The notes under the pieces are model-generated. The model saw nothing but the letters and a program-made list of their open reading frames with translations. It did not search any database and was not told where the DNA came from. The position numbers and the translations under genes are program-made. Source: Antedon mediterranea (lineage: Eukaryota; Echinodermata; Crinoidea; Comatulida; Antedonidae). Taken from it: DNA of 64,000 bases. Shown one piece after another: positions 1 to 64,000 of this stretch. Position 1 is the first letter of the stretch; every line of letters starts with the position of its first letter. The DNA is taken from positions 20,809,001 to 20,873,000 of the forward strand of contig NC_092680.1 of NCBI RefSeq assembly GCF_964355755.1. The letters are read 5' to 3'.

Positions 1-1251
1 TTAGTTTACATTTAAAGAGAGATGATATCCCGATTAATGAAGAATGCTGCAATTCGCACAAAGGTGTTTGTTGGCCATGGCATGATGAAATTGGACAGAA
101 AATGTTTGAGGCATTGGTAAAAGTCTTGTAGAAGGCAAACTGTCTATATGGGATCCTAAGAAAACAACGAATATTGGCAAAAAATATATATGACGGTGAA
201 TACAGGTGACAAACTTATCAAAGTAAAAGAAGACTCCTATAGAGATTATTTGCCGGTGAAATGAGGTATTTCAGTTATTTTGCCAATTTGTTTCTGAACA
301 AGGTCTGTGGAAGTTTGATGGATACAGCAGTAGAGAACGAAGGAAGGTCAACTTACTGTATCGCATCCAAGATTAGAAATATTTCATTGAAGGACTTTGG
401 CAGAGTTAGTTGTCATTTAACTGAAGAAGTTTATGAGATGTTTTAATATGAAGAAGTGTACTGTCAGTAATGTAGACCTCCTGATGGTCAACATTTTGTG
501 TTAATCACCATGTTGTTGTCATAAGCATATCATTTTGTATATTTCAATCTAATTTTATTTAACTTATACAAGTTTTAATAAGAAATTTAACCCATTTAAA
601 AAAAATTGCGGCCATTTTAAAATTCAAAATGGCCGCCATTTTGTGTTAATCACCAATGTTGTTGTCATAGGCCTATCATTTTATGTGATTTCAATCAACG
701 TCATAACTTGCACATGTTTTAATAAGAAATTTAATCCATTTTTTTAAAATGGCGGCCATTTTGAAATTTAAAATGTCAGAATACTAATGAATATAGGTTT
801 ATAATAATTCTTATATAGCAGAGAACCCATATGAACTTAAAATATTATTCATAATGGGTGTTACTTTGTCCAATATGGTACATTTATTGGATATTTTACA
901 TATTGGCGGCCATCTTGGATTTGACACCCTTAAGCTTTTTAAAAAAAATGGCAACATATTTTTTTCATTACTTTACATCCTAAAGACACTAAATCAGCTG
1001 GAATTTTGCTTTTAACAAAAAAATGACACGAAATTACATACTGGCCTACACTAATATCTTATTTTATTTTATGACAGTTTTGAGACAATTCTCCTTGAGA
1101 GGCCATATTGTAACAACAAGTAAAGAGTAACATTGTCAAGATAAAATATAACAATATAATATATTTTTATTGCCTTATAAAAAGGTTGATTATAATTATT
1201 ATTGATGAAGTATAATGGATATTAATAATAATAAAAGCAACAGATGTTTAC
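1..1251. other. Left flank of CHD1L: unidentified coding-like fragment and duplicated repeat
   Basis: An open frame on the plus strand runs from base 3 to a TAG at 129-131 and is rich in Cys, His and Trp (CCNSHKGVCWPWHDE). A second short frame lies at 261-446. I do not recognise either; they may be decayed pieces of one transposon or gene. Bases about 495-775 hold two diverged copies of a roughly 140-bp unit containing TTTTGTGTTAATCACCA and GGCCATTTT. The remaining bases are AT-rich. The last CHD1L exon is not found here and must lie further left. Confidence 0.4.
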
Positions 1252-4200
1252 CTTTCTTTTTTCTGGCAATATTATAGATTTTTTGAAGAGCTGTCTCTAA
1301 TGCAGATAACTTAATACCTGATAGGTTGTTATACTTATCCCTATGCTGAGCCACAACTAATATCAGCTGCAAAATAATTTATATATTTGTTTATTTAATG
1401 TTATATTATGTCTATTTCTTTAAATTAAATCACGATTTTAATCGAATTAACATTGAGTTTTAGGTGTCCAAGTTAAGTGGTCAGTAGTCATAGTAATAGG
1501 TCATCCATTAAGTGGTCTGTAGTCATAGTGATAGGTCATCCATGGAACTAGTAAACCTACCCAATCTTTAGTATCTTTCTGTGATTTTATATCATCTAAT
1601 TTCATAAGATGTGCATCGCCAAGGTTTAAATCTAAAGAATAAAACAAAGACAAGGATCTATCCTTCATTATATCAATTATAATAACAACACTTGCAATCA
1701 AATTTACAGTAGTTTCACAATAGGTTATGTATATAAGGTTCATAAACTCTAAATATTATTGATTTAATATCAATTTAATCAATATAAAATAAAATACAGC
1801 AAGCTATGCCAAAGTGTAATTAATGACCACAGACATTAATTAAGGGTATGTTTGACTGTCATTATTTATCTTTATCTATACATTATTCAGGTGAACAGCA
1901 TTACATACCTTTCATCTCACCAGCTAGTTCATACCTATCAGCTGGCGTTGGACTGCGTGCATCAATCGCAGAGAATAAACCACCTGAACCCCAACTACCG
2001 CTGTCATCTATACAAAAAGAAAAAAGAGATTTTACTTTTAATATGAACACTTAATTTTGTTTGCAAAAAATTGAATTGATGAGGAAGTAATGATTAATGT
2101 ATAATCTCTTTCTCTTTGTTTTAATTTCTCATTTATTTCTTTTTTTGTTTTATCCTACATTTCCTTGCACATGGTTGTGGTTGTGATGATTTACAAATGT
2201 ATCAATACTATATCAATTAATTCATTACTACAAACAAGAATTGAAAGTACTGAAATCTGATATGAAACCCAGTATTAAATAAAAAAGAAATGTTAATTTT
2301 AATATGAACTAAATTCTTTTTTATCCTCCATTTCTTCGCATAACCTTTAAGAAAATATAGACGATTTAGTAGTGTATCTTAAGTACTGAAATCCAGTATT
2401 TAGAAAGGAACATTACATTTCAATGAAAAATGCACAATTTACACTCTTCAAAAACTCACCAACACAATGAACAATGAGGGCGTCTTTGCCATTGGTATTT
2501 ACTGGATGTGTAACGTCACCACCAACATAACCAAGAGGTGTGTCATCTTGGTCATCTAGTTCATCTTCATCCTCTTCATTTTCAGATGGTACATTCAGAG
2601 ATTCATAATCATTCTCTTTCCACATTTTCTCACTGAATAACAAAATTCAAATATAATTATAATCTTTTCTGTCACCAACGTTACAAAGTTTTTTAAAAGG
2701 TCAAAGTTTACAGATAAATAAAATATAAATTATCATTGGTTAGCGCTTACAGTTTTCGTCTTCTTTCTTCTGTTCGTTTCATTTCAGCTTCCTGCTTCAG
2801 TCTAGCACGTTTGGTGGCAGCATCTTGTCGTTTCTTCTTTAATTCTTCCTGTTCCTCATCTGTAAGAATCTTCCTCTTTCTATGCGGTAAGTCTTTTAAT
2901 GACAATGATGGTGTGTTCGTACTTCTCCGTGACCTTTCACCTGATGTGCTCTGTTCATTTTTCATTATCTTGGCTACGTGGTAAAGTAACATTTTGAATA
3001 TTTTAATTAACAAATTTGTGTTTTTGTTAATCCTTTATGTACACAGCCATGGATTATTAAGAAAGACTGTGTACACCTATCTGTTGAAGATAGAATTGTT
3101 TTGATATACAACTAAAAAAATATTTGCACATTTTTCAAGTATGCTTCAACCCTTATATTTTATTTGACAATCACCATTAACAAACATTAAAAATGATTAC
3201 CTGCCAACATTTCATCAAAAGCATTGAGGGCAGCAGAGCTGGTTTCTTTCGAGTAGTCTTTACCTTCAAACATGTACATGTGACTATCTAATATTCAAAT
3301 GTAAACAACAAACAAGACATTATTAATATAAAACTTAAGAGGCCAATAATAACTTTATTCAGTCTGTCCTACTACGGTTGCTTGAGGCTGTACTACTGAA
3401 TTGAAGTCAAGTTGTAATTTATTTTTCTCAATTCTACATTAAATAATAAATTAATTCCAATACCTTGCGTTTGGAAATCCTCACATGAGTCACTTATCAA
3501 CTCAGCATCATCTTGGGCAGCGTCTAAATCCTCGTTACTCATCTTCCATTCTCCATCTACACTTGGTCCCAGTATTCTCTCAAGATCAATTCCGTTTGTC
3601 TGTTCTTCTTCAAGGAGTTTATCAAGTCCAAACTTAAGCATTTCAGACAGCTAAAAAAAAACCATGTTTTACATTTGTTATAAATTCTCACTAAAAAAAA
3701 AAATAAAACAAAAGAAATGAATTTAACATAAAAATTCAATGGGCTCAGAACTACAACCACCACCAGGAAATAGATTTTGGTCCTAAAAAATAATTTTTAT
3801 ATAATTAGTCATAACTAACACACCTGTTGTGGAGTTTCTGATGTACCATTCTTGGTGCCTAAGGAGAATTGACCGCCCTCTATCACCGAAATGGTTAGCT
3901 TAAGCTTAGCATCTGCCCTTCGTAAAATCACTTCCTCAACTGAATCTTTTCCAATTAAACGAATAATCTTTACTGGCCTTAAAAAACAAAATAAACAAGT
4001 TGTGATTAACAATAAAAACAAAAGTTTAGAATTTAGCTATTAGAAACAGATTACAACTAATGTTTTCAAGAGTGCATTGAAAACCTATCTGCTTTGGTTT
4101 TCCACAAGCGCCTTGAGCACTTTGGTGGATATGTACGCCTAACAAATCCTATTATAATTTCTATGATGTATAAAGAAAAAATAAGATAACTTACCGAGAT

Positions 4201-7200
4201 TGTCCAATTCTATGAGCACGTGCAGAAGCTTGTAGATCATTCTGTGGGTTAAAATCTGTATCCAAGAATATCACGGTGTCTGCACTAACCAAGTTTAACC
4301 CTTGACCTCCAGCTTTAGTACTTAGTAAGAATACAAATGTCTTTTCATCTCGATTAAAATTCTTAATTGCTAAGAATCGTTCTTCACCTCTCACTGATCC
4401 ATCAAGTCTTTCGTATGAGTAGCCTAGTGATCACAATAAAGAAAAATAAAATGTTAACAATACAGTTAGTTCTTCACCTCTCACTGATCCATCAAGTCTT
4501 TCATATGAGTAGCCTAGTGAGCACAACAAAGAAACATAAAATGTTAACAATACAGTTAGTTCTTCACCTCTCACTGATCCATCAAGTCTTTCATATGAGT
4601 AGCCTAGTGAGAACAATAAAGAAACACAAAATGTTAACAATACAGTTAGTTCTTCACCTCTCACTGATCCATCAAGTCTTTCATATGAGTAGCCTAGTGA
4701 GCACAATAAAGAAACATCAAATGTCAACAATACAGTTAGTTCTTTACCTCTCACTGATCCATCAAGTCTTTCATATGAGTAGCCTAGTGAGAACAATAAA
4801 GAAACATAAAATGTTAACAATACAGATAGTTCTTCACCTCTCACTGATCCATCAAGTCTTTCGTATGAGTAGCCTAGTGAGCACAATAAAGAAACATCAA
4901 ATGTTAACAATACAGTTAGTTCTTCACCTCTCACTGATCCATCAAGTCTTTCATATGAGTAGCCTGTGAGAACAATAAAGAAACATCAAATGTTAACAAT
5001 ACAGATAGTTCTTCACCTCTCACTGATCCATCAAGTCTTTCGTATGAGTAGCCTAGTGAGCACAATAAAGAAACATCAAATGTTAACAATACAGTTAGTT
5101 CTTCACCTCTCACTGATCCATCAAGTCTTTCATATGAGTAGCCTAGTGAGAACAATAAAGAAACATAACATGTTAACAATACAGTTAGTTCTTCACCTCT
5201 CACTAATCCATCAAGTCTTTCATATGAGTAGCCTAGTGAGCACAATAAAGATACATAAAATGTTAACAATACAGTTAGTTCTTCACCTCTCACTGATCCA
5301 TCATGTCTTTCATATGAGTAGCCTAGTGATCACAATAAAGAAACATAGAATGTTAACAATACAGTTAGTTCTTCACCTCTCACTGATCCATCAAGTCTTT
5401 CATATGAGTAGCCTAGTGAGAACAATAAAGAAACATAAAATGTTAACAATACAGTTAGTTCTTCACCTCTCACTGATCCATCAAGTCTTTCATATGAGTA
5501 GCCTAGTGAGAACAATAAAGAAACATAGAATGTTAACAATACAGTTAGTTCTTCACCTCTCACTGATCCATCAAGTCTTTCATATGAGTAGCCTAGTGAG
5601 CACAATAAAGAAACATCAAATGTTAACAATACAGTTAGTTCTTCACCTCTCACTGATCCATCAAGTCTTTCATATGAGTAGCCTAGTGAGCACAATAAAG
5701 AAACATAGAATGTTAACAATACAGTTAGTTCTTCACCTCTCACTGATCCATCAAGTCTTTCATATGAGTAGCCTAGTGAGCACAATAAAGATACATAAAA
5801 TGTTAACAATACAGTTAGTTCTTCACCTCTCACTGATCCATCAAGTCTTTCATATGAGTAGCCTAGTGAGAACAATAAAGAAACATAGAATGTTAACAAT
5901 ACAGTTAGTTCTTCACCTCTCACTGATCCATCAAGTCTTTCGTATGAGTAGCCTAGTGAGCACAATAAAGAAACATAGAATGTTAACAATACAGTTAGTT
6001 CTTCACCTCTCACTGATCCATCAAGTCTTTTGTATGAGTAGCCTAGTGAGAACAATAAAGAAACATAACATGTTAACAATACAGTTAGTTCTTCACCTCT
6101 CACTGATCCATCAAGTCTTTCATATGAGTAGCCTAGTGATCACAATAAAGAAACATCAAATGTTAACAATACAGATAGTTCTTCACCTCTCACTGATCCA
6201 TCAAGTCTTTCATATGAGTAGCCTAGTGATCACAATAAAGAAACATCAAATGTTAACAATACAGTTAGTTCTTCACCTCTCACTGATCCATCAAGTCTTT
6301 CATATGAGTAGCCTAGTGATCACAATAAAGAAACATCAAATGTTAACAATACAGATAGTTCTTCACCTCTCACTGATCCATCAAGTCTTTCATATGAGTA
6401 GCCTAGTGAGCACAATAAAGAAACATCAAATGTTAACAAGGTCTGTTTTACAGTACAGTGAAGTAGCCTCAAGGAAGTGGTGTAGTTTTCGCAAAAAAGG
6501 AAACAATATCTGTTTAAGTCACTTGGTTGTCAAAGGCCTCTGTAAAAAAGTGGTCAGGTTGAAACTTTACAAACCTTATTAGTGGCTAAGGCCCTGCAGT
6601 AGTTTTGATAGCTTTTTTAAATGTTATATATCTATATGTATCTCCATTGATGTCCAGCCACTGATACACACGGCATTGTCATTTTTTTTTAACAAGTTGC
6701 CTTTCGATATACAACTATATTAGTAATGTAACAGATGGATACAATTTGTATACTGTATTGTGGATTTGTGGTGTTTTTTATGTATTTATGTGTGTTTGAC
6801 CTGAATAAATGAATACCCTCTGTACTCTTTGGTGTTTGTGTTCCTAAAACTGACCTCTGAATCCTAGGTAATCCTGTACTATGTCCAACATCCTGGTCAT
6901 CTGGGAGAAAAGAAGGACCTTATGACCATGTTGATATAGCAACAGAAGTAGTTGATCTAACAGGTGCAATTTACCACTTGCTTCAACCAGGTGTTCCCCA
7001 AGTTCAAATGGCTCTGGTTCCACACCTGCAAAGAGAAAGTTTACCTTTTCCTTACTTCAACTTTTTATGGTAAGATTTGATAATCTCTAAAGGAGGTACT
7101 GTATTAATAAATTGAACTATTATTAAATTGAACTATTGACATTAAAAAATATTAATTTGAAAATTAGGATTAGTAAACAATGCCCAGGTGGAACTTAACA

Positions 7201-10200
7201 TAAATTGTAAAGTGCAAAAGTACATACAATACAAATATCAAAGCAATGAAATTCCTAAATAATTACCATCAAATAAATATGGGTGACTGACACATTTCCT
7301 GAGTTGAATCATAATGTTCATAAGTTGTGTCTTAGATGGTCCAATACAGTCTTGATTAAATGCAGCTGGAAAAAGAACATACAGAAACTATTATCTAGTA
7401 CTCTTAATTACAAGTTGTACGTAATAACATTAAAAACTGTTGAAACAGAGGTGTACAGTACATGAGAAATGTCATTAAAGTGAAGCTACAGCTTGAATTA
7501 GCAAAATTAAACGATATTGCTTCGTAAAGCTCAGCATTATTAGATTCTTGGCCTTTTAAAATTGATTCAAGTTTTTTTTTAACAAACGATTCAAACGATA
7601 GCTGGTCTTCGCTTTCGAATTCAGCAGGCTTGGTATTTGCTCGTGTAGATCGTGACATGGCGGCCTAGAGAAAATTAATATGCAAGTAGTGCGTTTCAGG
7701 AGCTCGTTGTGTAAGCGTCTTACTCCGATCGAATCATTGAACTGTATTGACCTAGTGCCAAGGTTGTAACTCACCACTCTATCAACTCCACTCCCTTAAA
7801 TAGTTTATCCATCCTGTAATTGGCGAGTTTACTCACTGTTGGATATAGTATGAAATTTAAAAAAAAAGGTGATATAAATCCGATTGAAAACTTGCTTTAT
7901 AAATGTCACAAGATGGATGCACAGAATTCAACTGACCATAGTCTTTAAGAAGCACAGCTTTGTAGTACTTTTTCTGTAGGGCTGTTAGTCCATGAAATAG
8001 AACAACTTCAGTCTTCTTTGGCAGATCACTCAAAACTTCTGATTTAGTTCTTCTGAGTAGAAAAGGTGACAGCAAGTTGTGCAACTGGTTTTTCACTGTA
8101 TGTGTATAATATAATTCATTATTTGGAAGGTTGAATTTCTATAGTTTTAGATTTTTAATACAATCATTTAGAAATGTCAAGAATTTGTTAATATGCCTAA
8201 TTTTTCAATTTCTTTGTTATAAAAGGCTGTAGAACAAATTAAGCAGAGTATATTTATAGACAAGAATTAACTCAATTGTTTTTGTTTTTAAATCCAATTT
8301 AGAACTACCTGAATCGTCATCTATATTTTCAAAATAATCTATGAAATCTTGCGAGTATTTCTGTTTGAATATCTTGGGTGCAATGAATGCTAATAGGTTA
8401 TACAGTTCCTTTAAATTATTCTGTACTGGTGTTCCTGTGAGCAGAAGACGTGTCACATCAAACTAGAAAAAACAAGAGGGCATATTTGTAGTTATAAACA
8501 TATCAAATAAAGACTGTGAGCTTGAACAGGATCATGTAGGAAAATACAGTAATCTAATTATCATACTTTTCTCGAACATAAAAACTCTCAGTTAAATGAT
8601 ATTGACTTACATTACTGAGTGCTTGATGGAGCATAGCGTTTGAGTTTTTAAGTCGGTGAGCCTCGTCAACTACCAAGGCTTCCCACGGTATGCTCTCGAG
8701 AAATGCAACATCTTTAAGCACCATCTGAAAATATATTGAGTATTAATATACACAGTAATTAATACTGCTTCCTTCTTCTAGCATTAGTGCTGGAGTTGAC
8801 TCTATGTTGCAGGTGCAAACAGTGATGTTGTATCTATGTTTTGCCAATTTAATCTGAACATTGACCTGTACATTACCTGTACTACTATACTATTAGTAAT
8901 AATCAATGTAAGACTTATTCATTACAGATACCTCATAAGTTGTTAGTATCACATGATACCCTTGTGATCCATTTTTAATTCTTGTTTGAATGTCAGCTCT
9001 TATCTCCTTATCACCAATGTACTGTACAATCTTTAAGCAAGGGGAAAACCTGTATAAAACCATATCAGTCATTTTTCATTATTAAGTTATCATAAATACA
9101 CATTATGTTATACTTTTTACACAATAAATAAGCTATTTTAAAGGTGTATAATACATAATTTGATTATAATTTTTATCATGAAAATGTTGATCTATGGTCT
9201 AATATCAAATCTAAAACCCATTCAATTGAAGCACACAATAGCCTGCGTCATTATCTTACTTTTCAAATTCATCTTTCCAATTATCCATGACCGATAAAGG
9301 GCATACCACTAAAAAGCGTTCCTTTTTTTTAACCATTGCCAGATACAACAGAACTGCAATTGTCTGCAAAAAAGACAAAAATAGTTCAAATGATCAAAAT
9401 GTTATGTCAGCAATGATAAAAAATGATTTATGATGATGTATAAAAAATGTAATGCAAAATTACTGACTGTATATGTTTTGAAACGATAAATAAATGAACG
9501 ATAACAAATTGACGATGATATGACTATAAAAGTTATGATATGAATGGTAAAAAAGAAATGATGGTCGTACTTGACAGGTCTTTCCCAGACCCATTTCATC
9601 TCCCAGGATACATCCGTGGTTTTTCAAGCAGCGTGCAACCATCCATTTTACTCCTTCCACCTGATACGGTCTTAGTGTTATCCCTAATAAAGATAAAATG
9701 TCGAAATAATAACAATCAATTAACTAGATTTGAACTCGTCACTACGGACGAGTTAGGTTATCCGCAGCGCAAAAGCCACGTGCACGTCATACGTTAGAAT
9801 ATTGAGCGCAAAAAAATATACGATTATGGCATTGAAAAATGTTAGTGCGCTCTCTATTTTGCGTCGCGTCTAAGTATATACGGTATAACACTATATACTG
9901 TATACGTACTACATACAGTGCAGAATAGGTGAAAATAAGTGACCAAAGTTATTGACGCATTTGAACATGATGACGTCATCACAATTTTTAAAATGGTGGA
10001 TCATGTGAAAGATAATTGATTGATCTAGACAATATAAAAAAATTTAGTGAAATGGAATAAGGATAAGTAGAGATGCGCTCTATTAAATTGACGAGCTATG
10101 ACGAAAGAGAAAAAAATCCTATATTTTATATTCGGGTGGCCATACGATGACGTCACAATGTCCGGTTAGCCATATCAATGCATGATTCGAGAAAAACAAC

Positions 10201-11420
10201 TCATCTACTTCCAGAATATGTAATTTTAAAAAAGTTCACCACGTAGTTTAGAATTTATGACTGTTTAAAAAAAGGTCTAATTTTGACGATTTTTTGAAGT
10301 TTTTCATTAAAAATGCGCGCAAATTGTTCAATTCTACGTGCTCGTATGACGTGATATTAAGTCGAAATTGTATAAAAATTGGTAAAATTACTAGAAAAGG
10401 CTGAAAAAACAAAAATCAAGCAAAAAAAGGATGTTTTTGCGCTAAGTGCGCACGTGCGCGTAAAAAAATTGCGCACGCGTGGGAATTTTTGAAATGCTCA
10501 AAATGACCTGAAACGCGTAGAAAGTTGATTAGAAATTGATTTTACGCATTTTGAAATTTTAAACGCGCGTGCGCGCGTAACTTTTTGTCAAACATGCCAT
10601 TTTTAATCCATAGAAAGTTTGAGCATGTTATGACTTAAATTTTCACCAAGTTTCAATACAAAATGACTTTTAGTTTTTATTCTATGATCAATCATTGAAA
10701 TTCATAAAATTGCGCGTAACTTACGCTGCGCAATTCGGACGTGACCGAAAACCTTATTACGACATCTTCAGATAGAGGTCAATCTTCTGATAAAGTTATA
10801 CAATGTTATGTTAAGAAGATTTAGAGATACACTAGCAACAAAATTTGTGGAAAGAAAGAAGAAAATAGAAAAAAAAAGAGAAAAAGAAAAAAAAAAAGAT
10901 CCTGACAATAACAAGGGGTTATCCGCCAAGTGCGGATAACCAAAAAATAAATACAACAAACGATTTTAAGCCGATATTTGTATGTGTAAAATTTATGTCG
11001 AGGATTATTTATGAATTGACAATACACATAACAATTATGCTGAGTATAGTTTGAATTGATGCTTAGTAGGTAGGCTAGTAAAAATTTAAAAAGGGGCAGT
11101 CTTCTAGTTCTAGTAGGCCTACTAGTACTAGCTAGTAGTAGGTAGGCCCTATCCTAGCTAGTAGGAATATAGTAGCTAACTAGTAGCTAGCTAATAATAG
11201 TTAGTAGGGGTAAGCCTAGACCTAAAACTACCATTTCAAACAATACCAGCCACTAATTAATAATAGGGCTTATAGGCTAGGCTTATATCTAAATCGACAA
11301 CAAAATACCTTTCAAGAATGGTTCAATCATTAACAATTGAAACAAATTATTTTGTTTTTGTTTACAGACATCTTCATTGTCAAGTTTATAAAGGAGTTGA
11401 CTTATTCGTTTAGGAATCAT
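1252..11420 (-). CDS. CHD1L: Chromatin remodeler CHD1L/ALC1 (SNF2 ATPase plus macro domain), 3' end outside window
   Basis: Eighteen exons, all phases consistent: 11309-11420, 9571-9683, 9260-9363, 8932-9049, 8611-8724, 8309-8462, 7937-8095, 7267-7365, 6855-7025, 4195-4423, 3824-3977, 3464-3650, 3201-3287, 2751-2973, 2460-2632, 1909-2007, 1561-1631, 1252-1366. The visible product is 827 residues; the human protein is about 897, so only a C-terminal piece is missing. SNF2 motifs are intact: Walker A DEMGLGKT (66-73), DEAH (169-172), LLTGTPVQN in exon 6, then the helicase C lobe with [10 protein letters not shown] and ARAHRIGQ in exon 10. A basic, helical linker (exons 13-14) precedes a macro domain starting near residue 708 ([18 protein letters not shown]), which in this family binds ADP-ribose and relieves autoinhibition at PARP-marked DNA damage. 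The start ATG (11418-11420) has an in-frame TAG 9 bases upstream. Exon 10 is preceded by a large minisatellite built from its own 5' edge. Confidence 0.95.
4382..6440. repeat. 90-bp minisatellite, 23 copies, derived from the 5' edge of CHD1L exon 10
   Basis: The unit is exactly 90 bp and contains, on the minus strand, a splice acceptor (CACTAG), the first 15 codons of exon 10 ([15 protein letters not shown]), and about 45 bp of intron. The left-most copy is the true exon; the other 22 lie in the upstream intron (4424-6854). Because 90 is a multiple of three, long open frames run through the array on both strands; these are by-products of periodicity. A 1-bp deletion near 4965 shifts frame in one copy. 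The copy next to the real exon, and several others, carry a TGA just before the acceptor, so in-frame read-through into exon 10 is blocked. Confidence 0.97.
7404..7780 (-). mobile_element. Possible retroelement 5' fragment in CHD1L intron 7
   Basis: Between CHD1L exons 7 and 8 there is a minus-strand reading frame starting at 7658 ([14 protein letters not shown]...) that is highly charged and looks like the start of an ORF1-type protein of a non-LTR element or transposon. It has no counterpart in CHD1L, and the flanking exons join in frame without it. The stretch ahead of the ATG (7659-7780) is less AT-rich than the neighbouring intron. I do not recognise the family. Confidence 0.35.
9730..10945. 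repeat. Unclassified CpG-rich interspersed repeat in CHD1L intron 1
   Basis: Most of the 1.6-kb first intron is unlike its neighbours: it is rich in GCGC, CGCACG and ACGCGC words against an otherwise AT-rich, CpG-poor background. The left part contains GGTTATCCGCAGCGC (about 9754) and the right end a hairpin made of GGTTATCCGC and its complement around 10918-10942. A purine run lies at about 10850-10900. No coding sequence is visible. It is probably a non-autonomous transposon, but its ends are not proven. Confidence 0.4.
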
Positions 11421-12346
11421 CGTTCTAGGCTAGGCCTACTGTAGTGTACTGGCTTCAGTGGGTAATCACACACGTCCAAACTTGTCCACCACGCGCACTA
11501 TTCAGGGTATGGCAATAGAGGGAGACATCAAATCAAAAGTAGGCCTAGGCTAGCCTTATTATATTATTGTCTGTCTTAATTTATTCAGTGATCCATAATA
11601 TAATAATTTAGACGGTTTAGTAATACTTTGTTTAAAATAATATTATTTTTTAAAATCAAGAGTATTATTTTGTTCAAAGATTTTTACAAACTGAGATACT
11701 ATAGCTAGCTCTCAGCTAGCAGTAGCATGCATTACGTAACTAGTTTATGACGTAATTAGGGAAAACCCCTGCTGTAAGTCTCTGATTTTTTTCCGCACAC
11801 ACAAACCAGTATCTTTTGTACGTAATAAAAGATAAAGATGAATAAATCGCATAAACAAATATAATAACAATTATCATATCTTCCTCTTCTATTTTATTGA
11901 AAATCATCTTTACAATGTAAAAGTATTTTATAAATCTATATTATGCAATTAAAAAACATCAAGGTAGTATTACGCATTTTAAAAGTTATTCAATAATACA
12001 TGTCTATAATATTTTTGGAAATGCTTTAAAACATGTTTAAACTTAAGTAGTACCAAATGTAATCTGCTGCCCTTATTCCTCTCATTCTTCTCTGTGTTAA
12101 GTTGGTGCAACATTTTTATAAAAAAATATCTATTTTTATTATAGCCTTTATTTTTCTAATTATATTATTATTATATATGGAATTATAACATGAATTACAT
12201 TGTATTGTAAACAGTCTTGCTAACACTTTGATATCTGTGCCAATTTAGCCTATACAACTCAGCTATGTTTAACCAGAGTTGATTTCAGGCTGTTTGTGAC
12301 AAAATCCTATTAATTGTAGCAATTTAATGAAATAAACTAGGAGAGA
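11421..12346. other. Intergenic region between CHD1L 5' end and TPMT 3' end
   Basis: No gene is seen. Bases 11100-11220 (CHD1L intron 1) and 11430-11560 contain runs of TAGTAG/CTAGG-like simple sequence with many TAGGCC words. The CHD1L promoter must lie near 11421-11900. The rest is AT-rich and includes the expected TPMT 3' untranslated region on the minus strand. Confidence 0.5.
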
Positions 12347-12655
12347 TAATGATCTGTGTCACACAGTATACTGATCTGTGTCACACAGTGTAATGATCTG
12401 TGTCACACAGTATACTGATCTGTGTCACATAGTATAATGATCTGTGTCACACAGTGTAATGATCTGTGTCACATAGTATAATGATCTGTGTCACACAGTA
12501 TAATGATCTGTGTCACACAGTATACTGATCTGTGTCACACAATATAATGATCTGTGTCACACAGTGTAATGATCTGTGTCACATAGTATAATGATCTGTG
12601 TCACACAGTATAATGATCTGTGTCACACAGTATAATGATATGTGTCACACAGCAT
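12347..12655. repeat. 22-bp minisatellite, 14 copies, next to the TPMT stop codon
   Basis: The unit TGATCTGTGTCACACAGTAT plus two bases repeats 14 times with few changes (AGTATA, AGTGTA, CATAGTA variants). Each unit contains the palindrome CTGTGTCACACAG or a near version. On the minus strand the array starts about 10 bases after the TPMT stop codon, so it should be transcribed as the beginning of the 3' untranslated region. Confidence 0.95.
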
Positions 12656-12662
12656 GATCCGA

Positions 12663-15600
12663 TTATTTCTGTACAATACGGTACACATTTCCCTGTATTT
12701 TTGTATCCTGGTCGATTCCATGAAACTCCAGCTGAGCCTGGGACAGCATGTAGTCTTCTAATTTATCTACACTGCACTTGGGACCTGTATAAATAATATA
12801 ACTTTTAAAACCACAAACTTAACACAGTGTTAAGCAAAAGAAAGAGAAATTGTAAATACTTAATTTTTGTAATGATTGCATGAAGTGGACTCAGTATACG
12901 ATAACTTAGTAGCTGGTTATCTGTGCTGATCATATTAGGCAATGCTGGTGTGGGCCATAAGTATACATAATTATTATCAGGCCTACAACGTATGGAGTAT
13001 ACCTATTGTACAGGGGGATCAAGCAACCGATCACTTGGACCTGGGACTCCAAATCTGTAAGTTTTTTGAGAAAAAAAAAATTATACTAACCAAACATTTC
13101 TACAATTTCATTTTGTTTTATTTCATGTGGTCCAGCTGAAAGAAAGAAGCAGACTCTTTAACAATTGAATTTATCATAACAATAGTGAAATCAACAAACT
13201 GATAACAAATGCTTAAAAATATATAATATCATTAAATAGTGAGACTTACTCTCAAATGCTCCATCAGGAAATTCAAAGCAATGTAGTAAATAGACTCCAT
13301 CAAGCTTCAAAATGGATAACATCAATTTGAGGTAGCTGCAGAAAAAAAGTAAACTATTTTTTTATTTAATTGTAGGAAAAATAGGAGAGTTGGAGCAAAC
13401 AATGTATTTGACAGTTCTTACACTGTCAGGAATGTTAAAAAATCCTCCATTGTTGTCCAATTACAACTCATATACTACATATTGGCCGCCATGTAACATA
13501 CAGTACATCCACTCTCCCCATACCTGCTGAATCATGACATTGGTAGCCTTGTGACAGCTTAAAACAATGAGTTGACTTACAATTCTCGTTGATCAACATC
13601 AATTGCTTCCAAAGCACCTCTGTCCCATATTGCATCAACCATTCCACCAAATTCCCTTTAAGAGAAACAAAATGCTCAACCATTGCCCAGAATTGTAATG
13701 GATATATCATAGAACATTTATCTTGAAGAACTTGAACATACTGTATGACCTGTTGTAACCAATGATACACATCTTTTTACACTCTTAATCAACAACCAAA
13801 TTGAAAAAAGTGAATTGAACTTCAATCCTAACATGTCCATAATAATTTAGTAGAATGCATCCAACACAATCATGATTTACCTCTTGTATTTAAACATATC
13901 ACACTGGAACAGTTTGATGTTTTCATCTTTACTCTATAACAAAGAGAAACAAACTGTTAATTTACCTCCGCCAACGAGGTATATGTAGTCGATCGTGTTT
14001 GTCTGTTTGTTGAGGTTAGCAGGATTACTCAAAACGTAATTACAAGATCTTTACCATAAACAATTTCCCTTCTCCATCTTTGATGTCAGATTCAGTGAAC
14101 TCCAAATTTGCTTCTTTAAAGAATGTTTTAATAGCAACATCTGAAATTTCAACACCAATAACTTTGTGACCCTTTTCTGCAAGCCTAAAAGAAAAATTAA
14201 ACATTTTTGAGCAACTTAGGCCCACTATACTTTACTAATATTTTGAGATTGACTATTGAAATAGTATACCAAGTTAGAGCTAGCAGAATACATGGAATAC
14301 AGCCACATTTGTAGTAGTAGTATTTGTACTTTTTTTTTTTAAATGAACATTTTTATATTGATTTTTTTTATTCATGTAGGTCTAGAATAGATTAGCATTA
14401 CAAATGTATTATCCCCTTGAAAAAAAAAATAATTCTTAAAAAAATGTTTGTTGAATATTCCATTTTATTCCATTTTAATGTAACATAATAGTTATCCACT
14501 TTGACCAAAAATTGGACTAAATAAAAATGTACTTACCTGAATAAATGTAATTTAAAGCAAAAAATTGTCAAATTGGCTACCAGCCGATGGCTTTTTGGTT
14601 GAATTTAACCATTTATTTTGTCATTTTACAAGTGAAAACATTTTTTTTTCTGTGGAAGTGATTAACTTTATTACAATATATCTTTAATTGAAAGAAAATT
14701 AGAAAAAAAAAGTATTAGGAATCAAAGATTTTTAAATACTAACCACCTCATGTCAACTGCTTTACCACACAGAGGAAAAAATATTGTCAGGTTATCTCTT
14801 CCTTTAGTAAGTTTGTCTACGTGCCTTCCAAGTGACCTGAAATCAAAACTGGTTTACTAGGTTACAATATAGGAAGAAAATCACAGAATGCTGTACTACT
14901 ATAAATAACTATTTAATTTCTTGATAGACTTGAGTATGTTCTTATGCATTTGTAGTAACTTCAGACTAGCTATATATCATATTATGAGAAAAATTGTTTT
15001 GAACTTTTTTGAAAAGTTTTTTTGTATATTGTCAAGTGTATGCAATTGTGTATTCATCATCAATGACATTTCCAATGCATATTTAGAAACGGGTGTTTTT
15101 ATAAGTGATATTGACCTGAAAGGTCGCTTCACCGTTTTAAACAGATTCTATTTTAGCCATCCATCCATCTATCAAATACATTTTAAATTCCTTTTTTGTA
15201 TTTACTGGAACCAACTAGTATTGGTATTACCAACAATATTTATTAACAAGATCTGTTCATCGACTCACGGATGTACTTCCAACAAATGAAATGGTATTGA
15301 GTTTTCCACCCAAGACATCTTCCAGTGGTCAATGGACGACTCATTCGTAATGTCCTTATCTGCATCACTGTAATAAATAGAAACAAGTTACTTAGTTTAG
15401 TTAATTTTATTAATTTAAGTTGTAAGTTGTATTTTAATTTATAGTTTTTGTTGTTGATAAATATTGTTGAAACAATCATATATATATATCACATTTCACT
15501 AGCAAAGTTACTAATACTATACCAGGCCTAGACCTGGTTATGAACCTGCATTAAAGTGAGATGTATTTTACATCTCCCCGCAAATGGAGCTAGGCCTAGC

Positions 15601-15984
15601 TAGCTAGATTATTAATTATTTTTGCCTGAATGAAATTCCACGGTAATTGAGAACATAATACAGTTACAGCCCCAAGCAAGCAAAATGATCAACCATCCGT
15701 GTGGACAAACAACTATAAGGCCTAGGCTAGCTATAACGAATTGTTCTCTCCGACTTCTCTGAAAGTAGACCTGGCTCACCATACGTGTGTGCATAGAGGT
15801 TCACTATAATATCTCTATGGTGTGTGCATGCAGCAGCAACAGACAGTAGTGGTGCGTCCGTACTATATCTACAGTTTTAGCCTAACCACACTAGGCTAGG
15901 TAGGCCTAGGCTAATTCTCAACCCTAATGTTAATTACAAATTAACGCTAAACAACATAACTGTACTAATGACCTACTTCGCCAT
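12663..15984 (-). CDS. TPMT: Thiopurine S-methyltransferase
   Basis: Nine coding exons with matching phases: 15977-15984, 15269-15367, 14744-14836, 14055-14184, 13881-13933, 13581-13655, 13250-13335, 13091-13135, 12663-12784. The product is 236 residues (human 245). It is a class I SAM-dependent methyltransferase that transfers methyl to aromatic thiols. Recognisable family segments are HWKMSWVENSIPFH near the N terminus, FFPLCGKAVDMRW (residues 55-67), GHKVIGVEIS in the SAM-binding region, and IWDRGALEAID, which matches the human IWDRGALVAIN segment. The first coding exon has only 8 bases (ATG GCG AA). It was chosen because its GTAGGT donor and phase 2 end fit the next exon (T GAT GCA) exactly; this micro-exon start is the least certain part. 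Confidence 0.92.
13967..14045. repeat. Short dispersed-repeat fragment in TPMT intron
   Basis: The sequence CCTCCGCCAACGAGG followed by a TTTGTCTGTTTGTTGAGG stretch and GGATTACTCAAAACG resembles a very common interspersed repeat fragment of marine invertebrates. It lies in the intron just 5' of exon 13881-13933. Family assignment is from memory and unproven. Confidence 0.35.
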
Positions 15985-17761
15985 TATTTGCTGTCACTTG
16001 CAAACCCTTCTCTTTTCAAAAAACTCTTCTCAATTGATTGTAAACAATCTGTTTTCGTCCGTGGTGTGGTGGTGTAGGTTGTTGTGTCGTTCGTGTGTGG
16101 AGACATGTACTTAACCTTTGACATTTTTTTCCAGGAACGTCTACCTGTATTTCATCTGGGCGCTGATGGTGGTGGTGGTGTGTGTGTCAGTGGTGGTGGC
16201 GGATGGAATAATTGAGCTTTGGGTGGGGTTGTGGATGTTGTTAAGTTGCGAGTACGACTAGACCATAAAACCTCATATTAAATAATATAAATGATTCATG
16301 ATCGATAAAAATACCGCCTCTTTTTAGGTACCGCCGCCCGTCACTTTTTCTTCAGGCAAAAAGACGTGTTTTTTGTATCAAAATTAATTGAGATGATAAC
16401 CCTATTATGATTTGGGGTTTTTTAATATTAATTATGAGTTGGCAAATATTGTTTCTAAAATGCAGGCTATATTTGCCCTTCGTGATGAATTTCGAAACAT
16501 CTTCTCTTTGTTTAGTACTTTCGGAACCCGGATTGGGAATTACAAAATGTGGACATTTCAATGCGTTATCTATTTGCTAATCTTATCTAAATTATTTAGA
16601 AATTATTAGTCAATAATACTTTGACTCAGTGATAGGTTGTACATAAACTATATGATTTCTGTCGTAAGTTTCATTTGCCGCCGGTGCCATCGACTGAGCT
16701 TGATTTAGGCCTTACAGCGTGATCCATCAAAAATCAAAGGTAAGGTTTTTTCAGTGCAATTTTTTGGGTCAAATTAACATTCAGATCACCATGTAAAACT
16801 TTTTTCAAGGTGTACCATGTAGGCCTATGTCTACTCCAATTTCGCTAATTTGGAAATGTAAATGTGAAGATAAGAGATGGTCCCCAGATGAAACATTGGT
16901 GACATTAATGCTATAATAGATAAGTCTAAGGTATGTCTCTACAGGCCTACCTAAGACCTATTTAATTACTGTAATTCGGTTTCTTCTTTTTTGGGGGGAG
17001 GTTTGGACCAACGCCCACTAAAAATAACTAAAATCCATTATGGGGACAAACTATCGCCGAAATATTGTTGGTTGAGGAAATAGAGAGAAATTGTGAACGA
17101 CGATGACGTCACGTCATTAGCGAATTGGGTACTTTGGCCTAATTAGGTTGTACAAAGAATTAGATCTATATTTTTAAAAGGTATATATACAAACAATCAT
17201 AACAGATGTTGATGAAGATAATGTCGGTTTATTAGAATGCAAAACTCAGTAGGCCTACTGTACAATCGTAGACCCCTGTTCACATTCCTCCACAATTTAA
17301 TCTGATCAGAGGTGACTCTGACATTCGATAACTGCCAACTTGGTTAAAATGGGGATTTCCCTTGAATGCCCTTATAATCAGACGAGGGGTACTCCTATGT
17401 TTGTTTAATGATTGTGTTTGTTTTGTTAACACACGGTATTTGATCTTTCTATTTAGTTCAAAATTAAAGTATATTAACCAGTACCCATAATCGCTTTCAA
17501 ACACAATGGCATATTTAAGAGCAGGGTTGTAATTAAGACATAATACATTCCTACGTGGACTTTCGTAATAATGTGACCTTTACGAGGGAAAAGTGAAATT
17601 TCACTCTTCTGCCTTTACCTTTTAAAACGAATAAGATGTAAAAAGCATTCGGTTGATACGGAGTAAAAATTAATGTCGGTTTCCCACTCGCAATTGTATA
17701 TAGTCTGTAATATAATTTTTAGTTATAGTTAATTTAGACTGTGGTTATTGTTTTTTTATAG
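15985..17761. promoter_or_regulatory. Divergent intergenic region between TPMT and the RING-NHL gene
   Basis: This 1.8-kb region separates two genes transcribed away from each other and should hold both promoters. GT-rich simple sequence (GGTGGTGGTGGTGTGTG) lies around 16160-16200. The NHL gene ATG directly follows a T-rich tract ending in TAG (17750-17761), which looks like a splice acceptor, so a 5' untranslated exon probably lies somewhere upstream. No TATA box or other motif can be assigned with confidence. Confidence 0.45.
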
Positions 17762-19354
17762 ATGACAACTGCAAACCTTTCTCCTGTTACCGAATGTACA
17801 CAATGTGAACACGAATTTGACAGTGAAGTTCGAGTTCCAAAGGTTCAACCGTGTGGCCATACACTCTGCTCATCATGTTCTGAAAAGCTATACGACAGCA
17901 AATGGAAACGACTGAAGTGTCCACAATGCAAAGTCACCAGTACTGTAGATGACATCCAGAAGCTTCCGACTAACTTCAATGCACTCTCTGTCGTGGATAT
18001 CAATACTGATATGATGTCTCGGAAACAGTCCATGAAAGGTCTGGTTGGTAACTTCATGGCTCAACTAAGCGATCAGGCGACCAAGCTTAGCAAGATCTCT
18101 GAGAGGCAAGAGAAGTTCCATGCGAACTACTCCCAGGTGAAGGAGGAAGTAGAAACATGCTTTAGTTCTCTAATCAAAGATTTAGAAGAAAGACGTGATG
18201 CACATTTATACGAGATGGAAGGAATTCGAATGGCAGAAATAGAGATACTTCAAAAGCAAAAGAAACGGGTTGAAGCATTTCTTGGCTGCATCAACTCTGA
18301 ACTTCAAGATCAAGAAGAAGATAAACTGTTCGATAGATTCCGTTCGGAGATGGATAACATCAAGTCGTTTGTTTCAGGCTTAGACCAGACGATAAAAACG
18401 ATTTCGTTCGCGCCATCGAATAAAGGAGAAACGAGCATAGTATCCAAGCAGGTAGGGGCTTTGACGATTGGATTGGATAACGGTAAGGATCTAAAAGAAT
18501 GTCATCTGCCAAACGTTACAAAAAATAAAGGGAAAGTCTCTAAAGTATTCAAAGAAAAATCATTCGGTTGTCTCGTTGACGTCACCGTCCTGTCGAATGA
18601 TCTGCTGGCCGCAACTGATTCGAAGAGAAACTGCGTACATCTTTTGAATAAGTCTGGTAGCATTGTGACCTCTGTTGGTGATAGAGGGGTTGGGAAGGGT
18701 CAGTTTGTGTCCCCTGCAGGAATTTGCCAAAACAGCTTTGGTGATATTTTGGTGGCCGATAAAGGTAACAACCGGGTTCATATCAGGTCAGTAACGGGAG
18801 AGTTCAAAGGCTTCTTTGAAAGTACCGTTAACAGCGTAAATATCTTGGATACACCAGTGGGTATATCTTGTAACCGAATGGGAAAGGTGTTTGTCTGTAG
18901 TCAAGGCAACCATTGTGTGCAAGTATTTTCAGAAGATGGCAAGTACTTAAGTAAAATAGGTTCCCCTGGATGTGGAGACGGGTTGTTTAAGCAACCAGAG
19001 TTCGTTGCTTCCTCATTGGATGGCCGTATATTTGTCACCGATTCCGATAATGGCCGAGTTTCTGTATTCTCACAAGACGGAAGTTTTCTCAAGCACATTC
19101 GGCATCATAAAAATACGTCAGACTTCACTCCAAGAGGAATCTGCCTCAACACACAGGCAGATGTGTTTGTGTGCGGGTTAGATGCTATAGAAGTGTTCGA
19201 TCAGAACGGAGAGTTTCTCTTTTCGTTTCCTGTTCTGAGATCTAAAGCAATGTTCAAAGCACAGGCAGGTTCGATAGGCGGAATCTGCATGGCTCTGGAC
19301 ACAGGTCTAGTCGTGGCTGGAGGAGAAGATCAAATTATTCATATTTTCTCCTAA
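17762..19354 (+). CDS. RING finger, coiled-coil, NHL-repeat protein (TRIM-NHL-like, no B-box)
   Basis: A single-exon CDS of 530 codons. A C3HC4-type RING lies at residues 12-56 (Cys12, Cys15, Cys31, His33, Cys36, Cys39, Cys53, Cys56). This suggests E3 ubiquitin ligase activity. No B-box zinc motif follows. Residues about 95-245 are charged and heptad-like, a coiled coil. From about residue 265 to the end there are NHL beta-propeller blades with recurring patterns such as GDILVADKGNNRVH, GKVFVCSQGNHCVQVF and GRIFVTDSDNGRVSVF. The order RING-CC-NHL matches TRIM2/3/TRIM32-like ligases that are greatly expanded in invertebrate deuterostomes. The compact coding sequence could reflect an old retrocopy. 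AATAAA signals at about 19770-19779 fit the 3' end. Substrate unknown. Confidence 0.9.
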   Translation: MTTANLSPVTECTQCEHEFDSEVRVPKVQPCGHTLCSSCSEKLYDSKWKRLKCPQCKVTSTVDDIQKLPTNFNALSVVDINTDMMSRKQSMKGLVGNFMAQLSDQATKLSKISERQEKFHANYSQVKEEVETCFSSLIKDLEERRDAHLYEMEGIRMAEIEILQKQKKRVEAFLGCINSELQDQEEDKLFDRFRSEMDNIKSFVSGLDQTIKTISFAPSNKGETSIVSKQVGALTIGLDNGKDLKECHLPNVTKNKGKVSKVFKEKSFGCLVDVTVLSNDLLAATDSKRNCVHLLNKSGSIVTSVGDRGVGKGQFVSPAGICQNSFGDILVADKGNNRVHIRSVTGEFKGFFESTVNSVNILDTPVGISCNRMGKVFVCSQGNHCVQVFSEDGKYLSKIGSPGCGDGLFKQPEFVASSLDGRIFVTDSDNGRVSVFSQDGSFLKHIRHHKNTSDFTPRGICLNTQADVFVCGLDAIEVFDQNGEFLFSFPVLRSKAMFKAQAGSIGGICMALDTGLVVAGGEDQIIHIFS

Positions 19355-19768
19355 TTTACCCAGCTTTGTAATGTACATACACTTCAATATCAAATTCATT
19401 TGCATTAAACGCAAAATAACCAAACTAGTGTAATGAATTCTTGCTGATTCAAATAATTATATCTAAAACCAAATCATATACACAAAACAAGTATGTATGT
19501 ACCGGGAGTTATAATGTTATAAATGACATTTGAATCATCAGCAATCACATGATCTTTATCTGTGTAAAAAATGATGATTGCTAAGATAAAGCTTAAATCT
19601 TTGAGTGTGCAGATTTCTATGAAGATTCCGAAAACATAATTACCTTTCATTTATCTTATTTATCCGATCCATTTAATTCCAAGGAAATCTACTTCGTTGC
19701 CCTTAATCAAATATAATATAATTTATCATATTATTATTATTTCTATTTTTAGTTATTGTATACAGGTA

Positions 19769-19785
19769 TAAATAAATAAAATGCT
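19769..19785 (+). terminator. Poly(A) signal of the RING-NHL gene
   Basis: Two overlapping AATAAA hexamers about 415 bases after the stop codon, the first good signals downstream on the plus strand. Confidence 0.5.
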
Positions 19786-20028
19786 TTAACACAAAATTCG
19801 TCTAGTTTCCTTCCACTTTTGTTTAATTTCCCGACCCTCTTGGTCAAAATTGTGAAAAAATACATTTTTAGGCTAATTACTGTATTATATTTTGAGTTTA
19901 ATATTGATTAAATGAAATTAAATTGTTTTGCATTGTATATTTGGTATTTACTTTTGGCTCTGTTTTATATTAAACTGTTATTACAGTTTCAATAGATGTT
20001 TGGAAGTTGAGACTCATCTGTGAGTCAA

Positions 20029-20142
20029 ATAATGTTCAGTTAATAATGTTCAGTTAATAATGTTCAGTTAATAATGTTCAGTTAATAATGTTCAGTTAAT
20101 AATGTTCAGTTAATAATGTTCAGTTAATAATGTTCAGTTAAT
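20029..20142. repeat. 14-bp minisatellite, about 8 copies, next to the ATPSCKMT stop codon
   Basis: The unit AATAATGTTCAGTT repeats eight times with almost no variation. On the minus strand it starts about 14 bases after the ATPSCKMT stop, so it belongs to that gene's 3' untranslated region. Confidence 0.93.
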
Positions 20143-20155
20143 TAATCAGTGAACA

Positions 20156-21610
20156 TCAGCTATCTGTTTTCAGTTTGTGTGCTTCATCCTGCTTTAATAG
20201 TACTTTTGTGATATCATAGAGCCACACTGAATCTATTCCTTCATCGATGGTTTGTGACGGTGTCCAACCCGTGAAAGGAAAGCGACAGGCAACCACTTTT
20301 GATCCCGGAAGAAGCTCATTAGATAGTTTGCTTTCTAATTGTTCCATCTAAAATCAAAATTTTTATTTGTTTACACAACAGGTAGATCTTAAATTAAATC
20401 TACTTATTTAAAATAAATGAAGACGAAAATAAATTATTTTGGTATGTTTTTAAACCTTGGGAAAAATGAACTTATTTGTAGGCTGAAGATACAGAGATTT
20501 AATAAAGCATATGATCAATAAGGTTCAAAATTTGTTAAAAAGAACATATTAACTAAAAGGTGAACTGGAACATGCCATACTTTTCTTAAATGTTCAATTA
20601 AAATAAACACATCCTATACAAATCAAACAGTAACATGTTTGTGTACTAGACTTTAGTAATCTGTCTATTTTACTAAATATGTCTATATCTTACCATAGAT
20701 GATACTCCAAATATTACAACATTGTCATATTGTGATAGATCAGTTTTCCATAAGTCATTCCGATAGAAATTTGTATTGCCTTTTACTCTCTCTCTTACTG
20801 CAGTTATCTTGGAATACCAGACAAGCCATGGGTTTAGTTCATAACCTGTGGCATTGTAGCCTCGTTTTGCAGCATCAATTACCTATCACCGAAGAAATAA
20901 ATAATATTTATAATAATAAAATATTGATTTAATAATATAAATATTATTAGGATTAGATTTTAAAGCTGAGCCTGTAACCAACAAATGAGTGTATATGTTT
21001 GTTATAAATTTATATGAGATTATATTCACTTTAAATTGTTACATTAAAGTATTAAAGTAGGCCTAGTTAGTACTAGTTCATTCTTAATCTAATGAGATCT
21101 TAAGTTTGTTTATACAACACAAGGGATTTACCCTGAAACTGTAACTACTTGATGTACATAAACAGTTATTTATCTCTATCGATTATATAATAATAAATAT
21201 TACGTCGATCGAATGTCATTATTTAGGAAATGACATACTGAACTCCCCCTGCACACACTGTCAATGTCTTTTGTTAATGTTATCAAATAAAACATCCACG
21301 GTACCGGGGGGAGTGGGCGTATCATCAAACCAACAAAATAAAGATATCTTACTATTCTTCCATCGCCACTTCCTAGGTCCACAAGTGTACCCGTTCTTCC
21401 ATTAAGAACTTTAAATACATTATCAACTTGTCTGCTTGTAGCAGGCACGAAAGGGAGGCAGACGCGTCGGAATGCAGGGAGCACGAACGGGGTAGCGACA
21501 GCATACAACCCGCCGACTACAACCCCGCACGCACCAGCTATAAATATACCGAATTTTGCCTTTTTGGATGACGAAAGTACATTATTATTAGGCTCTATTG
21601 TTTCATTCAT
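20156..21610 (-). CDS. ATPSCKMT: ATP synthase c-subunit lysine N-methyltransferase (FAM173 family)
   Basis: Three exons: 21353-21610, 20694-20882, 20156-20347, all joining in phase 0; product 212 residues. The family are mitochondrial seven-beta-strand methyltransferases; the vertebrate B form trimethylates Lys43 of ATP synthase subunit c. Visible are an N-terminal hydrophobic segment (about residues 20-40, a membrane anchor), the family signature [23 protein letters not shown] motif [13 protein letters not shown] (about 76-87), [23 protein letters not shown] and [13 protein letters not shown]. The vertebrate A paralogue is equally possible in a lineage with a single copy, but the anchor-plus-signature N terminus fits ATPSCKMT. 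Confidence 0.9.
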
Positions 21611-22251
21611 TGATTATAACAATTTATGAACATCAAACATGCTAGGCTACCTATATTTCAGTTGTTTTAGGCCTAGCCTCTGGCGAAAGTGTGAGATGCG
21701 ATCTCAGAGCAGCATGGCGCAAATGTCAACATTAACAAACGCCCTCATCGCTAAAAGATCATTCTATAAATAATAACCAGGCCAGAGAGATGTAAAAAGC
21801 CGAATAAAATAATTGATATAATACATACAGTATTAATTTGTCTTCATTTTCTTTATTTTCAAAATCAGTATTGGTGATATCATTATCCAACTCAAGTTCG
21901 TTAATTCAAATGTACGTTATTCAATTTTTCTGACATAATTAAAAGACAAGACAAATCTCAATTTACATAAACTGTCAAATATAGATTTCAAAAGAGTGTT
22001 GTTGCACTTGAGTTGTGCCACAAATATATTATCTCAAGCTGATAATGATTTTCTAAATTGAATTTTGTTTTAATCTATTTTATTTTTACCATGTATCATA
22101 AATTATGATCCGTCAATGCCAGGATTTAAAAGAAAGATGGTGTTATAATTTTTGAAGGGAAAACACCGGGCAAATAGGACTGTCTCTGAAGTAAAATGGC
22201 TCCTATGAATAGCAGTGTCGTTGAAAAGCGCATTTTTGTTTCAATCTTAAA

Positions 22252-22377
22252 GCTTGGTTCCCACTAGAACGCAACGCAAGTGAATTGTGACCAATCCAAG
22301 CGATGGATTCGAACCGTCCCTTGTCATTGGTCAATTCGTTTGCATTACGGCTTATTGCGTTCTAGTGGGAACCAAGC
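22252..22377. mobile_element. 126-bp palindromic MITE
   Basis: The ends are long inverted repeats: GCTTGGTTCCCACTAGAACG at the left and its complement at the right, followed inward by a second pair (TGACCAAT/ATTGGTCA). There is no coding capacity. The fragment at about 44526-44540 (AGCTTGGTTCCCACT) may be one end of a related element. Confidence 0.8.
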
Positions 22378-23238
22378 AAAAGAAATAGAAACGTCGAACG
22401 TTTGACGTTAATTAGGGAACACAATATCAGTTTACAGTGTAATCAAAACTGATGTGCCGTTTTACTAATATAAATCATATTCCTAGGCCTACATGAATAA
22501 TCAGTAATTCGATGGCAGAGTATAAACCAACATATTATGTTAGACCATAAGATATGCATGCTTTATTTATGCAGTTATTATAAATCGAATATTTATTCCG
22601 CGTCTTGAAAAGCAGCATTGAAAAAAATTAGGTGTAGTGTATGAGGCGCAAAATACATGTAAATTTTAAATGTACATAGGTACGTCGCGCCTATTATTAT
22701 ATGTATTTTACACATACACACATTTTACTCATATACACTTTGCTGCTTATGGTGCCCCATTGTTTTCATGCTAAATCTTTAGAACATTATTAAGCAGCAA
22801 GATAAGCACACTGTGTGATTCATGATTTTTTACTCGGGGTACCCGAGTCTAGGACTTACTCATTTTCTCCTTCTCCTCCATCTGGACACTATTGAGTAAA
22901 AAGTGCGATTTTCAAAGTACTACTCCTCCCTTATTCGTTGTAGTATTGAGCTGGGATTTCGCATGAATATACTACAGAGACATTTCCTCAAAGCTATAGA
23001 GCCGGATTTTTCATTTTCAAACCAGATGCAGCCATAAGACGTCTCGAAGATGGTACCATATAGCCGTATTTGGTAGGTTATTGATGTGTATGTGACGTCA
23101 CATCCCGTCTTATGACGTCATTACAGCTTCATTTGCTGTACACCGAGTATCGCACATTCGTGCTTATTTGTTAATTAATTTGTTTAATTAAAAAGCCACA
23201 ATGTGTGACACACACCACAGCGTTATGTAGTAATATGC

Positions 23239-23310
23239 GGCTTCTTGGCGTAGTGGTTATCACGTTTGCTTAACACGCAGAAGGTACCTGGTTCGAGCCC
23301 GGGCGAAACC
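23239..23310 (+). tRNA. tRNA-Val(AAC)-like sequence, possibly pseudogene
   Basis: A 72-nt cloverleaf-like sequence with A-box GCGTAGTGG, anticodon loop TTAACAC (anticodon AAC, valine), intact T-stem and GTTCGAGC loop. The acceptor stem has two mismatches. No intron. A second related copy lies 287 bp downstream with similar 3' flanks, so these may be tRNA gene duplicates or tRNA-derived repeats. Confidence 0.55.
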
Positions 23311-23525
23311 TTTTTTTAAAACTTTATGGTGAAAAGTAATGTATACGCAATATGATAATTATACACAGTATATCTTATTTTTATTATTTTTTTAAATACT
23401 TATTTTGCGTAATCGGTAATTATCACTTTTACACATGTTTATTTTGCTTTGTGCTTATTACCATATTTATTTGTAATTTAAATGGATTAAAAAACTTTCT
23501 GTAACCCACATTTTTAGTGTAAGTA

Positions 23526-23596
23526 GGTTTCTTAGTGTAGTGGTTGTCAAGTCTGCTTAACACGCAGAAGAAACCGGTTCGAGCCCTGGCGAAACC
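23526..23596 (+). tRNA. Second tRNA-Val(AAC)-like sequence, likely pseudogene
   Basis: 71 nt, related to the copy at 23239-23310, with the same TTAACAC anticodon loop. Here the acceptor stem is better paired (GGTTTC with GAAACC) but the T-stem and variable region are damaged. The shared downstream flank (ACTTTATGGTGAAA) shows it was copied together with flanking DNA. Confidence 0.5.
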
Positions 23597-24477
23597 TATT
23601 TTTCTTTAACTTTATGGTGAAATAACTGTATACTGTGTCTGTATACAGCTTCTTTTGCTGTACCCCGAGTATTGCACATTCGTGCTTGTTTAAATAAAAA
23701 AAATTAAATAAAAATAACATTTAATGGCATTCAACTCTTAAAATCGTGTGAAACATGCACTATTATTTTTGTAATTTTCATTTGATTATTTTTATTCATT
23801 TATGAGGTGTACTTCATAAAAAACATTCAGATTTATTTATTATATTAAAATCAGGATGAATTTGAATATTGAACAATAACAAGTAAAGGGTAGAACAAGT
23901 TTGCCGTTTAAAAGAAAGCCTGTAATACAATGCAAAAGTACATCAAGTGGCATTGTACTTCTTTTTAATTTATAACATTTACATCATTTCAATTATGTTG
24001 TTCTTTAGTCACTGAGAGTAACCCATCATATAAATCAATTAATGTCTTACTTTACAAACGTTGTTGAATATACTTTAAATGAATTAATGATCTTTCTTCA
24101 GGTTATTATTACTGGTACTGGTACTGGTTCAAATAACCGTCTCACAGAGACATCTGGTAGCCATTGACTTAAAGTTGGCATTTGGATGTGTTACTTTTAA
24201 ATGTACAGTATGAAAGTGACTACTACCAAATTGCACAGTCACAAAACAACTTATTGCTTAAAATAATATAATCCTCTCTTAAACCTTTATAAATAAAAGT
24301 ACCATTATAATGGGTTTAATAAATAGTGTTATATTACAATTATATTTCTCTTTTAAACAGACTCTAAAATCATTGTATTTTTAAATTTTTTTAAAAAGAA
24401 TTTTATACAAATTTTAAATCTTTTATTAAATATTTCGTATTTTACATTTTGGATTTTAACTTTTATTCTAATCTCTT

Positions 24478-24668
24478 TGTAGTTTAAGGAATATATGCAA
24501 TTTGTTTCTCTGTGTTTCTGGACCACAATGGAAATAAGTTTTCTACTTTTTGGGATATCCTTTTAACTCGAGTCTGTTGTACTGATTTTAATTGTGTACA
24601 TGTTTTTTTTGTATGTACTGTATCTGTGTTGACTCAGTTAATAAAAAAATCAATCAATCAAAGATAGA
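24478..24668 (+). mobile_element. Probable 3' end of a non-LTR retrotransposon
   Basis: The segment has the look of a LINE 3' untranslated end: TTTCTGGACCACAATGGAAA, then TTGGGATATCCTTTTAAC, an AATAAA-like end and a short (CAAT)n tail. No coding sequence remains. Confidence 0.4.
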
Positions 24669-25000
24669 TAGACCTATGACCTATGACCTATGACCTATGT
24701 ATCGATTGTGTCCATCATAGAAACAAATGTTATTTTGAATTGAATTGATAAAGTCATACATGAAGCCTCCTTAGCAATGTGAATTATGTGTCAAGTACAA
24801 TACAACATTCATGTGTTGCACATAGTACGCTGTATCTTAGGATGTGCCAAGATAAAGTATAAATATTTCCATTTTGTAGAACCACACCATACGCAATACT
24901 TCTTTTCGTTTAATTTCATTTGGTTTACCCACAATAAAGTAAACCTCTTTTCACTAAGTCTTGTATCGTTGATATCTTTCACAAATAAAACCACGTTATA

Positions 25001-25194
25001 ACAACTATATTATTCTCATACATGAGAATGGACACTCTTTTGTTGTTAAAACAACTATATTATTCTCATACATGAGAATGGACACTCTTTTGTTGTTACA
25101 ACAACTATATTATTCTCATACATGAGAATGGACACTCTTTTGTTGTTACAACAACTATATTATTCTCAGACATGAGAATGGACACTCTTTTGTT
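25001..25194. repeat. 50-bp minisatellite, 4 copies, including the stop codon of the DEG/ENaC gene
   Basis: Copies start at 25001, 25051, 25101 and 25151. The last copy overlaps the final coding exon on the minus strand, so the last roughly ten codons and the stop of the channel are themselves one repeat unit. The other three copies repeat the same codons and an equivalent stop in the 3' untranslated region. Confidence 0.95.
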
Positions 25195-28100
25195 TTTTTC
25201 TACGACAAGAATCGTTCAGAAACCAAAACTCCATAGCTTCAATAAATGCAAGTAGACTGGCTCCAAAGAACAATCCAAGTGTACCCCCTAGATTTCCTGT
25301 AGAGAAAGAAGAAAGAAATAATGATTGAGATTCAACGCTTAAATAAATCATAATACATCAACTCTCCCAATACCAGACCCCTTTGGGCTGGCCTAATATG
25401 TCTGGCTTTCTGGAAAGTCTGGTATTCAGAATGTGTTTGTTAGAGGTAAAATCAATTTGGGACCTTTTGGACCTCAAGAAAAGTCTGGTTTTGGGAGAGT
25501 TTCTGGTTTTCAGAGAGTCCATTATTGTGAAAGTTGACTGTATAATACTAAACGAAATGAACATACTGATACTGATATTATTTTATTGTCCATAGTATTA
25601 GTAATATAAATGGAAATACATTTGAAACTGGCATGACATATAAAAAAAATATAAATATTATACAACAAATTCAGAAGATTACAACAACATACACAAGTAC
25701 ACATTAAAGCTAGGTTATGTCTACATACAGATTAAAAGCTTTTATCATAAAATTATAAAAACATTAAAATACAATATTAAAAAAGAAGAATTGCACAATA
25801 ATACGTTAACACTACAGTTTCCTATCTTTTTTTGCCGTGAGTTTATCAATTTATGACGTTGGTTATAAAGGCGTAGCGGGATCGGTTTGTTCTTGTCTTA
25901 GGGACACAGAGCTTACCATATCGGAATCGAATAAACTGATCATTTAGGGGATGACTGACATTGCACCCATTGAACGCAAAGCAGCCTGTATTGATCTATC
26001 ATTATATAATTCATCCAGGCAGATTGGTATATCGCCTATAAGTTTACAAGCTCTTTTCACAATTTGATTTAGCAATTAGATTTTTTTTATCTTTCTTACA
26101 TAAATTACCATAGTTACAAATCAGACCGTAAGATAATACACTTTGGATCATGGTATATCTTGATGATAATTGCACAATACTGTATTAGAATAACTAGCTC
26201 TTAATTGCATTTACGTCATTATATCAATGTATGCAGTTTCTTAATTAAAAAACATAATCTGATTTCCTCATTTGCATAATTTGTAGTGTGATTGATTGTC
26301 ATGATATCTAAAAAAAATTCGATTAAAAAAACCATAAATAATTAAGGAGTCGTTATATAAAAGTTTGACATAGACTAGATGTCAACCGTCCCCTACTCCT
26401 CATGTACATTAATTATGCATGAAATAATGTTAAGCCGGATTTTGATATTTATGATAAATTTTAAAGCTTCCGAATCTTGTTTAAAAAAAAAAAATAAATA
26501 TTCAATTTACACAATAGGCTACTCCAGGTGTATTTACAACTAATAGTGTATTCCCCCGAGCGAGCAGGCTAGATACCTCGTTAAACCACGATTACTACAG
26601 ATAAGATTGGAGTTTCATCAGATAATAAATTCATAATAACGATGTATTAGTCACTCATTTTAACATTAAAAGTCAATTTTTGACAACAAACAAATGTCTT
26701 ATTGCTGTTTACTAGGTACTTAATTGGTTGCTAAAAGGGAGCGAGACATTTGCTCCCACGCCTCATGCCTTTGGGTACGGTACTTTTGCATTTATATGGA
26801 AGTAGGCTATTTAAGTAGGATATTTAATTTGATAAATGTATATTTAGTTCTTGGTTTTTTAAACATTAACTAAAATACAGTATTTCAATGCGTGCGTGTC
26901 TTGTACATTCCTAACTTTACGGCAGATGTACATATAGGCCTACTTATCGGAATTAATGACCTGGAGGCGATGTTTTGTTCGTACATAAGTTGGGGGGCCC
27001 CTTATGTGAAAGATAGCCTAACTACTTCCTGATATAACTAAACCTAACCCTGTAAATAATCTCTCTCACTATAAAGTAAAAAGAAGTTGCTCATGGGATT
27101 CAAACCCCACACATCGACATTTAAAACCCATAGTATAGTACACTCGACTACACAGATGGCTCGACAGAAATCGTTTGCATTAGCGAATTGTGGTTAGCTT
27201 AATTCTTACGTCACACTTGGATATTACTAATGAATATTCATGTTTATTTTGTGACGTTTCATGAGGGGTCCCCGATTTATGTACGATCGCGACTCGGGGT
27301 ATATAATGACAGAACACGACTATGATTATGATTCGGATGATGAGTTAATATTAAATAAACGCACAGGTAAATCAGTGCGTATGAACACATATCTCCTTCT
27401 GTGTACGACCTGATTATCTTCGGTCGAATTTAATCAATTAGCGTATAGATTTTCATGTAGATAAGACACTTGATTTTGTCAGTGATTAACGACAGCAACC
27501 AAGCACTCTGGGAACGAACACGAAATGTTTAATCAATGTAACTCTATTACTGCAAGTATTAAATGAAAGTTCAGTTCGTCGTTGTGTCGTAAATCACTTG
27601 ATTATAATTTTGTCTATGTAATCTAGGGACACAAGCATATATGCCTGCACATATCGCTTTGTTTTCTATCAATAGCAAATGCAACTTCTGAGTATATGTT
27701 TGTCTGTACTTTGCAATAAATTATGGCAATTAATTCAGCATCTGAACAACACCAATTACATTGCTTAATGCACAAAATGCAAAAATTATAAAAAAAGATG
27801 TTAAAATGTCAACAAAAATACAAGATACAAACAATAAAAAGGCACTTAATATTAGAATTAATTATGTGTTCTGCGCATGTGTTTTTTTAGCGCGACCTTT
27901 CAAGTTAACAATTAAACGAAAGCTTTAAATGTTTACTACATACCAAGTAAACCTGTAAGACTATATCGGGCTCTGTCAATTTGTTTGTTCATTCTCAAAT
28001 CCTCATAGAACACGTCAAGTCTTGCAAATGTGTGTCTAGAATCAAATAAGAATGATTAATGAATGACGTCATAACATGAAAGGCATACAGTAGTCCGATC

Positions 28101-31100
28101 TAACTTTGAGGAAAAAGAAGTTAGGCGCATAGAAACATAGTCAACTACATAGTCATAATACACGCAATGCAAATGATTATATTTTACCTAAAATGTACAC
28201 ACAATTTGATCAAGAACTCTATTAAATACCAAGAAGCTAAATTATGGAATTCAATCCATGTAGATATTAAAAATGCATCTACAACTTATAAATTTAAATT
28301 AGCATAGCCTACAAGAACTATTTACTTTCAAGATATGATGAACGTTAAATATATATATTTTATATGACCAGTGAAGATCGGATAATATGGTTTAAATAGC
28401 TTTGTTTTCTTTTATTTATTATTAGTTTATGTATATATTTTTTTTCTTTTTCGTATTCGTATTTAATAATGTTATATCTTGGGGTGGGTCAAACTTAAAG
28501 TCTTTCTGACGTATACGACTCTCCCCCCACATGATTAATTCATTGCATTTATTATCTTGTATGTAGGCCTATGTTATAATATTGTGGAAATAAAATAAAT
28601 TGAAATTGAAATAATATTAGATTTTCTATTTGTAAAGTCCCTACAACCATACTTGCTGAAAAGCTTCACACTTTCAACGTGGAAAAGAAAACATGTTAAT
28701 GTGATCAACTTTTATTTACACACATATATGCCTAAATTGATTTTTGCGAGAAAAAAAAGTTTTTATCATGAATTATAAATGAGGAAAATCCATATTATAA
28801 TCTAAAGCATTTAATACTGTTTGAGATTAAATATTTTGTATAGTAATAGAATTAAGTGTTGCTCCTACCTCATATATTCTGTCGTTCTTTCAACGTCACT
28901 GCTAATTCTTTCAAGATCGTTCGCAGCCTCTTCGCTGAAAGTGCTTACATTTACGAAAATACTATCAAATAAGTTATCAAAGAACGTTTCAAAGTATTTC
29001 TGCGTTCCTGAATTACTTATATTGCTGTGATTAGTAAACATATTCTCGAGAACACCAGTCATGGCGTTACTAAAGTCTAACACGTGATCATGAGCGCGTT
29101 CCTTGACGTCATCATAAAACTTTGAGTTGACGCTTATTGTTAGGTTACGATTCCAATCCCGAACTTCAAACATTTTATCCGTGATCTCAACCTCAACAAA
29201 ACCAAACACATCAACTGCTATTTTTCGTAAGTGCTTCTGTAAACTAGCTTCATTTATTTGATGTCCTTGAAAAGTTGTATTTAAAAAAGAAGGCGTGGCC
29301 TTAATGATAAATTCTCTCTTTTTTTCTGAGTTTGCGAATGTCACTTGCCTGAGGTTAAAACGATAATGAGTTTTTGAAAAGATAAATAAAATTAAAATCA
29401 CATTGAAAAACAGATTAGTCAACATAGTAATATCGTATAGTATTTACAGACAGACTAAGTTGAAATAAAATCTTATCGTATGAGATAAAAAAAATACGCG
29501 TTGTTTTTAAAGGAACATCGATTAAAAAATGTAACTTTAAAATTATATCTGATCTGAGTATATAATAGGGAAGATCATTGTGGGGAAGATCATTGCTCTG
29601 GTTAGCCTTCTTCACTGATTTATTTATTTTGTGGAAATATTACCTAGGCTTACAAATTGAACTGAACGGATACTCAAAGTTGGCATTTCTCATATTCATT
29701 ATTTTTCCACGATTAAAGCCATTTTAAAATGAATAATCTTTAACTAAAAAATGTAAATTTCCAATACCGTATTTTCCAACCAAGCGCTCTTCCAAAATGT
29801 TCAAGTTTCTTAGTCATGTATAGGGTTCGTGCGACGCTTAGGGATGGGTAGTTACTAGAGGATAGCGTCTTCTGAAGATCCACCATCTCACATGGCTCCG
29901 GGCAATTACAAATACGGTGTTTTTCTCGTGCAAAAATATCTGTTAATAATCAAAAACAGTAATCGAGATAAAGAAAACCATTATTATTAGATGTGAATTT
30001 GCAACGGAAGGTCAGTTTTACCAATAATTATTTTTTTAATTAAAAAATTGTTATCCAAAAAGAAGAAAAATTATCAAATTTTGAAGACGTATGGAATTGA
30101 TTTTTTTAAAGACAAAACCATTCAATCTACCATTGCATGATCACAATCAAAATGAAACCCATTTTTATTTTGTCGCCAAATATATTTAAATATTAGTACA
30201 CTAAATCAATAGAAGCATGCATGATATCTGAGTATCATAAATCACCTATATTGTTGCTGTAACAGTTCTTGTATTGAAGTGGTAAACAAAATGGCACAGA
30301 ATCTGAAACTAAGTGACAAAATACAATGAATAATAGTAATATACTGTTGCTGAAGAAATCCTGTCGCCTCAACTTTCTGCCCAAATTAAAAATAAGAAAT
30401 TTGATCTTTAATTCACATTATAAATAAGTACATCTTTCTTAGATTACACGATGTTTATAGAATGTTAATTCGAAGAAGTCTATCTATGGTTTATAAAGTA
30501 AAACCAATTCCAATTAATAAACATTTAAAAAAACAGCTAAATGAAGTCATCAAATTATAATATGTAGCATAAACATTATTGTACAGGTAGTGTACATTAA
30601 ACCAATGTTAAACAATATTATAAGGGGCGTTAGTCAATCAATGATAACGTTTATAAACGACCTTTCGTTGTTACGACGCGACGTGCTGCTACGCAGCTAT
30701 CGAGTCTAAAAGTCATTCTGATTCTGCTTACTAAAACCGTTCAGACGATATAAGTAAGATAGACGTAATAATGTACTTTAGTATCAAATAAAATTATTAT
30801 CAAAACGTAATTTGCACCATTATCTGGAGTAAGCATAGGCCTACTATCTGTTTTATTAGCCAATCACATTCATTGCAATTTAGTATTTAGTTAATCCTAG
30901 TGAGGAATGGATTGGTGAAAATGGGAAGACATCATGCTCACATTCGATTACAATATTTTCATTTTCATTGAATTAGAAACTAATCAGTTCATATGATTAT
31001 AAAAATAAAGTTGGTTCATTGTTGTTCTTACCATTTGATGAAAAGAAAATCAGACATTTGCATAATTCAACAAAGTAATTGGTTTCACAATTTTGTATGC

Positions 31101-34100
31101 ATCTAGATTTACTGTAATGTTCGTCCATCGAGAATGTTAAGTCATCAGGTTTCTTGCTAGTGTTATTTGTGGTAATTTCTACACAGTCACTGAATGGTGC
31201 TGGCAGTAACTTAATCTATGGTAAATAAAACAACAAATCAACAATAACCTTCAAAAAACAATGTTTGTTGACTTTAAAACTCTTTAATATCTTTGATTTT
31301 GCTTAATTATTTTCTTATTTATATCCAAAATGGTTGAAATATTTCTATTTTGTGAATTAGCGAAAGCAACAACAGCTTTTCCAATGTCAATGGTAATTAT
31401 GGTTCATCAGAAAAGTGAGATTGTAATACTCACAAATCTCCGTCTAAGGCCTATGGATGTGCTCATACCAACTGCAATGTCAAGACCGTCCGATGCTACG
31501 TCAGTAGTATGATCATGCGCAGTAATCGAAACCCTGAATCCCACCTTTTCTCTTGGTGCTGCAACATACTGGAGATGTTCCGCATTTAAAATTAAACTTA
31601 GACCATTTGATAATCCTGGAAGAATTATTATTACTAGTTACGTCATGTTCATTCATTGTGCGCATGCGTAAACATTGGTACGCGCTTCCACAAACGATTC
31701 TTGACTCACATTTTTGGTGGATACTTTGTCCAGGCGACGACTAACAGCGCATGCGCAGGTCTAAGTTGTCGCGCAAACAGAAGGCTCCACATTGATAATT
31801 AACCGTCTCGGTGTACTGTATTTCATTTCCAACTTTTATTTAGGCCTATTTGTATTAATCTCGTTTTTTAAATTGTATATTTTTCATTTGCATAAGTACA
31901 TTAGCCGAAAATTATTACTTTCCAATTCTGAAATTCAAAACAAGCACGGTGATTCATTTACCACTTTCTTTTTAGTCAATGTTTTGCATTGTTATTGCAA
32001 GAACGATTTATTTATAACATATGAATAATTTAAGAGAGAATTATGCAGCTATCAAATATAGACGATTAAAGTTAACCAAACCGACAAAAATTGCATTATG
32101 GAAATATACTCCATTGTAATATTTATATCGTATCTTGAATATTGAATTATTTGCATCATTATTCATGTACTACACTCTGCATACTTTTTACCTGAATTAT
32201 TGACTTCCATTGGAGGAAGCCTAAATTTGTAGCAAACGCCGAAATTGGTTAAAGTCTTCTCAAAATGTTGCGGACCACATTTTTTCATATTAAACCTGCA
32301 CCTAGTATAGAAATATTGGTTGATAATATTACCTGTATTACATAAAGATATCGCAGTAGTAAAGGAGTATTCACAAAATCTCAAAACATATTAATAAATT
32401 CGATTCGTCGACCTATAATTGCAACTTTTCTAAGAAAGGAATATTGTAGCAGACAAGTAAAGTATTCTTACTTACGACACAATCATATCGGTTTTGTCAT
32501 GCCCATTCAAAGTGACAAGTTCTCTCATATCTCTTTTCCATAAATTGAAGATGTCACTTTTCTGGTTCGTGACGTCGTCGTCATCGTGAAGGTTTGTTAA
32601 TCCTTTATCAGGAAACAATTCCCGAATGAACCTTAACCCTTTCGTAAAAAAGTCGGCCGTACCATTAAATACAGGAACAATTTTATCTAACCTGTAAATG
32701 AATAGTGTTATTAATTTACTTTCGTGTTTTTTTGCACCGCCTATATACGATTTTTCCTCTAAGAACTAGAAGAAGTGGTTACGATACGATAGTATGTATT
32801 GTAATTTTTACAACTAGTACAAATGAAAATTGGTTCTTGATATGTACTGTACATGCAAGTTATTATATACTGTTTGATGTCTGATTTAAAAAATGTAAAT
32901 TAAGGGAATAACTTGCAACTTACTGGGCTGAATTGCGCACAGGTGTGGACAACACATATACTCATTCGTAAATAGGCATATTATGTAATTCAGCTAATTT
33001 TTATGTTATTAAATAGATTGAAATTAAATATCAAAAACTTCAAAGAAGAGGAACATAGAAGATGTGTTAATGTTAATAACGATACTACTACTAAGGTACC
33101 TAGGCCTACTAATGTTTAACATTTTTAGAGTACAAATAGGCCTATAATACGTATATGAGAGCATTGCATGATAAATACAATACGATGTGTGCTTATTTTA
33201 TGACAAAGATTCATTTTTCAATTAGAAAATCGTTAGTGGAAGCAGGGAAAAGTTAAATCAAAATTAAATAAATAATTTAACTCTTCTCTGGTGGAAGTTT
33301 TGATTGGTATTTTGAACTGCTGGCGATTTCCATCCCAGTTCATATTGTGTATTGTTGAATGTGTTTTTACCAGAATATATTTTGAGCATTAAGCACTTCT
33401 CTAGGCAAAAAGGGTATTAGACAATTTCATAACTCAAATCTGGCCTTGTGACGTGTTAGTGCTGCATGCAGATGCTACCTTTTGCCGGCATAACAAATTA
33501 TCATAATGTGAACTAATTGTTTAGACAATATTTATTACTATTATTATTTTACAAGATATGCCTTAGTAGTGTAGCCTGTATACTTACTTAAACATATTGC
33601 TGTTGCATATGGTAACCACAGGAAAAGGCATAGGAATAATAGTATTATGACTAACTTCAGTGTATGTCGAATATGTCGTATATTCAATAATTGATTCCTT
33701 TATCTCACGTCCTAGGAAATACAGTGATACAATCAAAATCACCAACCAAAATATCCTAATAAATCAAGATAAAATTATTGAAATATCTAAAAAAAAAAAT
33801 AAATTGATGATTTAATATTATTATATAACACAGTTTCAATATGTTTTGTTTTAACGTTCGATACTATTTCAAAATTGATACTGATTTATCTGGGAAACTT
33901 AATGTGAAATATTTAAACATTAATTTGCATACATAGGCCTTCTTTCTAACAAAATTGAAATAAACAATATGCAACATTATCTTTTTTCATTTAATTTTTA
34001 ATTAAGCTGTTCATTTACTCAGCTTAGTTTATTTATTTATACTGTTTGATTTTTATATTTCATTTTTCTTGTAATAGGGTACACCTTTATCAAGGTCATT

Positions 34101-34837
34101 TCAAGTTCATGTGTTTCCTTTTAATCTCTTTATTTTACTGATTGTTTTAAATAATAATACATGTTTATGGTAGTTGGCGTTATGGCCGCACCGTCCCAGA
34201 ATAAATATGTTTTAAACAGACACTTTGTATCCGTTCTTGAAGGGGGCTGGTTAATGGGGACTGATGAGATCAAATATAAAACATTGTAAAGATGACCATA
34301 TGTCTTTTTAAATTTTGTTATATATAATTTAAAATCAAAGTGCTATTTTTCGGGCTGGAACCTATAATGTTATCGATGATGAATAGAAGTATTTGATTTG
34401 ATTTGAACGTAGACACATATTATCTCTTTATCTCTTCCATTTTAACGTCGTTTGCCTTTCCTTCTTATTCTAGATGAACTGTTACCCTACTTGCTAATAC
34501 TTTACGTCCTACCTTCTAGGCCAATTATTAGCCTACTTGCTAATACGTTACGTCCTACCTTCTAGGCCAATTATTACCCTACTTGCTAATACTTTACGTC
34601 CTACCTTCTAGGCCAATTATTAGCCTGTGTCAGGTTCCTAACTCCATGAAGAGTTGTTTCCTGTCCAAACTTTTCTAATCGCATCTGCAGTTTTTCGGGT
34701 TTTGTTCTTTTTTTCTCAATCGAATCAAAGAACATTTTCCTTCGCAAAAATCCATATCCGCCAGATTTTCTCTGGAAAGGATAATTCTTCGTATGAGTTT
34801 CTGGAATCATTTCAGTCATCTTGTTTGCCTGAACCAT
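25166..34837 (-). CDS. DEG/ENaC-family amiloride-sensitive-type cation channel with an enlarged extracellular domain
   Basis: Eleven exons, all phases consistent: 34605-34837, 33588-33755, 32476-32691, 32192-32301, 31434-31615, 31032-31215, 30246-30302, 29768-29939, 28869-29348, 27944-28035, 25166-25296; 674 residues. Family landmarks: cytoplasmic His-Gly gating motif (64-65, TTLHGV), TM1 from about 79, FPVVTICNSN after TM1, the cysteine-rich palm/thumb segments (TNFGVCYKF, YSKSRCIQNC, CNCPEPCE), LDVFYEDL before TM2, and the pore/selectivity sequence GLFFGAS (639-645) in TM2. The cytoplasmic tail is short and basic. Exon 9 (residues 441-600) has no match to the compact thumb-to-TM2 region of ASICs: it inserts well over 100 residues with several N-glycosylation sequons (NTT, NLT, NHS, NVS). 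Trimeric Na+ channel by family; gating stimulus (acid, peptide or force) cannot be read. Confidence 0.93.
26980..27284. mobile_element. 305-bp terminal-inverted-repeat element with a tRNA-like core, in channel intron 10
   Basis: The left end CGTACATAAGTTGGGG and the right end, read as complement CGTACATAAATCGGGG, form an imperfect inverted repeat of about 30 bp that continues into CCCCTTATG/CCCCTCATG. Inside, on the minus strand (about 27080-27165), lies a tRNA-promoter-like pair: A-box-like TGTGTAGTCGAG and B-box-like GGGTTTGAATCCC. It may be a MITE that carries, or derives from, a SINE. Confidence 0.6.
28195..28616 (+). mobile_element. 3' end of a non-LTR retrotransposon (reverse transcriptase C terminus and tail) in channel intron 9
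   Basis: On the plus strand a remnant frame reads EAKLWNSIHVDIKNAST and then a Phe-Lys-rich end, the typical C-terminal pattern of CR1/RTE-like retrotransposon polyproteins, ended by a TAG. A 3' untranslated region and an ATTGAA-repeat tail follow (to about 28616). It is inserted antisense to the channel gene. Confidence 0.6.
34232..34370 (+). repeat. Dispersed repeat, inverted partner at 36434-36562
   Basis: About 130 bp including GGGGCTGGTTAATGGGGACT-like sequence and AGATCAAATATA. A clearly related copy lies in opposite orientation 2.1 kb to the right; the two flank exon 1 and the upstream region of the channel gene. Confidence 0.75.
34484..34621. repeat. 46-bp minisatellite, 3 copies, carrying the exon-1 splice donor of the channel gene
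   Basis: Copies start at 34484, 34530 and 34576. On the minus strand each contains AATTGGCCTAGAAG followed by the donor GTAGGACG. The right-most copy overlaps the true end of exon 1 (donor at 34603-34604); the others provide duplicate donors 46 and 92 bases downstream. Use of a downstream donor would read into TAG straight after the normal junction. Confidence 0.93.
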
Positions 34838-36433
34838 ACATTGAGCACACTTATATCATGTTAAATGTATTCATCTTCTAATTACAAACATTTTCGAATT
34901 CCACTCTCATCAGTGCGATACTAAATTATAATGCTTTTCATATACCTACATAAAAGTAATACTACTCAACAAGTCGGCTGTTTTCATTACCATTCCGTTC
35001 TTATCTTGGTATATTGATTCCGATTGATGTGTAAATGAAATCAGACGATACGATTGACCTTAGGCAGACGAAAAGGTTCGGACAATTGCGCACACTAATC
35101 TATAAGACGACAAGTGGGCGTACTTCGATCGCTCAGTATTCATCAATTTCTTAACTCAATCTCCGATATTTTCCAGAGTGTATTCTTCAGTGAAATTCCC
35201 AATTGCAATTATCTCTAGCTTTTGTGTACTGTATATCGATAACTGATGAATAAAGTAAGTAAGTATATTCTATAGACACTTCGTAGAACATGCAATCAGC
35301 GCAATTCAAGGATACCACATCACTGAATGAATGCGGGTCTTTTGTATTGTTTTACCCGGCCGATGCCGGTGTAGATCTTACTGATTGTTTTCCTAATCAC
35401 GTCACTATGAATCCTGGCTGTGGATCGGTACAAAGTTCTCGCGCATCTATATTATAAGTGAGAGAGTTTGTACGTCTGTCTGTTTGTTTGTTATACAAAT
35501 TGTTGTTACTGCACATAACCTTACATATTGGGCATCAAAATGACCACAATTGTACCGGGAAGGTTCTAAACTATATTTCAACATCATCCACCATCTTGGA
35601 TCCAAGTTTGGTGGGAGAGGGCGTGGGAAGATAGGGTGTGGCAGTTGGGGTTATGGGGATAGTGAGGATTTTGCTTAGGCTACGAGTAGTTGTAGTATCA
35701 AATTGACCAGAATGTTGTGGTAAGTATTTTAATTAGCCAGGGGAACGGGGTGGGGATGACCGAAACTACATCTGAAAACGGCCACTGAGGGATTATGGGT
35801 TGGGAGTGATGGCTAACATAATTTGTACTGGAAACGTCTTAAACACATCACCCAGTATCTGGGGTGTGTTGGGAGGGAGGAAGAGGAGCGGAAATACTGG
35901 CGTAATGAAGTATAACATGATTAGAATTGTACTAGGAAAAGTTAATACATTTGAACTGTCCATGGGAGGAGTTATGTTTGCTTATCTCAGCCCCCATTAA
36001 CCCCATACAAGAACCAACGTTATACAGTATTACCTACATTTGATTACAATACAATATCTTGCATGAAACGGATACCAATGTAGCAACAAATACATTCGGT
36101 GATGTGGTACGGTAGAATAATAACCTTCTAATGTCAAAGATTAACCGAAATAACAGTGTGTTAACCGTGAATACCATCTTCCCCACTACACCTGCACAAG
36201 CTTATTTGCATAACAACGCACGGCATACCAAACTACGGAGAGATATAAATTATCTTCTAAACACGTAACGAATATATTTTTTTTACATTTCATTTTTCAG
36301 TACTCTTGGGTGGGCTTCTTTTCAAGTTCTTTTCTTTAATTTCTAATTGAAATGATATCTATAATTTGAAACAAAATGTATAAAAGTCTTTAAGTACCTC
36401 CACCATGCTTGGGGCTGAGCAAAGACAATTTTG

Positions 36434-36562
36434 AAAACTAGAGCTGATAGGTTCCCGCCCGATAAATAGCACTGTACATGATTTGAAGACACATGGTCAT
36501 CTTTACAACGTCTATATTTGATCTCACCAGTCCCCATTAACCAGCCCCATTCAAAAACTAAA
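36434..36562 (-). repeat. Dispersed repeat, inverted partner of 34232-34370
   Basis: The reverse complement matches the 34232-34370 repeat over most of its length, with mismatches spread throughout, indicating an old family rather than a recent duplication. Family unknown. Confidence 0.75.
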
Positions 36563-36907
36563 CACGTAATGAATAGATTTAATTTTTTTTACATTACAAT
36601 TGAGGGCGCTAAACATAACATTTACGAGGTCAAATGATGGTGAAAGCCAAAAAAAAAAATAATAGATATTAAATTTGCTCTCCCTGTCTCAGCACTAAGG
36701 CCCTGCCACAAGTGGGGCGTATAATTCTGTGAACAGAGTAGCTCGCATAGCTTTAACTCTATTCCACTGACCAGCGTGTGAATCGAACGCACGACATTCG
36801 TGTATTAACACGGTCATCTTGATTTTAACAAGGTTAATATGCCTATTTATGAAATAATTGTGTATAATAAAGTACGTATAGACTATTTCCAGCTGTTCAG
36901 TCATGTA

Positions 36908-36998
36908 ATTTGTGGCGTGACGGGTAATGCTCTGTTTTAAGTAGACCTCACGTTAGCGCTAAACTTGGGTTCAAATCTCCACGGATTTTTTTTTTTTG
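36908..36998 (+). mobile_element. tRNA-derived SINE-like segment
   Basis: A-box-like TGGCGTGACGGG and B-box GGGTTCAAATCTCC are about 50 bases apart, followed by a run of T. No tRNA cloverleaf can be closed. A related minus-strand B-box (GTTCGATTCACAC) lies nearby at about 36770-36790. Confidence 0.45.
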
Positions 36999-37622
36999 TA
37001 AAATTTAAAATAACTTTCGTTTTTCTTTTATTTTGAAAGTGAGTTATTTAGGTTCGAAAAAATAAAACAAAATCAGAAAACAGGGTCTGCTTGTGACTAA
37101 ATAATAATTGTCGATGTTCATATTTTCCGGAAACTTCTCTAGAATGTATAATAATATTAGTTATGTAATTGTATAGCTCAGGACGGTTGAAACAGTGCTT
37201 CAAATAAAAACTGTATTGGAATATTATATGAAACTATTTATCGTTATTACAATAGTAGTATATCAATACAATAAACCTACCGTTACTATATTGAATTCAA
37301 TAATGCTTTAATATAGTAGACATGAAGTTTAATAGTATATTATTATACTGTAGGCTACATACTCACCTATGAGTAATAGAACGAGAGTATGTATGATTGG
37401 CCCTTTTATTGTTTCTATTGATATTTAAACGAGCGTTCATTCCATCTTTTCAAATACAATAGGGTTGTATACACCCAAGTTATTTTAGCCCATTGACACT
37501 CATTGGAGCATGACGTTTTTGTTGTTTGTACGTGGTACTATTAGGTCTATTCTCTCTCTGAAGGCGTAGATATAACTGAAATATTCACTCATTTTAGGCA
37601 TACAAGTACTATTTCATCCATA

Positions 37623-40600
37623 ATGGGATATTGTAGATTAATTGGAAATACAGCAGTTTTACTACAAATTATATGTTACACAATAAATGCACAGAATTCA
37701 GGTAGGGGTTTGGACATTATTATCAGTAGGCCTACTACTATTTTTTAAGATCGCGAAGAGCAGATGTGGTATGTAATTTAAGTGCTATTACGCATTGTGA
37801 CTGGATCTAGTTTGTGACTGAATATTTATCGCGGAATATCCAAAGAAATTTCCATATACATCTACTATTCATTGGTTATTTTCTATTACTGAATACTTCG
37901 ATATACTACATTTATTATTCTTGTTTCTGTTACAATTTCAATTTAATGGAATCACTTGAGTAACAGTGGCACACATTAGACAATACCTAACGGTGCATCC
38001 AAAGCAAAATTAAAAAGAAAAAAGAAAAGAAATCGTCATGCAAATTAATATTCCTAACATACCGATCTGATTGATACAGTATACAATATTCAAAGTTGGT
38101 ATCTTGTGAGGGAAGGAATAATTTGGTCGAACCTTAAACTTTATCCTAGTTTAATAATGTGTATAGTTAAAGTTTTGTATTTACAGAAACTATACTTTTA
38201 GTTTGAAAATTAAAGAAAATTAACTATACAAAATGCTCGGTACTGTTCACAGAGCCTTCAGTATGCGCAATATTCTAAAAAAACGTACTTTGTAGTGTTT
38301 CGAAATTGGATTTCTTGATAAATTAAAATAAACACTTTAAAATGAACATACTGTAAAATATACATTGCGAAAATATAAAGGTGTACTGTACTGTAGGTAT
38401 AATCATGATGGCGCCTTGTCAATGACACACTGTAAGAATAATATTGTAGATTACAGTATAGTTGTGTTGAGACACAAACACAACACTTCAATCTGTCTAT
38501 TCATTTTATTTCAACAATTTCTATATAATTTGACAGCATTTTAATAAAATGTTGATGAGCTGTGTTGTACTGTCTAGTACGGTATTGTTTTGACAGTGAT
38601 CACTCCTATTGTTGTATCAAAATCTATAATATTGATTGCACAAAGATGGTTATGTTTCGGAAATGTAATCAAATAAAGCTTTATGCATTTGACAACACAT
38701 TAGAGAATTGGTACTATACAAACACCTGTAATGTAAAGAAAAAACAACCTTACCGTAATGGAGATAGTATTAAATAAATTATGTAAAAATAGCTATAACT
38801 ACTGTTTTAAATATTCGAGGTTACACTTAAATCGAGTGGCTATTCTCAGAGTTTAGATTTTAAAAAATGATTTACAGTTTCCAACTATAAATAATATTTT
38901 CAATATTTCTTTAGTGTAGGCATTCGATTTTTGGTTGCTTTGTGTGAGTTTAACTAGGAGAAGAAGTACTACAGTACTGTACATTGCCAATGTTAACACA
39001 GCAGTAGTATCACTCTTCTAGTATATGTTTTTCATGAATTTACTGTATCTCTTAAATGATTCTCTATCACATTCCTATGGTGCAATAAAACAAAAGATTA
39101 TTGAAGTTAAAGTATTTCTGAATATTGTCAAAATATTGCTTCCTTAGTTATCAAAGGTATAGTCATATGCAAAGGTATTTTGTAACAATCGGCTTGATGA
39201 ACCGTAAAATATTTCTTATAATGATAATAAATAATCCTGTACATGAACTGAAGCGTGAGTATCTAATCAGAACTAGAATTCTATATTCGCCATTTTCAAC
39301 TCAACAATGTACGTTACTGTAACTGAATATCAAACCTGAAATAGTGGTTGATAGAATATCACAGTATGCCTACACAATTACAGTAATACAATTCACCAAT
39401 ACTGTCGTTTGAAAGCAAAGTATTGCTATTTATTGAGCTATGTTATCCTACTTATTTTATGTTCAACAAAGAAAAAAAAACAATTCTTTCGAACCGTTAT
39501 GTTATTACCAGAATTCTATAGTTAAGGCAGTCACACTAAAGATTTCTAACATAACATTTACTATTGATACTACATCTACTACTGTATATAGTTTTTTATA
39601 TATATATTAATAGTAACACTTGACTTTTTAAAAACCAAACACTTATTAGTACAGCAGGCTACATATACGAATTGTATAGTTCTGTAATACATACGATATT
39701 ACACTATAGTATAGTATACCTGTACTGTACATAATAATAGTGACAGCTTTACGCATTTTATAGTGCTAAAAATCGATAATTCATAACTCAATAACGCATT
39801 TTAATTTGCCAATATCCGTTTGTATTTATAATAATCCGTTCTAATAGGATATATCCAATGGTCTACAATTGTTTACTGATTACTGAACTTAAGCATTCTT
39901 CCTTCTGCGATTACAAATTTTGATTATTTTTTAACTTGTTTGAATTCCAAGTAAGGAAAGTAAGTCCAAATCCGTACTGTAAATTCTATTAGCTTATCAA
40001 TAATCGCACTAAATCCTGATTTTCATAGACTAGAATACTAGCTATAAGTTTAACAAGTTTAACAAGTATTCTATATATACTGTAGGCCCTAATATAAAAT
40101 ATCAAATATTTTTACTAATTATTTTCCTTGTAGTTTTTCACAATGCATAATTAATAGAACAAAGAAAATATTGTGCTGGTCATCAAATGTTAATATGATT
40201 TTCTAAAAGTGATAAGGGAAGCTCTGTCTACACTATTAAACTAGTTTGACAAAACAATTTGATGTGTCGAATGATGGTAGTGATATGCACAGATATGCTA
40301 GTGATATGACATCCTCATGTCCATATATAGGGACATCACATTTTTTTGTCACATAAAGTTTGAGCTTTAGAAATAGCACGTTCTGTGTCGGTGTCAGATT
40401 TTTGGATAGTCCGTTTTTAAAATTTAGTCTGTTCTCGCCCGTAACTTGTCATGTTTTGTATTTTCAGGTGACGTGCGGTTACAAGGGGGATCTAACATAT
40501 TCGAAGGAAGAATTGAAATTTATGACACCACTGAGTGGAAAACAGTATGTTTAGATAATTTCAATATTGTCGACGCTGATGTGGTATGTCAACAGTTATT

Positions 40601-43600
40601 TAAACGTAAGTACACATTATCTTGATAAATCAATACGTTTGAATAGTGCAATTTTTACTATTCACTGGCAGGTAGGAAATATTAATGCTGATATCTTTAT
40701 TTATGTTCATTAAAGTGTTCTTTTAAAATTGACAATACACACAATATATTATGTAATTATACTTAATTGTGTCCTCACTCCTGAAGACAATCAAAGCATA
40801 TTGATCGAAACGTCGAGAAACTCAACAGGTTTTTTTTCATAACTAATACACATACCGCAAACTTTATATCAACATTTTATTTCGCCATGCAAACCTTCAA
40901 AACCTTCAAACAATATATACTTAATTATTTACAGAAAGTGCAATATCAGTAGTAGATGGGTCACAGTTTGGGGCTGGGACCAGTGATGATTCACTAACTG
41001 GAGTAGCATGTTCAGACACTGATACAACGTTACTAGATTGTTCTAATTCTGGGTATTCAAATGCATGTAGTAACCATGCAGGTGCCAACTGCCAAGGTAA
41101 GTTATTTGTAATATTTTAAATAAATGTTTATAATTCAATTCAACTTTGATTTCAAACAAACAGTCAATATGATACAGAACATATACATTAATAAAACAAA
41201 AGGAAAGGTATTTTATTCTGTAACAAACATCACCAAATGATGAAGGAGGGTGAACCAAGAATTATCCCTTTATTTGTAATAGTTTCTGGAATCCATCAAT
41301 ATATTTCATATACAATATATTATACAATATATATATATATACATACAATAATATGTACAATGTGTATATGTATACAATTGTTTTGCTTGTCATTCTTCGT
41401 TCGAGAAAACCAAATATTCATAAAGGCGGAGAAAACATGGTATTTATTTATTATTTCTTATGACTCTAGACCGACTGATCTAACAAATTAGATGAATATA
41501 TATTGTGTAATAAAGTTTGGAACTTTGTTTTTTTGTTGTTTAGTTTTTGGGTACTTTGGCTGCTATAGCAATGCAGTGGTGATGCCATTACAGGGACCAT
41601 TACTTACTGGCAAGGTAGACTTGACAATATCTAGTTGTATCGAATCTTGTCGAACTCGTGGTTACGTGTATGCTGGACCAATAAATGGGGACAGATGCTC
41701 GTGTGGAAACACAATTGAAACACCCCATGTCGAGGAAAATTTAGTTTCAGAAATATTTTGCAATGTAGCTTGTTCAGGCGACAGTACACAGATCTGTGGT
41801 GGAGACGTTTACACTAGTATTTATACATGTAAGTCCTACTTTTCTACAATTTACATTAATTTTGTTATTTTTATGTTTTATACTGTACATTATAATTATA
41901 GATTGAAAACATGTATGGATATGTACTTCTACTGTTTACAAAACCAGTTAACAATTTTAATTATCAAGTAACAATTCAAATCTTTCCCAATTGCAGCTTC
42001 AATCGGACAATTTGATGGTACATACACCCAACCGGAAGGCTTTGTATATTCTCCAAACTTTCCAAGTTCCTATTTAGGAGAATCAACTTCATGGATGCTA
42101 ACTTTTGAAAATCCAACAATCACTACGGTAACAATTTGGATGTTTGACGTATCAGAGAATGCTACCTTGGTTCTTACGTCTGGTACTGGAACCCGACAGT
42201 CGTATTCAGGCTCAGAATCACTAATTCTTCCACACGTCTGGACTACAGACCTGACGTCATCACTTGAAATCAGAATTGGAAGTACTACAACGCCAGAAAT
42301 TAGTAACGGATTCGTTATTACATATGAAGGTTAGTTGTTTGACAGTTAAGATTATATTAGAAGATGTAAAATATTGATGACATTTTATTTAGTTAAATTA
42401 AATGTTTCCTGTCGAAGACAAGGGTCAATTTCTTCTTGGTAAAACGAAGAGTGTTATTCCATTCTTTGCTGGTCAAAGACTGTTTTTCAGCGACAGATTT
42501 TCTTTTATTTTTACAATGTTTCTAATATCAACTGAAATTCTTCCCATCCATTTTCCAAAAATGTAATAAATGTGGATGGTCGATAACATTTATTTATAAA
42601 AAACAATTTGTATCGTGTTTATGCAAAAATACAAAACAGTACGATAATAAGAGTGGAGTTGTGGCTTGGTGGTTGTGATGCTTGGCTACCACTACAAAGG
42701 TTTTGGGTTCAAGTCCCGTCACATGTCAGAATTTTTTCTAAGGACAAAATTACAACTCCACTCACAAAGACTTGTAATAAGATTTTGTTTATGTAGAGCA
42801 TCTTGTGTATATTTTTGTCTTGTGAACCTTTGAGGGTCCCTAATGATCAGCAATTGCTGGATGGATCACCCTCAATAAATATGGTATAAAAAAAATGGCT
42901 GAGAATACTATTTATATTGTTGTCCTGTATAATCTAGCTGTCACTGGAAGCTGTGGTGGTGATTTTGGAGGTACCTTGGGTTACATTGCATCTCCTGATT
43001 ACCCTGAAGACGTACCTTCTTCGAGCGCGACCTGCACATATACCATTACAGCTCCGGACAATTACATCATCATAGTGGAACTGTTACAAAGATCACTGCC
43101 TAGTGGAAGTTCATTGGTACTGGTTGATGATGGTGTGATTAATAGTGTAACAACTATTGGAACGTTTGCTCCATCAACTACCAATATGGTTTCTGTTACT
43201 TTCGTTCCTAGTGCCTTATCGCCGTCTTCATTTCTTATTAAATACACAGGTTAGTTAAACTATTTACTCTTCATATAGTAAACGCAGTTAGTCTATAAAG
43301 TTAATAAGTTGCCATAATAGTATCTTTCCTTTTGCATTGGTAACAAAGGACATGAGCCACGGGAATTAAAATAGTATTACTGTATAAACACGGAGTTATT
43401 TCACTTTTCATAGATTACACCATGTTATGGTGTAATGGTATAACCAGTTCTAATGTGCTATACTGTTATCCAGTCATATTATTATAAATGAATGCTACCA
43501 CTTTAAGGAATGGCTGTAAAATAATGTCACATGTTCCTATAAAAACTATTATATAATACCTGTAGATGTATTGTAATTTCTAATATTATTTCATTGATAT

Positions 43601-46600
43601 TGTGTATTGCTTTCTTTTATTTGATTTTTTTTTTGTAGTTGCATATCGTAGATATTTGTGACGCGTTACAAACATTCCTGTTTGGCTTAATAGTTTAATA
43701 AAAATATATCTTTCTAAAGCTTCTCAAGGTCCGTGTGACGCGTTTCCAACCATCCCGTTTGGCACGCTAGATCCAAGTGTAACTGGTACAGTGTATCGGC
43801 CTACAACGGTGTCATTTACTTGTGATGATGGCTACTCGTCGTCAGACAGTTCTATAACCTGCATGGAAGACGGCTCATGGACGTCAGCAGAATGTATAGG
43901 TAATAATGGAACGTGTTTAGAATGTGATTGTTTTGATTTAACATTAAATTATTAAAATCTTGCACAAAATTAGGGTAGATTTAAGTCATCGTACTTTGAT
44001 GGATGACTTTAACTAGCTACTCTAGAATATTAGCATATTCTTTGAAAATCATGAGTAGGCCTACAGTAAAACCAATTTTATTATCATTACATGTAACAAT
44101 AATATTTCAATTACACGTGCACTCGCACTCATTCTTTGTTGTTTGCTGTATTTTTTATAAAACGATGTTGTTTCAGATTGTTAGTAATAATGTAGGCCTA
44201 ACCATGTTCTTAGTTTTAGAATAGAGTGTAAAAAGTCAATTTTTGTTGTGTAACATATTGTACTGTATGTCTGTCTTTCTGTTGCACTTAGTTAATTGTG
44301 ATGCGTTGCCTACTATTATGTCTGGTTCCGTTATTACGGGTGGCGATACTGTATTTAATCCAGGTGAACAACTAAACGTGAGTTGTGACGACGGATACAC
44401 AGCATCTGTATCCATGATCACATGTTTGAACGACAATTCTTGGACGACAGTACAATGTATTGGTATGTTGGAATACTATAAAACTGCTTAAGCCATCTCA
44501 AATGGCGTAGACAATACTATCCAGTAAGCTTGGTTCCCACTCGAGACCAAGTTAGTTCGACAGTTCGAATGATACATCGTCTGTGATTTATCAGATCACG
44601 TACGTTGCGCGTACGCCCTTGTGTTGCGTCTCTAGCGATCAGCACATGCTGAGATAGTATGAACCTCAATCTATTAATAATATACCCATACATGTATTGT
44701 TGCACGTTCCCGATACCATTTTCTGCTTAGTTAGATTAGTACTGCATGTTGATGTACTGTTCACACTTGTGTTGTCCTGATATTGTGACGTGTGTCTTAC
44801 TATATTTGTTTTTGTCTGTCTTTCTGTTGCACTTAGTTAATTGTGATGCGTTGCCTACTATTATGTCTGGTTCTGTTATTACGGGTGGCGATACTGTATT
44901 TAATCCGGGTGCTCAACTAAACGTGAGTTGTGACAACGGATACACAGCATCTGCATCTATGATCACGTGTTTGAACGACAATTCTTGGACGACAGTACAA
45001 TGTATTGGTACAGGAGTACATTAAACTGAAACTTCTCTATTCAAATAATTTATTAATAATTATTATTATTATTTAAAAAAAATGTATTCTAAATGCAATT
45101 GGTCTGTTAATTTATATTTATACTATTGTATGCTGTTTTTTAAATTCTATAATCATAATGTTTCTTATACCAACTGAAGTTCTCTCCAAACAATTTGAAA
45201 ATGTAATAAATGTGGATGGTCGATCGATAACATTTATTTATATTCAGGTTATCGTGTTTATCAGAGCATAATCATTTATTATTCAATTACTGGTAGTAAT
45301 TTGGTAACATTGTTGACACTAGACCGTCTCCTAGTTATAGTTGTGTTCACAAGTATTTTATTATACATTGCAAAGCATTTTATTAGTTAATATTTTCACG
45401 ATGAGTATTCCTTTTGTAACAGTACAATTATATCTTTATGCATGTCTTTGTAGAAGATCCACCAACTACAACAGAAAGTACAACTACAGCCATAGATGCC
45501 ACTACCCAAGCTGTCACCACCGCTCCAGATGTAAGCACTGCTGCTCCAGATGTAAGCACTGCTTCTCCAGATGTAAGCACTGCTGCTCCAGATGCAAGCA
45601 CCGGTACTCCTGATGCAAGGACTGTTGCTCCTGATGCAGGAACTACTAGTCCTGATGTAGACACAGTTACAACAAAGACTATAACTACGGATTCACCGTC
45701 TACTACTGCAGCTGGTAACCAACCAACTGAAGACGCAGATAGTACGACAGAAGGCTCAACAACAGTGAAGTCCACAAACGGATCAGAACAAAGTCAGTTT
45801 TGCTAATTTCGACAGCATGTCTCATTTATAGAAACAATGCTTGACTGTACTTAACCATTTATAGCCTGCTGGTAAAATTTCTAAGCAAACTGGTCACTTA
45901 GCAATACTTATATATATTCAACATTTAATACTGAAGAAAGTTTCCATTATCACATAATTTTACTATGTAATTAGCATACAACTGTCTACACAACACACAC
46001 AAGAAAGATGTTTAATATTTTTACTCAAATTAATTTAGAAGATTTTCGTTTTAGTATCGTGCCGCATAAAACAATGTTATAACTAATTGCGTTTTTAAAT
46101 TTTGTTTTAGCTTCAGATTTGTGTCGAGTCAGCCGAGATCCCATAATGCAAAGCTTAGATACTGTAGAATCTGCTAATATTTTAGCACTAAATGTTGGTA
46201 ACCCGTTAGATTGTGAAGGATATTTGACCGGTATAGAGATCTTCAGTATAGACACATCAACGGTTACCATCAGTGTACTAAGGGTATTTGATTCAGCTAT
46301 TTTTCAAAAAAATAATAGGCTTAGAATTTACTAAATACATGGTTTGTTTTTTAAATGTAGGTATTTAAAACCATACAATAAGCATTTAATTGGTTTATTA
46401 GTTTTTAGAAACGAATAATTACCAGCTGATTGGACGATTTGACGTTATTGGTGTGACATCTGATGTAGTGAAACACTCATTGCTTACGGATGAATATATT
46501 CGATTTGAAAGCGGTGATATGATAGCAACGAGCTCCAGAACATCTTCACCATTGACTTATTCAACTGATGACGATTCGGTAGATTATATGATATGGAATA

Positions 46601-48207
46601 TCACAGGAAATGACGTCTTTCACACTACAGAAGTTGGAAATGTAATCAGGTTGACAAGTACCGACGACAGACCAAAGAGAACTTACTCATGGGCGGTTTT
46701 CATTACAGGTAGGTATTTTGGTATAACGCATGCGCAAAACAAAACGCAACAATTACTTATGTTTGACTAATCGGAACTAGAGGTTGAATTGAACATTTTG
46801 CGCATGCTCATATATTTCTACGCTGAATAACATTTAGACCTGATGCTACGAATTTTAGGGTCATGTTTTGAAATTGATGAAGGTCGTACTATAACAACTA
46901 CTATGTTGTAAAAATATAAATAATTTGATCGATTGTGTGATACCTTCATGTTCATGTATTCATGCGTATAGGCACGATAATAGAATAGCATAGATTTGCT
47001 TTATAATTACAAATTTGTCATGTATCAGCATTGAAATATAATTATTTTTAAAATAACATTAAATAATTTTTCTAACAGCTAATCTGACGACATGCAGTAA
47101 GCCAGACATCGACAATGCTATGATAACACCAGATATGGAAGTGTATCAATATCAGGACACGATTGAAGTTGAATGTAACGATGGCTACACTCCAGATAGC
47201 GTGACGTCACTACAATGCCTCGCGAGTGGTTCCTTTGAGAGCTTTGAATGCACTGGTAAAGTTATTTTTCTTCTTCTGCTTCTTCTCCTCCCCAGTATAT
47301 GCTTTACTAGTAGACCGTTCTTTCACAGTTCAGTTGAAGCTTTAAAATGAAAGTGTAACGTATAATTGGAATGCCATTGTTGTTGCAATACGCACATGTC
47401 TCATAAATAGATTTTGTCAAAAGCAACAAATAACAACTTTTTTTGTTTTATTTCAGTAAAAGATCGACACACTTTTTTCATTATATTCGGTAAGATAATA
47501 ATATTAAGTTCAAATAGAATGTTATTATCAATTTACAATATTCAAAACTATCACACTAAGGTAAAACTAAAGTACAATTAACCAATTAATAAAAAAAAAC
47601 ACTTTTCCTTGACAATATTTTTTTTTTTTTTTTATCCATATCAGGTATTGTTTGTGTTGGTGTGTTTGGTCTTCTTACAGTAATTTCTTTAATAATGATG
47701 GTATGTGTAAAAGAGAAAGCACCTGTAAGGGCAAAACAAAAGAGAAGGTAAGAATCGTAGGCTACTCTAAATGTGTTTTTATAATATGTTAAATGTAATG
47801 TATCATTGTATTTACTGTGTTAGAGGTACGGTACTTCTAATACTACACGACTACCACTGTTTAAAAAAATTGTTTCTTACAGTACATTTGTATCAAATGG
47901 TAGCAGTCGATCAGACAATTCGCAGAGAATGCTGATACCGATAGAATACGACAACGCGCGAGGTAAAGGAGTTGCTGTCAGTAATCCAATACCAATAGCT
48001 GATGAAAATCCCGCGCAATTAAACGATCTTCAGTATCCACCGATCGACTATCCTTTGGATGACGTAAACGAGGCCATCCAGGCGATCGATGAAGCAGTGC
48101 TGGGGTTTGACGTTGATAACTTTTCCCTCGCTGAATCTGGCCCAATGGATAACAGGTCTGGAGGGGACTCGACTAGGCATCACGTCACATTTTCAGATAG
48201 GAGATGA
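37623..48207 (+). CDS. Type I membrane receptor SRCR-WSC-CUB-CUB-sushi(3)-mucin-unknown domain-sushi-TM
   Basis: Sixteen exons, phases consistent: 37623-37701, 40468-40605, 40935-41096, 41544-41828, 41997-42329, 42938-43249, 43720-43899, 44292-44462, 44837-45007, 45454-45792, 46111-46283, 46402-46708, 47079-47255, 47457-47489, 47645-47747, 47883-48207; 1095 residues. Order: signal peptide (1 to about 22); SRCR (27-126, start GDVRLQGGSNIFEGRIEI); WSC (127-221, YFGCYSNA, CSCGN, CSGD, ICGG); CUB (222-332, without the usual cysteines); CUB (333-436); three sushi/CCP (437-496, 497-553, 554-610); Thr/Pro mucin stalk with APDVST heptads (611-723); a two-exon domain I cannot name (724-883); sushi (884-942); TM (about 949-976); 110-residue cytoplasmic tail. 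Likely carbohydrate or pathogen recognition or adhesion; ligand unknown. The acceptor of exon 12 (46402) was chosen because it is the one that keeps frame. Confidence 0.9.
40220..40369. mobile_element. Palindromic MITE, copy 1 (intron 1 of the first receptor)
   Basis: Starts AGCTCTGTCTACACTA and ends with a truncated complement (AAAGTTTGAGCTTTAG). The interior has GATATGACATC and ACATCACATTTTTTTGTCAC, shared with the other four copies in the window. Confidence 0.75.
42525..42630. repeat. Dispersed ~100-bp repeat, partner at 45170-45265
   Basis: Shares ATGTAATAAATGTGGATGG, TCGATAACATTTATTTATA and TATCGTGTTTAT with 45170-45265, in the same orientation, within introns of the same receptor gene. 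Family unknown. Confidence 0.7.
42650..42893 (+). mobile_element. tRNA-derived SINE in intron 5 of the first receptor
   Basis: The head has a pol III A-box (TGGCTTGGTGG) and B-box (GGGTTCAAGTCC) 43 bases apart. The body is followed by a conserved-looking tail with GATCAGCAATTGCTGGATGG and CACCCTCAATAAATATGG, ending in an A-run. Sense relative to the gene, ending about 45 bases before exon 6 (42938). Confidence 0.8.
44262..45007. repeat. Tandem duplication of a sushi-domain exon
   Basis: Exon 44292-44462 and exon 44837-45007 (171 bp each) are nearly identical, including the 30 bases of intron before each (TCTGTCTTTCTGTTGCACTTAG). The encoded modules differ at three residues (Glu/Ala, Asp/Asn, Val/Ala). 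The unit shift is 545 bp. Confidence 0.95.
45170..45265. repeat. Dispersed ~100-bp repeat, partner at 42525-42630
   Basis: Same core words as the copy in intron 5. It lies in the intron before the mucin exon. Confidence 0.7.
45530..45660 (+). repeat. 21-bp coding repeat in the mucin stalk
   Basis: Six or seven copies of a 21-bp unit (CCAGATGTAAGCACTGCTGC form) encode APDVST-type heptads in exon 45454-45792. They are Ser/Thr/Pro-rich and probably O-glycosylated. This type of repeat is prone to length polymorphism. Confidence 0.9.
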
Positions 48208-50287
48208 GATGAATTTTAATTAAATTATTATAACATGTATAAAGATTGTTTTAAAACACATTAGAAAGCTTTTGATTTGTGATGACGTAGAACGCAAGAA
48301 CTGCAGTTAAATCATTGTGCGCATGTGCAGATTCTATAGAATCTATTTTACTAATTACAAAATGTGGGTAGGTCATATGTCGATAGCTTTCTATTAACTG
48401 TGTCATTTGTATACCCATCGACTAATTAAGAAAGTAAATTTTATCAAACAATATTACATTATTGTAATGAATAATTATTTTGGTATAATAAAAGAATACA
48501 AATTTTAAAAAGCTTTATTTGTATTACAATAACGCATTTTTAGGAAATGTAGTAATTATTGTATTATAATGAAAACATAGACTTATAAGATTAAACTAAG
48601 ACTTAAAGAAAAATAGGTAGTTAGACAAGTTTGGCCTACGTAGGCCTACTGTTATCTATTAAACTTTCCTATGAGGTAAACTCTAAATAATAAAATTCAA
48701 AATCAATTTAATTGCTATGTTTTGTATACTCAGAATAGATCAAAAGTACTAACAACAACGTTTCGCAAACATTCAGTTTCATTGTACTGGATAAACAAAA
48801 AAGAAAATTTCTCCTTTAAAATATTAGAATCCAAATAAAATATTTTTAGATTGCCTTAAGTAGTAAGTAAATTATCAAATAAACAAGGAACTTTGAATCA
48901 TACATTCTCGTTCTAGCCATGAATATTGACCTACTTATAATAAATTAATGGCATACAATGTTGTGTATTATATATTAATTAATATTTAATCAGAATTGTG
49001 TATCTTATTTAACAATGTACGTGTTGTATTGGAATGCAAAGGTCCATTTGATACAGCTGATAATAAGACATATACCGATGATGACACACAATACATAATA
49101 TAAATTATACCGTATTTGGTATGTAGGCCCTAACTAGTAATTCCAAGGCACCAATGTCTTCCCTTTCTATATAAGTGATACGTGTCTTGTCTGATATAGG
49201 CCTACTGATAAACAACATTTTATTTAATATACTGGTGACTATAATAATAACATAACATAATTCTATAGGCCTATATCACTATATTATACTACAGGAAAAA
49301 TCTGTAAAATTGTCTAAACATCAATAATAGGCCTATTTGTTTGAGTTATATTTTAACTTTTGTTTGTTTCTTTATTTCCATTCACAAAAAAAAAAAAAAT
49401 GTTAAGACATATTTTTTAACTTTTACATTTTACACAACGACGTTATTTTAGTGCTGCGTTATAAATCTCAACCTGGGGTTTTGTAAATAGTAATAGTTGG
49501 TATATAATAGTATGTTTAATCTTATAACCAGTATTTAGATTGACTTTAATAAAGGAATTGTATTTTTTCATTTTCTTGTTTCTCTTTTAATGCTCTTTGT
49601 TTTTTTGGGATGAAGGTAAAATGAATATGATAATAAAATGATAAAAATTATATATTTAGGCCAACCTTTTCAAACAAAAAACATTAAAAAAAACCACACA
49701 ATAAAATTATATATGAGCAACAATGACTGGATCTAAATGGAGATAAAGAAAAGAAAAAAAAAGAAGTAAAACAGTCAGAAAGAGTGAGAGAGATTATAAT
49801 GTGTGAAAAACATAGCTGATTGGCCAGACGAAACTGTTTGGACATATACGTTATTTTCACTGGTTTATACCTGAATGAATTTTTATCGCAGAAATTATAT
49901 TATGTGGGAAATTTGTATGGATAACTATAACTTTGATACACCGTTCATACGTTTCCATAGATAGTATGCAGATGAGGCGGAATTTCCATTTATATAGCCG
50001 CCCTCTGGAATTTATATCTTAACCAAGTTTCGAATTTGCACCTAATTGAACTTTATTGTCAAATTCTTTTGAATAACTGTAATCCACAAACAAAACCTCT
50101 CCTACCTGAAGTATTTACAAAAACCCATTGTACCGTGGTTTGAAGTTTACACAAATAACCCCATTCAAGCTATTACAAATAAATATTGATTGTTGTTAAA
50201 GTTGAAACCTACATGTATCGCCATATTGGGTCTTACCAAGAACAGCTTGTAAACGTAATTTTAACGTGAAAGTACGTGTACCTCGTG
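48208..50287. other. Intergenic region between the first and second receptor genes
   Basis: AT-rich, with the 3' untranslated region of the first receptor to about 48500, then scattered TAGGCCTA words. No gene is seen. The promoter of the second receptor should lie in the right part; no clear core motif is visible. Confidence 0.6.
48485..48492 (+). terminator. Poly(A) signal of the first receptor gene
   Basis: AATAAA about 280 bases after the stop codon, the first good signal downstream on the plus strand. Confidence 0.5.
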
Positions 50288-53200
50288 ATGCATACTCTAC
50301 TAGTTATAACCACTGCCTTATTCTGTGTTCATTCTGGTGCAGCAAATATAATAACGAATTATGGAGGTTGGTGTCTTGAAGTTGTTTTTAGGAAGAAATA
50401 GTTAGTACTATACTAGTACACCTACATTATACTGTTTGTTTTACACTACAATAGGCCTACTGTAACTACATTCGGTAGTTACAGAATAGCAAAAGCTTAA
50501 CTTGAATTTTAAATTAGTTTTAGCTTTATAACATGTAGTAAAGACGTAGTACAAGAATAGGCCTACTGGTTCAACCAGTACACTTTGACTGCCAAACACG
50601 AAGATCTTCGTGTTTGGAAACACAACGCTTGACTGCCAAACAAAAATTAAACTGAGTGTTTGTTTTTAGTTGGTATTGGTATTAAACTGAAATACAACAT
50701 AAAATTATGACGTGATTACAGGGCTGTCTATTTTTATAAATTGTAATCACCAGGTTTCTAACGCCACAACCGCGGCACAGTATGTCTGTCAGTATATAAC
50801 ATGAGGTATTCAATAACAAGTTTGGATTATATTGTGTTATTCCTATAACTTGTCAAGAAAATAAAAATGTCAGAAATTCAGAAAACTATACTGGTAAAAA
50901 GGATGTTAGTTTTTAAGGATGCTTTAAAAGCATCCTTAAAATTGGCAACTTAACTTTACCGCATTATTGGTAATATTTTTAAAATAAATTGAAATATTAA
51001 TATGTATTGTCTCTTATGAACAGAGGGGGATATACGATTAGCTGACGGTCCGAATCCGTTTCAAGGGCGTCTTGAGATATATCATGACGAATCATGGGGA
51101 ACGGTTTGTTCAGATGGTTGGAACGAAAATAACGCACAAGTGGTATGCAGGCAGTTAGGTAATAAAATGACTCACATTGCTATTTTGAATTTTGCATTTT
51201 ATAATGATAGCAAATCATTCTTGGTAGTTTCTATGATTTAAAATCTGTCTTTCGAGACTTCATTATGTTTGGCAGACTTTTTATTTTTTCCAACAACATT
51301 TGAAAGTTTTCAAAACATAATAGAAAATGTTTAAATGATAAATAAGGTAAATAATACAGACTAATTTTTTAGGAATAAAAAAAGAAAACTATTAGAAATG
51401 GTAACTCTTATTAAAGAAATTATTTTAGTATAAGAATAATCATGATCCACACTCATATCTACTGAAGCTCTGTCTACACTATCGAACTAGTTTGATGTAC
51501 CCAAATATGTCAGTGACATGCCTAAATATGGTAGTGACATGCCTAAATATGTTATTGACATGCCTAAATATGGTAGTGATATGACATCGTCATGTCTATA
51601 TATGGGTACATCACAATTTGTGTCACATAAACTTGATAGTTTAGACATAGCTTAAAAAGTATTTTGACCAAAGCGTGAATGCTTTGGCAATTCTTAAATA
51701 ATTAGTATAATTATTGGCTTAATTTCTATATATATTTTTTCAGGATTTCTAGGTGGAGTTCTTCTAGATAACGTTGTTAACAAATATCCCGTCCCTTCAA
51801 ACATTAGTATACACTTATCGAATGTGGTATGTGATGGGTTAGAACCCGCATTGACTGAATGTCAATATAACGGCTGGAGTGTGAATGGGTGTAACCACGA
51901 ACAAGATGTGAACGTTTACTGTAAAGGTAACGTATTCTCCCCCTTCAGAAATAGTATGAAATTCTTCATTGGTAAACTGTGATGAAAAATGTTTAGCTTT
52001 AAATGTTTTATTTTTAATGGGTTGGTTTTTAATTATCTTTTAAAAACCAATTATTATTGATTTTCTTGTACGCTAAACTTAGTTATGGTTTTTATTTATT
52101 TACTTTTTTGCAATAAAACTACAGTTTTCTAAAAGAATAAAAAAAAATATAATACTAGCGACGGAATTTATTTAAACGAACATGATACGTGTTTTCTTCT
52201 TTCTTTCTTTCCTCTATGATGAAAACAGAATATGAACAAAAAAACATAACACATCTACTATTCTTTCCACATTAGCATCATAATGGAAGCCTACACAGAT
52301 GAAATGGAATAGTTAAAATATGAGTCTACAATGAAACTTTTTATTACAATCTTTATATAACATGATATACAATTTGTATTAAGCTCTGTCTACACTATCA
52401 AACTTGTATATGTGCCCATATGGACACGATGATGTCTACCATATTTGAACATTTTTTCAAACTAGTGTGATAGTGTGTGTAGACAGAGCTTTAGACAGTA
52501 AGATAAGAAAAGGTACCAAACGATAGTAACTTAGTTTGACATTTTTAGTCCACAGTTACAGAGGTTGTTTTGTCAGTGAATTTCCAAACTACGCGTTGAC
52601 TGGTAAAGAGGTTGGAATGACCGATCCATTGAAATTAGAAAGGTGTATGGAATTGTGTGATGGTTATGACTTCATGGGTGTGGAAGGAGGTGATTCATGT
52701 TTTTGTGGAAATGTTGCGGATGATTACACAAGGTATGGAGAAGTGGTCGCGAGTGAATGCACCCTACCGTGTGAGGGCGATAGTAAGCAGTTCTGTGGAG
52801 GAATAAGTCGTATAGCGATTTATGAGCGTAAGTGTCATGAGTTACCACTCGTATCCCTTCTAACAATTGAAATAAATTGTTTGAAAAATGAAAGAAAGAC
52901 AACTAAATATTAGTTTTATTTAGATTAACGGTAAATAAACAGTAAACGCAGCAATAGAAAGGAAAACTCAAAGGAAAAACAATTAAATCACCTAATACAT
53001 TTGAGAATGTCCCCTTAAATGTCGTTTGACACTGTACCATAACACACGGTAAATAAGATAAAATGAACCGCCATTTTATTTATCGAAACCTGATCAATAA
53101 TATCTTTTTGTTGGCTGCTACTCATTTTCCCGCCATTGCATTTATCGAAACTTGATCAATAATATCTTTTTGTAGGCTGCTACTCATTTTCCCGCCATTT

Positions 53201-55957
53201 TATTTATTGAAACTTGATCAATAATATCTTTTTGTAGGCTGCTACTCATTTTCCCGCCATTTATTTATCGAAACTTGATCAATAATATCTTTTTGTAGGC
53301 TGCTACTCATTTTCCGTTTTATAATGTTTGGAGAATTTTAATACTTATTCTTTCTGTTTGTAATTTTCACTATTTTGATTTTAAAAAGTGAATACATATA
53401 TGCTTTATCTTATTTGAATTAAAGTAATAAATTAAGTAATAATTACATATCTTACATTTTAGGCAATTGTTTACCAACAAGTGCTTCCAGTGGTGTATTA
53501 CTTTCACCTAATTTTCCTGGGCAATACAGTATGGATGACCAATGTGAGCAGCAGATAAATTTATCCATGAATGCCAAAACGCATGTGACCTTTCACCTTT
53601 TTGCGCTCACGGGTGATGACGCGTTAACACTTTCTGACGAGTTAGGAGATATAGTAACGTATACTGCGTCAAACCCACCCCTAATGCGAAGCGTTATTGA
53701 AATAGACACGCTAAATGTTGAATTTGTTTCTTCATCAACGTCAAGTGGTGGAGATGGTTATGTCATAACATACAGTGGTAAAGTATTATCGTCCTGAATC
53801 TTGATTCTCATTTAGGCCGCAACGCAAGGACTCATTCGCAACGTCCGGTCGTTTATGATTCGGGCAATTTCATGCCTTGTGCCAACATTATTTTGTCAAA
53901 GCTTTGTCTACACTATCAAACTAGTTTGACAAACAAAAGTGTGAGGTGGCCAAATATGGAAGTGATATGACATCAAATTTTTGTGGCACATGAAGTTTGA
54001 TAGTGTAGACAGAGCTTTAGTCACCATTTTAATGAAAGTATGGATGCCTATAATGTTCATTAAAAAAAAAAAGATATATCCTATCGTTTTCAAACTGAAT
54101 ATCTATTTTGAATAATATAAACAAACATCATACATTTGTTTGTTCATAAATATTTATTTGTATGTATACAGGTGTTTTAAAGTGTCCGAGTTCTATAAAA
54201 TTTGCAAACGGTTCTCTACTGATGGAAGACTTACAGTTTTATTATGAAGGCGATACGGCACTTGTTATGTGTGACGATGGCTTTGTCCCTCTTCAAGAAG
54301 ACTTAGTCTGTACTGAAGATGGCGAGTGGTTTCCAGTTCCTTCTTGTGTAGAAGGTAAACATACACTATAATTAATTAATAATTAATAACTTATAGCCTC
54401 ATTTTTTAAATCACAACAAAGGGTGCAGGTTTAGGGTATCAGTATCACGTTGAAGACGTTGCTTCTAACCTATAACAGCTACTGTAGTTACTCCGCCCGA
54501 ATGCTCGGAGATATTACGAGGGCAATCGAATGTGTTTATTTTTATTCTAACAGATGGTTTTACTGTCTCTTATAATTTATTTATTTATTTTTGTTTATTT
54601 GTTGTTTTACTTTATATTTAGTTACGTAAGGATCCCAGTTAGACATGGTTTTCTTCTGCTCCTATTCATCATGTGCTTGTATTATTTGTTTACCTATAAT
54701 TTTAGTTTTACTTTTATATTATATTCCTTACTTCTTGATGAATTATGCTATTTTGTGTTTTCAGTAGCAAATAAGTTATTAAATGTCATATCTGGATTAA
54801 GTACCTGTTATACTCAAAATATATTTACTTCCCGTATCGCTTAATAAAAACCCTATCAAAAATGTTGGCAAATTAACTACCCTATATTATATTCATTTGC
54901 CTAAGGAGCATTATTCTTATCCATTTACCTTGCTATGGTCACGTACTATTTTAATGATATCTTTTGATTAAAACTTTCGTAATCAATGTTAATAAATGAT
55001 TACAATTATTAATTTCAGTAATTCCAGGAGATCTTCCAGATGAACCAGACAACGGTAGTGGAAACTTTGAACCAATTCTTCTAATGTGTAAGTTAATGAT
55101 ACGGTTATGATGTTACTGATTATGATTTCACTGATTATGATGTCACTGATTATGATAGGGTGGTATTAAGATTAACAACCATGTATTTTGAAAATAAATA
55201 TGATGAAGATGATGATTATAATGATGATGACGGTTATGGTGATAGTAGTGTTTGTGGAATGATAGCTTACTGTAGGAAGATGAACCAGAAAATAATGGTA
55301 GGTGGTTATGATGATAATGACGTCATATCCTTCAATAACGCCAAAGATGACCCAGATATAGTTTAAAATATACTTTATATACATTTTAGATAACAAGTTT
55401 TGATAGAAAGTTGGAGTGTCTTGGCTGACAAATTCTATTTTTAATGTTGTTTTGTTGTTAGGTGTTGTATTAGTGGCCATCCTTGGAATTGCATTTTTTA
55501 TGGTGTTTATGGGAGTCATATGTTCAGGGAAAAGACAATCCAGGTATCAAAATAAGTATTAATAATGATAACTATTAATTACATTGTATGTTGACGATAA
55601 TGGTGAAAACAATTACACCAGTGAAGGCGTAATAGTTAAATAAAAGCTATCGATAGTATTGGTGGTTAATGTGAAACTGTTAACCATGATTTTATATTAG
55701 AATAGGAATGGGCTAGGTTTATTGAATAATCTAGAAACACATTACTAACTTGTACTGATTTTTCCCCAAACCATAGTGACAAAACACCACTCGAAAATGT
55801 TGATACGCCATCTGGATCCGACAACAGTGATTCGTTAGTGGACCGGGATATGTTTGATGGTACCCAAGGCAACGATAATCCACAGGTTGAAATAGAAGAT
55901 GATGACGCTGTAAGCACAACTGAAGAAGAAGGACAATATTTATCAAATATCTATTAA
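50288..55957 (+). CDS. Type I membrane receptor SRCR-WSC-CUB-sushi-TM (paralogue of the preceding gene)
   Basis: Nine exons: 50288-50366, 51024-51158, 51744-51926, 52549-52827, 53463-53777, 54172-54354, 55019-55087, 55462-55543, 55777-55957; 501 residues. Signal peptide (1 to about 19); SRCR (27-132, [39 protein letters not shown], then VVCDGLE and LTECQ); WSC (133-225, [22 protein letters not shown]); CUB (226-330); sushi (331-391); acidic 22-residue stalk (392-414); TM (415-435); 60-residue acidic tail ending [11 protein letters not shown], with two tyrosines that could be phosphorylated. The first coding exon is 79 nt and ends in phase 1, exactly as in the gene at 37623, and the SRCR domain is likewise split over two exons. 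It lacks the second CUB, extra sushi, mucin and unknown domains of its neighbour. Confidence 0.93.
50592..50617. repeat. 26-bp perfect palindrome
   Basis: CCAAACACGAAG directly followed by ATCTTCGTGTTTGG: perfect dyad in intron 1 of the second receptor. CTTGACTGCCAAACA recurs just downstream. Another near-perfect palindrome (AAGGATGCTTT/AAAGCATCCTT) lies at 50911-50941. Confidence 0.85.
51465..51653. mobile_element. Palindromic MITE, copy 2 (with internal expansion)
   Basis: Same AAGCTCTGTCTACACTAT start as the other copies; the right end is decayed (GATAGTTTAGACATAGCTT). The internal CCTAAATATG-GTAGTGACATG segment is repeated three to four times, making it the longest copy. Confidence 0.8.
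52381..52492. mobile_element. Palindromic MITE, copy 3
   Basis: Ends AAGCTCTGTCTACACTATCA and its complement around 52460-52492; a full foldback of about 112 bp, located just upstream of the WSC exon of the second receptor. Confidence 0.85.
53071..53318. repeat. 62-bp minisatellite, 4 copies
   Basis: The unit contains CGCCATTTTATTTATCGAAA, CTTGATCAATAATATC and GTAGGCTGCTACTCATTTTC. It lies in the intron between the WSC and CUB exons of the second receptor and is nearly identical between copies. Confidence 0.93.
53898..54018. mobile_element. Palindromic MITE, copy 4
   Basis: AAAGCTTTGTCTACACTATC at the left pairs with GATAGTGTAGACAGAGCTTT at the right; about 121 bp, the cleanest foldback of the five, in the intron before the sushi exon. 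Confidence 0.9.
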
Positions 55958-58045
55958 AAATTAACTTAGGGCCTACATGTTTTTTGTAAACTTAAAAGTT
56001 TGAATTACACAATGCATGTGTGTCTCTGAACTGTACACTGTCTTCTTCAGGTCAAACTTTGTCTACACTATCAAACTAGTTTAACAAAAAAAGTGTGATG
56101 TGCCCAAATATGGTAACGATATGCTTTAAATATGGTAGTGATATAACATCATCATGTCCATGAGCACATCATATTTTTTTTGACAGAGCTTTAGATTTAA
56201 TCTTGTCCTGTGAAGTATGTCAGTTTGATGTTGTATGTTTGTACAGTTCTTTTAACACATCACAAACATGGAATAGTTTTAATTAATTGAACTATCTTTC
56301 TGTTGAAACTAAATGTATTTAAGCAGTACGAGTTTTACATAAATAGTATTTTAGTAACAGTTAGTATTTCTACATAATTTATAAATAACTATAGATAGTT
56401 TATTATAGAAATATTATTTCTTTATATATTTATGCATTTTTATAGATTCAGCTTAAACATTTATTTTTTTTTATAATAATTAAATGAACAACTAAATATT
56501 TTCAATTCTCTAGGATATAGCTTATTTATTTTAAAGTCCGCCCTCTATATCGTCACACAGTTGAGTTGTGTCTCGGTTTTAATTAGCGTTGAAAATAATT
56601 AAAAACTGCATATCTATCATCTGATAACATTGTAGTGTAAGTTACAAAACATTGACGGCATATTCAAACAGTTATAGATTGCTTTGATATGTAATAGAAA
56701 ATTGATGCTGAAAAACGTTTTTTCTTGATTTAAAATCGATGGAATTTATTATGATTTGGTGGTGTTACAGTGTCTGTTTTAAATAGTAAGTATAATAAAC
56801 GTTATCCAATTCATAGGATGGTTCTATTCAACTATACGCCATCTTCGGGTAATTAAACAATTTCTACAAAATATAGTATAACATTTTATCAATCATTGCC
56901 TCCTTTTTATGACTGTTATCGTTCAAAAGAATGAACAAAATTAAAAAGGGAAAACAATCTTTATCTCCTTAAGGATAAAAACCCAAATAAATAGTTAGTT
57001 AAATCATGTTAGTATTTTCTTATTGTTGATTAAATTAAATATTATATACCAAATATTAGAAACTGAAAATGAAATTAAAATAGTTAACTTATTGCAAAAA
57101 AGGGACCAATATATATAAGTGGTATGACGTCATAATAGGGGAGTGGTAGCACAGAATATAGAATCTTTTTATCTTGATCTATATCATCATTGATACCATT
57201 ACGTCATCATCCAGCATAACTTGATCATCGTCAAATCGATTTACATCATAACGACTATCCAGATATTATGATTGTCATATTACTGTATTATACTATAATT
57301 CATCCTAATTATCTTTACCATATTTTGCTTTACGTCATAATTATCCTTTAAACCATTGTAAAAAAATACTCATAATTAAAATAATTTTCGCTTCGGGTTA
57401 ATATTTGATAAAATACATATTTCATTAACCCGAGTTGTGTTTTCGTTTTCTGTGATATGAATATATGTTTTATTATTAATTCAATCAAAATAATGCTATT
57501 TCCGTCCGCATGTGAACGGGGACTTTTCCTATTTTCTAATTATTACAGCTAATTGTTAAGCAGCTGTTGTCGTGTGAATGAGTCATTATAAAAACGTTTT
57601 ACTAAAAATGTGCGAGATCATTATTATCACGTAACAAACGGTTCATTTTATTAGCGCGAATGGGAGTGGTCACAGTGCACTTGGGCGAGAAAGGTGTTGA
57701 TTGTAAAGCAGTTAGGCTAACAATATCCGACTAACATGCTGCAAGTGTGAACAATAAAATGAGTATTATCCGCCCATGAACTCTATCGACCAATGTTGAG
57801 TACGACGTCGCTCATATAGATGCTTGAGAAAATACCGTCCTTTCTTATTCAAATATCAAGCAACAACAATACGTGTTGAACAATCTACCAACAGACCATG
57901 TAAAGGATTTGTAATCGCTTAATAGGTGAATGCGACCGACAAAAACCGTTAAGTTTCGAACGTATTAATTTTTCTTCTTAACCTCACAGCTGATTAAGAT
58001 ATTGTTGAAGAAACAGTCTAAAGAAGGGATGTTATTGTAGCTACG
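55958..58045. other. Intergenic region between the second and third receptor genes
   Basis: Contains the 3' untranslated region of the second receptor, MITE copy 5 (56056-56193) and otherwise AT-rich sequence. No gene is seen. The right end must hold the promoter of the third gene; no core motif can be assigned. Confidence 0.6.
56056..56193. mobile_element. Palindromic MITE, copy 5
   Basis: AACTTTGTCTACACTATCAA at the left, GACAGAGCTTTAG at the right, with the shared interior (GTGATGTGCCCAAATATGG). It lies about 100 bases after the second receptor's stop codon, so probably in its 3' untranslated region. Confidence 0.8.
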
Positions 58046-58115
58046 ATGGCTGATGTGTATCAGTTTAGCCTAGCATTGCTGTTACTATGTGTGTTACCAT
58101 CGGTCCAATCTCAAG
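58046..58115 (+). CDS. First coding exon (signal peptide) of a third secreted or membrane protein gene, rest outside window
   Basis: ATG at 58046 opens 23 codons plus one base ending in a CAAG/GTAAGA donor in phase 1. The peptide starts MADVYQFSLALLLL and ends CVLPSVQSQ, a textbook signal peptide. The phase and short length match the first exons of the two receptor genes upstream, in the same orientation, so a third paralogue is likely. No later exon is recognisable up to 64000, meaning intron 1 would exceed 5.8 kb. The link to the receptor family is inference. Confidence 0.7.
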
Positions 58116-59404
58116 GTAAGAACGCAGGTTGTAATATATGTACATTAGTATTATGCCTTCAAATTGTAAGCACTTTAACAATAGCATCAGCTTAATAGAC
58201 CTTGCTAATTCAATAGTAATGTACATTTCTAAAGTATGTTCTAAATAAGTAATCGGTTAGCAAAATTTGAATTTTCTAAACCGTAACATCTGCAGGATAG
58301 AGCTAAATATCACGTGTTTGTGGACATATAAAAATAAATTTATAATTTTGTTTAAAATGTGTATCATTATGACAATAGCCTGAGCTTTAATTAAACCTAC
58401 TTTGGTATAAAGGTAGGCATATTTCCACATTTGGGAGTAAGATCTACTAAATGATTAATTTTGAATATGGAGGACACAGAATGTATACAAACTTAGAAGG
58501 ATTAAACAAATCTTTCGTTTGAAGCCACATCTTAATGATACAGATTAGACGTTTTGAGTTATACAACGGATCCGCCAAACCATAAAAGTGATCCCCTTTT
58601 TCGTTTCTACGTTGTAATTGCATTTATCACAGTATAATGTCTATTTTATGAAACATTATCGCTACTTCATCATCATAGGCCTCCTGTCCACTGTACAGTA
58701 GATATTCTATTGTTAAAGGTTATATCCTGTATGTTTCATCGTGTTATTGTTGCACGACATTAATATTGTCAAATAGGAAAGGTTGCCAAAGAGATAACAT
58801 AACGGATAAATGAAATCGAATTAAAATGTTTTTACACTGTGGCACTTGTGTGGTATATTACATGCATGCATGCAGTTAATGGTTAATATATTAACACTCT
58901 GTCAATGTATATATGCCTAAAAGAGTAGGGCTAAAAAAAACCAATGTTATTAGCAACGTCTGTAAAAAAACCTATATGGTAATAACATTATCATATACGA
59001 AAATGTCTTTTTCTATTTCAAGAACTTTATCATGGTTTCTTGTAAAATTGACTAAATGAATATTAGATGTATATTTTCAATTTTGAATCATATTTCGCCA
59101 TTCGTGCTAAAGGAATCCAATTAAGTAATATAAGTGTCATGACAGTGTAATACGCCTGTTCAATATTTTCATTTATTAGCTTTCATAAACATCAATGCCT
59201 ATCTTTATTAAAGATTGATTTGATAATCAGTCTAATATATGAAAACCACCACTTACGGACCAATGGGTAATTGTGCTGTGTGGTATTATTATCTATTATT
59301 GCGCCTATTAAACAGTGTGCTACCTGTATTTTGATCTTTATTCTAATCGGCTTCATAACAGCCTTTTATTTTTAACCTTTTCCAATTTAAGGTATTTTCC
59401 CACG

Positions 59405-59610
59405 TTGATTCAATTCAATTATACCAGTTTGTCTAGCATTCACACTGTGAAGTCTTTGTCGTAACTGCTTAACAAAAGCAATACAAGTAAACCCGCTCCT
59501 TTATTAATTAATACAATTTTACAGACTTTTGTAATGGTTCTCGACTAAACCTATTCGAATTTTATCTGTCTAAAAAATGAAATAGGTCTACAATGTGTGT
59601 CGTCATTTTC
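59405..59610. repeat. Dispersed repeat, partner at 63390-63575
   Basis: Shares GTCTAG-ATTCACACT, CAATTTTACAGACTTTTGTA and CTGTCTAAAAAA words with 63390-63575. The two copies, in the same orientation, bracket the 33-bp array and the 139-bp repeats. Confidence 0.75.
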
Positions 59611-59883
59611 TACGTTCACAATGAGCCAGGATATTATCGGAATCGAATCGGAATTCGGGCTGAGTGTGAACGGAGCGTTAATCAGCGTCGAACAGTGTGT
59701 GCCTGTGTGTGAACTGCTATATGTATTTTCTATGTAGGCTACTCCACTACCGTAATAAAGACAATAACAATAGCCAGGATTAAAAGATCATCTACTACCA
59801 TCCATTGCATAAAATAATAATTTATGATTATTATCATTATTATTAGTCAGCGTTTGAGGAATCCACTTGAATTATTATTCAGG

Positions 59884-61935
59884 TCCTAAACCATCAAGCC
59901 AGTTACTAATCACTCTGAATAAACCATCAAGCCAGTTACTAATCACTCTGAATAAACCATCAAGCCAGTTACTAATCACTCTGAATAAACCATCAAGCCA
60001 GTTACTAATCACTCTGAATAAACCATCAAGCTAGTTACTAATCACTCTGAATAAACCATCAAGCCAGTTACTAAGCACTCTGAATAAACCATCAAGCCAG
60101 TTACTAATCACTCTGAATAAACCATCAAGCTAGTTACTAATCACTCTGAATAAACCATCAAGCCAGTTACTAAGCACTCTGAATAAACCATCAAGCCAGT
60201 TACTAATCACTCTGAATAAACCATCAAGCCAGTTACTAATCACTCTGAATAAACCATCAAGCCAGTTACTAATCACTCTGAATAAACCATCAAGCCAGTT
60301 ACTAATCACTCTGAATAAACCATCAAGCCAGTTACTAATCACTCTGAATAAACCATCAAGCCAGTTACTAATCACTCTGAATAAACCATCAAGCCAGTTA
60401 CTAATCACTCTGAATAAACCATCAAGCCAGTTACTAATCACTCTGAATAAACCATCAAGCCAGTTACTAATCACTCTGAATAAACCATCAAGCCAGTTAC
60501 TAATCACTCTGAATAAACCATCAAGCCAGTTACTAATCACTCTGAATAAACCATCAAGCCAGTTACTAATCACTCTGAATAAACCATCAAGCCAGTTACT
60601 AATCACTCTGAATAAACCATCAAGCCAGTTACTAATCACTCTGAATAAACCATCAAGCCAGTTACTAATCACTCTGAATAAACCATCAAGCCAGTTACTA
60701 ATCACTCTGAATAAACCATCAAGCCAGTTACTAATCACTCTGAATAAACCATCAAGCCAGTTACTAATCACTCTGAATAAACCATCAAGCCAGTTACTAA
60801 TCACTCTGAATAAACCATCAAGCCAGTTACTAATCACTCTGAATAAACCATCAAGCCAGTTACTAATCACTCTGAATAAACCATCAAGCCAGTTACTAAT
60901 CACTCTGAATAAACCATCAAGCTAGTTACTAATCACTCTGAATAAACCATCAAGCCAGTTACTAATCACTCTGAATAAACCATCAAGCCAGTTACTAATC
61001 ACTCTGAATAAACCATCAAGCCAGTTACTAATCACTCTGAATAAACCATCAAGCCAGTTACTAATCACTCTGAATAAACCATCAAGCCAGTTACTAATCA
61101 CTCTGAATAAACCATCAAGCCAGTTACTAATCACTCTGAATAAACCATCAAGCCAGTTACTAATCACTCTGAATAAACCATCAAGCCAGTTACTAATCAC
61201 TCTGAATAAACCATCAAGCCAGTTACTAATCACTCTGAATAAACCATCAAGCCAGTTACTAATCACTCTGAATAAACCATCAAGCCAGTTACTAATCACT
61301 CTGAATAAACCATCAAGCCAGTTACTAATCACTCTGAATAAACCATCAAGCCAGTTACTAATCACTCTGAATAAACCATCAAGCCAGTTACTAATCACTC
61401 TGAATAAACCATCAAGCCAGTTACTAATCACTCTGAATAAACCATCAAGCCAGTTACTAATCACTCTGAATAAACCATCAAGCCAGTTACTAATCACTCT
61501 GAATAAACCATCAAGCCAGTTACTAATCACTCTGAATAAACCATCAAGCCAGTTACTAATCACTCTGAATAAACCATCAAGCCAGTTACTAATCACTCTG
61601 AATAAACCATCAAGCCAGTTACTAATCACTCTGAATAAACCATCAAGCCAGTTACTAATCACTCTGAATAAACCATCAAGCCAGTTACTAAGCACTCTGA
61701 ATAAACCATCAAGCCAGTTACTAAGCACTCTGAATAAACCATCAAGCCAGTTACTAATCACTCTGAATAAACCATCAAGCCAGTTACTAATCACTCTGAA
61801 TAAACCATCAAGCCAGTTACTAATCACTCTGAATAAACCATCAAGCCAGTTACTAAGCACTCTGAATAAACCATCAAGCCAGTTACTAATCACTCTGAAT
61901 AAACCATCAAGCCAGTTACTAATCACTCTGAATTA
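59884..61935. repeat. 33-bp satellite-like array, about 62 nearly identical copies
   Basis: The unit is 33 bp and includes AAACCATCAAGCCAGTTACT and AATCACTCTG. Only two variant bases are common (GCTAG for GCCAG, CTAAGC for CTAATC). Because 33 is a multiple of three, minus-strand open frames of 257 and 334 codons (ISNWLDGLFRV repeats) arise and are ended by the GCTAG variant; they are not genes. Every unit carries AATAAA on the plus strand, sense to the third receptor gene whose intron it appears to occupy. Confidence 0.98.
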
Positions 61936-62734
61936 ATACGAGAGCTCTTGGGTATTGGCTGGAATAATTGGTATTTATCTACTATTCATTCGTAAATGGT
62001 AAACAATAGCGTTGCGATGGTTACGACGACCAGTATATTTGAATTATGCTTTTATCCTTATGCTCATTGGAGCAATCAACAAGTGTATCTATTATTATAA
62101 AATACTAAAATAATAAAAATATTGCTATTAAAAATTCAAAACCGATAATATTTATAATATTGCTGATTTTGACACAACTTAACACGAGCATATTGATTCC
62201 AATAAAAAAAAAATTGCCATGCAAATTAGGTTCCTTAATCAATGTCATTATTTTACGGCGTAAGTAGGTTTCTATGATTACCATGACAATAATAATACTG
62301 TAATAACAAAATGTCTCTTCTATCTGCTAAAGATTGGTTTTGTTTTTAAAATGACGTATGTTGATTTTTTATCAGAGTACACAACAGTCAGAAAATACAA
62401 TTTAACAACCATATTGGTTCCAGTATAATTGAGAATTGTTGTATTCCTCCACTACGTTATTTTTTGTACAGTGTATAATTATAGTACATGCAAATTTGAA
62501 ATGATTTCATAAAAAATATCGACAGAATGCAAATTGCGCAGCTTACTTGAAATATGGCAGTGTTGCTAAGATACATACCTATATAGCTATACTACTATAA
62601 CTAATTAAAATGCGTCCCAGTGCATTGTTATATTCACATTGTTCTGTATTTGACAGTTAATTACCTGTAGGGCTAGTACATCATTATTCTCATGATTCAT
62701 TAGCAAAATGTCAAATTATTAAACATTGTCATTA

Positions 62735-63420
62735 GTACTGTATGTATTGTATACTGTCAATGGTGGAATGGAGGAATGCATATCGGTGGCCAGGGGTGCA
62801 TTATGTAGGCCTATAGAAAAACGGAACTATCCACTTTGTCTAGTATTCACACTATGAAGTCTTTGTTGTAACTGCGTGTTACTGTATGTATTCTGTCAAT
62901 GGTGGATCAAGGAATGTCATATCGGTGGCCAGGGGTGCATTATGTAGGCCTATAGAAAAACGGAACTATCCACTTTGTCTAGTATTCACACTATGAAGTC
63001 TTTGTTGTAACTGCGTGTTACTGTATGTATTCTGTCAATGGTGGATCAAGGAATGTCATATCGGTGGCCAGGGGTGCATTATGTAGGCCTATAGAAAAAC
63101 GGAACTATCCACTTTGTCTAGTATTCACACTATGAAGTCTTTGTTGTAACTGCGTGTTACTGTATGTATTCTGTCAATGGTGGATCAAGGAATGCATATC
63201 GGTGGCCAGGGGTGCATTATGTAGGCCTATAGAAAAACGGAACTATCCACTTTGTCTAGTATTCACACTATGAAGTCTTTGTTGTAACTGTGTGTTACTG
63301 TATGTATACTGTCAATGGTGGATCAAGAAATGTCATATCGGTGGCCAGGGGTGCATTATGTAGGCCTATAGAAAAACGGAACTATCCACTTTGTCTAGTA
63401 TTCACACTATGGATTCTTTG
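62735..63420. repeat. 139-bp tandem repeat, 5 copies
   Basis: The unit contains TCGGTGGCCAGGGGTGCATT, ATGTAGGCCTATAGAAAAAC and TCCACTTTGTCTAGTATTC. Spacing is 138-139 bp and copies are nearly identical. The last copy runs into the dispersed repeat at 63390-63575, which shares its TCTAGTATTCACACTATG end, so the array was built from the edge of that repeat. Confidence 0.95.
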
Positions 63421-63575
63421 TACTGCGTGACAAAAGCACTTCAATATACAAGTAACCCTGATCCTTTATTAATATACAATTTTACAGACTTTTGTAATGA
63501 TCCCAGACTAAACGTATTCGTATTTTATCAGTTAGAGGTACTGTCTAAAAAAAATGAAATATGTCTATGTAAAAA
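63390..63575. repeat. Dispersed repeat, partner at 59405-59610
   Basis: Right-hand copy of the repeat bracketing the arrays. A 74-codon open frame over it is not conserved in the left copy and is regarded as chance. Confidence 0.7.
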
Positions 63576-64000
63576 CGGATATGAGGGGTTAAACCAGATC
63601 AGATTCAAATTATGAGGCGGAGCATATTGTTTTCCTCTGATATCACTGTGTGTAGTCTTACGTAAATTCGGCATTTGAATTAGTATAGATTATTTTGATT
63701 TATATCAACACATGTAAAAATAGTATTAAATCAGAGAAATATCCGGAATCCACGTAAACAATAGAAAATGTAAATCCTTCTTAAGAATTCGATAACATAT
63801 CAAGTCTTTCTAAAAAATACATTAAAATCTCCAATTCAAATTGACACTCAAGCACGTTTTGATGATATACTTGTTATTAATGATGACGTTAAAATAGTAA
63901 TCTTCCGGAAATAATATAATATATACTGTAAAAAATAAACCATAACATCAACAATTACTTTAAAATAATTAAGATAATGAATGATGTTTACACTATGTTT

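Follow-up and report, generated by a model that had tools for sequence, protein, structure and literature searches.

The window, i.e., the whole stretch of 64,000 nucleotides of Antedon mediterranea DNA analysed here, holds two complete genes arranged head to tail, gene A and gene B; splice sites and the reading frame were followed by hand to build both models. Gene A (37623-48207, +) comprises 16 exons coding for 1095 aa, whereby every intron is of the GT-AG type, 13 of the 15 are in phase 1 and the longest reach up to 2.8 kb. Its predicted product possesses a signal peptide, an SRCR domain, a WSC domain, two CUB domains, sushi domains, a mucin stalk, an unnamed domain, a further sushi domain, one transmembrane segment and a tail. 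Exon 1 (37623..37701, +; 79 nt, phase 1) starts with an ATG, encodes the hydrophobic leader of the signal peptide and ends at a GT donor. The SRCR domain is encoded by exons 2-3 (40468-40605 and 40935-41096; span 40468..41096, +) with a phase-1 intron lying within it (Pfam SRCR, 1.1e-15), and is followed by the WSC domain in exon 4 (41544..41828, +; Pfam WSC, 1.8e-16), which corresponds to match G000:C11:20850552 of the genome WSC search. Exon 5 (41997..42329, +) encodes CUB-1, which is cysteine-free and collinear with the CUB domain of gene B, and exon 6 (42938..43249, +) encodes CUB-2 (Pfam CUB, 1.3e-6). Three sushi domains in exons 7-9 (43720-43899, 44292-44462 and 44837-45007; span 43720..45007, +) precede a Ser/Thr/Pro-rich, mucin-like stalk with 21-nt repeats in exon 10 (45454..45792, +), the unnamed domain of about 160 aa in exons 11-12 (46111-46283 and 46402-46708; span 46111..46708, +) and a fourth sushi domain in exon 13 (47079..47255, +), all four sushi stretches being recognized by Pfam (Sushi, 8.3e-35). 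According to the splice model, exons 14-16 (47457-47489, 47645-47747 and 47883-48207; span 47457..48207, +) encode the transmembrane segment and a 119-aa tail containing LQYPPI. The SRCR, WSC, CUB and sushi matches of gene A lie above the Pfam cut-off. Exons 8-9, the last two of the three consecutive sushi exons, are part of a 198-nt direct repeat of 96% identity which includes the sushi exon, and judged by this similarity they are a recent duplication.

Gene B (50288-55957, +) starts 2.1 kb past gene A and comprises 9 exons coding for 501 aa, with GT-AG introns of which seven out of eight are in phase 1. A signal peptide, an SRCR, a WSC, a CUB and a sushi domain, one transmembrane segment and a tail are predicted for its product. 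Exon 1 (50288..50366, +) again comprises 79 nt, ends in phase 1 and encodes the signal peptide, while exons 2-3 (51024-51158 and 51744-51926; span 51024..51926, +) encode the SRCR domain with an intron after RQL (Pfam, 2.1e-27). The WSC domain is located in exon 4 (52549..52827, +; Pfam WSC, 4.6e-14), the CUB domain in exon 5 (53463..53777, +; Pfam CUB, 7.8e-5) and the sushi domain in exon 6 (54172..54354, +), the latter reaching 19.4 bits, just under the Pfam cut-off of 20.7, and matching a sushi domain of complement factor H. Exons 7-9 (55019-55087, 55462-55543 and 55777-55957; span 55019..55957, +) encode, by the gene model, a stalk, the transmembrane segment and an acidic tail of 65 aa. 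A 62-bp tandem repeat (53068-53315; 4 copies, 95%) lies in the intron separating the WSC exon from the CUB exon. A short dispersed element, which contains GCTCTGTCTACACTATCAAACTAGTTTGA and the reverse complement of this sequence, has copies at 52383, 53907, 53994 and elsewhere and probably is an inverted-repeat transposon of small size.

Thus the two head-to-tail genes, the mostly phase 1 junctions and the common SRCR-WSC-CUB-sushi order of the preliminary description were borne out, as was its long form: relative to gene B, gene A possesses a second CUB domain, three more sushi domains, the mucin stalk and the unnamed domain. The domain search that had been named beforehand as a possible refutation placed both SRCR and WSC above the Pfam cut-off in either gene, and with Pfam E-values of 1e-4 to 1e-35 for genes A and B chance is ruled out. 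The SRCR domains score 58.2 (gene A) and 95.8 bits (gene B) against a cut-off of 26.1 bits and possess six cysteines each, which is the group A pattern; group A is defined by six and group B by eight conserved cysteines (PMC10855680). The SRCR and CUB-1 domains of gene A are diverged. For CUB-1, the Pfam CUB model misses exon 5 by itself (E 0.15), but its predicted fold, which is of medium confidence (mean pLDDT 67), resembles CUB structures (best E 1.6e-4; best structural match Kremen, 5fwv, TM 0.76). This model supports the assignment of exon 5 as a CUB beta-sandwich, and the counterpart of the exon in a paralogue at C11:13.06 Mb passes the Pfam CUB cut-off.

A third gene begins at 58046..58115 (+), and its model, completed from the DNA to the right of the window, ends at 72575 in window numbering. 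Its 8 exons of continuous phase encode 769 aa, for which a signal peptide and a WSC domain are predicted, then four sushi domains and a mucin stalk and, past the transmembrane segment, a tail of 231 aa that contains SLYAKV. The 79-nt first exon had been described as common to all three genes, which holds for A and B, whereas that of the third gene measures 70 nt. Likewise, the expectation of a third gene of the same architecture was not confirmed: the SRCR profile scan, with E allowed up to 10, gave no match, and the CUB scan a single one at chance level (E 6.6), ruling the gene out as an SRCR-WSC member. It is followed at C11:20.91 Mb by a further WSC-sushi gene on the opposite strand, and hence the cluster is one of WSC receptors, two of which carry SRCR and CUB. 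Like genes A and B, the WSC-sushi receptors (the third gene and those at C11:20.91 Mb and C11:13.00 Mb) combine WSC and sushi domains in phase-1 exons, and the third gene additionally has a mucin stalk, a transmembrane segment and a transmembrane exon of class 1-2; unlike genes A and B, these receptors are devoid of SRCR and CUB and possess a longer WSC domain into which an additional cysteine-rich segment is inserted. Within its first intron, the third gene harbours a 33-bp minisatellite (59887-61933; 62 copies, 99%) causing spurious long open frames on both strands, and at 62743-63421 a tandem repeat of 139 bp (4.9 copies, 97%) is found.

The preliminary description also regarded the joining of SRCR and WSC in one receptor as special, and to our knowledge no vertebrate architecture of that kind has been described. 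In invertebrates, however, the combination is already known: among the domains that accompany SRCR in sea urchin proteins, WSC ranks in the top five (36 WSC as compared to 38 sushi and 35 CUB), and it is also listed as an SRCR partner for the phoronid P. australis (PMC10855680). Genes A and B are therefore a good, if largely expected, example of the invertebrate receptor repertoire. With the S. purpuratus SRCR superfamily they share WSC, sushi and CUB as commonest partners, tandem genes, the group A cysteines and a large expansion; the accessible part of that publication gives domain counts for S. purpuratus, but neither an SRCR-WSC-CUB order nor a Kremen-like core (PMC10855680). At least 150 SRCR exons (408 candidates) were counted in the genome analysed here, which is consistent with an expanded SRCR repertoire. 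The intron splitting the SRCR domains of A and B sets them apart from the unsplit, single-exon domains which make up the best 150 of these 408 candidates, a list biased towards unsplit domains as half domains score lower.

The unnamed domain of gene A matches neither Pfam nor PDB entries, by sequence or by profile, whereby the PDB profile matches are at chance level only. At least ten other copies were identified in the genome (on C5, C7, C8 and C11), and a profile built without the gene A copy still recovers it at 3e-13, which indicates a real recurrent module. Being recurrent and outside both Pfam and PDB, it merits naming and structure determination. Elsewhere (L039-L043), other genes on C5 and C8 carry it as tandem pairs, in places adjoining what looks like a PAN-type domain; it is also found on C7.

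The genome (354 Mb, 18 contigs) was searched for WSC domains, yielding 34 matches, and about 10 kb around most of these were examined with local profiles, for which A, B and human domains served as seeds; with only about 5 kb on each side being read, the resulting family count is a lower bound. The order SRCR-WSC-CUB was also identified at C6:23.12 Mb (Pfam SRCR 4.7e-22, WSC 8.6e-15, CUB 1.8e-10) and at C11:13.06 Mb, whereas SRCR-WSC without CUB was found within the roughly 10 kb scanned at each of C6:23.35 Mb and C6:24.10 Mb. In total, four genes at three genome places carry the triplet, next to two SRCR-WSC genes on C6, and Pfam agrees for all three C6 genes and for the CUB domain at C11:13.06 Mb. 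The C11:13.06 Mb gene encodes the second half of an SRCR domain, WSC, CUB, the unnamed domain and sushi in the same order as gene A; its first SRCR exon was not found in the DNA read. Reverse-transcriptase-like retroelement frames lie on the coding strand upstream of its second SRCR exon (L025:6270-8667). A and B align collinearly over 318-322 aa with 31% identity (2e-32), in one alignment spanning SRCR, WSC and the first CUB; the C6:23.12 Mb gene is 28% identical to both (1e-36 to 1e-40) and the C11:13.06 Mb gene 24-28%. The phase-1 intron splitting the SRCR domain resides after RQL (RQL-G) in all three C6 genes as well as in gene B, whereas in gene A it is found two codons further; it is thus common, to within two codons, to five of the six family genes, the sixth being that at C11:13.06 Mb. 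A WSC tree was also considered as a test of A-B sisterhood, but one WSC domain does not offer enough length for this: the family remained ungrouped on long branches, and forcing the six SRCR-WSC sequences into one clade gave an AU p of 0.06, a value that speaks neither for nor against such a clade.

Given the collinearity of A and B, the unlinked paralogues at 24-31% identity and the SRCR intron position common to five of six genes, the SRCR-WSC-CUB triplet is old and was inherited as a unit rather than freshly shuffled at this locus. Genes A and B were consequently assigned, with a probability of about 0.75, as diverged paralogues within an old receptor family whose members are of type I, span the membrane once and carry sushi behind an outer SRCR-WSC-CUB part. 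This bears on the view of the locus as a workshop in which modular recognition receptors arise by exon shuffling: the modularity and the phase-1 exons stand, the separate assembly of A and B from modules is improbable. Symmetrical phase-1 exons in both genes, the recent sushi exon duplication in A and the fact that A, B and the neighbouring WSC-sushi gene differ in their modules would suit an active workshop, yet the whole triplet being collinear in A, B and unlinked genes, together with the common SRCR intron position, renders it unlikely. Exon gain is visible only in the membrane-near part of gene A (added CUB, sushi, mucin exon and unnamed domain), with the 198-nt repeat as its newest trace. 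Less probable still is that A and B are mispredicted chimaeras joining exons of different neighbouring genes. Both models were derived from genomic DNA and gene A has introns of up to 2.8 kb, but the same domain order recurs at three genome places, and each model combines continuous phase and canonical splice sites with a single signal peptide and a single transmembrane segment.

Alternatively, the family could represent Kremen in this animal, as Wnt-tuning WSC-CUB co-receptors in which SRCR replaces the kringle. Like Kremen-1/2 (kringle-WSC-CUB-TM), A and B are predicted type I membrane proteins with WSC followed by CUB, and over its whole length the WSC-CUB part of gene B can be aligned with human Kremen-1 (1.8e-19). 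When the human Kremen-1 CUB was searched against the whole genome, the C6:23.12 Mb gene was the best match (44 bits; next CUB 34), and its CUB, searched back, gave 41.5 bits for Kremen, whereas no single cubilin CUB exceeded 21, making the Kremen-1 and C6:23.12 Mb domains reciprocal best CUB matches in the sets searched; with the Kremen-1 WSC, gene B is level with the best match. These values make it plausible that the WSC-CUB half is related to Kremen, and Kremen-1 is its nearest solved relative, as Kremen is its nearest vertebrate one. Moreover, the genome scan, which an intron-split WSC could escape, found no kringle-WSC-CUB gene. Kringle-WSC genes at C3:9.1 Mb were considered as true Kremen and rejected, as in the 10 kb read there (L029) the kringle is accompanied by a partial WSC only, CUB being absent. 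Nevertheless, Pfam finds no kringle in A or B, none of the 76 genome kringle matches lies near A, B or their paralogues, and so the kringle-WSC-CUB order is absent, while the Dkk interface of Kremen consists of kringle and WSC and Wnt antagonism needs the whole triplet (PMC5014086). The CUB calcium ligands D263, D266, D306 and N309, located on the LRP6-facing side of Kremen (PMC5014086), are mostly lost, gene B keeping about one and the C6:23.12 Mb gene about none in alignments read by eye. By sequence, the CUB domains of A and B show no special closeness to Kremen, their WSC resides in a single exon, whereas a phase-0 intron is reported inside a frog kremen WSC (PMC3927609), and sushi, mucin and unnamed domains are added. 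Without a kringle and with most LRP6-facing calcium ligands lost, filing A and B as Kremen is not justified, and a Kremen counterpart is improbable. Somewhat better placed, though tentative, is the idea that the SRCR-WSC-CUB receptors and Kremen go back to a common membrane receptor with WSC and CUB, which came to carry either SRCR or a kringle by a swap of its N-terminal domain. If true, a Wnt co-receptor of vertebrates would be the sister of a family of invertebrate recognition receptors, and the WSC-CUB link makes the invertebrate origin of Kremen testable. Next to this, the analysis yields correct models for two receptors and shows SRCR-WSC-CUB to be an inherited unit with several paralogues.

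The sequence itself shows what genes A and B can encode, in which order their domains stand, that they belong to the receptor family described above and how their products lie in the membrane, the N-terminus being secreted and the modules extracellular, followed by a single span and a short tail. Starfish SRCR proteins occur on coelomocytes and coelomic epithelium (PMC13409769), and by analogy with such echinoderm receptors A and B most likely serve as pattern-recognition or adhesion receptors. They would be placed on coelomocytes or epithelia, where the SRCR tip and its neighbouring modules may bind microbial or self glycans and proteins, while the sushi and mucin parts would keep this tip off the membrane and the tail may mediate uptake or weak tyrosine-based signalling. 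Diversity would come from duplication and divergence of the inherited triplet, accompanied by membrane-near exon gain. The gene A tail contains one ITIM-like match, LQYPPI, which is near chance for three tyrosines, and a scan of the gene B tail for known motifs found none. The tail of the SRCR-WSC gene at C6:24.10 Mb (L028:7026-7637) is rich in tyrosine motifs, with YTKL and YAHI about 14 residues apart, an ITAM-like arrangement of slightly too long spacing.

Elsewhere in the window, long open frames of a short repeat, open on both strands (4367-6579), probably represent a satellite-like array and no gene. By eye, a single-exon frame of 530 aa (17762-19351) resembles a RING-finger and NHL-repeat (TRIM-type) protein, and frames at 7860-8138 (-) and 21203-21613 (-) resemble an SNF2-family helicase exon and a small methyltransferase, respectively.
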